Assembly (NCBI RefSeq): GCF_015910445.1
Contig: NZ_CP048882.1
Span: forward strand, 4,526,001-4,590,000
Length of the DNA: 64,000 nt
Direction of reading: 5' to 3'
From: Streptomyces bathyalis
Lineage (GTDB): Bacteria > Actinomycetota > Actinomycetes > Streptomycetales > Streptomycetaceae
A model generated the notes under the pieces. The model saw only the letters and a program-made list of their open reading frames with translations, ran no database searches and had not been told where the DNA came from. Within the stretch, counting starts at the first letter, position 1; the number at the start of each line of letters is the position of its first letter. Positions 1 through 64,000 of the stretch are shown here, one piece after another. The translations under genes were made by a program, and so were the position numbers.

Positions 1-2195
1 GCCAGGGCGTCGTCGGCGCTATGGGCCGCGTCACGTACGACGGCGGCGGCACGTTCGTAACGCAGGGAGTGGACACCGGAGTCGGCGCAGTCCTTCACGG
101 CGATCAGCAGATCGGCGGCATGGCGCAGCATGCCTCGTTCCGCCGCCTGATGCACGCAGGAGAGCACGCAGTCGGCCTCGGAGAAGAGCCAGCCGAGTGC
201 CTCGTCTCTGCTCTCGAAGACCATGCCGTCGGCGAGCGGTTGCATGAGGTGGTCCAGAGCCCGCTCACCCGGCCGTTCGAGGGCGAAGACCTTCGAGGCA
301 GTGGCGAGGTAGAAGTCCAGCAGCCTGGAGAAGGCCGCTTCCCGTTCCGACGGGGGCTGTTCGTCGCGCTCGGCGCAAGCGCGGGCGAAGAGCCGTACCA
401 GGTCGTGGAAGCGGTAGCGGCCGGGCGCGGCCGACTCCAGCAGGGACGCGTCGACGAGCGACTCCAGCAGGGACTCGGTCGTCCCGGCCGGACGGTCGAG
501 GAGCGCCGCCGCGGCCTGGAGGGAGATGTCGGGGCCGTCGGCAAGGCCCAACAGGCGGAAGCTGCGGGCCTGTTCGGCGTCGAGCTGTCCGTAGCCGAGT
601 TCGAAGGTGGCCTTCACCGCCTGGTCGCCGACCTGGAGTTCATCAAGGCGCCGGTGTTCGTCGGCGAGCTTCTCGGCGAGGATGCCGACCGTCCAGGTAC
701 GGCGGGAGGCAAGCCGCGCCGCAGCGATACGGATGGCCAGCGGGAGGAATCCGCAGGCACCGACCACGGCCATGGCCGCCTGCCGCTCCGCGGTGACACG
801 CTCCTCGCCGACGATGCGCGTGAAGAGCGTCATCGCCTCCTCGGGGCTCATCACATCGAGGTCGATGAGCTGTGCTCCGGCCAGATCGACCATGCGGAAG
901 CGGCTCGTGACCAGTGCCGCGCAGCCGGCCGCCCCTGCGAGCAGAGGCCGGACCTGCGCCGCGTCCCGCGCGTTGTCCAAGAAGGTCAGCACACGGCGGC
1001 CCGAGAGAAGTGACCGGAAGAGCGCGGACCTCTCCTCGACCCCTTCCGGGATGCCGGTGTCGTCCACACCGAGTGAGCGCAGGAACGCCCCCAGCACCGC
1101 CTGCGGTTCGGACGCCGAAGGGCCCGCACCCTGGAGGTCCACGTAGAGCTGGCCGTCCGGGAAGTACTCGGCCGCGGCGTGGGCGACGTGCACTGCGAGC
1201 GTCGTCTTGCCGACCCCGCCGATGCCCGCCACGGCGGAGACCGCCATCACCGTGCCCTCCGCCTGGGCGAGTTGGTCCTTCAGCTCGGCGACGAACGCTT
1301 CGCGGCCCGTGAAGTCCGCGACGGTGGCGGGAAGTTGAGCGGGCTGTGCGGGCTGGGCCGTGGCAGGGCCCGCCGGTTCGTCGGGAGCGAGGGCGAGACT
1401 GTCGTCGGCCTCCAGGATGCGCTGGTGGAGCGCGATGAGCTCGGCGCAGGGATCGACGCCGAGTTCGTCCGCGAGCATCCGCCGCGTGTCGGCGAAGACA
1501 GCGAGTGCCTCGGCCTGCCTGCCGCTGCGGTAGAGCGCCAGCATCAGCAGCTCCCGCAGCCGCTCCCGCAACGGGTGCGCGGCTGTCAGAGCTGTCAGTT
1601 CAATGACTGCCTCGGTGTGACAGCCCAGTTGGAGTCCCAGGTCAAGGCTGTGTTCCTGGAGGGAGAGCTGCCACTCGGTCAGGCGGCTGCGGTGCCGCTC
1701 CGCGAAGGGGCCCGGCACATGGGCCAGGGCCTCACCGCTCCACTGGGTGAGCGCCGCGGTGTAGCTCTCGTGCGCGCCCGGCCGGTCGCCGCTCGCCGCG
1801 GACTTCTCCGCATCCGAGACATGTGCGGTGGCCACGTCGAGGTCCAGGACGACCTCGGAGTACGCACGACCCGGCCGGATCGCGTATCCGCCGGACTCGC
1901 TGACCATCAGCTCCGCGTCGTCGCCCAGAGCCTTGCGGATGCGGGACGCGTACGTGCGCAGCGCGGCCTTCGCCTGGTCCGGGGGCTCCTCGCCCCAGAT
2001 GGCGTCGATCAGCTCCTCGGCCGTCGCGGTGTGACCGCCGCGCAGCAACAGTGCGGCGAGCAGGGCGCGCTGCTGCGGAGAGCCCATGGGCAGCTCCTGG
2101 CCGCCGCGGCGGGCACGGACCGGTCCGAGCACGGTGAAGCACAGCTGGTGCTCCTGCCGCTCGGTCCCGCGACCGATGTTCCCCTCGGCGCCCAT
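1..2195 (-). CDS. SARP-family transcriptional regulator with NB-ARC domain (AfsR-like), partial
   Basis: Reading the minus strand from an ATG at 2195 gives one open frame to the left edge with no stop, so the C-terminus is outside the window (about 731 codons seen). The first ~90 residues look like the OmpR-type winged helix of SARPs (AATAEELIDAIWGEEP-like region, then RTYASRIRKAL). A BTAD helical domain follows (LREQL-type repeats, AELGVDPCAEL-like). Then comes an NB-ARC ATPase with Walker A GIGGVGKTTLA at about residue 325 and a later LPLAIRIAAARLASR stretch typical of STAND proteins. The truncated end is probably a TPR sensor. Members bind direct repeats at promoters and activate antibiotic or developmental genes, with ATP binding and phosphorylation as switches. 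It faces away from the decayed conservon's P450 stub on the same strand. The target is unknown. Family call is confident; the pathway is not. Confidence 0.88.
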   Translation of the reverse strand, partial: MGAEGNIGRGTERQEHQLCFTVLGPVRARRGGQELPMGSPQQRALLAALLLRGGHTATAEELIDAIWGEEPPDQAKAALRTYASRIRKALGDDAELMVSESGGYAIRPGRAYSEVVLDLDVATAHVSDAEKSAASGDRPGAHESYTAALTQWSGEALAHVPGPFAERHRSRLTEWQLSLQEHSLDLGLQLGCHTEAVIELTALTAAHPLRERLRELLMLALYRSGRQAEALAVFADTRRMLADELGVDPCAELIALHQRILEADDSLALAPDEPAGPATAQPAQPAQLPATVADFTGREAFVAELKDQLAQAEGTVMAVSAVAGIGGVGKTTLAVHVAHAAAEYFPDGQLYVDLQGAGPSASEPQAVLGAFLRSLGVDDTGIPEGVEERSALFRSLLSGRRVLTFLDNARDAAQVRPLLAGAAGCAALVTSRFRMVDLAGAQLIDLDVMSPEEAMTLFTRIVGEERVTAERQAAMAVVGACGFLPLAIRIAAARLASRRTWTVGILAEKLADEHRRLDELQVGDQAVKATFELGYGQLDAEQARSFRLLGLADGPDISLQAAAALLDRPAGTTESLLESLVDASLLESAAPGRYRFHDLVRLFARACAERDEQPPSEREAAFSRLLDFYLATASKVFALERPGERALDHLMQPLADGMVFESRDEALGWLFSEADCVLSCVHQAAERGMLRHAADLLIAVKDCADSGVHSLRYERAAAVVRDAAHSADDAL

Positions 2196-2376
2196 GACTT
2201 GGCCCCCCGCGCTCCTTATCCCACTCCCGCAGAGGTCAGTCTGCCTTGCTTGTCAGCTATACGTCATCAGGGCCCCAGGTCCTCTACGAGTCCTTCGAAC
2301 TTCTCACGGAACCGGGGCGATTGGTGTGGTACCGGCAGAGGGCCGGCCGCGTTCCCGTGGTGCCATCGCGACAGTG

Positions 2377-2700
2377 TCAGCTCCGCCCGTCGAGCAGGAC
2401 CGGCAGCGTCCGGTAGCCGTGCGCGATGAAGGATTCCACCTGGTCAAGATCCTGCGGCGGTACCGCCAGGCGCAGTCCCGGGAGGCGGTCGAGGAGCGCG
2501 GGAAGCGCAGGACGGGCTTCCATGCGCGTGAGGGCGGCGCCCAGACAGAGGTGCACGCCGTGCTGTGAACGTGGTCCTGCGGACCCGGAACGGACCGGCC
2601 ACCAGAGCTTCACCAGGGCTGGGCCGTTCGGCGTCGAGGTACATCCGGGTTCCTGGCATGGGAGCGGGGCCGGTGCCGATGGCTGTCGGATGTGCGCCAC
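2377..2700 (-). pseudogene. Cytochrome P450 C-terminal remnant (conservon cvnE relic)
   Basis: The last ~63 codons (2565 down to the TGA at 2377) read as a P450 C-terminus. HGVHLCLGAAL matches the heme-ligand loop (GxHxCxG, Cys present), followed by an L-helix-like TRMEARPALPALLDRLPGLRL and a final strand ending in YRTLPVLL. Nothing upstream in this frame resembles the I-helix (A/G)GxxT or K-helix EXXR, so at least 300 residues are missing. The stretch 2566-2720 has no clear P450 signal in any frame. It lies directly downstream of the cvnC gene on the same strand, exactly where the GTPase (cvnD) and P450 (cvnE) genes of a conservon belong. I infer a deletion that removed cvnD and most of cvnE. 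The fragment cannot be a working P450. Confidence 0.7.
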
Positions 2701-2721
2701 CTCGTCCGTGCGCCGGAGTCG

Positions 2722-3102
2722 TCATCGGGGTCGTCTTCGCGAGGACTTGAGAGTGCGGAGTCCATCGAGCACCTTCTCCAGAATCTGCCGCTCGGGCAGT
2801 TCGGCTTCGGGTACGGGGGCCCGGACCGCCAGCCTGCCGGCGTCGGCGAGGTCGGCCACCATGACCTTCACGACGCTGACCGGCAGCCGCAGATGCGCCG
2901 CCGTTTCGGCCAGGGACAGCGGTCCCGGCTGAAGCAGCTCCAGCAGGCGTCGCTGCTCGGGGCGCAGGCCACTGGCCCTCGGGTCGGCGGGGGCATGCAG
3001 CACCGTGAGCCGGTCGAGCGTGTTGCGGCTGGGCCGCGCGCGTCCGGTGGTGGCCACATACGCGGGCACGAGACGCCGGTGGTCACGCGACGGCGGATTC
3101 AT
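2722..3102 (-). CDS. DUF742 protein, conservon component CvnC
   Basis: The 126-residue protein has the DUF742 layout: an N-terminal RLVPAYVATTGRARPSR stretch, then a winged-helix-like core (LRPEQRRLLELLQPGPLSLAETAAHL, SVVKVMVADLADAGRL) and a C-terminal ILEKVLDGLRTL tail. In conservons CvnC is a small cytoplasmic protein reported to associate with the CvnA kinase, CvnB and the CvnD GTPase at the membrane. The start overlaps the preceding roadblock gene by four bases (ATGA), implying translational coupling. The tail is where the cvnD start would normally overlap, but no GTPase follows. Instead there is ~150 bp of unrecognisable sequence and a P450 stub, so this CvnC may lack its partner. Confidence 0.85.
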   Translation of the reverse strand: MNPPSRDHRRLVPAYVATTGRARPSRNTLDRLTVLHAPADPRASGLRPEQRRLLELLQPGPLSLAETAAHLRLPVSVVKVMVADLADAGRLAVRAPVPEAELPERQILEKVLDGLRTLKSSRRRPR

Positions 3103-3524
3103 TCCGGACTGTCGCTCCGTGCCGGACGGCTCATGGCCTTGGAGCCGAGGGCGGCCACCTGGACCTGCATCTGGTGCGTGACGACACCCATGTCGACCTC
3201 CGGCCCGGCGAAGACGGCCAGGGATGTGTTGTCACCCGCGGGTATCGCGAAGACCCAGCCGAGATCGGACTCGATCACGGTCTGCCGCAACGTGACGTCG
3301 AATTGGCCGGCGAAAGCGGCGGTCGTGGTGCGGGCGGCGCCCTGCAGCGCGGACAGCATCGCGGCGACGCCCTCGGCGGAATCCCGCGCCAGGTCGGGCG
3401 AGCGGCCCTCGATGAGGCCGTCGCCCGAGATCACCGCCGCGTGGATCACGTGCGGCAGTTCGAGGAGCGGAGCGAGCACCCGGGACGTGTCCTCGCGGAC
3501 GGAACGGTGCGAGGGAGTGGTCAT
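3099..3524 (-). CDS. Roadblock/LC7 domain protein, conservon component CvnB
   Basis: The 141-residue protein carries the Roadblock/LC7 fold signature: LLELPHVIHAAVISGDGLIEGRS near residues 18-40, GVAAMLSALQGAARTT in the helix, and a last strand ending in GVVTHQMQVQVAALG. Such proteins act as dimeric platforms or GAP-like regulators of small GTPases, and in conservons they pair with CvnD. The gene overlaps cvnA and cvnC by four bases on each side, so all three are probably made together. Because no GTPase gene follows in this locus, its usual client is missing here. The intact conservon at 49-52 kb could supply one, but cross-talk is speculation. Confidence 0.88.
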   Translation of the reverse strand: MTTPSHRSVREDTSRVLAPLLELPHVIHAAVISGDGLIEGRSPDLARDSAEGVAAMLSALQGAARTTTAAFAGQFDVTLRQTVIESDLGWVFAIPAGDNTSLAVFAGPEVDMGVVTHQMQVQVAALGSKAMSRPARSDSPE

Positions 3525-5638
3525 GTCGGCTCGTTCCCTTCGGATGCACCGGCGCCTGGGTCACCGGAGCCTGGGTCACCGGAGTCTGGGTCACCGGAGC
3601 CCCCGGCGCCGCCGGTCTCGCTCGGGTTGCCCATGCGGTCCGTGCTGGCTGAACTGCCTGTGCCGGGTGCGTCGTTCGTGGTGGCTGTGGTGGCTGTGGT
3701 GGCTGTGGTGGCCGTGGTGGCCGGAGCGGTCGCGCTGCGTGTGCGGCGCGCGCTGGTCGTGGAGCTCGTGTCGCCCGTACCGTTCCCGGTGCTCGTCTCG
3801 TCCGCACCGATCGTGCCGGTCCTGGTGCTCGTGTCGTCCGCACCGATCGTGCCGGTCGCGTCGTCCGTGCCGGTCGCGTCGGCGGTGTCGGGCTTGTCGG
3901 CGGTGCCGCCGGTCCCGGTGCTCGTCTTCTCGGCGTTGCTCGCGCCACTGGCCTCGCCCGTGGTGCTCGCCCTTCCTGAAGCGCCTGCCTCGTCCGTAGT
4001 GCCCAACTTGTCTGCGGCGGGCGGTCGTTCGGGCTCCCCAGGGTCATCCGTTCGGGCCGGCCGCACCGCCCGCGCGGACCCGCTCCCGGGCCTCTCCTCG
4101 GGAGAGCTGTCCGCACCCGGGCCACCCGGTGCGCCCGGCGGAACCGTTCCTGCGGCTGCACGTCCGGAGGCTGTGCCCTTCTGGAACGCGGACCAGCGCT
4201 CGGCGCTCTCCTCGGGAGAAGGCGGTGCGAGTGCCCCGCCGGTCTGCGAGCCGAGGAACAGATTGCCCACGGCGGGCTCACCGCCTCCGCTGCCGCCGGC
4301 ACCCGCGGCGTTCGCCTTCTCCTGCGCATCCGGACGGTGCCGCCTGCGACGGCGCGGCAGTTCCTGCGCCCCTGCCCGGCGCGGAGCCCCGGGACCGTCC
4401 GTGCCGGCACCCGCACTCGCACCCGCACTCGCGTCTGCCGCCGCCGGTGAACCCGCCGTCGTCGGGCCCGCCGTCGGTGTCCCCGTCGATGCGGGGGAGC
4501 GGTCATCCGTGGCCGCACGCTCAGCAACTGCGGGCGCCCTGTGCGGGGGTGAGGGAGCCATCACCGACATCGGATGTTCCGCCTCGTCGAGCAGCGTGAG
4601 CAGGGGCTCGCCGGGGAGGTGCACGACGGCACGTACGCCCCCGTACGGCGACGCCTCCACGTGCGCGCTGAACCCGTACTGGCGGACGAGCTGCCCGATC
4701 GCGGCGAAGCCGTTGCGCGGAGGGTCGCCGAGCTCCGTGACGAGGATCGCCTCGTCGCCCGAGATCAGCCGCTTGGCGCGGGCGAATTCCTCGGCGTTCA
4801 TGCCGACGCCCGAGTCGTCGATGATCACGGACACTCCGCGGTCGCCCTGCTGGAGCGTGACGACGACGGGCAGTTCCGGGTGGGAGTGGTGGAGGGCGTT
4901 GGCCATGAGCTCGGTGAGCGTCACGGCGACCGGTTCGACCGCGCGCGCGATGACGCCGACCGGGTCGCGCAGCAGGTTGCTGATCTGGACGCGCTCGTAC
5001 CCGCTGAGCCTGGACGAGGCACCGACGACGATGTCCGCGAGGTGTGAGTCCTCCCGCGTCAGGCCCGGCCACGCCCCGCACACCACGGCGGTCGACTGGA
5101 TGCGGCGCAGCGCCTGTTCGTTGAGGAAGTCGGCAGCGAGCAGGTCCTCGGCGACGAGCGGGTCGTCGTACTTCTCCTGCATCCGCCGGAGGAGGGTCTG
5201 GAGCTGGTAGAGGAGCGCCTGGATGCTTGTGGTGGAGCCGCGCATGGCTGCCTGGGCGGCGGCGTCGACACGGTTGCGTTCCTTCGTGACCTCCTCGCGC
5301 ACCTGGGCGAGGACGGCGTCGATGGACCGGTCCAGCTCGGGGCTGAGCGTCGCGGTCCCGAGGGGGCCGGGGACGGGGACGTGGGAGTGGGCGAGTGAGG
5401 TGGCCAGGCCGGGGATGCGGGCTTCGACGAGATGTCTGAGTTCGGCCTCGACGGCCCTGAGTCTCGCCCCGAGGTCGGCGGCGTACCGTGACGCGCCCTC
5501 GAGTTCCGTCGCGGTCGCTTCTGCGTGCAGTTGCGATCTGCTCAGCTCCTGTCGCGAGCGGACGAGAAGCAGCGCCAGAACGACGGCGACCGTGCCCAGG
5601 GCGAGGAACACGATCAGCACCACCGGCGTGTCGGTCAT
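3521..5638 (-). CDS. Histidine-kinase-like sensor ATPase, conservon component CvnA
   Basis: The start at 5638 puts an AAGGA motif just upstream and gives 705 residues. One N-terminal membrane helix (VVLIVFLALGTVAVVLALLLV) is followed by a coiled, Arg/Glu-rich linker and a DHp-like region. An HATPase domain follows at about 220-330, with N-box ELMANALHHSHP and G-box DDSGVGM. The last ~300 residues are low-complexity, rich in Ala, Thr, Gly, Asp and Pro, with runs such as TTATTATTATT and SGDP repeats. These match 15-bp DNA repeats near 3551-3605 and GTGGCT repeats near 3680-3720. CvnA proteins are membrane kinases that head four-gene conservons and recruit the other Cvn proteins. This locus retains cvnA, cvnB and cvnC but has lost cvnD and most of cvnE. 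The disordered tail is unusually long. Confidence 0.85.
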   Translation of the reverse strand: MTDTPVVLIVFLALGTVAVVLALLLVRSRQELSRSQLHAEATATELEGASRYAADLGARLRAVEAELRHLVEARIPGLATSLAHSHVPVPGPLGTATLSPELDRSIDAVLAQVREEVTKERNRVDAAAQAAMRGSTTSIQALLYQLQTLLRRMQEKYDDPLVAEDLLAADFLNEQALRRIQSTAVVCGAWPGLTREDSHLADIVVGASSRLSGYERVQISNLLRDPVGVIARAVEPVAVTLTELMANALHHSHPELPVVVTLQQGDRGVSVIIDDSGVGMNAEEFARAKRLISGDEAILVTELGDPPRNGFAAIGQLVRQYGFSAHVEASPYGGVRAVVHLPGEPLLTLLDEAEHPMSVMAPSPPHRAPAVAERAATDDRSPASTGTPTAGPTTAGSPAAADASAGASAGAGTDGPGAPRRAGAQELPRRRRRHRPDAQEKANAAGAGGSGGGEPAVGNLFLGSQTGGALAPPSPEESAERWSAFQKGTASGRAAAGTVPPGAPGGPGADSSPEERPGSGSARAVRPARTDDPGEPERPPAADKLGTTDEAGASGRASTTGEASGASNAEKTSTGTGGTADKPDTADATGTDDATGTIGADDTSTRTGTIGADETSTGNGTGDTSSTTSARRTRSATAPATTATTATTATTATTNDAPGTGSSASTDRMGNPSETGGAGGSGDPDSGDPGSGDPGAGASEGNEPT

Positions 5639-5956
5639 CGGCGTCCTTGGTCGACTGGATTGCTGTGATCGATGTTGAGGACGAGCCCGGGGGAGCGAAC
5701 TGCGCCCAGGAGCACCGGCCCATCGGCACTCATCGCCCGGCGGTCCCCACATGCTGCCGCAGACCAATCGCGTGCACACCCGTAACGGGAACATCTGTAC
5801 ACATCGGCTGATCGCATTCCGCCTGCAGGCGGGGAGAGTTCGGGCGCAGCCCGCCGTAACCCCGATTCGGGCGTGATGAGTTCCCCCTGTGGCGACGCGT
5901 CAGCGGCCGGAGAGGGCCCCTGAGTTGCTACAGCCGTCGGGCGGCGGCCCGTTGCC
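5639..5956. promoter_or_regulatory. Intergenic region upstream of the decayed conservon, with two palindromes
   Basis: No gene is visible in these 318 bases. Two short palindromes lie upstream of the conservon kinase: CCCGTAACGGG at 5779-5789 and CCGCCTGCAGGCGG at 5819-5832. The second is a perfect 14-bp dyad and could be an operator or the stem of a small hairpin. The region also holds the 3' flank of the PHP-domain gene, which reads in the same direction, so any promoter here serves the conservon. No convincing -35/-10 pair was found. Confidence 0.3.
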
Positions 5957-7465
5957 TCAGCCGTCGTCGCGGCCCAGCCGGATCGGGTTGGTCATCGCGG
6001 CCATGGCGCCCGGCAGGCCGGCGGGCGAGCCGATGGGCGGACGGTGGCGTATCTCCGCGCGCACATACGCCGCCAGGGAGGCAGTCGTGCGCCACTTCAG
6101 AGGTTCGGCGCCGACCGCTCCGGTGAACATCTCGCCCTGGTCGTTGAGGAACCTGGCCGTGGCGCCCGCGGGCGCACCCGAGACCTCCAGGCGGACGGTC
6201 ACCTCCGCGTCGCGCTTCACCGCCAACCGCTCGCCGATACCCGCGTGTTCGCCGTGCGGGCCGGTTGCGGTGAACCCCAGGGAGATGGCCGAGGACTCCG
6301 CGATGTAGCTGCGGCCCGCGCGTATGCCCTCCAGCAGGGACCGGCGGGAGAGATCGTCCGCGAGGACGACCGTCTGCGGCAGGCCCACCTTCTGCGGCTC
6401 GGCGTGCGCGTCACTGTTGCCCATCGCGGGGAGCGGGCCGCGGCCGGACGGCGGAGCCACCAGCATGTTGTCCCAGGCGGCGACCGCGACTTCGTCGTCC
6501 ACGGTCCACGGCCCGTTCCACACCTCCACGGCGTCCGCTTCCTCGTAGCCGAACTTCCACTGGCAGCCCACGAAGGGGCAGTCGGGATGGGCCGGGACGA
6601 CCAGACCGCCCGCCTTGCGGATGCGGCGCGCGAAGCGGGAGAAGTGACCGTCCCTCGCCCGGTACCGCCAGTCGACGAACGTGCCGGGATCCGTGCCGAG
6701 TGCCAGAACGTGTCCGTTGCGGGTGGTGATCTCCTCGCCGCAAAGAATCAGGAAGTCCTCGTCCCACAGCCCTCCCCAAGCACCGTGCCCCGAGGTGGTG
6801 TTGTGCTCGGTCGTGGTGATGAAGTCGAGCCCCGCCTCGCGCGCGGCCGCGGCGGTCTCCGCCGGGGTGCGCTTGCCGTCCGAGTGCACCGTGTGGAGGT
6901 GGCAGTCGCCCCGGTACCAGGCGCGGCCGCGGCCCCGCGCCCGCTCCGGGGGGTGGACGGGACGGGGCGTGGTGCCCGGACTCCCGTACCGGAGGGTGAC
7001 GGTCACCTTGTAGTTCAGCCCCTGCGGGGCCACGGTGTAGGGGCCGAGGACGACATGCCACGTGCCTTCGCGCACCGGGCCCGCCAGATAGCCGGGTGTC
7101 GCTTCCTCGGCGCTGATCGTGAACCGGTCCCGCGCGCCGCCCGACCAGCCGCGGAAGCCCCGGCCGCCGAGCCCCGTGCCCCGCTCGTCGAAGACGCCGA
7201 TGTCCAGGGCGTTGCCCTTGGTGCCCTCGGGGACGGACGGCTTGTCGTAGGTGTACGCCACCTCGATCTCGCGGACGCCGGAGGGGACCTCGACCGGCAG
7301 ATACACGTAGTCCGGCGCGCCCGTGGGCAGGTGGCCCTTCATCGTCCTGGACTTCTCGGTGCCATCGGCGGCGCGCGCGAAGCTCACCCCGCCGAGAGTG
7401 AGCACGCCCGTGGCGCCCGCCACCGCCGACAGCCGCAGCACGTCACGTCTTTCCACGCCTGACAT
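5957..7465 (-). CDS. CehA/McbA-family PHP-domain metallohydrolase, exported by Tat
   Basis: The ATG at 7465 is chosen because GGGGGAGG lies a few bases upstream and because it puts a signal peptide at the very N-terminus (VERRDVLRLSAVAGATGVLTLGG, twin-arginine type). A beta-rich N-terminal domain of ~180 residues precedes a PHP domain: metal motifs CHLHTVHSDG near residue 190, then TTTEHNT, CGEEIT and VVPAHPD, and a GNSDAH motif. PHP/CehA enzymes use two or three metals to hydrolyse phosphoesters; related members act on nucleotides, histidinol phosphate or carbaryl. The substrate here cannot be told. Being exported, it probably works on extracellular organic phosphate or esters. It stands alone, on the same strand as the surface protein that follows at 7638. 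Confidence 0.85.
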   Translation of the reverse strand: MSGVERRDVLRLSAVAGATGVLTLGGVSFARAADGTEKSRTMKGHLPTGAPDYVYLPVEVPSGVREIEVAYTYDKPSVPEGTKGNALDIGVFDERGTGLGGRGFRGWSGGARDRFTISAEEATPGYLAGPVREGTWHVVLGPYTVAPQGLNYKVTVTLRYGSPGTTPRPVHPPERARGRGRAWYRGDCHLHTVHSDGKRTPAETAAAAREAGLDFITTTEHNTTSGHGAWGGLWDEDFLILCGEEITTRNGHVLALGTDPGTFVDWRYRARDGHFSRFARRIRKAGGLVVPAHPDCPFVGCQWKFGYEEADAVEVWNGPWTVDDEVAVAAWDNMLVAPPSGRGPLPAMGNSDAHAEPQKVGLPQTVVLADDLSRRSLLEGIRAGRSYIAESSAISLGFTATGPHGEHAGIGERLAVKRDAEVTVRLEVSGAPAGATARFLNDQGEMFTGAVGAEPLKWRTTASLAAYVRAEIRHRPPIGSPAGLPGAMAAMTNPIRLGRDDG

Positions 7466-7637
7466 ATGTGCCTCCCCCTGCGCGCGGCCCGTGCCGCACG
7501 CCCCGCACCCGTAGTCCCACGGCGCCTGCGTGACGCCACGAGTCACTTTTGTACGCGCGGGAGACGTGCGGGGAAACCCCTGTGGAAAACTCCGGCCGTA
7601 CCCGTGCGAGGCGCGGGTACGGCCCGGTTCGCGACCG

Positions 7638-8234
7638 TCAGGAGCGGCGCCGGGAGGCGACGAAGAAGGCGACGGCCACGACCGCGATCACGATGAGGAC
7701 CAGCGGGATCACCAGCCACAGCCACCAGCGGCTGCTGCTCTTCTTCTTGCGCTCCGGTCCGGGGCTGCTGTGACTGCCGACGGTGGTCGTCGTGGTCGTG
7801 CTGCCGACGCTCGAGCCGCCCTTCGAGCTGCTGCCCGAGGTGGTCTTGCTGACGCCCCCGCTGGTGCTGACGGAACCGCCCGTGCTGCCGGAACTGCTCG
7901 TCTTGCTGCCACCACCGCTGCTGCTGACGCTGCCACCCGTGCTGCTCGTACTGCCGCTGGTCGTGGTGCTGCTGCTCGAACTGGAGGAGCCGCTGGTCGT
8001 GCCGCCCCGGCTCCCTCCGCCGGATATTCGGCCCGGCGCCGCCTGCGTATCGACCTGGTCGCCGCCCCGTGCCCGGTCGGCGGCCCCCGCGGACGTCCCG
8101 CCGGATGCGCCCGCCGATATCCCGCCCGGGACTCCGCCGGCGGGCCCGCTCTGCGCGGCGTGCGCCGTGACGGCGCCCCCGCCCAGCACGGCGAGGACCA
8201 GCGCGGCGGTGGTCGTGGCAAAGCGAACTCGCAT
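7638..8234 (-). CDS. Ser/Thr/Gly-rich surface protein with signal peptide and C-terminal anchor
   Basis: The 198-residue protein begins with a clear Sec signal peptide (MRVRFATTTAALVLAVLGGG, cleavage near AHAA). It continues with a low-complexity stalk of Ser, Thr and Gly runs (about residues 75-150). It ends in a basic turn (ERKKKSSSRWW), a hydrophobic helix (LVIPLVLIVIAVVAVAFFVA) and SRRRS. That is the layout of a cell-envelope protein held by a C-terminal transmembrane segment, with a spacer stalk and no catalytic domain. There is no LPXTG motif. The GGGGGA before the ATG supports the start. The gene is divergent from fbiC with 132 bp between them. Function unknown. The stalk is likely extracellular and possibly glycosylated, which is inference. 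Confidence 0.7.
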   Translation of the reverse strand: MRVRFATTTAALVLAVLGGGAVTAHAAQSGPAGGVPGGISAGASGGTSAGAADRARGGDQVDTQAAPGRISGGGSRGGTTSGSSSSSSSTTTSGSTSSTGGSVSSSGGGSKTSSSGSTGGSVSTSGGVSKTTSGSSSKGGSSVGSTTTTTTVGSHSSPGPERKKKSSSRWWLWLVIPLVLIVIAVVAVAFFVASRRRS

Positions 8235-8366
8235 GAATTCCCCCGTAGTTGTGGAAAAAGGCCGCCCCGGTGTGCGGCCGTGTGTCACGCAGCACCGTAG
8301 ACGATGTGATATTGCCCGCAGCGGCCACTTCCGGAGAGCCGCCGATACCGCTCGTATGCTCGGTTC

Positions 8367-10967
8367 ATGACTTCGAACGCGCAGGCAGCTCCCACCGCCA
8401 ACGCAATGCGGCGCGCTCTCCGGCGCGCCCGCGACGGCGTGACGCTCGACGCCGCCGAAGCCGCTGTCCTGCTCCAGGCCCGCGGTGACGACCTCACCGA
8501 ACTCGCACGCTCCGCGGCCCGCGTCCGGGACGCCGGGCTGGAAGCGGCGGGCCGTCCCGGAGTGATCACGTACTCCCGCGGGGTCTTCATCCCGCTCACC
8601 CGGCTGTGCCGGGACAAGTGCCACTACTGCACGTTCGTCACCGTCCCCGGCAAGCTGCGCCGCGACGGCCACGGGATGTTCCTCTCGCCGGACGAGGTGC
8701 TCGACATCGCACGCCGAGGTGCCGAAACGGGCTGCAAGGAAGCCCTCTTCACGCTCGGCGACAAGCCGGAGGACCGCTGGCCGGAAGCCCGCGAGTGGCT
8801 GGAGTCGCACGGTTACGACGACACGCTCTCGTACGTACGGGCCATGGCGATCCGCGTCCTGGAGGAGACCGGCCTGCTGCCGCACCTCAACCCCGGGGTG
8901 CTCTCCTGGTCCGACTTCCAGCGCCTCAAGCCCGTCTCGCCGTCCATGGGCATGATGCTGGAGACCACCGCCGAGCGGCTGTGGAGCGAGCCCGGCGGTC
9001 CCCACCACGGTTCCCCGGACAAGGAGCCGGCTGTGCGGCTGCGCGTCCTGGAGGACGCAGGGCGCTCCAACGTCCCTTTCACCACAGGGCTGTTGATCGG
9101 GATCGGCGAGACGTACGAGGAGCGGGCCGAGTCACTGTTCTCGCTGCGCCGCATCCAGCGGGCGTACCACGGAATCCAGGAACTCATCATGCAGAACTTC
9201 CGCGCGAAGCCGGACACGGCGATGCGCGGAATGCCCGACGCCGAACTCGAGGAACTGGCCGCGACGATCGCCGTCGCACGCCACATCATGGGTCCCTCGG
9301 CGCGGATCCAGGCGCCGCCGAACCTCGTCGACGGCGAGTACGCGATGCTCATCGACGCGGGCATCGACGACTGGGGAGGCGTCTCTCCCCTCACCCGGGA
9401 CCACGTCAACCCCGAGCGCCCCTGGCCGCAGATCGACGACCTGGCGGAGCGCACCGCGGCCTCCGGCTTCGTGCTGCGTGAACGGCTCCCGATCTACCCG
9501 GAGTTCATCAAGCGCGGCGAACCCTGGCTCGACCCGCGGCTGCTGCCGCACGTCGACGCGCTCGCCGAGCCGGAGACGGGCCTGGCACGCGAGGACGCCC
9601 CCGTCGAGGGCCGCCCCTGGCAGGAACCCGACGAGGGATACCTCGCCCCCTCCGGGCGCACCGACCTGCACCGCACCATCGACACCGACGGGCGCACCAC
9701 CGACAGGCGCGACGACTTCGACGAGGTCTACGGCGACTGGGACTCCCTGCGCGAGGCCGCACGCCCGGGAATGGCACCCGAGCGCATCGACACGGACGTG
9801 CGCGCGGCCCTGTCCACGGCCGCCGCCGACCCGACCCGCCTCACCGACGACGAGGCGCTCGCGCTGATGCACGCCGACGGACCGGCCCTGGACACCCTGT
9901 GCGGCATCGCCGACGAGCTGCGCCGCGACGTCGTCGGCGACGACGTGACGTACATCGTCACGCGCAACATCAACTTCACCAACGTCTGCTACACGGGCTG
10001 CCGTTTCTGCGCGTTCGCCCAGCGCCGCACCGACGCCGACGCCTACACGCTCTCCCTCGACCAGGTCGCCGACCGCGCCCAGCAGGCGTGGGACGTGGGC
10101 GCGGTGGAGGTCTGCATGCAGGGCGGCATCCACCCGGACCTGCCCGGCACGGCGTACTTCGACATCGCCCGCGCCGTGAGGGAGCGCGTGCCCGGGATGC
10201 ACGTGCACGCCTTCTCACCGATGGAGGTCGTCAACGGCGCCAGCCGCACGGGCCTTTCGATCCGCGAGTGGCTGCTGCAGGCGCGGGAGGCCGGCCTCGG
10301 GTCCGTGCCCGGCACCGCCGCGGAGATCCTCGACGACGAGGTCCGCTGGATCCTCACCAAGGGCAAGCTGCCCGCCGACACATGGGCCGAAGTCATCGAG
10401 ACGGCACACGAGTTGGGCATCCGCTCGTCCTCGACGATGATGTACGGGCACGTCGACCAGCCCCGCCACTGGGTCGCCCATCTGCGCAGGCTCGCCGGGA
10501 TCCAGCGGTCCGCGCTCGCGAAGGGCGCCGAGGGCTTCACCGAGTTCGTCACGCTGCCCTTCATCCACACCAACGCGCCGGTCTATCTGGCGGGCATCGC
10601 CCGGCCCGGCCCCACGACCCGTGACAACCGTGCCGTGACGGCGATGGCGAGGCTGCTGCTGCACCCGTACATCCCCAACATCCAGACGAGCTGGGTCAAG
10701 CTCGGCACCGAGGGCGCGGCGGAGATGCTCCGCTCGGGCGCCAACGATCTCGGCGGCACGCTGATGGAGGAGACGATCTCCCGCATGGCCGGCTCCTCCT
10801 ACGGCTCGTACCGCTCCATCAAGGACCTCGTCGCGATCGCCGAGGCCGCGGGCCGCCCCGCCCGCGCCCGTACGACGCTGTACGGTCGGGTGCCGGCGGA
10901 GCGACTGGAGGCCGCCCGGCGTTCCGACGGGCACCTTCCGGAGCTCCTCCCGGTGTTGGAAAAGTGA
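8367..10967 (+). CDS. fbiC: FO synthase, bifunctional CofG/CofH radical SAM enzyme for cofactor F420
   Basis: The 866-residue protein holds two radical SAM cores. The CofG half has its [4Fe-4S] motif C81xxxC85xxC88 (LCRDKCHYC). The CofH half has a second CxxxCxxC (VCYTGCRFC) near residue 541. Together they couple 5-amino-6-ribitylaminouracil with tyrosine to make FO, the deazaflavin chromophore of F420. Actinobacteria carry this fused form (FbiC), while archaea use two proteins. Length matches the family. The ATG at 8367 lacks a strong ribosome site but sits at the conserved N-terminus. The gene appears monocistronic. F420 made by this route may serve the PPOX-type oxidoreductase at 57.5 kb, though no direct link is visible. 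Confidence 0.95.
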
Positions 10968-11052
10968 ACCGGCGTTCTAGAGTGCTGACCTGCCGAGGGG
11001 CCGACCTCCCCTTGTAGCTCTTGCCCGTCAGCCGTACCAGTTGGAGTGAGAC

Positions 11053-12171
11053 GTGGCCGCTTCCGGCGGTGATGCCATGTGGGGCCGCACCGAGCAGCAG
11101 GATTTCCGCAGCAGGGTGCGGGGCTGCCTACTGGGCGGCGCGATCGGCGACGCGCTCGGGGCGGGTGTCGAGTTCGATTCGCTGAGCGCGATCCGGCAGG
11201 CCCACGGGGACGCCGGGGTGACGGACTACGTTCCTGCCTACGGCCGGCGCGGAGCCATCACGGACGACACGCAGATGACGCTCTTCACCACGGACGGCCT
11301 CATCCGCGCGCACGTACGGCGGGACACGGGCGCCTGGCACCCGCCCACCGACGTGCACGCCGCCTATCTCAGGTGGGCCGCCACGCAGCGGGACTGGGGT
11401 CCTGACGAGCGCAAGACGGAGGACGGCTGGCTCGCGCGCGAGGAGTGGCTGTACGCGCAGCGCTCCCCGGGCAAGGCCTGCCTCAGCGGACTCGCGGACG
11501 AGCGCATGGGCACTCTCGAGATGCCCAAGAACCCGGAGTCGAAGGGCTGCGGCACCGTCATGCGCTCCGCTCCCTTCGGGCTCCTGGTGGGCTGGGAGCC
11601 GCAGTTGGTCTTCCAGCTCTCCGTGGAGTGCGCCGCCCAGACGCACGGGCATCCCACCGGCTATCTCGCGGCGGGCGCGTTCTCCGCGATCATTCACGCC
11701 CTGGCGCGCAAGGACTCCCTCGACCACGCCGTGCAGAAGACCCTGGCCCAGCTAGCCACACGGCCGGGCCACGAGGAGACGACGAACGCACTGAAGAGGG
11801 CGCTGGGCGCGGTGCGGCAGGGGATGCCCTCCGCGGAGCGCGTGGAGTCGCTCGGCCAGGGCTGGACCGCGGACGAGGCGCTCTCCATCGGCGTCTACTG
11901 CGCGCTCGTCGCCGAGGACGTACGGCACGGGCTGCTGCTGGCCGTGAACCACAGCGGCGACAGCGATTCCACCGGCTCGGTCTGCGGCAACCTTCTGGGC
12001 ACCATCCACGGGGAGACGGCGCTTCCGCCCGCGTGGGTCGCGGAGCTGGAGGGGCGCTCGACGGTGCTCGAACTGGCCGACGACTTCGCGATGGAGATGA
12101 CCCAGGGGCCCGCGCTGCACGCCCCCGGCGCGGCGTCCCAGGCGTGGCTCAACCGCTACCCGAGGGCCTGA
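11053..12171 (+). CDS. ADP-ribosylglycohydrolase family protein
   Basis: The 372-residue protein has the ARH/DraG pattern. GCLLGGAIGDALGAGVEFDS lies near residue 25, ITDDTQMTLFTTDGL near 75 (Asp and Thr metal ligands), and a C-terminal NHSGDSDSTGSVCGNLLG with the second metal-binding Asp pair near 300. Family members cleave ADP-ribose from arginine or serine side chains, or related N-glycosides, using two magnesium ions. A GTG start with GGAG six bases upstream is used; an ATG at 11074 is an alternative. The gene stands alone between fbiC and the strong hairpin at 12193. The actual substrate, protein or small molecule, cannot be read from sequence. Confidence 0.9.
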   Translation: MAASGGDAMWGRTEQQDFRSRVRGCLLGGAIGDALGAGVEFDSLSAIRQAHGDAGVTDYVPAYGRRGAITDDTQMTLFTTDGLIRAHVRRDTGAWHPPTDVHAAYLRWAATQRDWGPDERKTEDGWLAREEWLYAQRSPGKACLSGLADERMGTLEMPKNPESKGCGTVMRSAPFGLLVGWEPQLVFQLSVECAAQTHGHPTGYLAAGAFSAIIHALARKDSLDHAVQKTLAQLATRPGHEETTNALKRALGAVRQGMPSAERVESLGQGWTADEALSIGVYCALVAEDVRHGLLLAVNHSGDSDSTGSVCGNLLGTIHGETALPPAWVAELEGRSTVLELADDFAMEMTQGPALHAPGAASQAWLNRYPRA

Positions 12172-12192
12172 CGTCGACCGACGCCGAACGTG

Positions 12193-12234
12193 CGCGGGAA
12201 CTGACGTTGCCAAGAGGTGACTTGGGTTCCCGCG
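12193..12234 (+). terminator. Compound hairpin after the ADP-ribosylglycohydrolase gene
   Basis: Arms CGCGGGAAC (12193-12201) and GTTCCCGCG (12226-12234) pair perfectly. An inner stem CCAAG (12210-12214) / CTTGG (12221-12225) continues directly from the right arm. It begins 21 bases after the stop codon, the usual place for a factor-independent terminator. Streptomyces terminators often lack a T-run, as here. Confidence 0.6.
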
Positions 12235-12359
12235 GGACCGGACGTCGCCCCTGAGGACGGCACTTGGCTCCCGGGCGTGGAAGGAAGAGCGTGGAGGGAG
12301 CCCCCTCGGCAGGGACGGCGGGCCGGTCGAGAGGGCTCTTGGCTCCAGATCGATGTGAT

Positions 12360-12569
12360 TCAGCCGGTACGGACGGGGTCTCCGTCGCACACACCGGCCA
12401 CGAAGCCCGTCCAGGCCCGCGGCGGGAAGTTCAGCGACGGCCCGCCCGGCACCTTCGAGTCACGCACGGCCACCGCGCTCCGGGTCGGGGACTTCACTTC
12501 GACGCACGCTCCGTTCGCCGAGTAGCTCGATTTGATCCATTCGCTTGTGTTTCCCTGCTGAATTGCCAT
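12360..12569 (-). CDS. DUF397 domain protein
   Basis: The 69-residue protein matches the DUF397 pattern: WIKSSYSANGACVEVKSPT near the N-terminus, then VAVRDSKVPGGPSLNFPPRAWTGFVAGV. DUF397 proteins are small actinobacterial partners of WhiJ-like XRE regulators. Where studied in Streptomyces coelicolor (whiJ region, abaA) such gene sets influence differentiation and antibiotic production. It lies 138 bp downstream of such a regulator on the same strand, so the two probably work as a pair. An ATP-binding (anti-sigma-like) third member often seen in these loci is not evident here. Confidence 0.85.
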   Translation of the reverse strand: MAIQQGNTSEWIKSSYSANGACVEVKSPTRSAVAVRDSKVPGGPSLNFPPRAWTGFVAGVCDGDPVRTG

Positions 12570-12707
12570 GTCTGCTCCGGTTGTTCGACTCCGGTGAGCG
12601 ACCGTACGCCTCGATTTCCCGAAGCGAAGAGGCCGTTCACTCGACCGGATGGCATATTCAGACGGTCCCTTCACGCCGCTCCTGGGCAGGGTGTACGCTC
12701 CCCGCCC

Positions 12708-13568
12708 TCAGCCACGGGCATAGTCCTTTGCCACATTCTCGATGAACTCACGTGTCTGGTCCGGGTTGAGAGCTTCGGCGCGCAAATGCTCGTACATGAC
12801 GCTGTAGCTCTGCACATCGTGCGACTTCTCCAGGTAGAGGTCGCTCGTCACGCCCTCCAGATAGACGACGGAGGAGTCGGAGGCGTCCGGGAATTCCAGG
12901 ATCGCGTACTGCCCGTTGACGCCGGGGTGCGCGCCCATCGAGAACGGCATCACCTGGACCGTCACATGAGGCATCTGCGAGACCTCGTTGAGCCGTTCCA
13001 GCTGCTCGACCATGGTCTGCCGCCCGCCCACCTGGCGGCGCAGTGCCGACTCGTCGAGAACCGCCCACAGCCGCAGCGGATGACGCGATTCGCTGATCCG
13101 CTCCTGGCGGCGCATGCGCACCTGGACGCGCTTCTCGATGTCCGCGGCGGACGCCTCGGGCTGAGCGCCCTCGCAGACGGCCTCCGCGTACGCCCGCGTC
13201 TGCAACAGGCCCGGCACGACCTGGGGTTCGTAGACCCGCAGGGAGGCCGCGTCCGTCTCCAGGCCGATGTAGACGCTGTAGGGGATGTCCCCGAACGCGT
13301 GCCACCAGCCCTGCTGACGGGACTCCTTGGCCATCTGCATCAGCGACTCGACTATGCGCTTGTCGTCGACCTCGTAGACACCGCACAGGTCCCGCACGTC
13401 GCGCTGGCTGATGCTGCGGCGCCCGTTCTCCAGACGGCTGATCTTCGACTGCGAGACGAGCAGGCGGTCCGCGACCTCTTCGGCCGTCATGTTCTTCAAC
13501 TCGCGGAGGCGACGCAGTTCCTGGCCCAGACGGCGGCGTCGGACGGTGGGATTGACGTTTGACGCCAC
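12708..13568 (-). CDS. XRE-family helix-turn-helix regulator with DUF5753 (WhiJ-like)
   Basis: The 286-residue protein starts with an HTH_31/XRE domain (LGQELRRLRELKNMTAEEVADRL, then SQSKISRLENGRR) at about residues 13-65. A DUF5753 domain fills the rest (YEPQVVPGLLQTRAYAEAV, RRQERI, LDESALRRQVGG, VQVMPFSMGAHPGVNGQYAILEF). The GTG start has GGAGG about ten bases upstream. DUF5753 is thought to sense or bind a partner. Relatives such as WhiJ repress development unless countered by their DUF397 partner, which is encoded just downstream at 12360. Targets are unknown. Confidence 0.9.
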   Translation of the reverse strand: MASNVNPTVRRRRLGQELRRLRELKNMTAEEVADRLLVSQSKISRLENGRRSISQRDVRDLCGVYEVDDKRIVESLMQMAKESRQQGWWHAFGDIPYSVYIGLETDAASLRVYEPQVVPGLLQTRAYAEAVCEGAQPEASAADIEKRVQVRMRRQERISESRHPLRLWAVLDESALRRQVGGRQTMVEQLERLNEVSQMPHVTVQVMPFSMGAHPGVNGQYAILEFPDASDSSVVYLEGVTSDLYLEKSHDVQSYSVMYEHLRAEALNPDQTREFIENVAKDYARG

Positions 13569-14037
13569 AGGGGCTGCACCTCCGCGTAAGTACGACTACT
13601 TTCAAGTAGATTGCCACCACCGTGAGCGATCTCGCTGGCGAATGGCAACAGAGGGTGCGGAGCCGGGCACGCAGACGGGTCGGGTTACGGCCATGATGCG
13701 GATTCCAGGCGCGAGTTCCGGCACACAGGACAGGGCGGCGCGCAGGGCGGGACGTCGCGCTCCGGGCGCACACGGGCACGGTCCGCATACCCCCGTGCAC
13801 GCCTCTTGCCCGCCAAGGGCCTTGCAGATCAGGGTAGTTGTGGCGCCGCTCGGGGACGTGGGGAGCGGTTGCCCGCCTGCCTCCCGCACGCCTCGTCCAT
13901 CCCGTACGCATGCGCGCGGGGTGGTGGTCCGGCTGTCCCCTTCGACAGCCTGACCACCACCCCGCGCGTCATCACGGTCCCGGCACGCGCGTTGCAGCGG
14001 TGCCGGTTGCGCGGGTGCGCTCACGCGCACCCCGTGA
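13569..14037. other. Intergenic region between WhiJ-like regulator and GPP34 gene
   Basis: I see no convincing gene in these 469 bases on either strand. Open frames exist, but they show skewed Arg/Pro/Cys-rich translations without family features. The region carries the promoter side of the XRE gene (13569 upward) and a very strong hairpin at 13913-13968, listed separately. The ATP-binding protein gene that often accompanies WhiJ-like/DUF397 pairs is not present here. Confidence 0.5.
13913..13968 (-). terminator. Very long compound hairpin after the GPP34 gene
   Basis: Perfect 17-bp arms occupy 13913-13929 (CGCGCGGGGTGGTGGTC) and 13952-13968. One C/T mismatch separates them from an inner 7-bp stem GGCTGTC/GACAGCC (13931-13937 and 13944-13950) with a six-base loop. 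It sits 70 bp past the GPP34 stop on the minus strand and just upstream of the XRE regulator gene, so it should isolate the two genes. Its length and stability are well above usual. Confidence 0.7.
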
Positions 14038-14841
14038 TCAGCGTGCGCCGGCGCGGACCATCCCGCCCACACTCGGCCGTGCCTTCTCGGGCACCTGCCT
14101 GGACTGGACGTGCCCGGAGGGTACGCCCGCGCGCGCTGCCTGGGGACGGCCGTTCTGAGCGGTGGGCGTCGCCGGAGGTCCGGCCGCGCCGTTGCCCGCC
14201 GCACGCCGGGGCTGTGCCCCTGCGCCGTTCTGCACATCCATGACGGCGTGTGCGACGAGACCGCCCATCGGGTCGTGCCTTATCAGGTCCCGGAGCCGGG
14301 AGCGGCACGAGCGCCCCTCGTTACCGGGATAGAGGTGCTTGCCGAGGCCGACCGCGTGGGCCAGCGCAGCGAGCGCCGCCGTCCGCGGGTCCGGTGGCAC
14401 GCCGGTACGGATCGCGGCATCCAGCCGGGTTCGGATCTCCCGGCTGATCGTCGTCTCCGTCGCCTGGTAGCGCGTCGTCGGCAACACCCCGCACATCTGG
14501 CTTGATACGGCATGCACCATGCCGCACCGCTCCAGGTGTGTGAGATAGGTTTGGCGAAGCCCCAATCGGGGCCCGCCGATCCAGTGGACGGCGCGCACCG
14601 GGCTGCCACGCCTTCGCAGCAACTCCAGTGCGGAGTCCAGAGTTGGATCTCCGGTCGGCCGTGGCAACACCACGGCGATACGGTCCCCATCAGGGGCTAT
14701 ACGTCCTGCGAGAGCCAGCTCGACGAGCTGGGCCCCGGCCAGGCCGAGGTCAAGCGACTGCGGCTGTGCCGTGGTGCCCGTGGCCGGGTCCAAGGCCAGC
14801 AGCAGAAGCTCCTCCGGAATAGTTCTGCGGCTCCTGCCCAT
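14038..14841 (-). CDS. GPP34 (Golgi phosphoprotein 3-like) domain protein
   Basis: The 267-residue protein opens with IPEELLLLALDPATG and LDLGLAGAQLVELALAGRI, the hallmark of the GPP34/GOLPH3 family. It continues with helical repeats (DPTLDSALELLRRRG, HAVGLGKHLYP, LRDLIRHDPMGGLVAHAVMDVQN). Eukaryotic GOLPH3 binds phosphatidylinositol 4-phosphate. Bacterial members are common in Streptomyces, and their role is unclear, possibly membrane-lipid association. The C-terminal ~55 residues are a Pro/Ala/Arg-rich tail not usual in the core fold. The start is supported by GGGGAGG seven bases upstream. It is transcribed divergently from the carboxypeptidase gene at 15071. Confidence 0.88.
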   Translation of the reverse strand: MGRSRRTIPEELLLLALDPATGTTAQPQSLDLGLAGAQLVELALAGRIAPDGDRIAVVLPRPTGDPTLDSALELLRRRGSPVRAVHWIGGPRLGLRQTYLTHLERCGMVHAVSSQMCGVLPTTRYQATETTISREIRTRLDAAIRTGVPPDPRTAALAALAHAVGLGKHLYPGNEGRSCRSRLRDLIRHDPMGGLVAHAVMDVQNGAGAQPRRAAGNGAAGPPATPTAQNGRPQAARAGVPSGHVQSRQVPEKARPSVGGMVRAGAR

Positions 14842-15070
14842 CCATGCCTCCCCGCGTGGATGTCTGACAGGGTGACCCCTCTCACAATGGTCTGTCGAGG
14901 GTGCCTGGGCGTTATGGACGGGAACCAGTAGGTATGTCGTTCTCGTCTGCACGGTCGGAGAGACCTGTCCGTGACCTTGTCGGAGCCCCCGCGCGATATA
15001 GGGGGCGCGGCGGCCAGGACACTGTTAACTGTTACGGCGAGCGGCGAGCATTCATCAGCAGGAGGCATCG

Positions 15071-18000
15071 GTGGCGGGCGAGTCCCCCGACAAGGTGGAG
15101 CGCGAGGAGTCGTCGGGGGAGACGACGGCGAACGGCGGGGTGGTTGCGCCCAGGGGCGGTAAGAAGTCCCGGAAGAAGCGCGAACGGAAGGCGGAGGAAC
15201 GGCCGGACGCCGCCGGCACCGACTCCGTCGAGGCCCCGGGCGAGGCCCGCGACGAGGCCACGGGAGAGGCTCCGGACACGCCCTCCGAGGACGCCGGGAG
15301 CGACGCGGCCGACGCGGAAGCGGAAGCCGCCGGCACCGCCGGTGAAGGCGACGCCGCCGAGAACTCCGGCACCGAAGGGACCGCGGAAGCGGAAAGCGGG
15401 TCCGGTGGCGCCGGGCGCAGCGACGCACGGTTGAAGGCCGCGGTGGCGGCGTGGGTCGCCGGTGCGGACGAGGAGCCCGGAGACGGGACGGCCGAGACGG
15501 ACGAGGCGGGCCGGGACGGCGAGAGCGCCGGGACCGGAGCGGGGAAGTCCGGCGCAGGGCAGAAGAATTCAAGCCAAATCCCGACGGACGAGGTGCCCGG
15601 ACGCCCGAAGTCCGACGACGACTCGGAGGCGTCTGCCGCATCGGCGGCCTCAGAGGGCTCAGACGGCGCTGAGAGCTCCGCGGGGCAGGCCGGCGAGGTC
15701 GACCACCCCACGGCGATGTTCAGGACCGTACGACCCGGCTCTGACGACTCCGCGTCCGCGACGGACAGCGAGGAGGCGGCGAGGCGGGCCGAGCGCATGA
15801 CGGCGGCCTTCTTCGGTTCGGGTAAACCGTCGGAAACCGAAGAAGCGGGCGGAAAAGCAGAGGAAGCAGAAGAGAGCGAAGTAGAGAAGGCAGAAGCAAC
15901 GGCAGAGGCAACGGCAGACGCAACGGCAGAAGCTCAGGGGGCGGACGCCGCTGCGGACTCCCCCGGGGAGCCGGAGCGGAGTCGGAGCGCCGGCGGCGAC
16001 GAGCGCAGCACCGGCAAGGCCGAACCGGAGCCGGACGCGGGGGAACCGGAGCCGGACGCTGAGAAGCCGAAGGCGGACGCTGCGAAGTCTGAGGCCGATG
16101 CTGAGAAGTCTGAGGCCGATGCCGGGAAGCCGGAGCCGGAGGAGAGCGGCGACGGGTCCGGCAAGCGCGAGGAGCCGGCCGGAGAAGGCCAGCGGTCCGG
16201 GAAGGCCGCGAAGGCCGGTAAGCCTGCCGACGAGGCGGACAAAGCCGGTAAGCCATCCGACAAGGCGGACAAGGCCGGGGAACCAGCCGGCAAGGCCGCG
16301 AGCAAGGCAGCGGGCTCCGTGGACCAGCCCACGACGGCCTTCCGGGTGCAGCCGGACGCCGCGGGCGACGGCCCGAAGGGCTCGGGCGAGGAGAGCGGGA
16401 GCGCCGGCGGCCGTGTGGACCAGCCGACGACCGCATTCCGTACCGTCGAGCCTCCCGAGCGCGCCGAGGCCGGCGGCGCGGAGGCATCTGCCGGGTCCGA
16501 GGCATCGGCGGACGACAGGTCGGCGGACGACGAATCGGCGGACGACAAGAAGGATGCGGACGCAAAGCCCGCAAAGCCTGCCAAGCCCGTGGATCCGCGC
16601 ATCGCCCCTCTCCCGAAGGCAGAGGGTGCCGGCAAGAAAACCGAAACCGAGACCGAGGGCGACGCCGACACCGGGACCGAGTCCGGGTCCGGCACGGCGA
16701 AGCCGGAGTCCGCCTCCCCGTCCGGGAAGACTTCCCCCTCGAAGACCGAGCCTGCGAAGCCGGGGCCCGCCAAGCCTGAGCCCGCCGAGTCGGACTCGGA
16801 GCGCACGAGCCAGTTCGTGCCCCTGCGCTCGGCCGACGCGCCCCCGCGCCCGACGCGTGAGCCCGACGTCGTCGTGCCGCCGAAGCCCGAGGGCAGTCCC
16901 ACGGCGGGTGCGCTGCCTCCGGAGGTCGAGGCGCCCAAGCTCAGCGAGGCCGAGCTGACCAGGCAGCAGGTGCGGCCCGACCAGGCACCGATCGATCTGC
17001 TCGCCCAGCTGACCAACACCCCTCCGAAGCCGGAGACTCCGCTGCGCACCGCCGTGCGCCGGGTCAAGATCTGGACGCCGCTGGCGGTGCTGCTGGTGAT
17101 CCTGTTCGCCATCGCACAGGCCGTACGGCCGCTGCCCGAACCGGAGTTGTCGCTGTCGGCCTCGCCGACCTACAACTTCCAGGGGCCCAAGCCGTCCGTG
17201 CCGTGGCCGTCCGAGGGGCAGGCCGCGCTCGACGTGCAGGGTCTCGGGTCGTTCGGCACGTCCGGGAAGCAGAAGCCGGTGCCCATCGCGAGCGTGGCGA
17301 AGGTGATGACCGCGTACGTCATCCTCCGGGACCACCCCGTGAAGAAGGGCTCGAAGGGCGCGAAGATCCCCGTCGACAAGAAGGCGGAGAAAGAGGCAGG
17401 CCTGAGCGCCCAGAACGAGTCGACCGTCGAGGTGAAGAAGGGCGACACGCTCTCCGAACAGGAGGCCGTGCAGGCGGTGATGATCGCGTCCGCCAACAAC
17501 GTGGCACGTCTGCTGGCCCGTTGGGACGCTGGTTCGGAGAAGGCGTTCGCGAAGAAGATGAACGCGGCCGCCAAGGACCTGGGGATGAAGAACACCAAGT
17601 ACACCGACCCCAGCGGTCTGACGGCCTCCACGGTGAGCACCGCCAGTGACCAGGTGAAGCTCGCCAAGAAGGCGATGGCGATCGACCTGTTCCGCGAGAC
17701 GGTCCGGATGCCCGGCTACACCGACACCAAGGGCGACCAGCACGGCAACTGGAACAAGCTCGTCCCCCTCGACGGGGTCGTTGGCATCAAGACCGGTACG
17801 ACGACGAAGGCGGGCGGCAACCTGCTCTTCGCCGCGGAGAAGAAGGTCGGCGGTACGGAACAGCTGATCGTCGGCGCGGTACTCGGTCAGTACCAGCCGT
17901 CGATACTCGACACGGTGCTCAGGGAGAGCAAGAAGCTCATCGACACCGCCCAGGACTCGCTGCGGGCGCAGAAGGTGGTGCAGAAGGGAGAGGTCGTCGG

Positions 18001-18256
18001 GTACGTGGACGACCAACTCGGCGGCAAGACACCCGTGGTCGCGTCCCGTGACGTCTCGGCCGTCGGCTGGTCCGGTCTGAAGGTGAGGCTCGGGCTCACG
18101 GACGGCGGCAAGGCACTGCCGCACGAAGGGAAGGCGGGCGACAGGGCCGGCACGCTGACCATCGGCGACGGGCCGGGCCAGGTGAGGGTGCCCGTGACGC
18201 TGAAGGACGACATGACGGAGCCGGGCTTCGGAGCGAAGTTGACCAGGATCCTGTGA
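15071..18256 (+). CDS. D-alanyl-D-alanine carboxypeptidase with very long acidic cytoplasmic region
   Basis: The GTG at 15071 has AGGAGG six bases upstream, giving 1061 residues. Residues 1-~660 are predicted disordered: Glu/Asp/Ala/Ser/Lys-rich, with AEKSEADAGK-like repeats and three spaced VD(H/Q)PT(A/T)xFR motifs near 211, 417 and 451. One membrane helix follows (WTPLAVLLVILFAIAQAV, about 668-687). The extracytoplasmic penicillin-binding domain is of the S11 type: SxxK as SVAK at 741-744, SxN as SAN near 806, and KTG near 906. It should trim the terminal D-Ala of peptidoglycan stem peptides. Typical family proteins are 350-450 residues, so over half of this one is extra cytoplasmic sequence. 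The repeated Thr-containing motifs could be kinase or FHA-protein sites, which is inference. The next gene starts 79 bases later. Confidence 0.9.
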   Translation: MAGESPDKVEREESSGETTANGGVVAPRGGKKSRKKRERKAEERPDAAGTDSVEAPGEARDEATGEAPDTPSEDAGSDAADAEAEAAGTAGEGDAAENSGTEGTAEAESGSGGAGRSDARLKAAVAAWVAGADEEPGDGTAETDEAGRDGESAGTGAGKSGAGQKNSSQIPTDEVPGRPKSDDDSEASAASAASEGSDGAESSAGQAGEVDHPTAMFRTVRPGSDDSASATDSEEAARRAERMTAAFFGSGKPSETEEAGGKAEEAEESEVEKAEATAEATADATAEAQGADAAADSPGEPERSRSAGGDERSTGKAEPEPDAGEPEPDAEKPKADAAKSEADAEKSEADAGKPEPEESGDGSGKREEPAGEGQRSGKAAKAGKPADEADKAGKPSDKADKAGEPAGKAASKAAGSVDQPTTAFRVQPDAAGDGPKGSGEESGSAGGRVDQPTTAFRTVEPPERAEAGGAEASAGSEASADDRSADDESADDKKDADAKPAKPAKPVDPRIAPLPKAEGAGKKTETETEGDADTGTESGSGTAKPESASPSGKTSPSKTEPAKPGPAKPEPAESDSERTSQFVPLRSADAPPRPTREPDVVVPPKPEGSPTAGALPPEVEAPKLSEAELTRQQVRPDQAPIDLLAQLTNTPPKPETPLRTAVRRVKIWTPLAVLLVILFAIAQAVRPLPEPELSLSASPTYNFQGPKPSVPWPSEGQAALDVQGLGSFGTSGKQKPVPIASVAKVMTAYVILRDHPVKKGSKGAKIPVDKKAEKEAGLSAQNESTVEVKKGDTLSEQEAVQAVMIASANNVARLLARWDAGSEKAFAKKMNAAAKDLGMKNTKYTDPSGLTASTVSTASDQVKLAKKAMAIDLFRETVRMPGYTDTKGDQHGNWNKLVPLDGVVGIKTGTTTKAGGNLLFAAEKKVGGTEQLIVGAVLGQYQPSILDTVLRESKKLIDTAQDSLRAQKVVQKGEVVGYVDDQLGGKTPVVASRDVSAVGWSGLKVRLGLTDGGKALPHEGKAGDRAGTLTIGDGPGQVRVPVTLKDDMTEPGFGAKLTRIL

Positions 18257-18335
18257 TCCGGGTGCCATGACCGGTGAGAAGGGCCCGGCTCACAAAGGAG
18301 TGGGGCGGGCCGAGCCGTACGGGGGAGAGAGCGCA

Positions 18336-20564
18336 GTGCCGACTGTGCAGGAGCCGCAGACGCCGGAGGGTGACGACGCCGGTATAAGTCCCGGGGACAA
18401 GGCCGTCCCCGGTACCGGGACGGACACCGGCACCGTGCCCGCACCCAGGCGGGAGGCGGAAGCCGTCGCCAGCGACGGCACAGCCACCCGCACCCGCAGC
18501 CGTGCGCCGTCACGGCCCCGCCGTCCGGCTTCGGACGGACATCCGGCCTCGGACCCGCATCCGGCCCCGGAAGGGCACGACGGCGCCGCGCGCTCCGCCG
18601 CCGAGATCGACACCGCCGCCGACCAGCACACACGCGCCGACGCCGAGGTCGGCGCAGGCGCCAGCGCGGGCGCCCTCGCCCCCGGGCACGAGGCGCCGAG
18701 CCCTGGCCATCCCGACCCGGACTCCGGCGCTCACCGCGCCGGCAGCCCCGCTCCGGAGCGCCCACGTCGGTCCCTACGGCGGCAGGCGGCGGAGATGCTG
18801 CGTCATCCCGTCGCTTCGTCGGTGCTGCTCGCGACCGTCCTGCATCTGCTGTGGCTGTGGCTGCTCGCCAGCGGCGGAGGCGATCTGGCGGCGCAGGACG
18901 CGTGGGCGAAGTTCGTCGGGGAGCACCCGGACTCGGCCTACAACCTCGCCTGGTACGGCGGGCTTCACCCCTTCTCGTACAGCGTGATCTCGCCCTATCT
19001 CATGGCGTGGCTGGGGGTGCGAAGCACTCTGATACTGGCCGGGATTCTCTCTTCCGGTCTGCTGGCGCTCATTCTGCAGCGGGTTCTGCGCAAGCCGCTC
19101 GCGCCCGCCCTGTGGGGTGCCTTCTCCTTCACGTGCAACGCGGCCTCGGGCCGTGTGACCTTCGCGCTCGGCGTGCTCTTCGCCCTCGGGGCGGTCGCCA
19201 TGGTGTGGGCCTGGCCGCGGCGCTGGTGGCGCAGCGCCGGCAAGGGGCGGGTCGCCCGGGGGGCCGCCGCCGCGCTGCTGGCGGCGCTCGCTACGACGGG
19301 CAGCCCCGTCGCCGGGCTCTTCCTCGAAGTCGTGGCCGCCGCCCTCTTCCTCGACCGGCGCCGTCAGGCCGCCTACTCGCTCGCGGTCACACCGCCCGTC
19401 GTGGTGCTGCTCTCGTCGGTCCTCTTCCCCTTCCAGGGGCTCCAGCCGATCCCGTGGTGGTCGGTGCTCTTCCCGCTCGCCGGAGCCGTGTCCGCCTATC
19501 TGCTCGTGCCGCGTTCGTGGCGCACCGTGCGGCTCGGCGCGCTCGTGTACGCGGCCGGCGCCGTGCTCACGTGGATGATCCCCTCGCAGGTCGGGTCGAA
19601 CGTGGAGCGTCTGAGCCTGCTCTTCGGCGTGGTGATCCTGCTCGCGGCCGCTCCGCTGATCGTCCGCGACTGGCGGTCGCGGCGCGGCGTGGCGATGATC
19701 GTCGCGCTGGTCGTCGCGGCCGGCTGGCAGATCGGCAAGCCCTCCTACGACGTCTTCGCCACGACTCCGGACGACGCGTGGACGGGTGAACTCCGGCCCC
19801 TCGTCCAGCAGTTGAAGCGGGTCGACGCGTCACGCGGGCGGGTCGAGGTGGTGCCCGTACGAAGTCACCGCGAGGCGTCGGCTCTCGCTCCGTATGTGAA
19901 TCTCGCCCGCGGCTGGAACAGGCAGGCCGACACCGACCGCAACCCGGTCTTCTACGAGAACGGCAATCTGACGCCGGAGAGTTACCACAAGTGGCTGCGG
20001 CGCTGGGCGGTGCACTACGTGGTGCTGCCGTCCTCGCCGCCGGACGGGGCGGGCAAGGAGGAGGCCGAGATCGTCCGCAGGGGGCAGCCCTATCTGAAGG
20101 AGATCTGGAGCGGCGTGCACTGGCGGCTCTTCCGCGTCGCCGATCCGCAGCCGATGGCGGAACCTCCGGCGAGCGTGACGCACGCGGGAGCGGGCGAGGT
20201 GCGCGTGAAGGTGCGGCAGCGCGGAGCGGTGCTCGTGCGGATCCCCTGGTCGCCCTGGCTGGGCCTGGTCGACTCGCAAGGCCGCCGCATCGAGGCTCCG
20301 AAGCCGGGGGAGCCGAACCGTCAGGGCTGTGTGCGCAAGGCCAGGCCGCAGGTGGGCGGTCCGCCGCCGCCCGGCCAGGAGGAGCCGGTGACGGACACCT
20401 GGACGCTGCTGGAGGCGCCGCGCCCCGGCACGTACCGGCTGGCGGCGCCCTACAAGCTGCCCCGCGGTACGACCTGTCCGAGCGGTGCGGGCGGCCTCGG
20501 TGCGATGGCCGGGACGGGCGACGGCAGCGGGGCGGCACCCTTTGGCAGCGCGGCCGAGCGCTGA
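18336..20564 (+). CDS. Polytopic membrane protein, possible GT-C-like or MFS-annotated family
   Basis: I choose the GTG at 18336 because GGGGGAG lies eight bases before it; an ATG at 18267 in the same frame has no good ribosome site. The protein has ~742 residues. The first ~145 are a disordered Pro/Ala/Asp tail. About ten to eleven membrane helices follow (from VASSVLLATVLHLLWLWLLA to VAMIVALVVAAGW). A soluble C-terminal region of ~260 residues contains WVHYVVL- and WRLFRVADPQP-like stretches. An acidic PDSAYNLAWYGG loop after the first helix recalls the first external loop of GT-C glycosyltransferases, where a catalytic Asp sits. Conserved in actinobacteria, but of unproved function. It follows the D,D-carboxypeptidase closely, so a role in envelope building is plausible. 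Confidence 0.65.
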   Translation: MPTVQEPQTPEGDDAGISPGDKAVPGTGTDTGTVPAPRREAEAVASDGTATRTRSRAPSRPRRPASDGHPASDPHPAPEGHDGAARSAAEIDTAADQHTRADAEVGAGASAGALAPGHEAPSPGHPDPDSGAHRAGSPAPERPRRSLRRQAAEMLRHPVASSVLLATVLHLLWLWLLASGGGDLAAQDAWAKFVGEHPDSAYNLAWYGGLHPFSYSVISPYLMAWLGVRSTLILAGILSSGLLALILQRVLRKPLAPALWGAFSFTCNAASGRVTFALGVLFALGAVAMVWAWPRRWWRSAGKGRVARGAAAALLAALATTGSPVAGLFLEVVAAALFLDRRRQAAYSLAVTPPVVVLLSSVLFPFQGLQPIPWWSVLFPLAGAVSAYLLVPRSWRTVRLGALVYAAGAVLTWMIPSQVGSNVERLSLLFGVVILLAAAPLIVRDWRSRRGVAMIVALVVAAGWQIGKPSYDVFATTPDDAWTGELRPLVQQLKRVDASRGRVEVVPVRSHREASALAPYVNLARGWNRQADTDRNPVFYENGNLTPESYHKWLRRWAVHYVVLPSSPPDGAGKEEAEIVRRGQPYLKEIWSGVHWRLFRVADPQPMAEPPASVTHAGAGEVRVKVRQRGAVLVRIPWSPWLGLVDSQGRRIEAPKPGEPNRQGCVRKARPQVGGPPPPGQEEPVTDTWTLLEAPRPGTYRLAAPYKLPRGTTCPSGAGGLGAMAGTGDGSGAAPFGSAAER

Positions 20565-20646
20565 ATGCGGCAGTGACACGTCGGTGGCAGTGTTCAGGCT
20601 GACGAGGGGACGGGCCCACGGGGTGCCGGCGCCGGGGCGGCCGGTG

Positions 20647-21033
20647 TCAGCTGCCGCTGCCGTAGGGGCGGGTGAGGATCTCCATGGAGTGCCCGTCCGG
20701 GTCGGCCCAGTAGACGCCGCGGCCACCGTCGTTGTGGTTGATCTCGCCGGCGTGCTGACGGAACGGGTCCGCCCAGTAGGTCAGTCCGGCGTCCTGGATG
20801 CGGCCGAAGATGGCGTCGAACTCGTCCTCGGAGACGAGGAACGCGTAGTGCTGCGGCGTGACGCCGCCTTCGCCCGCGTCCGCGAAGTCGAGCGTCACGT
20901 CGTTGGCGGCGACGACGGGAAGGAACGGGCCGAACTGCGGCTGCACTTCGAGCCCCAGCAGGCCGGCGAGGAAGTCGGCCGACGCCTTCTTGTCGGTGGC
21001 GTGGACGATGGTGTGGTTGAGCTGGACGGCCAT
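20647..21033 (-). CDS. VOC-superfamily (glyoxalase/dioxygenase-like) protein
   Basis: The 128-residue protein shows a single VOC unit: LNHTIVHATDKKASADFLAGLLGL at the start, HYAFLVSEDEFDAIFGRI in the middle and GRGVYWADPDGHSMEILTRP at the end. The His and Glu positions of the metal site (LNHT, GHSMEIL) are present. VOC proteins include glyoxalases, extradiol dioxygenases and antibiotic-binding proteins. Nothing in the neighbourhood picks one of these. GGGGAGA sits six bases before the ATG. The gene converges with the membrane protein at 18336. Confidence 0.88.
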   Translation of the reverse strand: MAVQLNHTIVHATDKKASADFLAGLLGLEVQPQFGPFLPVVAANDVTLDFADAGEGGVTPQHYAFLVSEDEFDAIFGRIQDAGLTYWADPFRQHAGEINHNDGGRGVYWADPDGHSMEILTRPYGSGS

Positions 21034-21192
21034 GTGTGTCTCCCCATTCGCTCGGTACGGGCAGCGCGCCGGGTGCCACGGGTGCCGGCCACGGGCGCGC
21101 CTGTCCTGCCTTGCTCTCGGTTCCAACGGAGACCCGGCGCGGTTGATTTCGGGATCGGCTTCGGTCTTTCGTCGTAGTCCCGCGGCCGGACG

Positions 21193-21224
21193 CGGGCTCC
21201 CGCGGGCGACGCCGCGGGAGCCCG
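21193..21224 (-). terminator. Terminator of the SSI-like inhibitor gene
   Basis: Perfect 13-bp arms CGGGCTCCCGCGG (21193-21205) and CCGCGGGAGCCCG (21212-21224) with a six-base loop lie one base beyond the stop codon of the SSI-like gene. This is a textbook factor-independent terminator position for a highly expressed secreted protein. Confidence 0.75.
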
Positions 21225-21225
21225 G

Positions 21226-21660
21226 TCAAGAAGGTACGTGCATGCCGGTGCGTGGCAGCAGCGGCACGAGGGCGTCCCAGCGCTTCATCTCGCAGCCGTT
21301 CTCGCGGTTGAAGTGCGCGTCGACGCGCCGCCCGGCCCAGACACCGCGCACATGTGCGCTCGCCGGGCCGCCGTACTGCATGGTGCAGCGCGTGCCGGGG
21401 GCCACGGGGGCGAAGGGGTCCTTGCCCCAGACGGTCAGTTCGTCGAGCCCGTCGCAGGCTTCCTCGGCGTCGCGGTGGTCGCCCGCGGTGGGGTGGCAGT
21501 ACAGCTCGGAGGTGCCGTCGGTGGTGGCACTGCCGGATTCGGCGATGGTGACCGTGAGGTGGTCGACCTGTCCGTGGCGTACGTCGGCGAGAGCGTCGGG
21601 GGTGACGGTCAGGGCTGACGTCAGTGCGGTGGCGGTGAGGGCGAGGCGGCGGATCAGCAT
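21226..21660 (-). CDS. Subtilisin inhibitor-like (SSI family) secreted protein
   Basis: The 144-residue protein has a signal peptide (MLIRRLALTATALTSALTV, cleavage near ALA). The SSI fold signature follows: LTVTIAESG, then Cys pairs LYCHPTAG...EEACDGL and TRCTMQYGG...NGCEMKRW, the two conserved disulfides, with VRGVWAGRRVDAHFNRENGCEM before the end. SSI proteins are dimeric inhibitors of subtilisin-like and trypsin-like proteases and are typical of Streptomyces. By alignment to SSI the reactive-site segment MCPM-VYDP corresponds here to RCTM-QYGG. P1 Met is kept but P2 Pro is Thr and P1' is Gln, which could change the target protease. A terminator follows at once. Confidence 0.85.
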   Translation of the reverse strand: MLIRRLALTATALTSALTVTPDALADVRHGQVDHLTVTIAESGSATTDGTSELYCHPTAGDHRDAEEACDGLDELTVWGKDPFAPVAPGTRCTMQYGGPASAHVRGVWAGRRVDAHFNRENGCEMKRWDALVPLLPRTGMHVPS

Positions 21661-21958
21661 CGTGGACTCCTGGGCACCGGTAGGGGAGGGACGAGGGGAA
21701 CGCGAGCGGGTCGGTACGAGCGACGCGGTGGCGGGCAGGGGGCGGCGTGCGGACTGCCGGTCCGGTGGGCCCCTTGGTCCGCCAACGCGCCGGACGGTGC
21801 GCCCGTCGCGCTCGGGGCGGCACGTTGACCGGAACGAGTTACACCCGAGCCGCATACGGACGGACCGACGGCAGCGGGAAGTAAGGCGGGGAGGGAGACG
21901 GCTCCCGTGCCGCCGTTCGGTCCCCGGCCGCTCCGGAACCCGTGCGGCAGCCGTCCCC

Positions 21959-22330
21959 TCACTCGTGGGCGTCGCTGCCGGGGGGTGCCGGACGGCTGTC
22001 GCCGAGGGCGCCGGTTAGCGGACCCCTCGGGAGGAGGGCGTCGTGCGGCGGGCCGGGGACCTGCCGTGCCTCAGGGCTCTCGGGTGTGTGCGGTTCGTCG
22101 CGGGCGCCGGGCCCGTCCGGCCCGAAGGAACCGTCCGGCAGGACCCGCCGGTGTTCCCGCGGTGCTCCTGGAACGGTCCTGCCCTGGCGGTTCCATTCGT
22201 TCGCGAGCCCGGCGTAGATCGGCTCCAGCCAGTAGGCGCCGGTCAGCTCCGCGAACTGCGTGCGGGGTTCGCCGAGCCCGAGTACGTCGCCTCGTGCGGT
22301 CCTCAGAACGATGAATGACGTGTTTCCCAT
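21959..22330 (-). CDS. Small hypothetical protein
   Basis: The ATG at 22330 gives 123 residues, beginning GNTSFIVLRTARGDVLGLGEP. An ordered-looking N-terminal half has FAELTGAYWLEPIYAGLANEWN. The C-terminal half is Pro/Gly/Arg/Asp-rich and probably disordered. I do not recognise a family. Codon usage in the first half (GC at third positions, hydrophobic/charged alternation) looks genuine. GGGGG upstream is a weak ribosome site about nine bases from the ATG. It is divergent from the reductase gene at 22548. It may be a strain-level orphan. Confidence 0.45.
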   Translation of the reverse strand: MGNTSFIVLRTARGDVLGLGEPRTQFAELTGAYWLEPIYAGLANEWNRQGRTVPGAPREHRRVLPDGSFGPDGPGARDEPHTPESPEARQVPGPPHDALLPRGPLTGALGDSRPAPPGSDAHE

Positions 22331-22547
22331 GCCGGAGCAACCCCCGATGGCCGTGCGGGGACACCGTCCGCTCGGTCGCTTCACTGCCACGAGGGCCCTC
22401 GTTCGATCACACGTTGGTCACGGAACGTCAAGAACCGGTGTCAATGCCCGAGTCTGTACGGATGCGGGGCCGGGAACGCCTGGGCCAGGAGCGGACGGGA
22501 GCGTGGGCGTTGCGGCCGGCGTCACCGTCCATGACAGGGGGATCTTC

Positions 22548-23132
22548 GTGCGAAAGCTGACCTACTTCATCGCCGTCTCGATCGACGGCTTCATCGGTGG
22601 GCCCGACGGTGAGGCCCAGTTCTTCACCGAGTACGTGGACGAGGAGTTCCTCGAGTTCCTCAAGGCGGAGTTCCCCGAGACCCTGCCGACCAACGGGCGC
22701 CGAATGCTGGGCCTTGACGACCTGGAGAACCAGCAGTTCGACACGGTCATCCAGGGCAGGGCCAGCTACGACATCGCGCTGGATCTCGATGTCACCAGCC
22801 CGTACGCGCACATGCGCCAGTTCGTCGCCTCACGCAGCATCGAGAAGTCGCCGGACCCGGCGGTGGAGATCGTCTCGGATGACCTGGTGGGGCGGGTCCG
22901 TGCTCTGAAGGAGGAAGAGGGGCCGCTCGGGATCTATCTGTGCGGCGGTTCCGGGCTTGCCGGTGAACTTGTGGACGAGGTCGACGAGTTGGTGCTCAAG
23001 ACCTATCCGGTGGTTCTCGGCTCCGGCATGCCGATGTTCGCATCGGGGTTCGCCCTCACGGAGTTCGAGCTCGACTCGGTCCGTACGTTCGGCAACGGCA
23101 TCCTCGTCAGGCGGTACAGCCGGAAGCGCTGA
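22548..23132 (+). CDS. Dihydrofolate reductase-like (RibD C-terminal domain) protein
   Basis: The GTG at 22548 has GGGGGA seven bases upstream and gives 194 residues. The start KLTYFIAVSIDGFIGGPDGE is the RibD_C/DHFR N-terminal strand. FDTVIQGRASYDIALD and GIYLCGGSGLAGELVDEVDELVLKTYPVVLGSGMP carry the nucleotide-binding GG and the late hinge of the fold. These YyaP/YwjB-type reductases probably use NADPH, but their substrates are unknown. A short imperfect hairpin (about 23141-23177) lies between this gene and the convergent ABC transporter gene. Confidence 0.88.
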   Translation: MRKLTYFIAVSIDGFIGGPDGEAQFFTEYVDEEFLEFLKAEFPETLPTNGRRMLGLDDLENQQFDTVIQGRASYDIALDLDVTSPYAHMRQFVASRSIEKSPDPAVEIVSDDLVGRVRALKEEEGPLGIYLCGGSGLAGELVDEVDELVLKTYPVVLGSGMPMFASGFALTEFELDSVRTFGNGILVRRYSRKR

Positions 23133-23172
23133 CCCGGCATCTGGCCCTCGCCGGGGCCCGGCGGGGGGAGGG

Positions 23173-26100
23173 TCAGCTGATCTGGCGGCGGACCAGCTGG
23201 TGGAACTCGCCGGAGGTGTCGGCGAGGAGCTCCGCGGGCGTCCCCTGCTGGACGATCCGGCCTCGCGACATCACGAGCACACGGTCGGCGTCCATGACGG
23301 TGGAGAGCCGGTGTGCGATCACGACGCGCGTTGCCTGCAGCTTGCGGGTGCTCTCGGTGACGATGCGCTGGGTCTCGTTGTCGAGGGCGCTCGTCGCCTC
23401 GTCGAAGTAGAGGATGCGCGGCCGCCGGATGAGCGCCTGGGCGATCATCAGGCGCTGCCGCTGTCCGCCGGAGACGGCGGCGCCGCCGTCCGAGAGGATC
23501 GTGTGCATCCCCATGGGCATGCGCTTGATGTCCTCGGCGAGGCCCGCCATCTCCGCGGCTTCCCACGCCTCGTCGTGCGAGTAGATCTCCGCCCCGCATA
23601 TGGAGTCGAGGATCGAGCCGACGAACGGCTGCGCGTTCTGGAGCACGACGCCGCACTGCCGGCGCACCGCCGCCTGGTCGAGGGCGGCCAGGTCCTGCCC
23701 GTCGTAGAGCACGCTGCCGGAGCCCGGCTTCTCGAAGCCGATGAGAAGCCTCAGCAGCGTCGACTTGCCGCAGCCGCTCGGCCCGACGACGGCCACGAAC
23801 TCGCCGGGCTCGACGCGCAGCGTGACGTCGTCGAGCGTCAGCGGGCCGTCATCGCTGTACCGGAAGGACAGCTGCCGCGCCTCGATCTCGCCGGTGAGTT
23901 CGCCGGGCTGCGAGCTGCCGCCGCGCACCTCGGTGGGCTCGTGCAGCACGGGCTTGACCTTCTCGAACATCGGCAGCGCCGCGGCGGCGGAGATCAGCGA
24001 GTTGGTCAGCTGGGTCACCGACGTCAGCATCATCGTGACGGCGGTGTTGAAGGTGAGGAAGCCGCTGGAGGACAGGCTGCCCCGGGCCGGGCCCGCCAGC
24101 AGCATGAACAGGATGAGAGAAGTGAGCGGCAGATAGACCGAGTTGAGGACCGTGGTGAGGTTCTTGATCCGGCCGACGCGCTGCTGGAGCTCACGGCTGC
24201 GCGCGAACTCCCGTGCCCACGCCGCGTAGGCGAAGCTCTCGGCTGCGGCCACGCGGAGCTTCGGCAGCCCGCGCAGCGTCTGGAACGACATGTTGTTGAG
24301 CTTGTTGTTGAGGTCGACCAGTTTGCTCTGCCAGCGCAGTTGCCAGATCCCCATCGCGACGAACGCCCCAGCGATGACGACGAGAAGGCCGACCGCCATC
24401 AGAGCCAGCGGGACGCTGTAGAAGAGGAGCAGCACCAGGTTCATCGAGCCGATCGTGCACGCCTGCACGGCCACCGGCCCGACACCGGACAGCACCCGCC
24501 GCATGGTGCTGATCCCCATGGCCGCGCTGGCCAGTTCACCCGTGGAGCGCTCCGCGAAGAACTTCGTCGGCAGCCGCAACAGCCGGTCCCAGACGGCGGG
24601 TTGCAGCGCCGCCTCGACGCGTCCCTCCATGCGCAGGATGGAGTTGTTCTGCAGCAGCATGAAGGCGGCGGAGACGATGCTGCTCAGCACGATCGCCAGG
24701 GAGACCTGCTTGATGAGACTGGTCTCGGCGTTCGGCACGAACTCACCGAGCACCTTCCCCGTCGCGATCGGCACCAGCGCTCCCAGGCCGACCGCGACGA
24801 GCCCGCCGAGGAGCAGGTTCCGCAGGTCCATGCGGGTCCCGCCCAGACAGAAGCGCAGCAACTGCCAGGCGTTCATGGGCTCTTCGGGCAGCGGCCGGTA
24901 GAACATCACGGCACGCGGCTCGAACTCCTCGGCGCGTGACTTGCGGATCCTGATGCGCCCGCCGTCCGCGTCCACCGCCTCGTACCGTCCGCGCCGCCAC
25001 AGCAGCGCCACCGGGTCACCGGAGCCTGCCTTGTGGCCCACGAGCGGTCCGGTGTTCTCCCGCCACCAGCGGCCCTGGAGCTTCACCACCCGGGTGCGGA
25101 CGCGTGAGCTGAGGGCGATGCGCTCTACGGGATTCGTACGGTCGTTGACGGCGCGGCCCTGCGCGGGAGCGGACAGCTCGATGCCTGCCGCGCCGGCGGC
25201 CTTGCGGGCGACGACGAGTGTCGCGTCGTCGTTCGCGGACGAGGAGCCTGAGGAGCCCTTGCCGGTGGTGTTGATGGAGGCCAGCAGCGCCTGGTCGGCC
25301 TGGGCGCGCACGGTCTCGCCGGCCTCGATGCCCGCGGCCGTACGGTCCTCGTGCGCACGCTCGAGCCGTTCGATCCACCGGTCGAGGGCGGAGAGCAGCC
25401 GGAACTGCTGGTCGACCATGCGCTGCCACACTGCGCCGTCGACGAGCAGTTGGGACGCCGCCTCCTGGCTGAACTCGGCCCCGTACTGGACGCTGCGGGG
25501 ATCCACGTGCATCCAGAGGATCTCGTCGTCGTCCTGGCCGTAACCGGCGCCCGGGTGGACGGCGTCCGGGGTGACCTCGCCGTCGAGCGGCGCCTCGAAG
25601 AGCACCCGGAGGCTGCGTCCGATGCCCGTGGCGAAGGCATTGTCGAGCGGGGTGTGGGGCAGTGCCGCGATGCCGTCGGCCGGGGTCTGGGTCTGGTCCC
25701 AGGCAGCGTGGCCCTGGAAGTGGGCGGAGACACTGCTGTACTCGGGCCTGTGCAGTTCGCGGAGTTCGATGCGGCGCAGCCCGCACTCCCGCAGCGGCCT
25801 TCCGACCAGCGTGTGCTGAGTGCCCTCGATCGGGCCGAGGAGCAGGGTTCCGGGCTCCAGCCTGCCGAGGAAGTGCCAGTGGCCCTGCTGAACCACGTCG
25901 ACCGCGAACAGGTCCATGGCTCCGGCGGTCACCAGCCACAGCACATGGGGGCCTTCGAGGGGGAGGCTTCGCATGCCGACGCAGTCGACTCCGTCGCCGA
26001 GCATGCCGAAGGCGGCGGTCACCGGGTCCTGGGGGTGCGTCGCGACGGTGCTGTGCCCGCCGGTGTCGTGGGCGGGGGAGCGGTGCTCTCCCGTGTCCTG

Positions 26101-26463
26101 CATCGGGACCCGGTGCTCGCCGGTGTCGTAGGCGGGAGCCGGGTGTTCGGCGGTGTCGTACGAGTTCGTGCCGTACGGGGGAGTGCCGTGCGCGCCTGTG
26201 GCGTACGCGCCTGTGTCGTACGTGCCCGTGTCGTACGTGCCCGTGTCGTACGGAGTGCCGTACGAGCCGCCGCCCTGGCCCACGGCCTGTTGCGTACCGG
26301 TGTCGTGCGTGCCGTTCTGCGGACTCGGGGTGCCGTACGGCGGTGTGTGCTCGCTCTCCTCGGCCGTGCCGAAGGAGCCCGGGTGCCACTGGCCCGCCTG
26401 CCACGAGCCGGTGTCCTGCCCGGTCGTGCGCGGGTCCCGTGCGGAGCCGTCGCCGGATGCCAC
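23173..26463 (-). CDS. NHLM-type peptide exporter ABC transporter (permease-ATPase) without peptidase
   Basis: The GTG at 26463 starts one base after the upstream ABC gene's stop, with AAGGAG inside that gene's end. The 1096-residue protein has a disordered N-terminus (~residues 30-135) with degenerate Tyr-Asp-Thr-Gly repeats (YDTGTYDTG). A ~400-residue cytoplasmic domain typical of NHLM-system ATP-binding subunits follows, then six membrane helices. The C-terminal ABC domain has Walker A GPSGCGKSTLL, signature VSGGQRQR and Walker B ILYFDEATSALD. In NHLM systems this subunit partners the C39-containing transporter to export double-glycine peptides. The presumed cargo is the peptide at 30157. 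The repeats at the N-terminus are unusual for the family. Confidence 0.88.
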   Translation of the reverse strand: MASGDGSARDPRTTGQDTGSWQAGQWHPGSFGTAEESEHTPPYGTPSPQNGTHDTGTQQAVGQGGGSYGTPYDTGTYDTGTYDTGAYATGAHGTPPYGTNSYDTAEHPAPAYDTGEHRVPMQDTGEHRSPAHDTGGHSTVATHPQDPVTAAFGMLGDGVDCVGMRSLPLEGPHVLWLVTAGAMDLFAVDVVQQGHWHFLGRLEPGTLLLGPIEGTQHTLVGRPLRECGLRRIELRELHRPEYSSVSAHFQGHAAWDQTQTPADGIAALPHTPLDNAFATGIGRSLRVLFEAPLDGEVTPDAVHPGAGYGQDDDEILWMHVDPRSVQYGAEFSQEAASQLLVDGAVWQRMVDQQFRLLSALDRWIERLERAHEDRTAAGIEAGETVRAQADQALLASINTTGKGSSGSSSANDDATLVVARKAAGAAGIELSAPAQGRAVNDRTNPVERIALSSRVRTRVVKLQGRWWRENTGPLVGHKAGSGDPVALLWRRGRYEAVDADGGRIRIRKSRAEEFEPRAVMFYRPLPEEPMNAWQLLRFCLGGTRMDLRNLLLGGLVAVGLGALVPIATGKVLGEFVPNAETSLIKQVSLAIVLSSIVSAAFMLLQNNSILRMEGRVEAALQPAVWDRLLRLPTKFFAERSTGELASAAMGISTMRRVLSGVGPVAVQACTIGSMNLVLLLFYSVPLALMAVGLLVVIAGAFVAMGIWQLRWQSKLVDLNNKLNNMSFQTLRGLPKLRVAAAESFAYAAWAREFARSRELQQRVGRIKNLTTVLNSVYLPLTSLILFMLLAGPARGSLSSSGFLTFNTAVTMMLTSVTQLTNSLISAAAALPMFEKVKPVLHEPTEVRGGSSQPGELTGEIEARQLSFRYSDDGPLTLDDVTLRVEPGEFVAVVGPSGCGKSTLLRLLIGFEKPGSGSVLYDGQDLAALDQAAVRRQCGVVLQNAQPFVGSILDSICGAEIYSHDEAWEAAEMAGLAEDIKRMPMGMHTILSDGGAAVSGGQRQRLMIAQALIRRPRILYFDEATSALDNETQRIVTESTRKLQATRVVIAHRLSTVMDADRVLVMSRGRIVQQGTPAELLADTSGEFHQLVRRQIS

Positions 26464-26464
26464 G

Positions 26465-29074
26465 TCAGTGCTCCTTGACCAGTTCGGCGTACGGGCCGCC
26501 GCGGGCGACCAGTTCCTCGTGGCGCCCGCGTTCGACGATACTGCCGTGGTCCAGCATGACGATCTCGTCGCTGTCGCGGACCGTGCTCAGCCTGTGAGCG
26601 ATGACGACGCACGCGCAGCCGCGCCGCCGCAGGTTGTCGATGATGACCTGCTCGGTCTGGGCGTCCAGCGCGCTCGTCACCTCGTCCAGCACGAGGATGC
26701 TCGGCCGGCGCACCAGCGCGCGGGCGATCTCGAGGCGCTGCCTCTGCCCGCCGGAGAGGTTGCGGCCGTCCTGCTCGACGCGGCTGTGGATGCCGCCGGG
26801 ACGGCGCGTGAAGTCGTCGAGCACGGCGGCGTCCCGCAAGGCGGCCGTGACGGCCTCGTCGGAAATGGACGGGTCCCACAGCGCCACGTTGTCCCGCACC
26901 GTTCCCTCGAAGAGGAAGACGTCCTGGTCCACGAAGGAGACGGAGGCGGCCAGCGCGCTGCGGGAGATGTCCTCCAGCCGCTGCCCGTCGATGCGGATCA
27001 CTCCCTCCCACGGGCTGTAGAGACCCGAAATCAGCCTGGAGACGGTGGACTTGCCGCTGCCGGAGCCGCCGACGAGCGCGACCTGCCGGCCCGGTCCGAC
27101 CGACAGGGAGAAGTCCGTGAGCAGCGGCTTGTCGAGCGGGCTGTAGCCGAAGGTGATGCTCTCCAGCGACACATGGCCCTTGAGGCGGCGGGTGTCGGCG
27201 ATGGGCTCGCGCCGCGAATAGAGCGAGTCGACGGGGAAGTTCTCCACGTCCTTCAGCCTGGCCACGTCGGCGGCGAAGTCCTGGATGCGTCCCGCGACGC
27301 CGTTGAGCCGCGTGATGGGAGCGGTGAAGCGCGTCACGAGCGCCTGGAAGGCGACCAGCAGACCGATGGAGATGTGCCCCTCGACCGCGCGCATGCCGCC
27401 GATCCAGAGGATCATCGCGCTGTTGAGCGTCGCGAGCGTGGGCGCGACGACGGCGAGCCAGGCCGTGGGCACGCCGAGCTTCTGCTGCTCCTCCAGGGTC
27501 GTGGCGTGCTGCCCGGACCAGCGGCGGAAGTACCCGTTCTCGCCGCCGGTGGCCTTCATCGTCTCGATCAACTGCAGGCCGGTGTAAGAGGTGTTGGTGA
27601 GGCGCGCGGTGTCCGCGCGGAGCTTCTGCGTGCCGGTGGCGCGCAGCCGGATCACCACGCGCATCGCGACGAGGTTCAACAGCGCGATGAGCACACCGAT
27701 GACGGTCAGCTGGGGGTCGTACGTCCACAGCAGCACCGCGTAGAGGATGACGACGATCGCGTCCACGCCCGCGGCGGCGAGGTCGCGGGAGAGCGTCTCG
27801 GCGACGGTGTCGTTGGACTGCAGTCGCTGCACGAGGTCGGCGGGGCTGCGCTGCGCGAAGAACGTGACCGGCAGCCGGAGCAGATGCCGGAAGAAGCGTG
27901 CGCTGCTGAGCGTCGAGGAGATGATGCGGCCGCGCAGCAGATTCGCCTGCTGGAGCGCGGTCAGCGCGGCGGTCAGCACGACCATGGCGCCCATCGAGGC
28001 GAACAGCACGCCCAGCAGCGACGTCTGGTCCCCGATGAGGAACATGTCGATGTACGTGCGGCTCAGCGCCGGCACCGCGGCGCCCACCCCGACGAGCAGG
28101 AGGCTGGCCAGCAGCGCGGCCAGCATCGTGCCGGTGGTGCGGCGAAGCCTCGCCGGCATGGCGCTCATGGCACTGGGACGCTTGCCGCCGCGGCGGAAGT
28201 CCTCACCGGGTTCGAAGGTGAGGACGACGCCGGTGAAGCTGGTGTCGAACTCGTCCAGCGGGACGAAACGCCGGCCCTTGTCGGGGTCGTTGATGTGCAC
28301 GCCGCGCTTGCCGAAGCGGCGTCCCATCCCCTCGTAGACGACGTAGTGGTTGAACTCCCAGAACAGGACGGCGGGTCCGGGCACCTCCGCGAGCGCCGCG
28401 GGCTCCATCTGCATGCCCTTGGCGGTCAGGCCGTAACTGCGGGCCGCCTTCAGGAGGTTGCTGGCGCGCGAGCCGTCGCGGGAGACGCCGCAGGCGATGC
28501 GCAGCTGTTCGAGGGGGACGTGCCGGCCGAAGTAGCCGAGGACCATGGACAGGGCGGCGGCGCCGCACTCCACGGCCTCCATCTGCAGCACGGTCGGTGT
28601 GCGTACCGACTTGTACCGGGGCTTCGGTATCTGCTGCGGCGACGTACGCCGGGCGGCGCCCGTACGGTGCTTGCCGCTGCTCTTCGCGCCGGACTTGCCG
28701 CTCTTGCCGGTCTCGGGGCGGTGTTTCCTGCGGCCGGGGGGCGGCAGCCGGTTCTCGCCGGTGTCGTCCGGCTCGGGGGCGCGTGCCTCCTCGGTGCGTG
28801 CCTTCTTGGGACGCGCGTCCTTCTTGGTGCGTGCCTTCCTTGGAGGTGCGTCCTTGGTGCGTGCCTTCTGGGAACGCGGCGCCTCGGTGCGTGACTTCGG
28901 GAAGCGCGGTGGTTCGGAACGCGGTGGTTCGGAACGCGGCGGTTCCGAACGCGGTGGTTCCGAACGCGGTGGTTCGGTACGTGCCTTCTGGGGACGCGCG
29001 GCCTCCGAACGCGCCGCTTTCAGGCGCGCGGCGCTCGTGCGCGGCTCCTTGGCGGCCTTCTGCCGCCGGCTCAC
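26465..29074 (-). CDS. NHLM-type C39 peptidase/permease/ATPase peptide exporter
   Basis: The GTG start at 29074 overlaps the HlyD-type gene's stop by four bases (GTGA). Of 869 residues, the first ~150 form a basic extension with five SEPPR units. The C39 peptidase follows, with Q164, catalytic C170 (MEAVECGAAALSMVL), His in NHYVVYEG and Asp in INDPDKG. Six membrane helices come next, then the ABC domain (Walker A GGSGSGKSTVS, signature LSGGQRQR, Walker B ILVLDEVTSALD). C39 exporters cleave the leader after a double glycine and transport the mature peptide. The presumed substrate is the small peptide at 30157. No lanthipeptide, radical SAM or YcaO maturase gene is nearby. Confidence 0.93.
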   Translation of the reverse strand: MSRRQKAAKEPRTSAARLKAARSEAARPQKARTEPPRSEPPRSEPPRSEPPRSEPPRFPKSRTEAPRSQKARTKDAPPRKARTKKDARPKKARTEEARAPEPDDTGENRLPPPGRRKHRPETGKSGKSGAKSSGKHRTGAARRTSPQQIPKPRYKSVRTPTVLQMEAVECGAAALSMVLGYFGRHVPLEQLRIACGVSRDGSRASNLLKAARSYGLTAKGMQMEPAALAEVPGPAVLFWEFNHYVVYEGMGRRFGKRGVHINDPDKGRRFVPLDEFDTSFTGVVLTFEPGEDFRRGGKRPSAMSAMPARLRRTTGTMLAALLASLLLVGVGAAVPALSRTYIDMFLIGDQTSLLGVLFASMGAMVVLTAALTALQQANLLRGRIISSTLSSARFFRHLLRLPVTFFAQRSPADLVQRLQSNDTVAETLSRDLAAAGVDAIVVILYAVLLWTYDPQLTVIGVLIALLNLVAMRVVIRLRATGTQKLRADTARLTNTSYTGLQLIETMKATGGENGYFRRWSGQHATTLEEQQKLGVPTAWLAVVAPTLATLNSAMILWIGGMRAVEGHISIGLLVAFQALVTRFTAPITRLNGVAGRIQDFAADVARLKDVENFPVDSLYSRREPIADTRRLKGHVSLESITFGYSPLDKPLLTDFSLSVGPGRQVALVGGSGSGKSTVSRLISGLYSPWEGVIRIDGQRLEDISRSALAASVSFVDQDVFLFEGTVRDNVALWDPSISDEAVTAALRDAAVLDDFTRRPGGIHSRVEQDGRNLSGGQRQRLEIARALVRRPSILVLDEVTSALDAQTEQVIIDNLRRRGCACVVIAHRLSTVRDSDEIVMLDHGSIVERGRHEELVARGGPYAELVKEH
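28906..28980. repeat. Five tandem 15-bp repeats encoding SEPPR units
   Basis: Five consecutive 15-bp units of GCGGTGGTTCGGAAC (one to two mismatches in copies 3-5) lie inside the N-terminal part of the C39 transporter gene. On the coding strand they give repeated Ser-Glu-Pro-Pro-Arg. The multiple-of-three unit keeps the frame and allows length variation by slippage. Confidence 0.9.
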
Positions 29075-29877
29075 GGGAGCAGCCAATCGATGGGGCGCTC
29101 CGAGGGCTGATGTATCGCGCCTTCGGCGATCGTCATGGAGTCGATCTTGTAGGGCGGGCCCTTCTCCGAGGACCATCTGTAACCGGACTTCGTCGTCGCC
29201 GACTTGTCCAGCGTCACCATGATCGCGATGGGCTGGCCGTCCTTGGTGAACTGCGCGCCGAGCTGGGGGTTACCGAGGAAGCTGGTGACCTGCTGGCGGG
29301 TCTGGGCGGCCCTGCCGACGGCCTTGACGCGGCCCCGCAGGACGCCGTACTCGTCGGTCGGCGCCGACTGGACGGTCAGGTCGACCGCGGCTCCGGGGGA
29401 GACCGTGGAACCGCTGCTGCCCGGTACGTACAGCATGGCCACGAGCGGCTCGTCCGCCCGCTCCACACGCTCGACGGTTGCCACGTCCTTGCCGGGGGCG
29501 ATCACGGAGCCGATCTTCGCGGTCAGCGATGTCATGCGGCCTGCGGACACGGTACGAACTGCCCTGTACCCGCGGTCCGTCTGCACCTTCAGCACCGGAG
29601 TGTTGGCCGGCAGCATGCGGCCCTCCTCGGCCAGCACCTGCACGACCTGGCCCGCGACGGGGCTCTGCAGCACGTAGCTGCCCTTGGCGTGGGTGAGGAC
29701 ACCGGGCGCGTCCAGCTTTCCGGAGACCTTGCCGGTGACAGCCCAATAGCCCGCTCCCGCCATGACGAGAACGGTCACGAGCAGCACGAGCCAGCCCTGC
29801 GGGCGCGCGTAGCGCACAGGCAGGTCGAGTTCCTCGGGGGACTGCAGCTTGGAAAACGCCTTCTGGCGGAACTGCAC
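29071..29877 (-). CDS. HlyD-type membrane fusion protein of the NHLM export system
   Basis: The 268-residue protein has a short cytoplasmic N-terminus and one membrane helix (GWLVLLVTVLVMAGAGYWAV). A periplasmic-adaptor-like biotinyl-lipoyl fold follows: VLTHAKGSYVLQSPVAGQVVQVL, then IGSVIAPGKDVATVERVE and GAAVDLTVQSAP. It is the partner of peptide ABC exporters in NHLM systems. In an actinobacterium without an outer membrane it may act as an assembly or docking subunit at the membrane. The GTG start has AGGG nine bases upstream. Its end overlaps the C39 transporter start by four bases, so the export genes form one operon behind the precursor. Confidence 0.88.
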   Translation of the reverse strand: MQFRQKAFSKLQSPEELDLPVRYARPQGWLVLLVTVLVMAGAGYWAVTGKVSGKLDAPGVLTHAKGSYVLQSPVAGQVVQVLAEEGRMLPANTPVLKVQTDRGYRAVRTVSAGRMTSLTAKIGSVIAPGKDVATVERVERADEPLVAMLYVPGSSGSTVSPGAAVDLTVQSAPTDEYGVLRGRVKAVGRAAQTRQQVTSFLGNPQLGAQFTKDGQPIAIMVTLDKSATTKSGYRWSSEKGPPYKIDSMTIAEGAIHQPSERPIDWLLP

Positions 29878-30044
29878 GGGGCTATTCCCTCAACTGCGTT
29901 CGTCGCTTTCAGGCATGACGCTTCCTTCGGGGCGGCGGGCGGTACACCGGGTTCGTCGGTCGAGCGGTCCGGCGCTCGGCCGCCGACGCCAATTCGGGGA
30001 CAAGGGCCACGAGTGTTCCACAACTGTCCCCGGACGCATCCGTA

Positions 30045-30072
30045 AGCCCCGGAACAAGGGGGTTCCGGGGCT
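30045..30072 (-). terminator. Hairpin between precursor peptide gene and transporter operon
   Basis: Arms AGCCCCGGAAC (30045-30055) and GTTCCGGGGCT (30062-30072) pair perfectly over 11 bp with a six-base loop. It lies 84 bp past the precursor peptide stop and 167 bp before the HlyD-type start. Partial termination or processing here would let the small peptide be made in excess over its exporter, as in many bacteriocin operons. That role is inference. Confidence 0.55.
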
Positions 30073-30156
30073 CACGTTCACCCCACTGGGATTCGGATGC
30101 TCCGAGCGGGACGGGCTGTGCACTGCTGGCCCGGCCGCTCGGTCGCGACCATCGCC

Positions 30157-30360
30157 TCAGAGACCGGCGAGGCCCGTGACCTGGGAGGTGTCGACACCGG
30201 TCAGGCCGGAGGCAACGCCGTTCACGGCGTCGGTGGTCTCGGAAACCGGGGCGACGGAGTCGGCGGTGCTCACAGCGGTGCCGACGACCGAGCCCAGGAC
30301 GCCACCCGAAACGTTGTCGAGGTCGTTGTCGGAAATCTCGCGGGTCTCAATGAAGTCCAT
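30157..30360 (-). CDS. Double-glycine leader precursor peptide, cysteine-free
   Basis: The 67-residue product has an acidic leader (MDFIETREISDNDLDNVSGG region) ending in Gly-Gly at positions 19-20, the cleavage signature of C39 exporters. The predicted mature part is 47 residues of Val, Gly, Ala, Ser, Thr and Asp, such as VLGSVVGTAVSTADSVAPVS and DAVNGVASGLTG. It has no Cys, Lys, Arg, Trp, Tyr or Phe, and a net charge of about -4. Databases hold similar Streptomyces peptides under names such as type A2 lantipeptide, but without cysteine and without a synthetase nearby it cannot form lanthionine. The GAAGGGA before the ATG supports the start. Role (bacteriocin, signal or surface peptide) is unknown. 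This is the likely cargo of the exporter genes downstream. Confidence 0.82.
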   Translation of the reverse strand: MDFIETREISDNDLDNVSGGVLGSVVGTAVSTADSVAPVSETTDAVNGVASGLTGVDTSQVTGLAGL

Positions 30361-31220
30361 GAGTTGAGCTTCCCTTCGCTTGCTTTGGTGTTCTCAATAG
30401 CAACGGCCGGCTCGGGGAAAGCCGTCCGGCCGTACGAGCGGTCGTCTGATGCCCGACGTCGGGAACCATTCGTTCAACTTCCGCGTCAGGGCCCGATCAA
30501 AGCATGCGTACATGCCGCCCGGCCACTCAACCGTGTGCTCGCCCGGCGCCGATACGGCCACTCAACTTCGTTGCGGTGTAGTCGCGTCCACGAATTCGTG
30601 GCGATCTCTTCACTTGTCACTCCTGGCGTGTCCGCACGGGGCGGTGTCTGACGCGACCTCAAATGGACATTCCCTCATCAACCTCACCGGCCCCGGTGTG
30701 GCCGGGTGCACATCCCAGGAGGCATGTGCCGTCCCTAAGGACCAGTTGTGCAGGTTCGCTGAATTCAGTTTCGGTGGGCAGCACTTGCTCCGGCCTGCGC
30801 AGGTCTGACCTGGGAATGGGGCCTCTGTCGAGGCGATCCACGGAAGAGGTGACTCGTGGTAATGGAAGAAATCCGCACCGGAGTCCTCCCGTAATACGAG
30901 CGCCTAAGGAGTGGTAAGGGCGAAATGACTCGTTCAAATGCTGAGACATGCACGCGGCGTGCACATCCGAATCATGGCCCGACCTCGGAAGCCGTTCCTG
31001 CCGTGGAATCCATAAGTGTCCTGCGATCGCCGCAACATGACGGCAAGTCAGCCAACTGCTCCGGTCCGTACGGAAATGGGGCTTTTCGACGCCTGGGAAG
31101 AGGTGGTCGCGTCCGGTGGGTGAATGCCCGGCACGCGCCCTCATGGAAGTCCCGGGGCGGGCGGGTGGACGGCCGCGGCCGAGAGGAGTGGGCGGGTGAC
31201 GGCACCGGCATCTGCCGGAC

Positions 31221-31288
31221 CTGGCCCGGCCGGTGACGGGCTGTGCGGTCCTGGCCCGGCCGGTGACGGGCTGTGCGGTCCTGGCCCG
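31221..31288. repeat. Tandem 30-bp direct repeat
   Basis: CTGGCCCGGCCGGTGACGGG plus CTGTGCGGTC (31221-31250) is repeated exactly at 31251-31280, and a third copy begins (8 bases, to 31288). It lies in noncoding sequence. The unit is a multiple of three, but no protein-like frame crosses it. It could be a slippage product or a double binding site. Confidence 0.85.
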
Positions 31289-31438
31289 CGATCGCCCCGG
31301 GGTGAAGGTGACCGGTCCTATATCCCGCGAGTGGGACAAAATCCAGGAAATCGGAGAGCCGTGCAGAACCGTGACGAATCCAGGCCGCCCTCGTTGAATG
31401 TGTGCAGGCTGGTCGTGGGCCTTCCCCACGTTGGCGAT

Positions 31439-31469
31439 CGAGGCCCCGGGCTCCTCCCCCGGGGCCTCG
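31439..31469 (+). terminator. Strong hairpin with T-rich tail upstream of the MFS gene
   Basis: Perfect 12-bp arms CGAGGCCCCGGG (31439-31450) and CCCGGGGCCTCG (31458-31469) flank a seven-base loop. GTCTTTCC follows on the plus strand. There is no plus-strand gene before it, so it may end a small untranslated RNA, or act as a leader attenuator for the MFS gene 75 bp downstream. A second small hairpin GTGGG/CCCAC lies just before it. Confidence 0.6.
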
Positions 31470-31543
31470 GTCTTTCCTGAACGGATCCGCCCGCCAAGGG
31501 TCGTCCGGAGAATGGCCCCGTGTGTACTGGGGAGGGTCAGCCA

Positions 31544-32869
31544 GTGCCGTCATGGAAGCGGAGCCGCCCGGTGCGAGCGACCAGTCCTCCGGCGCCGCCC
31601 CCGTCCGTGCGCCGGGCACGTGCCGCCGTCTCGGCCGTCTTCTTCGTGCACGGCGCGGTGTTCGCGTCGTGGGCCGCCCGCGTGCCCGCCGTCCAGGACC
31701 AACTCCAGCTGTCGGCAGGCATGTTGGGTCTCGTGATGGCCGGTCCCGGCCTGGGTGCCCTGGCCGGCAGTCAGGCGGGCGGGCTGCTGGTGCACCGGCT
31801 GGGCAGCCGCGCGGTCAGCGCCTCGGCACCGGTGTCGCTGTGCGTGCCCCTGGCCCTGGTCCCGGCCGCGCCCTCGGAGTGGACCCTGATGGCGGTGCTG
31901 GTGCTGCTGGGTGCCGCCGACGGGTGCACATCAGTGGCGATGAACGCCCAAGCGGTCGTCGTGCAGGGCCGGTACGGGCGCACGGTGCTCAACTCCATGC
32001 ATGCCATCCGCAGCATCGGAGCCGTCGCGGGAGGGCTGGCCGGAGTCGCCACCGTCTCCCTCGGCCTGTCGCTCGCCGCGCAGTTCGCCGTCATGGCCGC
32101 CGTTCTCGCCGTGCTCTCGGCGGTGGCGGCGTGCGGGCTGCTGCCGGACGGGGGACCGGTCGAGCCTGCGGGTGAAGGGGCCGGCGAACGCCGCGAGGGC
32201 GGCGCCGAAGAGGGCCGCACGCACCTGGCCCCGGCTCCGGCCGCCGAGGAACGGCAGGGGAGGCCGGTGAAGTCCTCGGGCGCGCGGCGCAGGTCGGCCA
32301 CCGTGCTGCTGCTCGCCGTGACGACCTTCCTCGCCGCACTCGTGGAGGACGCCCCCGCGTCCTGGAGCGGTGTGTATCTGCGTCACATCGGTGCCGACGC
32401 GGCCACGGCCGCCGCCGGGTACGCCGCCTTCAGCGCGGGCAGCGTCGTGACGCGGCTCCTCAACGACCGGCTCGTGAACCGCCTCGGGTGGGTGCGGCTG
32501 ATCCGGACCGGCACGCTGTGCTGCGCCGCCGTACTGGCCGCGGCCCTGCTCCTCGGGACTCCCGCGGTGGCGCTCGCCGCGTTCGTGGTCGCGGGCGCCG
32601 GGATCAGCGCGGTCTTCCCCGGTGCGTTCACCGCCGCGGGTGCGCTTCGCGATCCTGCGCCGGCGATGGGTCAGATCGGGTTCGCCGGCAATCTCGGCTG
32701 GCTGCTCGTCCCGCCTCTGATAGGCGGGCTGGCGACGCTCGTCGGGCTTCCGGCCGCTCTCGGAGTGCTGGTGCTCGCGTCCCTCGCCATCGCCGCGCTC
32801 GCACCGGTGGTACGTGCTGACACCGTCCGTACCACAGCCCTCAACGGCGTTACCGGCGAGTTGCGTTGA
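31544..32869 (+). CDS. Major facilitator superfamily transporter
   Basis: I use the GTG at 31544 because GGGGAGGG lies eight bases upstream; a GTG at 31520 is an alternative. About 441 residues with twelve predicted helices: AAVSAVFFVHGAVFASWAARVP for helix 1, VMAGPGLGALAGSQAGGLLVHRLGSR with the typical loop 2-3 motif, and a later half starting SATVLLLAVTTFLAALVEDAPASWSG. A charged loop of ~50 residues separates the halves. This YbjJ/FucP-like branch includes transporters of sugars and unknown effluxers, and the substrate is not predictable. A hairpin lies in its leader at 31439. Confidence 0.85.
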   Translation: MPSWKRSRPVRATSPPAPPPSVRRARAAVSAVFFVHGAVFASWAARVPAVQDQLQLSAGMLGLVMAGPGLGALAGSQAGGLLVHRLGSRAVSASAPVSLCVPLALVPAAPSEWTLMAVLVLLGAADGCTSVAMNAQAVVVQGRYGRTVLNSMHAIRSIGAVAGGLAGVATVSLGLSLAAQFAVMAAVLAVLSAVAACGLLPDGGPVEPAGEGAGERREGGAEEGRTHLAPAPAAEERQGRPVKSSGARRRSATVLLLAVTTFLAALVEDAPASWSGVYLRHIGADAATAAAGYAAFSAGSVVTRLLNDRLVNRLGWVRLIRTGTLCCAAVLAAALLLGTPAVALAAFVVAGAGISAVFPGAFTAAGALRDPAPAMGQIGFAGNLGWLLVPPLIGGLATLVGLPAALGVLVLASLAIAALAPVVRADTVRTTALNGVTGELR

Positions 32870-32900
32870 ACGCAAAACTTCTGCGCACGCGCCTATTTGG

Positions 32901-32910
32901 CAAGCGCTTG
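32901..32910. promoter_or_regulatory. CAAGCGCTTG palindrome upstream of the phospholipase gene
   Basis: This perfect 10-bp palindrome with a central CG resembles operators of LacI-family regulators. It lies 65 bp before the phospholipase A2 start and 31 bp after the MFS stop, in locally A/T-richer sequence (TTTGG before, TTCTGT after). It is a candidate operator; the regulator is not in view. Confidence 0.35.
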
Positions 32911-32974
32911 TTCTGTCATGCTCATGCTTCAACAGTTCCGATGTTGCTGCACCTCTCCCCCACGGAGGTAAGAA

Positions 32975-33451
32975 ATGCGTCGAAGACTCGCTGCGGGCGT
33001 CGTTGTTTCGTCCGCAAGTCTCCTCGCCGTCATCGGCACCGCCACAACCGCTGTCGCGGACCCGGCCGACAAACCCCAGGTCCTCGCGAGCTGGACCCAG
33101 ACCGACGCCGGGAGCCAGAACGCCTTCCTGGCCGCCAGGGCCGACCAGGGCTCATGGGCCGCCTACAACTTCGACTGGTCGACGGACGTCTGCTCCTCGT
33201 CCCCTGACAACCCGTTCGGCTTCCCCTTCGAGAACGGCTGCATCCGGCACGACTTCGGCTACCGCAACTACAAGGCTCAGGGCACCTTCGAGGCCAACAA
33301 GTCCCGCGTCGACAGCGCCTTCTACGAAGATCTCAAGCGCGTCTGCGCCGGATACAGCGGCGCGACGAAGGAGTCCTGCAACGCTCTCGCATGGACCTAC
33401 TACCAGGCCGTCGTGATCCTCGGCGTCAAGAAGGGCAGCCCGGTCGGCTGA
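32975..33451 (+). CDS. Secreted prokaryotic phospholipase A2
   Basis: The 158-residue protein begins with a Sec signal peptide (RRRLAAGVVVSSASLLAVIGTATTAVA). The mature part carries the prokaryotic PLA2 core FENGCIRHDFGYRNYKAQG with the catalytic His-Asp pair, and VDSAFYEDLKRVCAGYSG with the second Asp helix and Cys. Two disulfide-forming Cys pairs (DVCSSSP...NGCIRH and KRVCAGY...KESCNAL) fit the Streptomyces violaceoruber enzyme. It hydrolyses the sn-2 ester of phospholipids outside the cell, calcium-dependent in that family. GGAGG precedes the ATG by six bases. Confidence 0.93.
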   Translation: MRRRLAAGVVVSSASLLAVIGTATTAVADPADKPQVLASWTQTDAGSQNAFLAARADQGSWAAYNFDWSTDVCSSSPDNPFGFPFENGCIRHDFGYRNYKAQGTFEANKSRVDSAFYEDLKRVCAGYSGATKESCNALAWTYYQAVVILGVKKGSPVG

Positions 33452-33518
33452 CGCACCGCCGGACGGGGCACAGTGACGAAGTACCGCGAAGAGGTACCTC
33501 GATGAGGCACGGCGCAAC

Positions 33519-33561
33519 AGTGCGCGGGACGCCGCTCGGTGGCTGCGGCGTCCCGCGCACT
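33519..33561. terminator. Bidirectional terminator between phospholipase and zinc-ribbon genes
   Basis: Perfect 17-bp arms AGTGCGCGGGACGCCGC (33519-33535) and its complement (33545-33561) with a nine-base loop. It lies 67 bp after the phospholipase stop and 65 bp past the stop of the convergent small gene, so it can serve both. Confidence 0.7.
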
Positions 33562-33626
33562 CTCGTCATCCGGTCACTGCCCGCACGTCCCGCGCGGCGA
33601 CCGTGAGCATCCCTGTGCCGGGCGGA

Positions 33627-33860
33627 TCAGACGCTGTCCGCCAGTTCCATGCGCCCCTGCATGCGGGCGCAGCTGGCGCAGCAGAAGAAGCGCCCCTCGG
33701 CCTGCAGGCCGTGCCCGAGAATGCGGCACCCGCAGTTCTCGCAGATGGGGGCCATCTTCTGCGCGGCACACTCGAAGCTGTCGAAGGTGTGCACCGCGCC
33801 TGCCGCCCGGACTTCGAAGGTGTACTCGTAGTCGTTCCCGCAGACCTCGCATACGGCCAT
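33627..33860 (-). CDS. Small zinc-ribbon / Cys-rich metal-binding protein
   Basis: The 77-residue protein has paired metal-ligand knuckles CEVCGNDYEY, FECAAQKMAPICENCGCRI and FFCCASCARMQG, ten cysteines in all, plus His in AVHTF and LGHGL. The pattern of CxxC pairs with an FxCxxC element resembles zinc-ribbon or MYM-type proteins found next to CBS-domain and stress genes in Streptomyces. It is probably a zinc-binding cytoplasmic protein of unproved role. GAGGAG eight bases before the ATG supports the start. It lies 148 bp downstream of the CBS gene on the same strand. Confidence 0.75.
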   Translation of the reverse strand: MAVCEVCGNDYEYTFEVRAAGAVHTFDSFECAAQKMAPICENCGCRILGHGLQAEGRFFCCASCARMQGRMELADSV

Positions 33861-34008
33861 GGCATGGCTCCTCGGGTGATGTGGATGGCTTGACGGTGTG
33901 GAGAAGCGGACGGACCGCTTCGAAGCGGAGGCCGTCGGCCGGTGTGCGGCCGTGCGGCCTCCGCGCCTGTGCGGGTCCTGTGAGCAGTGGTCGGTGGTGC
34001 CGGTGTCG

Positions 34009-34428
34009 TCAGTGGTCGGCGCTGAGCGCCTCCACCAGTTCACCGGTCGTGGCGTTCGGCAGCGACCGGGCCACGTCGGCGACGGCCACCGTGCCGACGA
34101 GACGGGTCCCGTCGATCACCGGAAGTCGGCGCACCCTGTGGCGCGTCATCGTGGCCAGGATGTCCTCGGTGTCGTCGTCCGCGCCGATCGTGACCGCCTC
34201 TTCCTGGTTGAGGCTGCCCGCCGGGAACGCCTGCGGGTCGCGGCCCTTGCCGATCACCTTCACGACGATGTCCCGGTCCGTGACAACACCCTTGATCTTG
34301 TCGTCCTGGCCGCAGATGGGCAGGGAACCGACACCGGCCTCGGTCATTATTCGCGCGGCGTCGGCGGCCGTCTGATCCGTCTGGACGCAGTCGGCGCCGG
34401 GGCTCATCAGTTCTCGTGCCGTAGTCAT
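34009..34428 (-). CDS. Two-CBS-domain protein
   Basis: The 139-residue protein consists of two CBS motifs. The first is MSPGADCVQTDQTAADAARIM with VGSLPICGQDDKIKGVVTDRDIVVK; the second is EAVTIGADDDTEDILATMTRHRVRRLPVIDG with LVGTVAVADVARSLP. A CBS pair makes a Bateman module that binds AMP, ATP or related ligands. Stand-alone members are common in actinobacteria and are linked to stress or dormancy, as with the Hrp1-type proteins of mycobacteria. AGGAG lies seven bases before the ATG. Confidence 0.92.
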   Translation of the reverse strand: MTTARELMSPGADCVQTDQTAADAARIMTEAGVGSLPICGQDDKIKGVVTDRDIVVKVIGKGRDPQAFPAGSLNQEEAVTIGADDDTEDILATMTRHRVRRLPVIDGTRLVGTVAVADVARSLPNATTGELVEALSADH

Positions 34429-34680
34429 GTGAAACTCCTGGACGACTGAATTCGTGCGGCGGCGCGGGTCCCTCGAGTCCGGCCGTCAATGGCCGGAGGA
34501 ACCGCGCCGTCGCCGATCGGGTAGCACGTCCCCGCGGACTCAAACCCCGGCGTACGGGGGGCGCGTGGCAGCCGGGAGCCGCCCGTCGCCCCGCGGAAGG
34601 TGGCCGGAACGGGACGGAAACGCGTGTTGCCGGTGCGTCGCGTCCCATACCGTGGTTCAGGCATACGGGGGTGAGCGCGA

Positions 34681-35283
34681 ATGCGCGAGGAGATGAAGTG
34701 GGCCTTCGGGCTCGGGCTGGCGGCCGCGATCGCGGCCAGTGGGGCCATCGACGCGGCGATGCAGGACGACGGGGCGTCAGACACGGCGGCGAAGGCCGGT
34801 TCCACGGCACGAGCCTCCGCGGAGCCGTCACCCACGCCCAGTTCGGAGCCGACCGCCACTCCGTCCCCCACGCCCACGCAGACCTCGGCCGCCGCTGACG
34901 ACGGGCCGGACGAGATCTGCTACCCGCTCGCGACCCTCAAGCCCCTGCCCAGGCTCACCGCCGTGGTGGACCCGCGGACAGGGCTGAAGACCTTCAAGAA
35001 GACGTACGAGGAGACGGAGCCGCCCGAGCCCGTCTGCATCCCCGTCCATCAGCCCTCGTACAGCGGCTATCCGTACTCGTACACGCCCCCCTACTCCTCG
35101 CAGGTCCTGCCGACGAACGCACCCGGCTACGCCCCTGGGTTCGGCGGCGCGGGGTCCGGTTCCGCAACCGGCACGGAGAAGGACAGGCGGGTCCCCATCA
35201 CGACGGACCGCGGAGGGATGCCCGACTTCGCCCCCACCGTGCCGCGGGCGCCCGCGCCGCGTGTGCCCGCGTTCATCCCCTAG
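34681..35283 (+). CDS. Hypothetical Pro/Thr-rich protein with N-terminal membrane segment
   Basis: The 200-residue protein starts KWAFGLGLAAAIAASGAIDAAM, a signal-anchor-like helix. A Ser/Pro/Thr linker (EPSPTPSSEPTATPSPTPT) follows. The remainder is short, conserved-looking and Cys-containing (ICYPLATLKPLPRLTAVVDP and PVCIPVHQPSYSGYPYSY), ending in a Pro-rich tail. The two Cys may form a disulfide outside the cell. I do not recognise a family. It ends 103 bp before the STAND ATPase gene and may be co-transcribed with it. GGGGGTGAG near the ATG is the ribosome site. Confidence 0.55.
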   Translation: MREEMKWAFGLGLAAAIAASGAIDAAMQDDGASDTAAKAGSTARASAEPSPTPSSEPTATPSPTPTQTSAAADDGPDEICYPLATLKPLPRLTAVVDPRTGLKTFKKTYEETEPPEPVCIPVHQPSYSGYPYSYTPPYSSQVLPTNAPGYAPGFGGAGSGSATGTEKDRRVPITTDRGGMPDFAPTVPRAPAPRVPAFIP

Positions 35284-35386
35284 GCGGGCCCCGGCGCAGC
35301 GCCGGCATCCCCACCCCCATCCCCATTCACATTCCGATTCCCATCCACATTTGCTTCCGCAGGTCCCTCGTGGAGGACGATCCGCC

Positions 35387-38300
35387 GTGACCACCACGGG
35401 CCGCCGCGCCGTCTCCCGGCACCTCCTCGCCGGGGCGTCGTTCGTCGTGGCGAGCCTGCTCGGGATCCTGGAAGGGCTGGCGACGAACACCCTCGCGTGG
35501 CTGGGCGACAGCGCGTGGGTCGCCTGGCCGGCCGTGGCGGTACTGCTGGCGGCGGCCTTCGTCATCGAGCTGCGCAGCTCTCGGGGCGCACCGGACGCGA
35601 TCGCCGTACCCGACGAACTGCCGCGTGACGTCGGCGACTTCACGGGCCGCGAGCAGGAGCTCCTGAAGCTGAGGAACCTCATCAGGCAGGGTGCGGACAC
35701 GCTGCTCATCTCGGCCATCGACGGCACGCCGGGCGTCGGCAAGTCCACGCTGCTCGTCCATCTGGCCCACCAGATCGTCGGCCGGTACCCGGATGCCCGC
35801 CTGTACGCGAACCTGCGCGGCGCCGACGACCAGGGTCCCGCCGAGCCGCACGCCGTGCTGGAGCAGTTCCTGCACAGCCTCGGTGAGCACCGGATCCCGC
35901 AGCATCCCGATGCCGCCGCCGCCCGGTACAGGAGCCTGCTCGCCGGCAAGCGGGCGCTCGTGCTCCTCGACAACGCGTCCGACGACGCGCAGGTCAGGCC
36001 CCTGCTGCCGGGGAGCCCGACCTGCACGGTCGTGGTCACGAGCAGGGCGCGGCTCACGGGCCTGGAGGGTGCCAGGCAGCTGACGCTGAAGGTGTTCAGC
36101 GAGGCGGAGGCGACGGAGCTGCTGCGGCGGATCGTCGGCCCCGAACGCGCGGACGAGGACGAGGCGAGCACGGCTGCCGTGGTGGCGGCCTGCGGCCGGC
36201 TGCCGCTCGCGCTGCGGATCGCGGGCGCTCGCCTGGCCAGCCGTCCCGACTGGACGATGGCGACGCTGGCCGGCCGCCTGGCCGACGAGCGCCGGCGGCT
36301 GGAGGAGCTGACCGCAGGGAACCTCGACGTACGCGCCAGCTTCATGATCAGCTACCGCGAACTCAGCGACGAGGAGCGGAGGTTGTTCCGGCTGGCGGCG
36401 CTCGCCCGGACCGCCGACCTGCCCGTCGGCGCCGCAGCTCGTGCCGCGGACCTGTCCGAGGAGGAGGTGAAGGCGCCGCTCGACCGGCTCGTCGAGCTGC
36501 ATCTGCTCGAACCGGCCGCTTCGAGCGAGGGGCTCCAATTCCACGATCTGCTGCGGTTGTTCGCGCGCGAGAGGTCGGAGGACGAGGACACGGCGGACGT
36601 CCGGGAGGGCGCGCTCGGGCGCGTCATGGAGTGGTATCTGAGCCGGGTGGCCGTGGCCGATCGCGTCGGCGGGTCGTCCATCTCCCGGGACGAGCCGGCA
36701 TCTCCGGCGACCTCCCCCTCCACGACTGCCTCCAGGTCCGCGGATCGGGGCCCCTCCGGTGCCTCGTCGTGGCTGGAGCGCGAGCAGGAGAACGTCGCCG
36801 CGCTGATCGACCAGGCCGCCGGACTGCCGGATCCGCTCAGGCCGTACTGCTGGCGGCTGGCGTTCGCGCTCGTGCCGTACCTCGAACTCCGCGGCGACCT
36901 GGCCGCATGGAGCGCCACCGCCCGCACCGCCGCGGTGGCCGCCGACGAGTCGGGCGAGGTCGTCCCACGGGCGCTCGCGCTGGCGGGGCTCGGCCGTCTG
37001 GACGCCGCGCTGGGGGACGCGGAGGGCGCGGAGGAGCGGTTCGAGGGCGCTGTACGGCTGCTGCGCGGTGAGGGAAGCGCCATGGGGGAGGGGGAGTTGC
37101 CGGACGAACGGCAGCGGCCGCTGGCGCAGGTGCTGCACGGCCAGGCCGCCGCGCGGTTGCGGCGGGGCGAGCACCAGGCTGCCCGGTCCGCCGCCGAGCA
37201 GGCCCATGTGATCTACCAGCGCCTCCCCTCGTCCACCGGCATCGGCCCGCACGAGATCGCGTGCGCCGCCACGCTCGGCGACATCGCCGCCGCGAGCGGG
37301 CGGTTCGCGCAGGCCGAGGAGTACTACGACGAGGCGCTGCGCAAGCAGCGCGAGGCCCCGGATGCGGCGGACAGAGCAGCCGTGCTCGCGCGCCTGGGAG
37401 AGGCGCACCGCAGCCGCGGCCGGTACGACGCGGCCGGCGCCGCCTTCGATGAGGCAGCCGCGCTCCACCGGGACCGCGGCGACGAGGCGGCCCGCGCGGA
37501 CATGCTGGAGCAAGCCGGGATCACCCACGACGCCGCCGGACGTCACAGCGACGCGGTCGCCGCCTACACCAGCAGCCGTGACATCCACCGCTCCCTCGGA
37601 CGGCACTCCCAGGAGTGCAGGCTGAGTTGCAACGAGGCGCTGAGCCTGTGGCATCTCGGCCGCAGGGAGCGGGCCGTCGAAGCCCTCAGGGCCGGCATCC
37701 GCACCGCTCGCAGGCTCGGCGCCGCCGACGTCGAGGCGGACGCGCGGCTGAATCTGAGCGAGATCCTGCTCGGCCAGGGCGACGCACAGCGCGCGGCCAG
37801 GTCCGCGCAGGCGGCGCACGACCGGTACGCGGAGCTCGACGATCCGGCGGGCAGGGCACGGGCGTTGACGTCGCTGGCACGGGCCCGCGGCCGCCAGGGT
37901 GACTTCTCCGGTGCCCTCGGCGCCCTCAAGTCCGCACGCACGGAGGCGGAAAGGGCGCACGACGACCGCACGAAGGCGAGCGTCCTGATGGAGATGGGGC
38001 TGACGCACCGGGACAGTGGCAGCGGCGGCTCGGCCGGCAGGAAGCACCTCGAGGAGGCCGCACGCACCGCCACCTCGCTCATGATCCCCGAACCCGCCCT
38101 GGCGGGGCGTGCGTTGATGCACCTGGGCGGCGCCGAGGCACGTGCCGGGCGCATCGGGGAGGCCGTGACGCACTTCCGTCAGGCGTGCGAGGAGTACCGA
38201 CTGAGCGGGGACCGGGAGCTGGAGGCGGCCACGCAGATGTATCTGGGGCGTGTCCTGCGCGAGGGCCGGCCGCGATACGGCGCGAGCGGGAACGCGTACG

Positions 38301-38527
38301 GCCGGGCCGCGGACGTCTTCCAGGCGATGGGCGACGCGCAGGGTGAGGGACGCGCCCTCGCGGGTGCGGGCGCGGCGCTCGCGCTGTCCGGCGACGCAGG
38401 GGCGGCGCGGGAGAACTTCTCCCGTGCCCTTGCGCTGCTGAGCGGGGAGGACGCTCGGGCAGTGCAGCGGCTGAACGACGTACTCCGGTCCGGACGGCCC
38501 CTGCGCACGGATGAACTGCCTTGGTAG
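35387..38527 (+). CDS. Membrane-anchored STAND (NB-ARC) ATPase with TPR repeats
   Basis: The GTG at 35387 has GGAGG ten bases upstream, and the product has 1046 residues. Two N-terminal hydrophobic segments (LLAGASFVVASLLGILEGLA and WVAWPAVAVLLAAAFVIEL) replace the DNA-binding domain of SARP/AfsR relatives. An NB-ARC domain begins near residue 80: DFTGREQELLKLRNLI, then Walker A GTPGVGKSTLLVHLAHQIV, LVLLDNASDDAQVRPLLPG and LPLALRIAGARLASRPDW. From ~520 on there are many TPR-like helical repeats (AEEYYDEALRKQREA, YDAAGAAFDEAAALH, YTSSRDIHRSLG). The ATPase part is clearly paralogous to that of the SARP at the left edge. A membrane sensor/switch lacking its own output domain is unusual, and it presumably signals by assembly. 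Confidence 0.85.
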   Translation: MTTTGRRAVSRHLLAGASFVVASLLGILEGLATNTLAWLGDSAWVAWPAVAVLLAAAFVIELRSSRGAPDAIAVPDELPRDVGDFTGREQELLKLRNLIRQGADTLLISAIDGTPGVGKSTLLVHLAHQIVGRYPDARLYANLRGADDQGPAEPHAVLEQFLHSLGEHRIPQHPDAAAARYRSLLAGKRALVLLDNASDDAQVRPLLPGSPTCTVVVTSRARLTGLEGARQLTLKVFSEAEATELLRRIVGPERADEDEASTAAVVAACGRLPLALRIAGARLASRPDWTMATLAGRLADERRRLEELTAGNLDVRASFMISYRELSDEERRLFRLAALARTADLPVGAAARAADLSEEEVKAPLDRLVELHLLEPAASSEGLQFHDLLRLFARERSEDEDTADVREGALGRVMEWYLSRVAVADRVGGSSISRDEPASPATSPSTTASRSADRGPSGASSWLEREQENVAALIDQAAGLPDPLRPYCWRLAFALVPYLELRGDLAAWSATARTAAVAADESGEVVPRALALAGLGRLDAALGDAEGAEERFEGAVRLLRGEGSAMGEGELPDERQRPLAQVLHGQAAARLRRGEHQAARSAAEQAHVIYQRLPSSTGIGPHEIACAATLGDIAAASGRFAQAEEYYDEALRKQREAPDAADRAAVLARLGEAHRSRGRYDAAGAAFDEAAALHRDRGDEAARADMLEQAGITHDAAGRHSDAVAAYTSSRDIHRSLGRHSQECRLSCNEALSLWHLGRRERAVEALRAGIRTARRLGAADVEADARLNLSEILLGQGDAQRAARSAQAAHDRYAELDDPAGRARALTSLARARGRQGDFSGALGALKSARTEAERAHDDRTKASVLMEMGLTHRDSGSGGSAGRKHLEEAARTATSLMIPEPALAGRALMHLGGAEARAGRIGEAVTHFRQACEEYRLSGDRELEAATQMYLGRVLREGRPRYGASGNAYGRAADVFQAMGDAQGEGRALAGAGAALALSGDAGAARENFSRALALLSGEDARAVQRLNDVLRSGRPLRTDELPW

Positions 38528-38583
38528 AGCGCCCGATCGGCGTCACGGCGTCACGGCATGAGGCAGGACGCGGGAAGCAAGGA

Positions 38584-38619
38584 CGCCCTGCCCGGCGGAT
38601 CGATCCGCCGGGCAGGGCG
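38584..38619. terminator. 36-bp perfect palindrome between convergent genes
   Basis: The sequence CGCCCTGCCCGGCGGATC and its exact reverse complement are directly joined, giving a 36-bp palindrome without loop (a tight hairpin in RNA). It lies 57 bp after the STAND gene stop and 47 bp past the stop of the convergent nucleotidase gene, so it works as a bidirectional terminator. Confidence 0.72.
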
Positions 38620-38665
38620 CGTGCTTGCTGCTGTCGAGCGTCCTGCTGTGTCCTGCTCGGTTCCG

Positions 38666-40462
38666 CTACTTGACGACCTTGATGCGGTCCGCCTTCGGCG
38701 GGTCCAGCGGGTCGGACTTGGAGGAGTGCGCACCGAAGTACGCCTCCAGCGCGTCCAGGTCCGCCTTGCCGACGAGCTTGTCCTTGCCTTCCTTGAAGAC
38801 GGGGAAGCCGTCGTTGCCGCCCGAGAGGAACTCGTTCATCGCGACGCGGTAGGTCTTGGCCGGGTCGAGAGCCTTGCCGTCCAGCTTCACCGAGTCCGTG
38901 ATGATGCGGTCCTTGCCGGACTTCGTCATGTCCAGCGTGTAGCTGAAGCCCTCGGAGACCTGAAGGATCTTCGGCGACTCCTCGTTGGCCCCGCTGACCT
39001 GCTGCTGCAGCGCGGTGATCAGCTGCTCACCGGTGAGGTCGATCGCCGTCATCATGTTGGTGAAGGGCTGCACGGTGAAGCCTTCGCCGTACGTCACGAC
39101 GCCGTCGCCCTCGTCCTCCGACGCCTTGTACACGAGGTCGGAGCGGATGCCGCCGGGGTTCATCAGCGCGAGCTGCGCGCCGCCCTTGTCCTCAGGCTTC
39201 ATGAACTCCAGCTGCGCGTCGCCGATGACGTCACCCAGCGGGGACTCGGGCGCCTCGGCGCCGCGGCCGTTGATGTCGGCGGAGATGTAGCCGATGGGCT
39301 TGTCCGCGATGGGGTCGGCGATCTTGCCCCAGCGCTTGATGAGCGAGGTCATGTCCTTGGCCTTGGCCTGCTTGCGGCTCACCACGTGGTTGGCGCTCTT
39401 CACGCTCGTACGCACGATGTCCTTGGTCTTGCGGTCGTACGTGAGGGTGGTGTCGGTGTAGAGCTTGCCGAAGGACGACGCGGAGGTGACCATGCGCGGC
39501 TCGCCGGAGGGGTCCGGGATGGTGCACGCGTACGCCTGGTGGGTGTGACCGGTGACCAGCGCGTCGACCTTCGGGCTGATGCCCTTGGCGATGTTCGTGA
39601 TCGGGCCGGAGATGCCGTCGCCCGGGCCGGGGCTGTCGCAGTCGTAGTTGTACTCCGGCTTCGCCGGCGATCCGCCCTCGTGGATGAGCGCGACGATGGA
39701 CTTCACGCCCATCTTGTTGAGCTTCTTGGCGTACTTGTTGACGGTCTCGATCTCGTCGTGGAACTTCAGGCCCTTGACGCCGTCGGCGCTGACGATGTCC
39801 GGCGTGCCTTCGAGTGTGACGCCGATGAAGCCGACCTTCACGCCCTTCTTCTTCCACACGGTGTACGGCTTGAGGATCGGGCGCTCGGTCTTCTCGTCCG
39901 TCACGTTCGCGGCGAGGTAGGGGAAGTCGGATCCCTTGAAGACCTTGCCCTCCTCGGAGCAGCCGTCCTTGGGGTGGCAGCCGCCGTCCTGGAGGCGCTT
40001 GAGCTCCGCGCGGCCTTCGTCGAACTCGTGGTTGCCGACGCCGGCGACATCCAGGTCCATCTTGTTGAAGGCCTCGATGCTGGGCTCGTCGTGGAAGAGT
40101 CCGGAGATCAGCGGGCTCGCTCCCACCAGGTCGCCCGCCGCGGCGGTGACGCTGTAGGGGTTGCCCTTGCGGGCCTTGCGCAGGGACGTCGCCAGATACT
40201 CGGCGCCGCCCGCGGCCACCTTCTCGGTGGTGCCGTCGGGCTTCTGGCGGGAGACCTCACCTGAGGAGCCGGGAGGCGGCTCGATGTTGCCGTGGAAGTC
40301 GTTGAACGAGAGCAACTGCACGTCGACCGTGCGTCCTTGGGCGTGGCCGCCGCTCTCCGCGCCGGCCGGCATCGCCGAGAGCACGCCGACGGCTGCTGCG
40401 AGTGCCGCGGCGCAGGCGGTCAGCCGGCTCAGGCGTCTGCGCCGTTCAGGTTTCACGGTCAT
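38666..40462 (-). CDS. Secreted 5'-nucleotidase / bifunctional metallophosphatase
   Basis: The 598-residue protein has a signal peptide (RRLSRLTACAAALAAAVGVLSAMPAGA). A calcineurin-type metallophosphatase domain carries LLSFNDFHGNIEP, AGDLVGASPLISGLFHDEP, VAGVGNHEFDEG, VALIHEGG and VTGHTHQAYAC. The 5'-nucleotidase C-terminal domain follows from ~residue 400, including NPGGIRSDL and FMNEFLSGGNDGFP-like sequence. Such UshA-like enzymes remove phosphate from extracellular nucleotides or UDP-sugars with two metal ions. AAGGGGA lies seven bases before the ATG. No LPXTG or membrane helix is seen at the end, so it is probably released. It appears monocistronic. Confidence 0.93.
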   Translation of the reverse strand: MTVKPERRRRLSRLTACAAALAAAVGVLSAMPAGAESGGHAQGRTVDVQLLSFNDFHGNIEPPPGSSGEVSRQKPDGTTEKVAAGGAEYLATSLRKARKGNPYSVTAAAGDLVGASPLISGLFHDEPSIEAFNKMDLDVAGVGNHEFDEGRAELKRLQDGGCHPKDGCSEEGKVFKGSDFPYLAANVTDEKTERPILKPYTVWKKKGVKVGFIGVTLEGTPDIVSADGVKGLKFHDEIETVNKYAKKLNKMGVKSIVALIHEGGSPAKPEYNYDCDSPGPGDGISGPITNIAKGISPKVDALVTGHTHQAYACTIPDPSGEPRMVTSASSFGKLYTDTTLTYDRKTKDIVRTSVKSANHVVSRKQAKAKDMTSLIKRWGKIADPIADKPIGYISADINGRGAEAPESPLGDVIGDAQLEFMKPEDKGGAQLALMNPGGIRSDLVYKASEDEGDGVVTYGEGFTVQPFTNMMTAIDLTGEQLITALQQQVSGANEESPKILQVSEGFSYTLDMTKSGKDRIITDSVKLDGKALDPAKTYRVAMNEFLSGGNDGFPVFKEGKDKLVGKADLDALEAYFGAHSSKSDPLDPPKADRIKVVK

Positions 40463-40737
40463 CGAGGTTCCCCTTCTCTGGTGTGCGCGAGCGCTGGCAG
40501 CCTACGGTCAACGCGCGTAGTCCGTCAGGAGTGTTGCGGTAACGACAGGGTTGCGGGCAGTGGAGCGGCCCATGTCGCTCCCTCGTCCCACCCTGCGGAC
40601 GGACCGCCGGGCGATGTCGGCCGACAGGGCGCCAGTGTCCGTTTCAGGCGTTAATCTCGGCACCATCCGCGCGGATGGTACGAGCAACTGCCCCCAGCGG
40701 GGCGGGAGTCGTGGCGTCCTTCCAAGAGGGGGCACAG

Positions 40738-41559
40738 TTGAGCAGCGAGGGGCCGGGGCACCGCACGTCCGAGGACGTGCGGGACAGGATCGACACGAGC
40801 ATCACGCACACCGCCCGGGTGTGGAACTACTGGCTGGGCGGCAAGGACCACTACGAGGTCGACCGGGCGACCGGCGACCAGATTCGCAAGCTCCACCCGG
40901 GAATCGGCGAATACGCCCGGGCCGACCGGCGCTTCCTCGGACACGCCGTGTCGTATCTGGCGGGGGAGCTGGGCATCAGGCAGTTCCTGGACATCGGCAC
41001 GGGCCTGCCGACCGCCGACAACACCCACGAGGTGGCTCAGCGCATCGCGCCCGAGAGCCGCGTCGTCTACGTGGACAACGACCCGATCGTGCTCGTGCAC
41101 GCACAGGCGCTGCTCACCAGCACCCCTGACGGGAGGACGGACTACCTCGACTGCGATCTGCGGGACGTCGACACCATCCTCGAACAGGCCGCGAAGACAC
41201 TGGACTTCAGCCGTCCCGTGGCACTGATCCTGCTCGGCGTGGTCATCTTCATCGAGGACGACGAGGAGTCGTACGGGATCGTGCGACGGCTGCTGGACGC
41301 GTTGCCGGCGGGCAGCCATCTCGTCCTGTCGCACACCATCACCTCACCGACGATGCCGGACGTGGACTCGGCGGTCGCGTTCTGGAACGCCAACGGGACT
41401 CCGAAGCTCACGCAGCGCACACCCTCCCAGGTGGAGCGCTACTTCGACGGGCTGGAGCTGCTGGAGCCCGGCGTCGTCGCCTGTTCCCGCTGGCTTCCGA
41501 GGTCCAGGCTCGACGCGGAGGACGTGGCGATGTACGGGGGCGTAGGCCGGAAACCGTAG
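40738..41559 (+). CDS. SAM-dependent methyltransferase, actinobacterial DUF574/Methyltransf_19 family
   Basis: IDTSITHTARVWNYWLGGKDHYEVDRATGD near the start is the unmistakable opening of this family. FLDIGTGLPTADNTHEVAQ (SAM motif I), VVYVDNDPIVLVHAQALL, and a late DGLELLEPGVVACSRW follow. The TTG at 40738 with GAGGGGG just upstream gives 273 residues and fits the usual N-terminus; GTG at 40711 is the alternative. Streptomyces genomes hold many paralogues with unproved substrates, often near WhiJ-like regulators, though none is adjacent here. It stands alone between the nucleotidase and the second methyltransferase. Confidence 0.9.
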   Translation: MSSEGPGHRTSEDVRDRIDTSITHTARVWNYWLGGKDHYEVDRATGDQIRKLHPGIGEYARADRRFLGHAVSYLAGELGIRQFLDIGTGLPTADNTHEVAQRIAPESRVVYVDNDPIVLVHAQALLTSTPDGRTDYLDCDLRDVDTILEQAAKTLDFSRPVALILLGVVIFIEDDEESYGIVRRLLDALPAGSHLVLSHTITSPTMPDVDSAVAFWNANGTPKLTQRTPSQVERYFDGLELLEPGVVACSRWLPRSRLDAEDVAMYGGVGRKP

Positions 41560-41840
41560 GCGCGCCCCGACGCGGCCGGCGCCCTCACGGGCCTGCCGCG
41601 CCGGGCCTCTTCAGCGGTGCCGGCCGCCCTCGCGGGTCACGATGAGCATGGTGACCCCGCTCGACGAGTGTGTGAGGCAGGCCGAGTTCGGCAGGAGCGG
41701 TGACCAACGAGGCTCCCGTGCCGGTGAGTCGAGACGTCGAACACGTCCCTCGAAGGCACCGGAGCCTCGTGCGTTGCGGACGCCGACGCAGTTGTGGCCG
41801 AGCGCTCGAGCCGGCAAGTGAGCCGGACCCGCTGTCCGGC

Positions 41841-42557
41841 TCAGCAGAACGGCCGGAACTCCTTGAAGTCCGGCGTCGGGCGCGGAGCGGGCAGCCGGTA
41901 AGCCCGGGTCCGGGCCCGGCCACTGGCCGGGTCGGTCGTGCCGTCGGCCAAGGCGGCCGGCAACGGATGCCACCCCAGATTGGTCTCGAAGTACGCCGCG
42001 GCAGCGCCGACCGAGGGCCACCAGACATCGTCGAGCAGCACGAGGCCACCGGGCCGGACGATCTCGCCCAGGAAGTGGAGGTCGACGAATACGTTGTGGA
42101 AGTGGTGGCTGCCGTCGACGAACGCCGCGTCCGCGGCGAAGCCCACATCGGCCAACCTGGCGAGGAACCGCTGCGACGGATCGGTCACCAGCTCGGCGAC
42201 GTCGTCCAGGCCGGCGCCGCGCAGCAGCTCCCACCCCACACCGTCGTACGCCGTGTACTGGAACGGGTCGATCACCACGTGCCGTGGGGTCCGTGAACCG
42301 GCGCGCAGCAACGCCTCGCCGATCGCCAGCGCCGAGCCGGCATAGGCGAGTCCGATTTCGACGACCGTGCCGGCTCGCTCGTCCACGAGGAGGTCACGCA
42401 CCTGATCGCAGTCGCGCTGCGGCAGCGTGACGGTGGCGAAGTCCGGAGCGCCGTCGGGCCTCCGCGGTGGTCCGTGCTCGGCGAGCTCGCGGCGTACGGC
42501 AGCAACTCGCTCCGGCCCTTCGCCTGCGGTTCCGTCCGGTTGCACCATCGAGCTCAC
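41841..42557 (-). CDS. Class I SAM-dependent methyltransferase (Methyltransf_24-like)
   Basis: The GTG at 42557 has AAGGAG eight bases upstream. The 238-residue product shows a Rossmann methyltransferase: GTVVEIGLAYAGSALAIGEALL (motif I), HVVIDPFQYTAYDGVGWELL (motif II acidic residue), AAFVDGSHHFHNVFVDLHFLGEIVRPGGLVLLDDVWW (motifs IV-V). The DGSHH...DDVW pattern is typical of Methyltransf_24 enzymes acting on cephalosporin-, macrolide- or sugar-type substrates and of stand-alone metabolic members. The C-terminus ends DFKEFRPFC. No biosynthetic neighbour reveals the substrate. Confidence 0.82.
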   Translation of the reverse strand: MSSMVQPDGTAGEGPERVAAVRRELAEHGPPRRPDGAPDFATVTLPQRDCDQVRDLLVDERAGTVVEIGLAYAGSALAIGEALLRAGSRTPRHVVIDPFQYTAYDGVGWELLRGAGLDDVAELVTDPSQRFLARLADVGFAADAAFVDGSHHFHNVFVDLHFLGEIVRPGGLVLLDDVWWPSVGAAAAYFETNLGWHPLPAALADGTTDPASGRARTRAYRLPAPRPTPDFKEFRPFC

Positions 42558-42680
42558 CAGACACACTCCTTCTTGCTGACGCACAGGACCTGGCCACTGT
42601 GACACCCGGAGTGGCCGACGACCGAAGTGTTCGGTCACAGCAGCCCCCCGATCAGTGGCCGGACTGAACGAGCCCACCGA

Positions 42681-42712
42681 ACGGCCCCGCAGCCCTGCGG
42701 CTGCGGGGCCGT
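42681..42712. terminator. Terminator-like hairpin between divergent genes
   Basis: Perfect 13-bp arms ACGGCCCCGCAGC (42681-42693) and GCTGCGGGGCCGT (42700-42712) with a six-base loop, followed by TGCACG. It lies inside the 353-bp gap between the divergent methyltransferase and CapA genes, which otherwise shows nothing recognisable. Terminators normally do not sit between divergent starts. It may end an unannotated short RNA, be an attenuator, or be left from a lost gene. Confidence 0.5.
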
Positions 42713-42910
42713 TGCACGTGCCGTGCGGGCGAGCTGTGCGTGCCGGCGTGCGTGCCCGCCTCGCGGACCGCTCATCCGGCGGAGCGGGGCCGGGGTCCGC
42801 ACACGGGCGGGCGCCCGCGTTGCGCCGGATGGCGGCGAGACCGCGCGGGCACCGCTCTGCCCCCATATATCTGGGTTTGTCGACTTTCTCCGAGAAAGCG
42901 AGAGCCCGCC

Positions 42911-44215
42911 ATGAGCACGTACATACGTCAGGCCGCCCTGGTCACCGCCACGACCGTGCTGCTGGGGATCGTCGCCGGGTGCGGCAGTCCGCAGAGCCAC
43001 CGGCAGGGGGACAGCCGCAAAGACGATGCCGTTGCGAAGAGTGAGGCGTCCGGGGACGCCTCACAGCGGCCGTTCACGCTGGTCGCCACCGGCGACATCC
43101 TTTCCCACGACTCCGTCATACGTCAGGCCCGCACGGACGCCGCCGACTCCGGCTACGACTTCCGCACGATGCTCGCCGGCGCCAAGTCCCTGGCGTCGAA
43201 GGCCGACTTGGCGATATGCCACATGGAAACCGTCTATGGCCGCCCGAACGGCCCCTTCACCGGATACCCGGCATTCAAGACGCCCCCCGACGTGGCGGGG
43301 GCGATCAAGGAAACCGGCTACGAGAGCTGCTCGTCCGCCTCGAACCACACCATGGACGACGGCATGGACGGAGTCCGCCGCACCATCACCGCCATGGACA
43401 GGGCGGGCCTGAAGCACGCCGGTTCGGCGGCCTCGGCCCGCGGACGAAGCCGCATCACGATGATGAATGCGGGCGGCGCGAAGGTCGCCCAGCTGGCATA
43501 CACCTACGGAACCAACGGCCTGCCCGTACCGAAGAACAAGCCGTGGGCCGTGAACCTCATGGAGCGGAAGCGGATCATCGCCGACGCCCGGGCCGCCCGG
43601 CGGGCCGGGGCCGACATCGTCGTGACGAGCATGCACTGGGGCACCGAGTGGCAGCAGGCCCCCGACAGCCGGCAGAAGAAGCTGGCCAAGCAGCTCACGG
43701 CATCCCGCGACGCCAGCGGCCGCAAGGACATCGACCTCATCATCGGCACCCACGCCCACGTCCCGCAGCCGTACGAGAAGGTCAACGGCACCTGGGTCGT
43801 CTACGGGATGGGCGACCAGCTCGCGGGCAAGATGAACGACCCGCGCGGGGCGATGAGTTCGGCCGCGCGCTTCACGTTCGTGCCTCCCAAGGCGGCCAAG
43901 TCGTCGGGCAAGGCGTCGTCCCACGCGGGTACGGACCCGGTCCGGGACGCGAAGGCCGACAAGGACCACAAGGGCCGGAAGGGCCCCAAGTCCGGGAAGA
44001 ACGCGGCGAGTCAGGGACGTGCGGGCGAATGGCGTGTGAAGAAGGCCGAGTACATCCCCTTCTTCGTCCAGACCTCGCCCCGCATCAGCGTCGTCGACCT
44101 GAGCCAGGAGAACGCCCGCGACGCGGGCGAGGGCCGGGCCGAGGCGTTCCGCTCGATACGTGAGGCGGTGCTCAGCAGGGGCGCCGACAAGCAGGGCCTG
44201 CGCATGGGCCACTGA
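42911..44215 (+). CDS. CapA-family (PGA_cap metallophosphatase-like) lipoprotein
   Basis: The ATG at 42911 gives a lipoprotein signal (LVTATTVLLGIVAGC, lipobox VAGC). 434 residues carry the CapA/PGA_cap motifs: LVATGDILSHDSVIRQA, SSASNHTMDDGMDGVRRTI, VVTSMHWGTEWQQAPD and LIIGTHAHVPQPYEKVNGTWVVYGMGDQLAG. CapA proteins belong to the calcineurin-like fold and act in poly-gamma-glutamate or cell-surface polymer handling. No capB/C ligase genes are nearby, so polymer synthesis is doubtful. A Lys/Ser/Gly-rich insert of ~50 residues (KSSGKASSHAG to KNAASQGRAG) interrupts the late part. Confidence 0.87.
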   Translation: MSTYIRQAALVTATTVLLGIVAGCGSPQSHRQGDSRKDDAVAKSEASGDASQRPFTLVATGDILSHDSVIRQARTDAADSGYDFRTMLAGAKSLASKADLAICHMETVYGRPNGPFTGYPAFKTPPDVAGAIKETGYESCSSASNHTMDDGMDGVRRTITAMDRAGLKHAGSAASARGRSRITMMNAGGAKVAQLAYTYGTNGLPVPKNKPWAVNLMERKRIIADARAARRAGADIVVTSMHWGTEWQQAPDSRQKKLAKQLTASRDASGRKDIDLIIGTHAHVPQPYEKVNGTWVVYGMGDQLAGKMNDPRGAMSSAARFTFVPPKAAKSSGKASSHAGTDPVRDAKADKDHKGRKGPKSGKNAASQGRAGEWRVKKAEYIPFFVQTSPRISVVDLSQENARDAGEGRAEAFRSIREAVLSRGADKQGLRMGH

Positions 44216-44224
44216 CCCTGCGGC

Positions 44225-44257
44225 TGAGGGCCCCGGCACGACCCGTCGGGGCCCTCA
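44225..44257. terminator. Bidirectional terminator between CapA and response regulator genes
   Basis: Arms TGAGGGCCCCG (44225-44235) and CGGGGCCCTCA (44247-44257) pair perfectly over 11 bp with an eleven-base loop. It begins nine bases after the CapA stop and overlaps the last codon of the convergent response regulator gene. Confidence 0.7.
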
Positions 44258-44935
44258 CGCCTGACCGGTGCCGCCGGACGGTGCGTCCGGTTCGGCGTCC
44301 ACGCCGAAACGGCAGGCGGCGACCGCGAGTTGGACGCGGTTGCGGCTGCCCGTCTTCGTCATGAGGCTGGCGACGTGGGTCTTCACGGTGGTGACGCCGA
44401 TGAAGAGTCTCTCGGCGATCTCCGCGTTGGAGCGGCCCTCGACGACCGATGCGAGGACTTCGCGCTCGCGCCCGGTCAGAGCGACCTCCTCCGCCTGCTC
44501 AGCCGGCGCCCGTTCGACCTCGACTGCCCGCCGCACGAGGCGGCGCAGGACGTCCGGGCTGAAGGGGCTTCGGCCGTCGGCCGCCCGGCGGATACCGTCC
44601 AGCAGATCCTCGGGTGCCGTGTCCTTGGCGAGGAACCCGCAGGCTCCCGCCTCCAGCGCGGGGTAGAGATGCTCGTCGTCGTCGAAGGTCGTCAGCACGA
44701 GGACGCGGACGGCGGGGTGTGCCGCCAGGATCCGGCGCGTGGCGGTGATCCCGTCGACGCCGGGCATCCGCAGGTCCATCAGCACGACGTGCGGCGCCAG
44801 CCGATCGGTGAGCGAGACCGCTTGGCGTCCGTCCTCCGCCTCACCCACCACCTTGATGCCGTCGGCTGCCGTGCAGAGCATGCGCAGCCCGGCGCGCACC
44901 AACCGCTGGTCGTCGACGATGAGCGTGCGGATCAC
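44255..44935 (-). CDS. NarL/LuxR-family response regulator
   Basis: The GTG at 44935 overlaps the kinase stop by four bases (GTGA), so the pair is translationally coupled. The 226-residue protein has a receiver domain (TLIVDDQRLVRAGLRML with the acidic pair, LMDLRMPGVDG with the phospho-acceptor Asp, LTTFDDDEHLYPALEAGACGFLAKD with the conserved Lys). A LuxR HTH follows (LTGREREVLASVVEGRSNAEIAERL, VTTVKTHVASLMTK) near residues 150-205. It is the DNA-binding output of a NarL-type two-component system. Signal and targets cannot be read from the sequence. Confidence 0.93.
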   Translation of the reverse strand: MIRTLIVDDQRLVRAGLRMLCTAADGIKVVGEAEDGRQAVSLTDRLAPHVVLMDLRMPGVDGITATRRILAAHPAVRVLVLTTFDDDEHLYPALEAGACGFLAKDTAPEDLLDGIRRAADGRSPFSPDVLRRLVRRAVEVERAPAEQAEEVALTGREREVLASVVEGRSNAEIAERLFIGVTTVKTHVASLMTKTGSRNRVQLAVAACRFGVDAEPDAPSGGTGQA

Positions 44936-46137
44936 GAGACCTCCTCGACGCCGCGGGGCGCGGAGGCGTCCGGAAGCACCGCGCGCAGCGCCCAGCCGCC
45001 GTCCTCCGGGCCGACGTCCAGCTGCCCGCCCAGCAGTTCGAGGCGCTCGCGCATCACCAGCAGGCCGTGCCCGGGGTGACCGGGGTGTTCCTTGAGGCGT
45101 GCCGGAGGTCCGGTGCCGGCGTCCTTCCCGCCGTCGTCGTTCACCTCGACCCGCACACCTCCACCGCCGTCGCTCCGTAGCACCAGCCTCACGTGCGCAC
45201 CCGGACGGGCGTGTCTGAGCGCGTTCGTGAGGCCCTCCTGAACCAGGCGCAGCACGGCGTGCCGGTGGGCGGTGTCCAGCCGGCCCAGCGTCTCCGGGTC
45301 GACGGCGGTCTCGACGCTCGCCCCGGCCTGCCGTGTGCGTTCCACGACCCTGTCGAGCTCGGCCGACAGCCCGTCGGAGCTGAGCAGCACGGGCTCGCCG
45401 GCGGTCGCGGGATCGCGCAGCACCGCCACGAGCCGCCGCAGATCGGTCAGGGCCTGGCCACCGATGGTGTGCACGTCCTCGAGTGCCTCGTCGAGCCGTG
45501 GGTCGACGGACGGCACCACATGGCGGACAACACCCACCCGCAGCACGACGGATGCCACGTGGTGCGCGACCACGTCGTGCAACTCCCCTGCCACGGCGGC
45601 ACGTTCGTCCGCCCGGGCCACCTTCGTCTCCCACGCCCTGCGCTGCTCGGCCTCCTCCGCGCGACGCTCGGCCTGCGAGGCGAGTTCGCGCTGGGAACGC
45701 AGGAACGAGCCCAGCAGCAGCGGCAGTCCCGTATCCAGCAGCACGATGAGGGCGTTGGCGGCCAGCGGGTACGCGGGGAAGAAGCTCACCGCGCCCGCGG
45801 CGCCGAGCGCCAGGGCACTCCACCACATTCTCGGGCCGGGGCACCGCAGCGCGACCTCGCCGAGTGCCACGCACGCGAGGATCTGGGCGACCCCGCCCCC
45901 GATCTTCGCGGACGCCGCCACGGAGGCGACGAGCAGCGCGCACTGGGCCAGCACCACCGGCACCGGACGGCGGCCCCCGGCCGGCACCGCGGCGGCGGAG
46001 GCCACGGCGATCAGCCAGTCCGAGAGCGACGGCTCGACCTGCGGCACATGCAGCAGCCCGACGAAGCCGACGGCTCCGGCCATGGGCAGCAGACGCACCC
46101 ACCCGTAACCCGAGACGTAGGTACGCAAGGAGCGCAT
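44932..46137 (-). CDS. Sensor histidine kinase (HisKA_3/NarL partner)
   Basis: About 401 residues from the ATG at 46137 (GGAG five bases upstream; a GTG at 46158 is possible). The first ~150 residues form several membrane helices (VRLLPMAGAVGFVGLLHV, WLIAVASAAAVPAG, VVLAQCALLVASVAASA, LGAAGAVSFFPAYPLAANALIVLLDTGLPLLLG). The kinase core has the HisKA_3 box ERAAVAGELHDVVAHHVASVV with the phospho-His. An HATPase follows, with EGLTNALRHARPGAHV (N-box) and GHGLLVMRERLELLGGQL (G-box). It phosphorylates the regulator encoded immediately downstream. The small periplasmic loops suggest membrane-stress or lipid-phase sensing, which is inference only. Confidence 0.9.
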   Translation of the reverse strand: MRSLRTYVSGYGWVRLLPMAGAVGFVGLLHVPQVEPSLSDWLIAVASAAAVPAGGRRPVPVVLAQCALLVASVAASAKIGGGVAQILACVALGEVALRCPGPRMWWSALALGAAGAVSFFPAYPLAANALIVLLDTGLPLLLGSFLRSQRELASQAERRAEEAEQRRAWETKVARADERAAVAGELHDVVAHHVASVVLRVGVVRHVVPSVDPRLDEALEDVHTIGGQALTDLRRLVAVLRDPATAGEPVLLSSDGLSAELDRVVERTRQAGASVETAVDPETLGRLDTAHRHAVLRLVQEGLTNALRHARPGAHVRLVLRSDGGGGVRVEVNDDGGKDAGTGPPARLKEHPGHPGHGLLVMRERLELLGGQLDVGPEDGGWALRAVLPDASAPRGVEEVS

Positions 46138-46351
46138 GGACTCTCCGATCGGCCGCACGCCGCGAAGGTAGTCCTGACCCGGTGCGGGCGGCGTCCTCCC
46201 GGAGGAGGGGTCCCGCCTCCTACTTCAGGCCGCGGGCAGGGGCCGGGAGCACGAAGCGGGCGGTGCGGCCCCCGCCGAGACTGACGGCGACAACGGACGG
46301 ACCGGCGCGGTCCGCGGCGACAGCGGACCGCGCGAAACCCGGAAGGACGCC

Positions 46352-46804
46352 GTGAACTTGCGAACCCGAAGCGTGCCACCCCGCCTGATCACCGCCGTCA
46401 GACTGCTGCTGTTCGCCGTCTTCGCCGGGTACGGGACGATCAAGCTGCTCGGCGGCCAGTACGACTACGGGGACTGGGTGATCTCCAACCGGACCCAGGA
46501 CGGCACCAGCGTCGTGTGGGCCTTCTACGGCTACTCCCCGGTCTACGGGCGCTTCACCGGCCTGTACGAACTCGTCCCCGCGCTGCTGCTGCTCTCACGC
46601 CGCACCGCCACTCTCGGCGCGCTGGCGCTCTTCGCGGTCTCGCTGAACATCACGGTGATGGACTTCGCGTACGGCTACCCAATGGTCAAGTACTTCTCCC
46701 TCGCGTACACGCTGCTGTGCCTCTTCCTCGTCGCCCAGGACCGCGACCGCCTCCTCGCCGCCTTCTGGCACCGGCCGGAACGGGACGGCGGGAAGGCACA
46801 CTGA
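46352..46804 (+). CDS. Small integral membrane protein, DoxX-like
   Basis: The GTG at 46352 has GGAAGGA six bases upstream and gives 150 residues. There are four membrane helices: AVRLLLFAVFAGYGTIKLLGG, GLYELVPALLLLSRRTATLGALALFAVSLNITVMDF, and YFSLAYTLLCLFLVAQD. A GQYDYGD loop lies after the first helix. Spacing and the small size resemble DoxX/DoxD-type proteins, but the match is loose. It is divergent from the two-component system (215 bp between), so it could be its target, which is inference. A hairpin follows directly. Confidence 0.6.
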   Translation: MNLRTRSVPPRLITAVRLLLFAVFAGYGTIKLLGGQYDYGDWVISNRTQDGTSVVWAFYGYSPVYGRFTGLYELVPALLLLSRRTATLGALALFAVSLNITVMDFAYGYPMVKYFSLAYTLLCLFLVAQDRDRLLAAFWHRPERDGGKAH

Positions 46805-46824
46805 GGGGCCCGTTTGCGGGCCCC
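46805..46824 (+). terminator. Hairpin after the small membrane protein gene
   Basis: Arms GGGGCCCG (46805-46812) and CGGGCCCC (46817-46824) pair with a TTTG loop, directly overlapping the end of the stop codon region of the membrane protein gene. It separates that gene from the next one at 46879. Confidence 0.6.
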
Positions 46825-46878
46825 GAACAGCGGGGTTCTACTGGATCCAGCCTCGGCCACCACCGTGGAGGATTCCTT

Positions 46879-47985
46879 ATGGCTCAGGAGAATCCGGGAA
46901 AGGGGGAGGGCCGGAAGCCGGACAAGGATGTCGCCGGATGCACGGGGTCCGCGCTCTGCGCAACGATCGGGGCGCACATTGCCTACGTGCAATCGCAGAT
47001 CGATGCTCTCGGCGAATTGTCGGAGACAGACCAGAAGGTCGAGGGCAAGGCGAATCTGCATCTCGAAGCGGCTCGCGAGCAGGTCGAGCACAAGGGATAT
47101 CTCAACAAGCTGCTGCACAGGCATACCAGCACCGATGTCATCGCGGCCATGACCAATATCCGCGAAGCCGAGGTGGAGCTGACCAGGTTGCTCCAGGGTG
47201 AGGACCTGAGAAGCCGGGTTCCGCGGATTCTCACGCATGCCCGTGAGCACCTGTCTCCTGACGATCCCCAGCGACGACTCCTCGAGAAGGAGTGGGGTAC
47301 GACGGAAGAGGGGCGGCGCCGGCTTCCTGCAGGAACGGAGGGGATAGCGGCCGAGACGCTGCACGCGGCGAACAAGGTCGAGGAGAGGGAGCGGATACGG
47401 CTCAGAAGCTTCACGCACATCCTGATCTGCTCCATCACGGTCATGTCCTTGATTGCCGTCGGCTTCGGCATCTGGGCGGTGGTCGACCCCAATGTGGCAA
47501 ATCTTTTCTGCTTTCCGGACCAGCGCAGAATCGTGCCCCGCATCTGTCCCATCGGCCGGCACCGGGCCGCCGGCAGCGACGTGTTCCTGATCGAATTCAT
47601 GGGAATGTTCGCGGCTGCCCTCGCGGGTGCCGCCTCACTGAAGACAATGCGCGGGAACTCCTCGCCGTACCACGTATCCATCCTCTTGCTCCTGTTGCGT
47701 CTCCCCGTCGGAGCCATGACCGCGGTGCTGGGAATCCTTCTCGTGAGCGGCGCCTTCTTCCCGGGCCTCACCAGCCTCGACGCGAGCGCGCAGATCATCG
47801 CTTGGGCTGCGGCCTTCGGGATCCTGCAGGAGCCCGTCACTCGCGCCGTCGACAGGACGGGCAGGTCGTTCCTGGACGAACTGACTCCGCCCGAAGCGGC
47901 CAAGACCCGGCCAGGGGCCGACCAGCGGCGCCATGAGCCGGAGGCGCACGGCCGGCGGAAGAAGCGCATCGTCGGCAGGCGCTGA
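46879..47985 (+). CDS. Hypothetical four-helix membrane protein with coiled N-terminal half
   Basis: The ATG at 46879 has GGAGGA six bases upstream and gives 368 residues. The first ~175 are soluble, charged and helical (HIAYVQSQIDALGELSETDQK, NIREAEVELTRLLQGEDL) and probably coiled. Four membrane helices follow (FTHILICSITVMSLIAVGFG, VFLIEFMGMFAAALAGAASL, VSILLLLLRLPVGAMTAVLG, AQIIAWAAAFGILQE). A basic C-terminal tail (HGRRKKRIVGRR) ends the protein. The extracytoplasmic segment FCFPDQRRIVPRICP has two Cys. I do not recognise a family. Third-position GC is somewhat lower than in neighbouring genes, so recent acquisition is possible. Position alone gives no function. Confidence 0.65.
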   Translation: MAQENPGKGEGRKPDKDVAGCTGSALCATIGAHIAYVQSQIDALGELSETDQKVEGKANLHLEAAREQVEHKGYLNKLLHRHTSTDVIAAMTNIREAEVELTRLLQGEDLRSRVPRILTHAREHLSPDDPQRRLLEKEWGTTEEGRRRLPAGTEGIAAETLHAANKVEERERIRLRSFTHILICSITVMSLIAVGFGIWAVVDPNVANLFCFPDQRRIVPRICPIGRHRAAGSDVFLIEFMGMFAAALAGAASLKTMRGNSSPYHVSILLLLLRLPVGAMTAVLGILLVSGAFFPGLTSLDASAQIIAWAAAFGILQEPVTRAVDRTGRSFLDELTPPEAAKTRPGADQRRHEPEAHGRRKKRIVGRR

Positions 47986-48054
47986 CGCCCGCTGTCAGTG
48001 GCCGCGCCTACGGTCATGCCGAGTAGGGACGCTGTCGTTCGGGAGGCCGCCGGG

Positions 48055-48897
48055 ATGGGTGAAGCGCGTGGGCGCCCGCTGCACGAGGCGGCCGAGACGG
48101 GGTCGGCGGAGGCCGTCGCCGAGCTGGCCGCTCGCGCGGACGACGTCGACGCCCTGGACGCCGAGGGCCGCACCGCCCTGTGGGCCGCGGTGTGCTGGGG
48201 CCGTGCCGACGTCGTGGAAGTGCTGCTCGCCGCGGGCGCCGACCCGTGGCGCGAGGTGCTGCACGGCTGGTCGCCGGGGCGGCTCGCCCTTGCGACACCG
48301 CTGCTGTCCTCCCTCGTGCAACCACCGCCGGGCGACGCCCTGTTGACCGCTGAGGAGCTGGCCACGGCCGCCGAGGCCGCGCGGCTCGCCGCGGTGTTCG
48401 AGGGTGCGATCGAGGAGGGGGCGGGGGTGACGTTCGTCGGAGGCCGTGACGCAGGGGAGGCCGTCCGCCGGCTCGGGGCGGAGCCATGTGACGCCCCGGA
48501 CGACGAGTACGACCCGGGCCCCTCGTACGTCGGCGTCACACCCGTTGACGGGGGATGCGCCCTGGCTCAGCCCCTCGGCTTCGAGGTCACGGACCCGCAC
48601 ACCCTGCGGCGCCTGTCTGCCGGCGGAGCCGTCGCGTACGGGGTCCACTTCAACGCCAAGAGCGGTTCGCAGGGCGGTTTCTCGCGGGACGGGCAGTACG
48701 AGGACGACTCGCTGGTCGGTCTGCCCCCGAGCCCCGGGGACGCCCCGGAGCGGCTGCTGCTCAGATTTCTCCACGGTCTGCCGGATTCAGCGGGCGAACT
48801 CGGGTACGCGTGCGCCATGACGGGTGTGAGGCCTCGGGACGCTGCCGCGGTGACGGGCCCGCCGCACCAGTGGGTTCAAGTCCGCGACTGGGTCTGA
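48055..48897 (+). CDS. Ankyrin-repeat protein
   Basis: The ATG at 48055 has GGGAGG eight bases upstream and gives 280 residues. The N-terminal third is a pair of ankyrin units: GRPLHEAAETGSAEAVAELAAR and DALDAEGRTALWAAVCWGRADVVEVLLAAGADP. The remaining ~190 residues are a separate domain without a family I recognise (LLTAEELATAAEAARL, GVHFNAKSGSQGGFSRDGQYEDD, GAELGYACAMTGVRPRDA-like). Ankyrin repeats mediate protein binding, and many bacterial examples are toxins, effectors or regulators. No partner is apparent beside it. Confidence 0.8.
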   Translation: MGEARGRPLHEAAETGSAEAVAELAARADDVDALDAEGRTALWAAVCWGRADVVEVLLAAGADPWREVLHGWSPGRLALATPLLSSLVQPPPGDALLTAEELATAAEAARLAAVFEGAIEEGAGVTFVGGRDAGEAVRRLGAEPCDAPDDEYDPGPSYVGVTPVDGGCALAQPLGFEVTDPHTLRRLSAGGAVAYGVHFNAKSGSQGGFSRDGQYEDDSLVGLPPSPGDAPERLLLRFLHGLPDSAGELGYACAMTGVRPRDAAAVTGPPHQWVQVRDWV

Positions 48898-49343
48898 CCG
48901 TTCGACGACTCTTCCGGTGGACGGTCCGGGACGGCCTCCGCGTCTCGTAGGGGCGATGCACGCCTGTTGCACCGATCCGACCCGAGTAGATGCCGTTCCC
49001 GTCGTTTTTCCGTTGTTTCTCTCCTTCCTCTTGTTTTTCTTGTTTTCTTGCTGATGCACTCGCATGTCTTCGCTGGCGAGCATTGTTCGCTTTTGCTCGG
49101 CGATTCAGGTGGGCATTGCGGAACGGATTCTCCGACGACGGGCGTCGCCCAGCCTTTGCCCGGAGTCACCCGTGTGTTCCGCTCACCAGCGGCGAGCGGA
49201 ATGCGGAGGCAGAAGTACGGGTCCGGAACATGTGCCGTGCCGACTGCCGTGACCACACCGCTGTTTGATTGATCAACGGAATCGGGCGCTGCCCGTGAGC
49301 AGGGAATCCCCAGGTCGCAGGCGCGAGGAATGGGCGCCGCCGA
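48898..49343. promoter_or_regulatory. Leader region of the intact conservon with T-rich tract
   Basis: 446 bases with no convincing gene. Around 48999-49055 the top strand is a long T/C run (CGTTTTTCCGTTGTTTCTC, then TTGTTTTTCTTGTTTTCTTG), the most A/T-rich stretch seen in the window. Both it and the following ~200 bp have weak codon structure. It precedes the conservon kinase gene and probably contains its promoter and untranslated leader. No TTGAC/TATAAT pair stands out. Confidence 0.4.
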
Positions 49344-51134
49344 GTGTTGCCGTATCACTCGGGGCGGGCTCTCAACTTCCTTCTGCCTGAGCTTCCCACT
49401 CAGGGTGACGGCATCTACACTGACGCCGCGTCAACCGGCTCCACTTCTCCTCGATATGTGAAAGTTGCGGTCAACCTATTGAGTACCGAATCTTTAACAG
49501 ACCGGACAGGGTTCAGACGCCAGACGGTGTGGCCCGCCGCGCTTTTACTTGCGGCTGTCGCGGTCATCGCGCAGATGGTCAGCTGGTGGACGCGGTCCCC
49601 CGCGGTAATGGCGAGCGGTTCGGTCGCGGTCGTCGGACTGCTGGCGTGCCTGCCGCACCTGTGGCGGATGCACCGCGAGGACATACGCCATGCCGATCGC
49701 TGCGCGGAGCAGGCCGAGCAGGCACAGCGCGCCGCCGACCGCCAGGTCAGCTCGGAGAGGGCGCGCCTGACGGAACAGTGGCAGACCTGGTCGCAGTCGC
49801 AGTTCGAGGCCTTCCACGAGTCCCTTGAGCAGTGGTGCCGCGACCTGCACATCGTGCTCACGGAGCGGCGCAAGCCCGACTCCCCCCTCCCCAACCTGAG
49901 CCCCCAGACGGCGAAGCTGCTCAACGGCGCGCTCGAAGAGGTGGACGAGGAGCTCATCGACGTCCAGGACGCCTGTGAGCACGCGATCGTCTTCCTCGCC
50001 CAGCGGCTCCAGACGGGCGGTCTGCAGATCCAGGAGAAGGCCGGCGCCCTCATCGACCGGCCCGAGCCCGGACTGCCCGAACTCGGCATCGAGATCGACC
50101 ACTTGGCGACGACGTTCGCCCACCACGCGCAGAGCCTGCGCATCCTCGGCGGTTCGTGGACGGGCCAGCAGTGGCAGGAGACGGTTCCCCTCACGGACAT
50201 CGTCCGCGCCGCCGGCGGTCAGATCACCGACTACCAGCGCGTGGTGATCGGCGGCGAACCCGACCTGGGCGTCAAGGACTTCGCGGCCGAATGGCTCATC
50301 CACCTCGTCGCGGAGATCCTCGGGAACGCGACGACCTACAGCCCCAGCAGCAAGGAGGTCACCGCACAGCTGGAGGCAGTTCCCTCGGGAGCGGTCATCC
50401 AGATCGACGACCGCGGTACGGGTATGACGGAGGCCCGGCTCCAGAAGGCCCTCGAACTCGTCGCCGGCCCGCGCGACGTCAGCATCCGCGACCTGCAGAC
50501 CCCGCAGGTCGGCCTGGCCGTGGTCGGCAACATCGCACGCCGGCTGAAGCTCAGGGTGAGCCTGGGACGTTCGCCGTACGGAGGCATCCGCGCCGTCGTA
50601 CTCGTGCCCATGGACCTCCTCGAAGCAATCGACCCGGTGTACACGATGCCCGTCCCCGAAGGTGCCGCCGGCCCCGAGGCCGAAGAACACAAGGCAGAGC
50701 CCGCCGAACGTGCTGAGCGGCGGGAGAACCCCCTCCCGGTGCGCACCCGTCCGCAGGAGACCGCCCCGGCTAGCACGCCGGCCCCGGCTCCCGAGCCTGC
50801 TTCCGCGTTCGACCCGGAGCGGTCCACTTCCGCGTTCGCCACGGAGCGGTCCACTTCCACGTTCGACCCGCAGCGGACCGCTTCCGCGTTCGCCAGGGGA
50901 CGGTCGGAGAGCACCGAACCCTCGTCCGGTTCGGAACCCCCTGCCGTGGGGCTGCCGCGGCGACGCTCGCCCCGTCACACACAGACGGCCGGTCCCGTCG
51001 AAGCAGAACAGCACAGCGTCGGCAGCGATGAGGACCCGGAAGCCGCCGCTTCCTTCATGAGCTCCTTCGTGCTGGGGGGCCGGGCCTCGACCGATGATGA
51101 AACCGATTCACCCCAGGGGGACGACGACCGATGA
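49344..51134 (+). CDS. Histidine-kinase-like sensor ATPase, conservon component CvnA, with TTA codons
   Basis: The start is uncertain: GTG at 49344 gives 596 residues, a GTG at 49458 is possible, and neither has a good ribosome site. Two membrane helices (WPAALLLAAVAVIAQMVSWW and VMASGSVAVVGLLACLPHLW) lie near the N-terminus. A helical linker, an HATPase region (LVAEILGNATTYSPSSKEV, IDDRGTGMTEARL) and a disordered C-terminal tail with SAFDPERS-like repeats follow. CvnA heads the conservon and forms a membrane complex with CvnB-D. TTA leucine codons occur in frame at 49494-49496 and 49545-49547. The second lies inside the first membrane helix and is almost certainly translated, so the gene should need the bldA tRNA. 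It overlaps cvnB by four bases. Confidence 0.88.
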   Translation: MLPYHSGRALNFLLPELPTQGDGIYTDAASTGSTSPRYVKVAVNLLSTESLTDRTGFRRQTVWPAALLLAAVAVIAQMVSWWTRSPAVMASGSVAVVGLLACLPHLWRMHREDIRHADRCAEQAEQAQRAADRQVSSERARLTEQWQTWSQSQFEAFHESLEQWCRDLHIVLTERRKPDSPLPNLSPQTAKLLNGALEEVDEELIDVQDACEHAIVFLAQRLQTGGLQIQEKAGALIDRPEPGLPELGIEIDHLATTFAHHAQSLRILGGSWTGQQWQETVPLTDIVRAAGGQITDYQRVVIGGEPDLGVKDFAAEWLIHLVAEILGNATTYSPSSKEVTAQLEAVPSGAVIQIDDRGTGMTEARLQKALELVAGPRDVSIRDLQTPQVGLAVVGNIARRLKLRVSLGRSPYGGIRAVVLVPMDLLEAIDPVYTMPVPEGAAGPEAEEHKAEPAERAERRENPLPVRTRPQETAPASTPAPAPEPASAFDPERSTSAFATERSTSTFDPQRTASAFARGRSESTEPSSGSEPPAVGLPRRRSPRHTQTAGPVEAEQHSVGSDEDPEAAASFMSSFVLGGRASTDDETDSPQGDDDR

Positions 51135-51535
51135 GTCACGAAGCAGCCGCTCACGACCAGTCCTGGATGCTCAGTGACGTAGCTGATGTCCCCGGTGTGC
51201 AGCACGCCGTGGTCCTCAGCGCCGACGGGCTGGTCCGCGCCCGTACGAACGATCTGGGCATCGACGAGGCCGACACGCTTGCCGCGGCGGCGGCCGGACT
51301 GCAGTCGCTGGGCGTCAGCCTGGCGGGCCGCTTCGGCGAAGGCGGGCTGAAGCAGCACATGGTCGAGTGGAAAGGCGGCTTCCTCTTCCTGCGCGGAGCA
51401 GGGGACGGGTCCCGCCTCGCGGTGATCACCAGCAACAAGGTCGATCCCGGAGTGATCGCCTCCCAGATGGTGCTCCAGGTGCAGCGGTTCGGCGACCACC
51501 AGGGCAGCCCGCCGAGGAGGCGCTCAGTCACGTGA
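51131..51535 (+). CDS. Roadblock/LC7 protein, conservon component CvnB
   Basis: 134 residues with the Roadblock signature: MLSDVADVPGVQHAVVLSADGLVRARTND at the start, LAAAAAGLQSLGVSLAGRFGEGG in the helix, and VDPGVIASQMVLQVQRFGDH at the end. It should dimerise and bridge the CvnA kinase to the CvnD GTPase, in the way roadblock proteins regulate small GTPases elsewhere. The ATG overlaps cvnA (ATGA) and its end overlaps cvnC (GTGA), so the whole set is translated in step. Confidence 0.9.
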   Translation: MSHEAAAHDQSWMLSDVADVPGVQHAVVLSADGLVRARTNDLGIDEADTLAAAAAGLQSLGVSLAGRFGEGGLKQHMVEWKGGFLFLRGAGDGSRLAVITSNKVDPGVIASQMVLQVQRFGDHQGSPPRRRSVT

Positions 51536-51900
51536 CCCGACCGAGAGGACCGAAAAGGGGACCCGTGCGCCCCTACGTGCTGACCGGAGGGCGGGCTCGG
51601 CCTCGTCAACGGCTCGCAATCGAGACTCTGTTGGAGACCGTCGACCCCGAGGGCACCGAACTCCCGGTGACTGCCAGCAGGCAGGAACGGATGCTGTGGC
51701 GGATGTGCCGCCACAGACTCTCCGTGGCGGAGTCCGCAGCGCACCTGGGCCTGTCGGTCAGCGTCGTCACGATCCTCGCCTGCGACCTGATCGATGCCGG
51801 CTACCTGACCACACGTTCGCAGGTCCCAAAGGCGCAGCTTCCCGACGTGCACATACTCCAAGAGGTACTGGATGGACTCCGCAGACAACTCAGCGCCTGA
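51532..51900 (+). CDS. DUF742 protein, conservon component CvnC
   Basis: The GTG at 51532 overlaps the cvnB stop by four bases. The 122-residue protein has the DUF742 core: VRPYVLTGGRARPRQRLAIETLL, then MLWRMCRHRLSVAESAAHLGLSVSVVTILACDLIDAGYL and ILQEVLDGLRRQL. The middle is a winged-helix-like unit. In conservons CvnC is one of the cytoplasmic proteins recruited to CvnA. The reading overlaps the GTPase gene by 29 bases. It is orthologous in design to the protein at 2722, but here the rest of the set is intact. Confidence 0.9.
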   Translation: MTRPRGPKRGPVRPYVLTGGRARPRQRLAIETLLETVDPEGTELPVTASRQERMLWRMCRHRLSVAESAAHLGLSVSVVTILACDLIDAGYLTTRSQVPKAQLPDVHILQEVLDGLRRQLSA

Positions 51901-52480
51901 GAGGCGCTATCTGGCACCGACAGTCGACCAGGCGCTGAAGATCCTCGTCGTCGGCTCCTTCGGGGTCGGCAAGACGACGCTCGTGGGGAGCGTCAGCGAG
52001 ATCGATCCGCTGCGCACCGAGGAGACCATCACCCAGGCCAGCACGGGCGTGGACGACCTCTCCGGACTGTCGGGGAAGACCGCCACGACCGTGGCCATGG
52101 ATTTCGGGCGCATCACGCTCAACTCCCGGATGGTGCTGTACCTCTTCGGCACGCCGGGCCAGCGTCGCTTCTGGGACCTGTGGGAGGGGCTGGTCATCGG
52201 ATCGATCGGCCTGCTCGTCGTCATCGACACGAGAAGGATCGAGGACAGCTTCGAGATCCTCGACCAACTCGACGTGCGCAGCCTCCCGTTCGCCGTCGCC
52301 ATCAACCAGTTCCCGGACTCGGTGCGCTACGACGAGGCGGATCTGCGCGAGGCCCTCGACCTGCTTCCGGAGACCCCGCTCGTCCACATCGACGCCCGTA
52401 ACCGCCATTCCTCGACGCAGGCGCTGATCAGCCTCGTCGAGTACGCCGCCCGCATCAAAGCTCAGGAGAAGGTTGCGTGA
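51872..52480 (+). CDS. Ras-like GTPase, conservon component CvnD
   Basis: The 202-residue protein has a P-loop GFSFGVGKTTL-type sequence (VVGSFGVGKTTLVG) near residue 26. A switch region follows (TTVAMDFGRITL), then FGTPGQRRFWDLWEGL as the G3-like motif (GTPG in place of DTAG). AINQFPDS stands where the G4 NKxD motif would be expected (Gln instead of Lys). These are hallmarks of the MglA-/CvnD-like actinobacterial GTPases. CvnD binds GTP and links the CvnA-B-C complex to output. Its start lies inside cvnC and its end overlaps the P450 gene by four bases. This is the component missing from the decayed locus at 2-5 kb. Confidence 0.92.
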   Translation: MDSADNSAPERRYLAPTVDQALKILVVGSFGVGKTTLVGSVSEIDPLRTEETITQASTGVDDLSGLSGKTATTVAMDFGRITLNSRMVLYLFGTPGQRRFWDLWEGLVIGSIGLLVVIDTRRIEDSFEILDQLDVRSLPFAVAINQFPDSVRYDEADLREALDLLPETPLVHIDARNRHSSTQALISLVEYAARIKAQEKVA

Positions 52481-53754
52481 CCACACCGGCACCGACGCGT
52501 CCTTTCGACTCCGAGACGCTCGTCTCGCTCACGGACATCACCCAGTCCAGAGACCCGCACCGCATCTACCACCAACTCCGGCTGCAGTACGGCCCGGTGG
52601 CGCCCGTTCTGCTGGAGCCGGGAGTGCCCGGGTGGCTCGTGATGGGTCTGGAGCAGCTGCGCATCATCACCGAGCGCGAGGCGCTCTTCTCGCGTGACGC
52701 GCGCAACTGGCGGGACCTCAACGACGGCATCGTCTCGCCCGACTCGGGACTGCTGCCGATGATGGCCTACCGGCCCAACGTCATCGGCGCCGACCAGCAG
52801 GAGCACCGGCGTCTGCGCCAGCCCCTGGACGACGGAGTCGGACGCATCAACCACCGCGCGCTGCGCCGCCAGGTGCAGCGCATCTGCAAGGAACTCATCA
52901 ACACCTTCGCCCAGTTCGGCAGGGCCGACCTCGTCGCCGACTACGCCGCGTACGTCCCGATGCTGGCCGTCGCGAGCCTCTTCGGCCTGGACACACGCCA
53001 GGGCCACGAGCTGCGTGCCGCGCTGATCGCGCTGTTCAGCAGCCAGACGGACTCGCAGGTCGGCAACCGAAGCTTCGAGCAGATCCTGTTCGACACCCTG
53101 CGGGAGCGGCAGCAGAACCCCACCGAGGATCTGACGACCGCCCTGATGAACCACCCGAACCTTCAGGACGACCCCGAGGTTCTCCAGTCCATGGTGGTGA
53201 TGATCTCCGCCGGGAACGAGACCACGACCTGCTGGATCGCGCACACCCTCTACCGGATGATCACGGACACCTCGTTCGACGACCGTCTGCGAAGCGGCCA
53301 GCTCGGCGTGGACGACGCGCTCGACGAGGTGCTGTGGCGCGAACCGCCGATGACGCACATGCCCGCGCGCTACGCGCTGCGCGACATCGAACTGGGCGGC
53401 CAGTCCATCCGCCACGGCGACGTGCTCATCCTCGGGCTCTCCGCCGCGAATTCGGACCCGGCACTCGCGCCGGGCGGGCAGCGTCCGCCCAACAACCGTG
53501 CGCACATGGCCTATTCGGCCGGACCGCACATGTGCCCGGCGCAGGACACCTCACGCGTGATCACCCGTACGGCCGTGGACACCGCGCTGCACCTGCTGCC
53601 CGGACTGCGGCTGACCGTGACGCCCGGCGAGATCACCTGGAACCCCTCGCCCTGGACACGCTGCCCGACACAACTGCCCGTCGCGTTCGCCGTTCCCCAC
53701 GAGATCCGCACCCCGCCCGCATCCGCCGCTCGTCCCATTGGAGAGACCGTATGA
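52477..53754 (+). CDS. CYP157-type cytochrome P450 lacking EXXR (conservon CvnE)
   Basis: The 425-residue protein is a P450: I-helix AGNETTTCWIAH near 245, and heme-ligand C353 in YSAGPHMCPAQ. The K-helix EXXR motif, considered almost invariant in P450s, is replaced by E284VLW287. A Pro replaces a Gly next to the ligand loop. Loss of EXXR is the published trademark of the CYP157 family. CYP157 genes are typically paired with CYP154 genes in Streptomyces conservons, exactly as here. The start overlaps cvnD by four bases. Whether this protein binds heme normally and what it oxidises is not known from sequence. It may be a partner or regulator of the CYP154 that follows. Confidence 0.88.
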   Translation: MTTPAPTRPFDSETLVSLTDITQSRDPHRIYHQLRLQYGPVAPVLLEPGVPGWLVMGLEQLRIITEREALFSRDARNWRDLNDGIVSPDSGLLPMMAYRPNVIGADQQEHRRLRQPLDDGVGRINHRALRRQVQRICKELINTFAQFGRADLVADYAAYVPMLAVASLFGLDTRQGHELRAALIALFSSQTDSQVGNRSFEQILFDTLRERQQNPTEDLTTALMNHPNLQDDPEVLQSMVVMISAGNETTTCWIAHTLYRMITDTSFDDRLRSGQLGVDDALDEVLWREPPMTHMPARYALRDIELGGQSIRHGDVLILGLSAANSDPALAPGGQRPPNNRAHMAYSAGPHMCPAQDTSRVITRTAVDTALHLLPGLRLTVTPGEITWNPSPWTRCPTQLPVAFAVPHEIRTPPASAARPIGETV

Positions 53755-55007
53755 CGGCCGACCAGGCATCACCCACATCAGGCGTACCCGTCCTGGAACT
53801 GGACCCCCACGGCCGCGACCACATGGGAGAGGCCGCGAGACTCCGCGGGCTGGGACCGGTGGTGCGCGTCAGGCTGCCGGGTGATGTGGAGGCGTGGAGC
53901 GTCACACGCCACCAGCTGCTCAACGAGCTGGTGATGGACCCGCGCATCTCCAAGGACTGGCACAACTGGGGCGCCATGCAGCGCGGCGAGATCCCCGACG
54001 ACTGGCCGCTGATCGGCATGGTCAAGGTCACCAACATGGTCACCGCCGACGGTGCCGAGCACCGCCGGCTGCGCAAGCTCGTGAGCCAGACCTTCACGGC
54101 ACGCCGCGTGGAGGAACTGCGGCCCACGACCTCCGAGATCGTCGAGAACCTGCTGCAGGCGCTGCCGTCGCACGCGGACCCCGACGGCACCGTCGACCTG
54201 CGCAAGCACTTCGCCTACCCGGTGCCCATGCAGGTCATCAGCGACCTCTTCGGCATCCCGGACCACGAACGGCCGGAGCTGCGCGAGGCCGTGGACAAGA
54301 TCTTCCGTTCCGACCTGTCCCCCGAGGTGGTCGGCGCGAACCAGATCGCCGTCTACCAGCTGCTGGCCCGCGTCGTCGAACTGCGGGGCAAGGAGCGGGG
54401 GGACGACCTCACCAGCGCCCTGATCTCCGCACGGGAGGCCGAGCCGGACGCGCTGACGCAGGAGGAACTCGTCGGCACGCTCCTCGTGATGCTCTCGGCG
54501 GGCCACGAGACCACGCTCAGCCTCATCGTCAACGCCGTACGGGCCCTGCTCACGCACCCGGACCAACTCGCCCTCACCAGGGGCGAGGAGGACATGTGGC
54601 CCGCGGTCGTCGAGGAGACGCTGCGGTGGGAGGCGCCCATCGGCAACTTCCCCTTCCGTTACGCGACGGAGGACATCGAGGTCGCGGGCGTCACCATCCC
54701 GGCGGGCGACCCGATCATGGCCCCTTACAGCGCGGTCGGCAGGGACCCGCAGCAGCACGGCCCGGACGCGGACTCTTTCGACATCAGCCGCGAACAGGCA
54801 CGGCACCTCTCGTTCGGTCATGGCGTGCACGCGTGTCTGGGTGCACCGCTCGCCCGGCTGGAGGCCACCATCGCGCTGCGTGAACTCTTCGCGCGCTACC
54901 CGGACATGATCCTCGGAGCCGTGCCCGGCACCCTCGAGCCGGTGCCGTCGATGTTCTCCAACAGCGTCACGACGCTGCCCGTACGGCTCGGCAGGCCCGC
55001 CGGGTAG
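53751..55007 (+). CDS. CYP154-type cytochrome P450
   Basis: 418 residues with all canonical P450 elements: AGHETT 250-255 (I-helix), E289TLR292 (EXXR), and FGHGVHACLGAPLARLEA with C362. The start overlaps the CYP157 stop by four bases (ATGA). CYP154 enzymes hydroxylate macrolides, steroids or small aromatics in studied cases. Here the natural substrate is likely a product of the conservon-linked pathway, possibly the terpenoid made by the fusion enzyme at 55230, which is inference. A hairpin at 55021 closes the operon, so the next gene needs its own promoter. Confidence 0.9.
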   Translation: MTADQASPTSGVPVLELDPHGRDHMGEAARLRGLGPVVRVRLPGDVEAWSVTRHQLLNELVMDPRISKDWHNWGAMQRGEIPDDWPLIGMVKVTNMVTADGAEHRRLRKLVSQTFTARRVEELRPTTSEIVENLLQALPSHADPDGTVDLRKHFAYPVPMQVISDLFGIPDHERPELREAVDKIFRSDLSPEVVGANQIAVYQLLARVVELRGKERGDDLTSALISAREAEPDALTQEELVGTLLVMLSAGHETTLSLIVNAVRALLTHPDQLALTRGEEDMWPAVVEETLRWEAPIGNFPFRYATEDIEVAGVTIPAGDPIMAPYSAVGRDPQQHGPDADSFDISREQARHLSFGHGVHACLGAPLARLEATIALRELFARYPDMILGAVPGTLEPVPSMFSNSVTTLPVRLGRPAG

Positions 55008-55020
55008 CCGCGCCGGTAGC

Positions 55021-55052
55021 AGGGACGGCGGGGGACCAGCCACGCCGTCCCT
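55021..55052 (+). terminator. Terminator of the conservon-P450 operon
   Basis: Perfect 10-bp arms AGGGACGGCG (55021-55030) and CGCCGTCCCT (55043-55052) lie 13 bases after the CYP154 stop. They mark the end of the six-gene operon and leave ~175 bp for a promoter of the downstream fusion gene. Confidence 0.65.
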
Positions 55053-55229
55053 CCCTCGGGCCGTCCGCCCGGGGGCGACTGTGGGGCCGCTCCAGCCGGC
55101 CCGGACCGTACGGGGAGGGGGAGCAGGGGCACGTCGCGCATCTGCCCCACGTACGGACCGAACACGCACGTCCGCACGCAGCAGCTGCCCGAAGCACCAC
55201 CGAGGTTCTTCACGGAAGGCGCGACGACC

Positions 55230-57407
55230 ATGCTCGACGGACAGGAGTACCCGAAGCCGGAGGCATCCTCCGGAGGTCTGCCGGGTCAGGGCCCCGCGGC
55301 ACGCTCCGGACCGCCCCGCATAGCCAGGACCGGGACAGGTCCCGGAACCCGGGCCGCGACCCGGACCCGGACCCGCCCCCGCGAGGAGACGGAGACCGAG
55401 ACCCGCAAGGCCGCGCGGCAACACCTCGAGGACTGGCTGGATTTACGCTACGGGGACCCGCTGGCCGAGCAGCACCGTTGGGCCCTGCTGCCGCCCGGCA
55501 AGCTGCTCCGCCCCGTGCTCCTGCTGGAGTCCGCGGCGGCCGTGGGCGGCAGCACGGAGCAAGTCGAGCCCGTGGCAACGGGGTTCGAGCTGATGCACGC
55601 AGGCAGCCTCATACACGACGACATCATCGACGGGGACGAGCTGCGCCGAGGGCGCGCGGCGATCCACCGCCGCTTCGGCGCCGACCGGGCCATCGTCGGT
55701 GCCGACGCCCTCTTCTTCGCCGTCTTCGAGACCCTCGGAGAGTGCCGCAGGCGCGGTGTCCCAGACCGTCTGATCACAGAGGCGACGGCCGTCATCGCCG
55801 AAGCCGGACTGGAGATCACCCGAGGGGCCACGATGGAGCTGGACCTCAGCGGCACCCTCCACGACGACATCGACACGTACATGGAAGTGGCGCGGCTGAA
55901 GACGGCTGCCCTGCTGCGCGCGGCATGCCGCACCGGTGCCGTACTCGCAGGGGCGACGGCCGAACAGACCGCCGCGCTCACTGAGTTCGGGGAGGCGCTC
56001 GGGATCGCCTTCCAGATACAGGACGACCTGCTGCCGTACGCTCCGCTGCCCCGCGGTACGGGAGGGGACGACGGTGTGGCGGGCAAGTCGCGCACCAGCG
56101 ATCTGCGCAACGGACGCCCCGTACTGCCGCACCTGCTCGCCCACCGTCACGGCAGCGACGCCGACCGCGCGCTCCTGGCCGAACTCCTCGACGGAGGCAC
56201 GGACGAGGAGCTTCGGCAGGACCGGCTGCATCGGCTCCTGGACAAGACGGGGGCGTTGAGGGCCGCGCAGCAGGCCGCCGATTCGCATCTGGACCGCTGC
56301 CGCAGGGCGCTCAAAGTGCTGCCGCCCAGCCCGCACCGTCACCGCCTCGCCGAGCTGGCCGACCAGTACACCAGCCGGGCCAGACCCGTGACGGTCGCGC
56401 ACGCGTCCGCGAGCACGAGGACGGGGGAGGCAAGAGCCGGGGTGCCGGCGAAGGAGAAGCCGGCGGGGGACGGGCCAGTGCCGGAGGCGCCCCGAGAGAC
56501 ACCGGTCGGCGAGAAGAAGGGGGCCGTCACCGCCCTGCGCCGGCTCCCCGGCCACGTGTGGCGCGAGATCTTCATCAGCTACCGCTTCAACAGCAACGAC
56601 CTGTGGTCGACCGTCGTGCCGGCCTCCTGCTTCGTCGTCGCCGCGGTGAGGAGCGCGGGGCTCGGGGCGTACGCTGCCGCCCTCACCGTCGCGGGGGCCG
56701 TGCTCTACTTCTGGCTCTTCATCTACGGATCGAGCCTCATCAACCAGATCACCGGTGTGGAGGAGGACCGGCTCAACAAGCCCTTCCGTCCTCTGGTCAC
56801 CGGCGACAGCACCATGCGCGGGGCGAAGCGCCGCCTGGCCGCCGTCCACGTTCTCTTCCCCGCCGTCGGTCTTCTCCTGGGCGTGGTGGAGTGGGCCCTG
56901 CTGTGGCAGCTGCTGTTCATGCTCCACTACGCGTGGGGAGGGCACCGGCACTGGTTCGCCAAGAACCTCCTGATCGCGCTCGGCGTCGTCTCCCAGCTCG
57001 CCTCCGCCTGGGAGATGGTCACGCCCATCACCACCGCCGCGTGGCACTGGATATTCACGATGGCCGCCATGACGTTCCTGATCATCGGCGTCCAGGACCT
57101 GCGGGACGTGGAAGGCGACCGGACGCTGGACCGGCGCACCATGCCGATCGTCCTCGGCGACCTTCCTTGCCGCATCTACTTCGCTGTGAGCTTCGTGGCG
57201 CTGCTTCCCGTCACGCACTTCGTGATGGTGGCACCCGCCGGTTTCCATTGGTGGACGGCTGCCATCGACGCAGCACTGGCCGGCTTGAGCCTCCTGCTGG
57301 CCGCCCGCGTACTGCTGTTGCGCACACCCGCACAGGACCACCGCACGCAGCGGTTCGTGGAGTGGTGGTACACCTTCGTCCTCGGCACCGCCGTCGTGCT
57401 GCTGTGA
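55230..57407 (+). CDS. Polyprenyl diphosphate synthase fused to UbiA-family prenyltransferase/terpene cyclase, with TTA codon
   Basis: The 725-residue protein joins two enzymes. Residues ~60-385 are an all-trans polyprenyl synthase: KLLRPVLLL, first Asp-rich motif D130DIID134 in LIHDDIIDGDELRRGR, and second motif D265DLLP269 in FQIQDDLLPYA, whose fifth Asp is Pro. KSRTSDLRNGRPVLP follows. After a Pro/Ala linker, residues ~440-725 form a UbiA membrane protein with ~8 helices, N505QITGVEED513RLNKP and D623LRDVEGD630. The first motif has Gly where ordinary UbiA enzymes have Asp and continues EEDRLNKPFRP, which resembles UbiA-type terpene cyclases. One polypeptide could thus make a prenyl diphosphate and cyclise or transfer it. 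Codon 72 (55443-55445) is TTA, predicting bldA dependence. Confidence 0.85.
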   Translation: MLDGQEYPKPEASSGGLPGQGPAARSGPPRIARTGTGPGTRAATRTRTRPREETETETRKAARQHLEDWLDLRYGDPLAEQHRWALLPPGKLLRPVLLLESAAAVGGSTEQVEPVATGFELMHAGSLIHDDIIDGDELRRGRAAIHRRFGADRAIVGADALFFAVFETLGECRRRGVPDRLITEATAVIAEAGLEITRGATMELDLSGTLHDDIDTYMEVARLKTAALLRAACRTGAVLAGATAEQTAALTEFGEALGIAFQIQDDLLPYAPLPRGTGGDDGVAGKSRTSDLRNGRPVLPHLLAHRHGSDADRALLAELLDGGTDEELRQDRLHRLLDKTGALRAAQQAADSHLDRCRRALKVLPPSPHRHRLAELADQYTSRARPVTVAHASASTRTGEARAGVPAKEKPAGDGPVPEAPRETPVGEKKGAVTALRRLPGHVWREIFISYRFNSNDLWSTVVPASCFVVAAVRSAGLGAYAAALTVAGAVLYFWLFIYGSSLINQITGVEEDRLNKPFRPLVTGDSTMRGAKRRLAAVHVLFPAVGLLLGVVEWALLWQLLFMLHYAWGGHRHWFAKNLLIALGVVSQLASAWEMVTPITTAAWHWIFTMAAMTFLIIGVQDLRDVEGDRTLDRRTMPIVLGDLPCRIYFAVSFVALLPVTHFVMVAPAGFHWWTAAIDAALAGLSLLLAARVLLLRTPAQDHRTQRFVEWWYTFVLGTAVVLL

Positions 57408-57520
57408 ACGGCCGCCATGCCGGTGCCTGAGAAAGGGGCCTGAGACGGGGGCCTCCGGGTACGCGGCCTGGCGTCATACGGAACCGCAGCAGCAAGCGAG
57501 AGAGCCGAGGAGTTCGCCCC

Positions 57521-58003
57521 ATGTCGAAACCACCGCTTCCCGACGACGCAGTGGCAGTGCTGGAGAAGGCCAACCCGGCCGTCATCACGACTCTGCGATC
57601 CGACGGCCAGCCGGTGTCCACGGCGACCTGGTACCTGTGGGAGAAGGGCCGGGTCCTGGTCAACATGGACGAGGCCCGCAAGCGGCTGGAGCACATGCGC
57701 AACGACCCCCGCGTCACCCTCACCGTGCTCGACGAGGGCAACTGGTACACGCATGTGAGCCTCATCGGCCGCGTCGCGGAATTCCGCGACGACGAGGGTC
57801 TGGCCGACATCGACCGGCTCGCGCACCGCTACCTCGGCAAGCAGTATCCGCAACGGGACCGGGGCAGGGTCAGTGCCTGGATCGAGATCGACCGGTGGCA
57901 CGGGTGGGGCTCGGCCAAGGACAGCGGCCAGGCGGGTGACGGGGCACGGCCGCCCGCCCCGGCCGGCCCTTCCGGCGGCCGTTCCTGCCCCGGTCCTCCG
58001 TGA
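57521..58003 (+). CDS. PPOX-class F420/FMN-dependent oxidoreductase
   Basis: 160 residues. A split-barrel flavin/deazaflavin fold of the pyridoxamine-phosphate oxidase class is indicated by NPAVITTLRSDGQPVSTATWYLWEKGRVLVN, DEARKRLEHMRNDPRVTLTVLD and YTHVSLIGRVAEFRDDE. The actinobacterial branch of this class is commonly F420-dependent and reduces enones, quinones or other conjugated systems. F420 synthesis is available from fbiC at 8.4 kb. Coming 113 bp after the prenyl-UbiA fusion in the same direction, it may act on that product. A TIGR03618-like assignment is plausible but unproven. The C-terminal ~25 residues are a Pro/Gly tail. Confidence 0.8.
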   Translation: MSKPPLPDDAVAVLEKANPAVITTLRSDGQPVSTATWYLWEKGRVLVNMDEARKRLEHMRNDPRVTLTVLDEGNWYTHVSLIGRVAEFRDDEGLADIDRLAHRYLGKQYPQRDRGRVSAWIEIDRWHGWGSAKDSGQAGDGARPPAPAGPSGGRSCPGPP

Positions 58004-58024
58004 ATCGGTCGCTCTTGGGTGAGT

Positions 58025-58041
58025 CCGCCGGTCCTCGGCGG
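58025..58041. terminator. Short hairpin between convergent oxidoreductase and ferredoxin genes
   Basis: Arms CCGCCG (58025-58030) and CGGCGG (58036-58041) with a GTCCT loop sit in the 42-bp gap between the convergent oxidoreductase (stop at 58003) and ferredoxin (stop at 58046) genes. A small but suitably placed bidirectional terminator. Confidence 0.4.
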
Positions 58042-58045
58042 CGGG

Positions 58046-58243
58046 TCAGTCCTCGGTGAGGGAGAGCGCCTGGCTGGGACAGGTTCCGACCGCCTCCCGC
58101 ACCCCGTCCAGCCCGCCCTCGGCGGGCCTTTCGACCAGGACGAGGACGGTGCCGTCCTCCTCGTCCTGGTCGAACACCGAGGGCTCGCTGAGCACGCACT
58201 GGCCGGCGCCGACGCAACGCGTGGTGTCCGCGACGATGCGCAT
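58046..58243 (-). CDS. [3Fe-4S] ferredoxin, redox partner of the adjacent P450
   Basis: 65 residues. The cluster ligands CVGAGQC (C-x5-C) and TCPSQAL fit actinobacterial 3Fe-4S ferredoxins such as those paired with CYP105 enzymes. Acidic patches (FDQDEEDGTVLVLVER) are also typical. It is encoded 36 bp after the P450 gene at 58280 on the same strand, so it should pass electrons from a ferredoxin reductase (not in view) to that P450. GAGAAGCG upstream of the ATG is a fair ribosome site. Confidence 0.9.
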   Translation of the reverse strand: MRIVADTTRCVGAGQCVLSEPSVFDQDEEDGTVLVLVERPAEGGLDGVREAVGTCPSQALSLTED

Positions 58244-58279
58244 CGCTTCTCCTTGTCCTTGTGCCGCTTCGGGCAAGCG

Positions 58280-59485
58280 CTACCAGGTGACCGGGAGTTC
58301 GTAGAGGCCGTAGATGTTGCTGTCGTCCTTGAAGGGCAGTTCGTCGACGGGTGCGGCGAGGCGCAGTCCCGGAACGCGCCGGAACAAGGTCTCGAAGACC
58401 ATCTCCAGCTCCATCCGCGCCAGGTTCTGGCCGAGGCACTGGTGAGCGCCGAACCCGAAGGCCACGTGGTGCCTGTCACCGCGCCCGATGTCGAGTTCGC
58501 CGGGACGGGAGAAGACGCCGGGGTCGTGGTTCGCGGAGTTGCCGAGCCCGACGACTCCCTCGCCGGCCCGGATGAGGACCCCGCCGATCTCGACGTCCTC
58601 GGTCGCCACCCGGGAGGTCACGGCGTCAACGATGCTGAAGTAGCGCAGCAGTTCCTCGACGGCTTCCGGCATCGCGTCGGGGTCCTCGCCGAGCCTGCTC
58701 CGCTCACCGGGGTGTTCCAGGAGGGCGAGCGTGCCCAGCGAGATCATGTTCGCCGTCGTCTCGTGCCCCGCGATGAGAAGGAGCACGGCGAGGCTCACCA
58801 GGTCCTCGTGGTCGCCCCTGCCCGTCTCCCGCTGCTTGAGTACCTGCCTGCCGAGCAGGTCGTCGCTCGGGTCCTTCTCCTTCTGCGTGACCAACGCGTC
58901 GAGGTACGTGCGGAGTTCGTCGCGAGCCTGCTCGCGCGAGGCCACCGGCTCGGTGCGGCGCAGAAGCCGTGCCGACCGCGACTGGAAGAAGTCGTGATCG
59001 GCGTACGGCACCCCGAGCAACTCGCAGATGACCAGGGAGGGAACCGGCAGCGACAGCGACCGGACGAGGTCGGCCGGACGGGGTCCCGCCAGCAGGGCGT
59101 CGACGTGCTCGTCCACGATCTGCTGGATGCGCGGCCGAAGCGCCGCCATCCGCTTGACGGTGAACTCGCCGACCACCGCCCGGCGGGCGGGCCCGTGCTC
59201 CGGCGGGTCCATCGAGATCAGCGACAGCTTGAACCGTGCGGCGAGTTGCTGCTGCCCCTCGGCGAGCACGGGGAAGCCGGGACGGGTGCGGTCCGCGCTG
59301 AAACGCGGGTCGGCGAGCATCGCCCGTACGTCCTCGTGCCGGGTCAGCGCCCACGCCGTGCGGCCCCCGGGCAGGCCGACGCGGGAGACCGGTGAGTTCT
59401 CGCGCATCCGCTCGTACTCCGCGGGCGGTGAGAACGGGCACGTGCGGGGGACGGGCAGTGTCACCGTGGGCTGATCGCTCGTCAT
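58280..59485 (-). CDS. CYP105-like cytochrome P450
   Basis: 401 residues. I-helix AGHETTANM at 239-247, EXXR as E278LLR281, and the heme loop FGFGAHQCLGQNLARMELE with C350 are all present. The N-terminus TCPFSPPAEYERMRENSPVSRVGLPGG is typical of CYP105, a Streptomyces family used in xenobiotic and secondary metabolism. It forms an operon with the ferredoxin gene downstream and is divergent from a TetR gene, with a dyad between them. This suggests substrate- or ligand-induced expression. It may belong to the adjacent terpenoid locus or be independent. Confidence 0.9.
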   Translation of the reverse strand: MTSDQPTVTLPVPRTCPFSPPAEYERMRENSPVSRVGLPGGRTAWALTRHEDVRAMLADPRFSADRTRPGFPVLAEGQQQLAARFKLSLISMDPPEHGPARRAVVGEFTVKRMAALRPRIQQIVDEHVDALLAGPRPADLVRSLSLPVPSLVICELLGVPYADHDFFQSRSARLLRRTEPVASREQARDELRTYLDALVTQKEKDPSDDLLGRQVLKQRETGRGDHEDLVSLAVLLLIAGHETTANMISLGTLALLEHPGERSRLGEDPDAMPEAVEELLRYFSIVDAVTSRVATEDVEIGGVLIRAGEGVVGLGNSANHDPGVFSRPGELDIGRGDRHHVAFGFGAHQCLGQNLARMELEMVFETLFRRVPGLRLAAPVDELPFKDDSNIYGLYELPVTW

Positions 59486-59554
59486 GGGACCCCAATCAGG
59501 GACGCGGTTTTCACGTGGCGGATCTTCAGCGGCGCGCGGTTTCACGGTAGTTAA

Positions 59555-59573
59555 GTGGATGATTTTCGTCCAC
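59555..59573. promoter_or_regulatory. Candidate TetR operator between P450 and TetR genes
   Basis: GTGGATGA TTT TCGTCCAC is a 19-bp dyad with one mismatch per arm pair. It lies midway in the 134-bp gap between the divergent P450 (start 59485) and TetR (start 59620) genes, where a self-regulating TetR would bind. Locally A/T-richer sequence surrounds it. Confidence 0.5.
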
Positions 59574-59619
59574 ATGGCGGGGTGAAAGAATCAGCCAACT
59601 TCCTTGGAAAGGCGGGGAC

Positions 59620-60384
59620 ATGGCGGCCGGCTCCAGCTCCAGCTCCGGGTCAGCGACGGATTCCGTGCCCGGTTCCGTGACAGGTTCCGCGAGGGGCGCC
59701 GGAACCGGTGCCGACGCGGATGCCGTGAGCGGGTCCGGAACCCCGCTGCGGGCCGACGCGCTGCGCAACCGCCGGAAGATCCTCGCCGCCGCCAAGGAGA
59801 TGTTCGCCGTCCGCGGGCCCGACGTGCCGATGGAGGACGTCGCCCGCCGCGCGGCCGTCGGCGTCGCCACGCTCTACCGGCGCTTCCCCGACCGGGAGAC
59901 GCTGATCCGCGCTGTCGCCAGGGACACCTTCGCCCGTGTGCTGGAGGAGTCCCGCGCCGCCGTCGCCGAGGAACCGGGGGCATGGGAGGCGCTCGTACGG
60001 ATGCTGCGCAGCTCACGGGAGCTTCAGCTGAGTGTCCAGCTCGCCGTCCACTCCCAACTGGCCCGCGACACCATCCGGGACGATCCCGGGACGGGCCGCT
60101 TCCGCGACGAACTGCTCGGCGTGCTCGACCGGGTGGTGAAGGCGGCCCAGGAGGAGGGGACGCTGCGCGGCGACATCGGCACCGGCGACGTCGCCGCCCT
60201 GCTCTCGCTCCTGCTGCGCCGTACTCCCGACCCGCCCGACGGCTCCGCCGGCGTCGCCGCGGAGCGTGCGATGGGGCTCATGCTCGACGGCCTGCGCGCC
60301 CGCCCCGGCAACACGTCCCTGCCCGGGGACCCGCTGTCCGTGGGCGACTTCGACGAGCAGGAGAAGAGGAACCTCCGGCGCTGA
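59620..60384 (+). CDS. TetR-family transcriptional regulator
   Basis: 254 residues. The HTH is DALRNRRKILAAAKEMFAVRG, DVPMEDVARRAAVGVATLYRRFPDRETLI near residues 48-95. The ~45 residues before it are a Ser/Gly/Ala/Asp-rich tail with a repetitive look (SSSSSGSATDS). The true start could therefore be later, but no better ribosome site than GGAAAGGCGGGGAC was found. The C-terminal part (WEALVRMLRSSRELQLSVQLAVHSQL, LLGVLDRVVKAAQEEG) is a typical ligand-binding bundle. It is divergent from the P450-ferredoxin operon with a candidate operator between, so it is probably its repressor. Confidence 0.88.
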   Translation: MAAGSSSSSGSATDSVPGSVTGSARGAGTGADADAVSGSGTPLRADALRNRRKILAAAKEMFAVRGPDVPMEDVARRAAVGVATLYRRFPDRETLIRAVARDTFARVLEESRAAVAEEPGAWEALVRMLRSSRELQLSVQLAVHSQLARDTIRDDPGTGRFRDELLGVLDRVVKAAQEEGTLRGDIGTGDVAALLSLLLRRTPDPPDGSAGVAAERAMGLMLDGLRARPGNTSLPGDPLSVGDFDEQEKRNLRR

Positions 60385-60449
60385 CGAGCGGTCGAGCATG
60401 GCCGGGCGCCGAGTCGCGGCCGCGCCGGGGGACCGGCGTCGTTGGGTGC

Positions 60450-60989
60450 TCAGCCGCTGGTGCAGACGACGAGCACGTTCCCCGAGTTCGCCTCCTTGGC
60501 CATGGACGCCTGTTGGTGGTCGGAGAAGAGAGCCAAGGCGCCGGCCAGCAGGACGACGCCCGAGGCCACCGCGGTGACACGACCGGCACGGCCGGTCGGA
60601 GCCGCGACCCGGGCTCCGTCGGAACCGCGCACACGACGGCGACCGAGTACATGGAGCAACACGGCCAGAGCCGCCGCCCCGAACCCCGCGTAGGCCAGGG
60701 CGAAGTGGCTCCACGGCACGGGACTTCCCTCGCAGGCCGCGAGGAGATGCCGCTCGGCCTGTACGAGTGCGCCGGTCGTGCAGGCAGCAGCGAGGACGGT
60801 GAGGGCGACGAGGATCGCGAACGGCGTCGCACGCCCGCGCCGAGCCGTGGTGATCGGGTCCAACTCCTTGCTCCGTACTGCCGTTACGCCGTTACGCGTC
60901 GATGCCCCGGTACCGCCGTCCAACGGCGGCCGCGGCCCGGGTGGGCCGGGTGGGCCGGGCGGCATATATATCAGCGCACCGTCCGCCAT
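60450..60989 (-). CDS. Small membrane protein of unknown function
   Basis: The frame gives up to 179 residues from an ATG at 60989 with no good ribosome site. A TTG further in (after GGAGCAAGGAG, near 60872) is also possible. The beginning is a Pro-Gly repeat (PPGPPGPPGP) and linker. Then come three membrane helices (FAILVALTVLAAACTTGALV, HFALAYAGFGAAALAVLLHVLG, VTAVASGVVLLAGALALFSD) and a short tail ending VLVVCTSG. I do not recognise a family. It converges with the TetR gene at 59620 and is divergent from the SRPBCC operon. Confidence 0.55.
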   Translation of the reverse strand: MADGALIYMPPGPPGPPGPRPPLDGGTGASTRNGVTAVRSKELDPITTARRGRATPFAILVALTVLAAACTTGALVQAERHLLAACEGSPVPWSHFALAYAGFGAAALAVLLHVLGRRRVRGSDGARVAAPTGRAGRVTAVASGVVLLAGALALFSDHQQASMAKEANSGNVLVVCTSG

Positions 60990-61040
60990 GCGAAAGGAGT
61001 TCGCCCGTCGCGCGGCCCATCTCCGCTGTGACCTCGCCCT

Positions 61041-61058
61041 CTTGAGCAGGTGCTCAAG
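61041..61058. promoter_or_regulatory. Operator-like dyad 1 of the SRPBCC-DUF4166-TetR operon
   Basis: CTTGAGC AGGT GCTCAAG is a perfect 18-bp inverted repeat upstream of the operon at 61107. Its core TTGAGC-N4-GCTCAA is repeated in dyad 2, strongly suggesting a shared protein, most simply the TetR encoded by the operon's last gene. Confidence 0.65.
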
Positions 61059-61068
61059 TGCTGTGTAT

Positions 61069-61086
61069 TTTGAGCGAGCGCTCAAA
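61069..61086. promoter_or_regulatory. Operator-like dyad 2 of the SRPBCC-DUF4166-TetR operon
   Basis: TTTGAGC GAGC GCTCAAA is a second perfect 18-bp dyad with the same TTGAGC-N4-GCTCAA core as dyad 1, centred 28 bp away (about 2.7 helical turns). It lies 20 bp before the first gene's start, so binding should block the promoter or early transcription. Confidence 0.65.
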
Positions 61087-61106
61087 TTCATGAGGAGGGG
61101 GTTCCG

Positions 61107-61868
61107 GTGCGGCTCTACATCGAGACGCGCATCCGTGCCGGCCTCGGTACGGTCTGGGACCGCAGCCGGCAGCCGGACGAACACAAGCGCTGGGACCTGC
61201 GGTTCGGCGACATCACATACCTGCCGTGCGCGCCGGGGGAGCCGCAGCGCTTCCGGTACGCGACACGGGTGCTGCCGATGGTCACGATCGCCGGCACCGG
61301 GGTCTCGGCGGGCGAGCGCGAGCGCCCGGACGGCAGCCGGGTCTCGGCCCTCCGGTTCTCCTCCGCGCATCCGCTGTCCCTCATCGCGGAGGGCAGCGGT
61401 TACTGGCGCTACGTCCCCGACGGCGACGGGCTGCGCTTCCTCACCGGATACGACTACCGGCCGCGCTGGGGACGGTTCGGCCGGGTCGCCGACCGGTTCC
61501 TCTTCCGGCCCCTCATGGGCTGGGCGACGGCCTGGTCCTTCGACCGGCTCCGGCTGTGGTGCGAGCGCGGCATCTCCCCGGAGCGCTCGCTGCTGCATGC
61601 GCTCGCGGAGCTGCTCGTCCGCGCGGCGGCGGTGCTCGCGGCGGTGGCCGCGGCCATTGCCCTCGTCCCTGACCGTTCGCCGGGTGGTGTCGTCCTCGCG
61701 GCGGTGGTCCCGGCCGTCGTGGCCGCCGCCGCGCTGCTCGTGACCCCGCTGCCGGTCACCCCCGCCGCCCGCCGCGCCCTGCGCCGTCCGCCCGGGCGTG
61801 CACACGGTGCGGACCGTGCGGGCGCCGAATCCGTCCCCGCCCTTCTCGGAACCCTGGAGCAGCCATGA
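61107..61868 (+). CDS. SRPBCC-like protein with C-terminal membrane helices
   Basis: The GTG start has GAGGAGGGGG close upstream and gives 253 residues. The first ~165 read as a lipid-binding/START-like fold: VWDRSRQPDEHKRWDLRFGDITYLP, GYWRYVPDGDGLRFLTGYDYRPRWG. Two membrane helices follow (LLVRAAAVLAAVAAAIALV and VLAAVVPAVVAAAALLVTPLPV). The WDLRFGDI stretch matches SRPBCC proteins often encoded with DUF4166. Its end overlaps the DUF4166 gene by four bases. A role in membrane or lipid handling is likely but unproven. Control by the two dyads and the terminal TetR is expected. Confidence 0.78.
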   Translation: MRLYIETRIRAGLGTVWDRSRQPDEHKRWDLRFGDITYLPCAPGEPQRFRYATRVLPMVTIAGTGVSAGERERPDGSRVSALRFSSAHPLSLIAEGSGYWRYVPDGDGLRFLTGYDYRPRWGRFGRVADRFLFRPLMGWATAWSFDRLRLWCERGISPERSLLHALAELLVRAAAVLAAVAAAIALVPDRSPGGVVLAAVVPAVVAAAALLVTPLPVTPAARRALRRPPGRAHGADRAGAESVPALLGTLEQP

Positions 61869-62545
61869 CCTCGATCTTCCAGCGGGCGCTCGGCGCCGAC
61901 TTCGACAAGCTCCATCCGCACATCCGGCGGCGCTTCTCCGTCGGCCTGGCCAGTAGCGAGGCGTGCGTCGGATCCGGCCGGATGACGCGGATCTGGCACG
62001 GCCGCAGCTTCGTCCGGCCGTTCCTGGCCCTCGGCGGCAGCCGCAACATCCTCGTGCCGCGGGCCGGACGGGACGTCCCCTTCACCATCGAGAACTTCCC
62101 CTACACGGACTCCTTCGGCCGCGAGACCGTCACTTTCGTGCGGACGTTCACCTTCCCCCGCCGCACCCACCGCTTCGACGCCACCATGGTCTTCAGCCCG
62201 GAGCGGGGCTGCATCGTCGACTACCTCGGTACGCACCAGCACCTCGCCACCGACCTGCACCTGTCGGCCGACACGGACGGCGCCCTGGTCATCCGCTCCG
62301 GCGAGCACCGCTTCCGCGAGGGACGGGTCGATGTCAGGGTGCCGGACGCGATAGGGGGTGACGCGGTGGTGCGTGAGTCGTACGACGACGCGACGGGCCG
62401 GTTCCGGGTCCAAGTGAGGGTGGAGAACCGGAAGTTCGGGCCGCTCTTCGGCTACGAGGGGTTCTTCACCGCCGAGTTCTCCGACGCCACCGGACGCCCC
62501 GTGCCGGCCGGACTGCGCCCGGTGCGCGAGGAGTCCAGGGCGTGA
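61865..62545 (+). CDS. DUF4166 domain protein
   Basis: The 226-residue protein matches DUF4166. IFQRALGADFDKLHPHIRRRFSVGL begins the domain. GRMTRIWHGRSFVRPFLALGGSRNILVPRAG, FTIENFPYTDSFGRETVTFVRTF, and FGPLFGYEGFFTAEF close it. The family is of unknown function, often next to SRPBCC and saccharopine-dehydrogenase-like or TetR genes in Streptomyces. Its four-base overlaps on both sides show it is translated in step with its neighbours. Confidence 0.88.
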   Translation: MTSIFQRALGADFDKLHPHIRRRFSVGLASSEACVGSGRMTRIWHGRSFVRPFLALGGSRNILVPRAGRDVPFTIENFPYTDSFGRETVTFVRTFTFPRRTHRFDATMVFSPERGCIVDYLGTHQHLATDLHLSADTDGALVIRSGEHRFREGRVDVRVPDAIGGDAVVRESYDDATGRFRVQVRVENRKFGPLFGYEGFFTAEFSDATGRPVPAGLRPVREESRA

Positions 62546-63180
62546 GCGGCGACACCCGTACCAAGCTCCTTGCCGGTGCGCTGCGGACGGTGACCGAGCA
62601 GGGTTACGCCAAGACCTCCGCCCGTACCGTCGCCGCGGCGGCCGGAGTCAACCAGGCGCTGGTCTTCTACCACTTCGGCAGCGTCGACGAACTCCTCGCC
62701 GCCGCTTGCCGGTTCGGCGCCGAGCAGCGGGTCGCGCTGTACCGCGAACGTCTTGCGCGGGTGGAGAGCCTGGCCGAACTCGTCACCCTCGCAAGGGAGT
62801 TGCACTCCGAGGAGCGCGCCGGCGGCCATGTCGCGGTTCTCGCACAGCTTCTGTCGGGTGCTCAGACGCAGCCGCGTCTCGCTCCCGCCACGTCCGCGGG
62901 GCTCGCGCTGTGGATCGACGAGGTCGAACAGGTGCTGGCGCGTGTGCTCGCCGGATCGCCGATCGCCGAGTTCGTGGACGCTCCCGGTCTCGCCCGGGCG
63001 ATCGCGGCCGGATTCGTCGGACTGGAGCTCTACGAGGGCGTCGACGAGGAGGGTGCGCAGCGCGCCCTGGACGCGCTCGAGCAGCTGTCCGGACTGGTCG
63101 GCGTGCTGGAGGAACTCGGCCCCGTCGCTCAGCGGGCTGTACGGGCGCGGCTGCGCCGGAGCGGCGGCCGTCGCCCTTAG
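62542..63180 (+). CDS. TetR-family regulator closing the SRPBCC-DUF4166 operon
   Basis: 212 residues. TKLLAGALRTVTEQGYAKTSARTVAAAAGVNQALVFYHFGSVDELLAAACR is a complete TetR HTH at residues 5-55. The GTG overlaps the DUF4166 stop by four bases. The helical ligand domain follows, with EVEQVLARVLAGSPIAEFVDAPGLARAIAAGFVGLELYEGVD. Being the last gene of the operon whose promoter carries two TTGAGC-N4-GCTCAA dyads, it is the best candidate for their binder, giving autoregulation. Confidence 0.9.
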   Translation: MSGDTRTKLLAGALRTVTEQGYAKTSARTVAAAAGVNQALVFYHFGSVDELLAAACRFGAEQRVALYRERLARVESLAELVTLARELHSEERAGGHVAVLAQLLSGAQTQPRLAPATSAGLALWIDEVEQVLARVLAGSPIAEFVDAPGLARAIAAGFVGLELYEGVDEEGAQRALDALEQLSGLVGVLEELGPVAQRAVRARLRRSGGRRP

Positions 63181-63207
63181 GGCGTATCCGGCGTATCCGG
63201 CGTATCC
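63181..63207. repeat. Three tandem 9-bp repeats
   Basis: GGCGTATCC occurs three times in a row directly after the TetR stop codon, followed by a degenerate fourth start (GGCGGATC). It is noncoding and may reflect slippage. Confidence 0.8.
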
Positions 63208-63253
63208 GGCGGATCTTGCCGGACAGGCCCCTGGCCCTCGTCCCGGGGAGGGC

Positions 63254-63515
63254 TCAGCGCTTGAGCGTGAAGGTGAGCTTGCCGGAGAGCTTGCCGCTGA
63301 GCCGGACTGCCGCGACGACCTACCCTTCCGTGATGAGCGTTCCGACCTCGGCCCGCGAGAGGCCGCAGCCTTCGGCGATCTGCCGCACCGGCCGGACACC
63401 GCTCCGCGCCGCGAAGCGGACCGAGACGTCGATCACCTTGTGGTCCAGGTGATCCGATCCGCCGGTGTCGAGGAGCCAGGCGTTGTCCCGGTCGAGAGCT
63501 GTGCGATCACGGCGC
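63254..63515 (-). pseudogene. Possible broken small gene with in-frame TAG
   Basis: On the minus strand a protein-like stretch with an HTH-resembling segment (VRQIAEGCGLSRAEVGTLITEG) runs into TAG at 63320-63322. In the same frame it goes on for 21 codons (VVAAVRLSGKLSGKLTFTLK) to TGA at 63254. Either side looks like coding sequence with Streptomyces codon choice, so this may be one gene broken by a stop, or two unrelated stretches. I do not recognise the family. The upstream boundary is uncertain. A sequencing error at the TAG is another explanation. Confidence 0.25.
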
Positions 63516-63670
63516 CCGGACGCACACGCCTCCAGCGTCTCCGGGGCTTGTTCCGGAGGGGCATCCGGGTGCCGGATCCGGACAGAGTGAACCCCCGGAC
63601 GTACAACACCGTCCCGCCGGGTACCCGGAGGCGAGCACCGGAGCACACTGCGGCAGGAGGGAGCCCGGCC

Positions 63671-64000
63671 ATGGCCAGCGCGGACGAGGAGGCCGTCACG
63701 ACGGTCACGGGTCGCTCTGCACGGGGAACCGTTGCACAGCGGCTCATCGACGGCCACCTGGTCGAAGGCGAGGCGCGCCCCGGCGAGGAGATCGGTCTGC
63801 GCATCGACCAGACCCTCACCCAGGACGCCACCGGCACGCTGGTGATGCAGGAGTTGGAATCGCTCGGCCTGGACCGGGTCCGTACGGAGGTCAGCGTCCA
63901 GTACGTGGACCACAACATCCTCCAGGCCGACGAGCGCAACGCCGAGGACCACGCGTTCCTGCGCTCCGCCGCCCGGCGCTTCGGCCTCTGGTACTCCAAG
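63671..64000 (+). CDS. Aconitate hydratase, N-terminal part (runs off the right edge)
   Basis: From ATG 63671 (AGGAGG ten bases upstream) 110 codons are open to the window edge. GTVAQRLIDGHLVEGEARPGEEIGLRIDQTLTQDATG, then MQELESLGLDRVRTEVSVQYVDHNILQADERNAEDHAFLRSAARRFG, is the N-terminal signature of the Aquifex-type aconitase/isopropylmalate isomerase superfamily. The first substrate-binding loop is in QTLTQDATG and the VDHN motif is present. The iron-sulfur cysteines would lie beyond the edge. It isomerises citrate to isocitrate, or a homologous acid. This type exists beside the AcnA-type enzyme in some Streptomyces. Confidence 0.85.
   Translation, partial: MASADEEAVTTVTGRSARGTVAQRLIDGHLVEGEARPGEEIGLRIDQTLTQDATGTLVMQELESLGLDRVRTEVSVQYVDHNILQADERNAEDHAFLRSAARRFGLWYSK

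Follow-up and report, generated by a model that had tools for sequence, protein, structure and literature searches.

A conservon with accessory P450 genes adjoins a candidate terpene operon with an isoprenyl diphosphate synthase-UbiA fusion in Streptomyces bathyalis

The locus

The window analysed here, a stretch of 64,000 nucleotides from Streptomyces bathyalis, contains a conservon, two cytochrome P450 genes, a gene in which an isoprenyl diphosphate synthase is fused to a UbiA domain, and an oxidoreductase gene, all on one strand:

49479..51134, + strand, cvnA, histidine-kinase-like, two TM helices (Pfam HATPase_c)
51131..51535, + strand, cvnB, Roadblock/LC7 (Pfam, 8.8e-20)
51532..51900, + strand, cvnC, DUF742 (Pfam, 2.4e-29)
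51872..52480, + strand, cvnD, small GTPase (Pfam ATP_bind_1, 3e-28)
52477..53754, + strand, CYP157-like P450, CvnE-type accessory (Pfam p450, 6.5e-07)
53751..55007, + strand, CYP154-like P450 (Pfam p450, 5.3e-36)
55021..55075 (about), + strand, two tandem hairpins with no T-tract, between the P450 genes and the fusion gene (fold)
55100..55229, + strand, conserved stretch, candidate own promoter/5' UTR (alignment with G241, G397 and G481)
55230..57407, + strand, polyprenyl synthase-UbiA fusion (Pfam polyprenyl_synt and UbiA)
57521..58003, + strand, PPOX-class F420-dependent oxidoreductase (Pfam PNPOx; TIGR03618, 94.1 bits, cut-off 79.05)

The four cvn genes stand in the order of a conservon, or AGPS (HATPase, roadblock, DUF742, GTPase). 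The overlaps continue into the P450 genes: 4 bp at A/B, 4 bp at B/C, 29 bp at C/D, 4 bp between cvnD and the CYP157-like gene, and 4 bp between the two P450 genes. Against the NCBIfam model small_GTP, cvnD scored under the cut-off. An earlier note on this DNA had described a complete cvnABCD set with overlaps of 4-29 bp, a coupled CYP157-type and CYP154-type P450 pair, a fused polyprenyl synthase-UbiA gene, and a PPOX-type oxidoreductase following it. The gene order, strand and overlaps proved correct, the P450s are present as CYP157-like and CYP154-like by motif, the fused gene is there, and the oxidoreductase is of the F420 type. The placement of the cvnA start at 49344 is probably too early. 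The first in-frame start in the related genome G481 is a TTG equivalent to window position 49479, and in strain HNM0575 (G241) the frame shifts just upstream of the equivalent point. The gene therefore probably starts later than 49344, with 49479 favoured and a GTG at 49527 also possible.

CvnA has two hydropathy segments (residues 60-84 and 85-107; ORF of 596 aa), which are nearly adjacent. No NIT sensor domain was matched in CvnA (Pfam, E 0.001). CYP157 features were taken from the available part of PMC3599690: the Arg of ExxR is lost, the heme Cys is kept, and the gene is linked to a conservon. The first P450 has all three, with EVLW in the K-helix and its Cys retained in GPHMCPA. Of 13 rows compared, 10 show E-x-LW (the other three escaped the pattern) and all 13 the heme Cys. 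The second P450 has intact motifs (ExxR as ETLR, heme motif FGHGVHACLG). The labels CYP157 and CYP154 come from the earlier note and these motifs, not from identity to named members of the CYP families.

Between the P450 genes and the fusion gene a terminator hairpin had been proposed. The hairpins are real, folding at -43.8 kcal/mol (z -2.24; 5 of 200 shuffles were equally stable). They have no T-tract, and a scan for T-tract terminators in this gap returned 0. A sigma-70 promoter scan upstream of the fusion gene found nothing.

The fusion gene

The fusion protein consists of an isoprenyl diphosphate synthase (residues ~60-385), a low-complexity linker, and a UbiA-type terpene-cyclase-like domain (~435-725). 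The synthase half matches Pfam polyprenyl_synt at 6.4e-51 and has the first Asp-rich motif, DDxxD, as DDIID. At the second, DDLLP is present instead of DDxxD; the PDB relative 9v4g has DDLMA there.

The motifs of the UbiA half are NQITGVEED and QDLRDVEGD. Of 20 loci compared, 18 have NxxxG/AxxxD, 16 have QDxxDxxxD and 4 have EDxxDxxxD. These motifs match or approach the NxxxGxxxD and QDxxDxxxD signature of UbiA-type terpene synthases, which is defined on fungal enzymes in one paper, available in part (PMC9835599). The UbiA half is thus probably a terpene cyclase. Could it instead be an ordinary prenyltransferase for a meroterpenoid or lipid? This is a separate question, compatible with each of the readings weighed below. 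The sole PDB sequence relative found for the UbiA half is a digeranylgeranylglyceryl phosphate synthase, and its NCBIfam matches are prenyltransferases, all far under cut-off. We nevertheless think such an enzyme unlikely. The first motif reads NQxxGxxED and lacks the second- and fifth-position D of the aromatic-prenyltransferase motif NDxxDxxxD; it follows the terpene synthase pattern given in the available part of PMC9835599. In addition, no aromatic-acceptor gene was noticed among the flanking genes put to Pfam. A role as encapsulin cargo was rejected: the Family 2 encapsulin cargo prenyltransferase (NF041169) is the best NCBIfam match, but its 206 bits fall short of the curated cut-off of 450. 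Modelling the UbiA domain with AlphaFold from two sequences gave pLDDT 42.7 and pTM 0.28, and the model was left unused.

A search for related loci found 585, of which 80 were kept. Among these, by query range, only L006, the one locus examined further, covers both halves nearly whole, and L072 and L075 extend beyond the end of the synthase, not through UbiA. Within the four genomes that have the conservon linked to UbiA, the complete fusion is confined to the window. In G241 and G397 the synthase and UbiA are separate genes with a 4-bp overlap, and in G481 UbiA is found without a synthase domain in frame. For these reasons the fusion, judged from the sequences, is recent; a small indel at the former 4-bp overlap would account for it. 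A sequencing error is disfavoured, since in G481 this N-terminal tail is likewise retained in frame with UbiA; that speaks for a real fusion in the common ancestor of G481 and the window. The arrangement in G481 may itself be a draft-assembly error.

Distribution and synteny

We drew 392 genomes of the genus and made a further order-wide search. A close CYP157 relative was present in 12 of the 392. Nine of the 12 had no UbiA or synthase match in the fetched stretch (7.6-20 kb). For six of these nine cassettes the ten downstream genes were translated and judged unrelated by eye; they include a cytochrome oxidase subunit, an adenosine-deaminase-like gene and a sortase-like gene. The nearest cassette without terpene genes is that of G051 (CYP157, 75%).

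UbiA relatives were found in 18 of the 392 genomes and were linked to a conservon in three, one of them the window; the order-wide search added a fourth such genome. The fetched stretches of the other 15 held no conservon match. A synthase lies within ~2 kb in eight of these 15, and some other unlinked loci have P450, FAD enzymes or a DXS-LytB protein as neighbours. At four other UbiA relatives (L104, L108, L130 and L177) a P450 gene is the immediate neighbour. Compared with the window's P450s, those at L104, L108 and L177 are 25-27% identical in partial matches, and the one at L130 gave no match at E 1e-6. Three synthase relatives without a UbiA match (L106, L107 and L109) were left out of the UbiA counts; their fetched stretches gave no conservon match either. 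The earlier note had treated the P450s and the fusion as one locus, a view to be abandoned if the fusion gene were unlinked from the conservon in most relatives. In the genomes drawn this is the case, as judged within the fetched stretches, for 15 of 18 UbiA genomes and nine of 12 CYP157 genomes.

The gene order, which the earlier note had suggested checking by synteny, is common to four related species (window, G241, G397 and G481). The block from 49.4 to 58.0 kb recurs in G241, in G397 and, minus the synthase domain, in G481; the PPOX gene adjoins UbiA in all four. The ankyrin-repeat gene just upstream of the block had no match in the fetched stretches of the other three, and the genes that follow the block differ. 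Over the wider region G241 and G397 are largely collinear with the window. Given this collinearity in the two genomes checked and the close kinship of the linked genomes, the linkage of conservon and terpene genes probably arose in one event in one Streptomyces lineage and has since been kept. For the same collinearity we rejected conserved linkage as strong proof of function.

Two modules or one pathway?

We lean, with some confidence, towards two adjacent modules that would be separately transcribed: a conservon with accessory P450s, and a terpene operon. The cassette occurs without terpene genes and synthase-UbiA pairs occur without a conservon; by this cross-species comparison the P450s belong with the signalling cassette, and nothing in it indicates that they act on the terpene. 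CvnA without NIT, as in the P450-accompanied systems described in the available text of PMC13343842, points the same way, as do the hairpins and the conserved upstream stretch, which set the modules apart. Several observations count against this reading. Neither a T-tract nor a promoter consensus was found between the modules. The block is kept despite its variable flanks, so selection for togetherness is possible. P450 genes also stand beside the four other UbiA relatives. Lastly, identity to six outgroups is a little lower for the linked clade's P450s than for the G051 pair (0.620 vs 0.659 for CYP157 and 0.706 vs 0.736 for CYP154, with CvnD at 0.737 vs 0.743, all without a significance test).

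The conservon might instead locally control the adjoining terpene operon, with the P450s not acting on the terpene. Precedents are Cvn8, reported in the available part of PMC13343842 to repress an adjacent lanthipeptide cluster, and the indole-prenyltransferase clusters that have a conservon upstream (PMC3617294, available in part); adjacency retained in four genomes and the conserved stretch before the fusion gene also fit. On our analysis we hold local control to be possible though rather doubtful, as the four genomes probably reflect one event and linkage is absent from most of the conservon and UbiA relatives examined. The earlier proposal went further: whatever the fusion enzyme makes would be oxidised by the CYP157/CYP154 pair, and the resulting terpenoid would be the ligand or output of the conservon. 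The P450 and fusion genes are co-located, the CYP154-like catalytic motifs are intact, and P450s neighbour other UbiA relatives; little else was found to favour tailoring of the terpene. Against it, this P450 pair is also present where there are no terpene genes, and the P450s by other UbiA relatives are only distantly similar to those of the window. The CYP157-like protein has lost the Arg of ExxR, and hairpins lie between the modules. We regard the proposal as unsupported and improbable. Very improbable, in our estimate, is a version in which the cyclase's terpenoid is oxidised or bound by CYP154/CYP157 and the loaded P450 reports the molecule's state to CvnA.

In the two-module reading, the first module would be an ordinary accessory-type actinobacterial G-protein system, whose CvnA has no extracytoplasmic sensor. 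Its co-inherited partners would be the CYP157-like and CYP154-like proteins, which would most likely act as input or modulator or produce the input ligand. In the second module the synthase would make a prenyl diphosphate for which we infer C20 or longer, the membrane UbiA-type cyclase would ionise and then cyclise it, and the F420-dependent PPOX enzyme would probably reduce the terpene product or an intermediate. Local regulation of the second module by the first is possible.

Relation to known systems

The earlier statement that no described system has this combination was too strong, as conservons beside indole-prenyltransferase and lanthipeptide clusters are reported in the available parts of PMC3617294 and PMC13343842. 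P450-accessory conservons (CvnE-type AGPS), as described in the latter, have the same cvnA-D order, a CvnA without NIT, and a P450 directly downstream; the window adds a CYP154-like P450 in the overlapping chain and the neighbouring terpene operon. Cvn8, from the same source, likewise lies beside a biosynthetic locus, but has the GAF protein CvnF and regulation demonstrated by experiment. The conservon-IptA clusters, so far as PMC3617294 was available, are alike in that prenyl-chemistry genes follow a conservon, in some cases together with a P450. In the window a synthase-UbiA protein stands in place of the IptA-type prenyltransferase, and no tryptophanase or FMO was noticed among the neighbours put to Pfam.

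The fungal UbiA-type terpene synthases Fma-TC, EriG and Tps1A share the family and the NxxxGxxxD and QDxxDxxxD motifs, according to the available part of PMC9835599. StsC of S. somaliensis, which converts GFPP to somaliensenes (PMC7693059, available in part), is likewise of the UbiA family. The window's putative UbiA cyclase differs from these enzymes in sharing a single reading frame with an isoprenyl diphosphate synthase. The literature searched on conservons with terpene, P450 or prenyltransferase yielded no description of a conservon with this P450 pair and a synthase-UbiA protein, and that on UbiA terpene cyclases none of a single-chain isoprenyl-diphosphate-synthase-UbiA-cyclase.

Synteny in four species of one lineage is alone no proof of shared function. 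If the ligand-pathway reading were true, this would be a conservon with an identifiable ligand pathway, a G-protein system together with its own small-molecule pathway. The accessory role of P450s in conservons is unknown, according to the available text of PMC13343842, and with a terpene operon adjoining one, a ligand or output can be looked for here at little cost. The probable synthase-UbiA cyclase fusion, with its split and reduced sister versions, offers a natural series on how much the fusion matters to catalysis.

The conservon and its P450 genes

The reading frames and overlaps described in the earlier note were borne out, and every domain was confirmed by Pfam. The start that it gave cvnA (49344) is probably too early, since two genomes with the same locus both point further downstream. 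In G481 the earliest in-frame start matches TTG 49479 of the window, and in HNM0575 (G241) the reading frame shifts immediately ahead of that position. CvnA has no Pfam match to a NIT domain and has two closely spaced hydrophobic segments, and so fits the NIT-less class with accessory proteins. Passages of PMC13343842 describe such CvnA proteins as accompanied by P450-type (CvnE) or GAF-type (CvnF) proteins, CvnA8 as stimulated by CvnF8, and an AlphaFold model in which CvnE11 is set against the CvnA11 ATPase domains. The host genome, one contig of 7.38 Mb with the window at 4,526,001-4,590,000, contains 11 DUF742 (cvnC) matches, making this conservon one of about eleven. A second, with cvnA-C (Pfam), is at 2722-5794 (-), about 44 kb away.

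The CYP157-like P450 has EVLW in its K-helix, without the arginine, and retains the heme cysteine; the CYP154-like P450 has ETLR (read in translation) and an intact heme motif. CYP157 proteins are noted in part of PMC3599690 to lack ExxR and to be genetically linked to upstream conservons. With at most four candidates scored per genome, the CYP157-like protein has matches in 12 of 392 genus genomes (E 1e-150), and terpene genes are present in three of these: the window, G241 and a further relative, G397. The remaining nine have CYP157 at 59–75% identity and cvnB-D, with cvnA matches in eight and CYP154 matches in eight (one a fragment); G036, where both are absent, has a contig of only 7.6 kb. 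None of the nine loci has a synthase or UbiA match at E 1e-6. Neighbours in six of them, judged by eye from ten translations, resemble cytochrome oxidase subunits, adenosine-deaminase-like and sortase-like proteins and a methyltransferase, among others. The occurrence of the cassette without synthase or UbiA argues that the P450 pair goes with the conservon and is part of it.

Have the P450s changed where the conservon lies beside a UbiA gene? Mean identities to six outgroups, with G031 and G036 left out and no significance figure on the differences, were 0.737 for the linked clade and 0.743 for unlinked G051 in CvnD, 0.620 and 0.659 in CYP157, and 0.706 and 0.736 in CYP154. A clear functional shift of the linked-clade P450s is not apparent from this divergence. 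By CYP157, G051 has the nearest cassette among these nine (0.75 versus 0.62 to outgroups); its CvnD, by contrast, is not (0.70 versus 0.74), as if the P450 and core genes had separate histories.

The synthase-UbiA fusion gene

Downstream of the P450 genes are:
55100-55229, stretch ahead of the fusion gene
55230-57407 (+), isoprenyl diphosphate synthase-UbiA fusion gene
57521-58003 (+), PPOX gene
58046-60384, ferredoxin-P450-TetR group

The terminator hairpin proposed after CYP154 stands in part: there are two tandem hairpins (z -2.24), but no T-tract was found between CYP154 and the fusion gene. G241 and G397 fold strongly at the same place, as folded without shuffles. The stretch 55100-55229 is well conserved in four genomes, which suggests a promoter or leader of the fusion gene's own, perhaps regulatory. 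Elsewhere in the window, at 8367-10967, are radical SAM and CofH C-terminal domains; we take this pair to recall FbiC of F420 biosynthesis, and the PPOX beside the terpene gene is of the F420 type.

Residues of about 60-385 are the synthase (Pfam 6.4e-51), and the nearest PDB sequence is 9v4g, a 'prenyltransferase'. The first Asp-rich motif is DDIID and the second is DDLLP, not DDxxD. Small residues ahead of the first motif go with products of C20 or longer, and the G and S at five and four places ahead of DDIID point to such a chain length.

The UbiA half has the motifs NQITGVEED and QDLRDVEGD, which match or come close to the signature of UbiA-type terpene synthases (NxxxG/AxxxD and QDxxDxxxD) in PMC9835599, a paper on fungal enzymes. 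The first pattern was found in 18 of 20 loci with a relative, window included, the exceptions being a truncated L129 and a fragmented L105. The second occurs in every one of the 20, as QD in 16 and ED in four. In contrast, among the host's four other UbiA genes L138 reads NDWLDREQD and L136 shows VDRDID, the remaining two not being clearly read. It seems rather improbable that the UbiA half acts as an ordinary prenyltransferase; this is a separate question, compatible with any reading of the locus. UbiA-superfamily terpene synthases are already known in Streptomyces, StsC of S. somaliensis being described in part of PMC7693059 as a sesterterpene synthase of this kind.

HNM0575 (L006/L123) and G397 (L124) encode synthase and UbiA in two genes that overlap by 4 bp (ATGA), and the best pieces of their synthase orthologues are 79-81% identical. 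The G481 ORF (L175 12192-13403, 403 aa) opens with the same MLDGQEYP tail and continues into a UbiA domain 91% identical to the window's. This genome, the closest relative, thus lacks the synthase domain in frame but keeps the N-terminal tail, the stretch upstream and the UbiA domain. The rest of G481 gave no close copy of the synthase, its four matches being only 33-39% identical. These forms suggest a recent fusion and an attached synthase that one species seems able to do without; G481 being a draft assembly, the absence may be an assembly loss.

Distribution and linkage of the UbiA domain

The UbiA domain was found in 6 of 101 genus genomes (E 1e-20), 18 of 392 genus genomes (E 1e-25) and 11 of 293 order genomes (E 1e-25), in overlapping draws that each include the host. 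The neighbourhoods of all 17 other genomes of the 392-genome set were searched with the window's proteins (E 1e-6), with L103, L132 and L135 cut by contig ends near the UbiA gene. Only G241 and G397 had cvn matches, so that 3 of 18 are conservon-linked, counting the window. Beyond this set G481 is linked, and G495, G014 and G054 (gene in pieces) are unlinked.

Of the 15 unlinked loci, 8 have a synthase gene no more than about 2 kb from UbiA (L101, L102, L125-L128, L133 and L135). Among the others, selected neighbours put to Pfam include P450 (L104, L130), FAD enzyme (L103, L131, L132) and DXS-LytB (L131) genes. L108 and L177 likewise have P450 genes next to UbiA. In two more distant relatives a squalene-hopene-cyclase-type gene directly adjoins the synthase-UbiA pair (L125 12773-14872, L127 5783-7972). 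The pairs at L101 8854-13914 and L102 9505-14052 are near phosphomannose-isomerase-like and ABC transporter genes, without a conservon match.

Probably two neighbouring modules

Over much of 20-58 kb the window runs collinear with both G241 and G397. Shared order is then expected by descent and was counted as one event, a count that rests on the wider region of these two genomes. The fetched stretches of G241, G397 and G481 contain nothing that matches the ankyrin-repeat gene at 48.0-48.9 kb, and the ferredoxin-P450-TetR group is present in G241 and G481, with no orthologue in 60 kb of G397. The interval 49.4-58.0 kb is kept across all three, in G481 minus the synthase domain. Such retention between variable neighbours speaks for the block as a unit.

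What would hold the block together? The earlier note had the P450s oxidise the terpene. The extra P450 divergence of the linked clade is small and, if anything, would favour that proposal; with CYP157 present in nine conservon loci that have no synthase or UbiA match, eight of them with CYP154 as well, it is not favoured and appears quite improbable. Local control of the terpene operon by the conservon, although still unlikely, is a better candidate by analogy: passages of PMC13343842 have Cvn8 repressing an adjacent lanthipeptide cluster, and part of PMC3617294 places a conservon always upstream of prenylindole genes. The best supported reading is that the locus probably comprises two neighbouring modules, a conservon with its own P450s and an adjoining, separately transcribed terpene operon.
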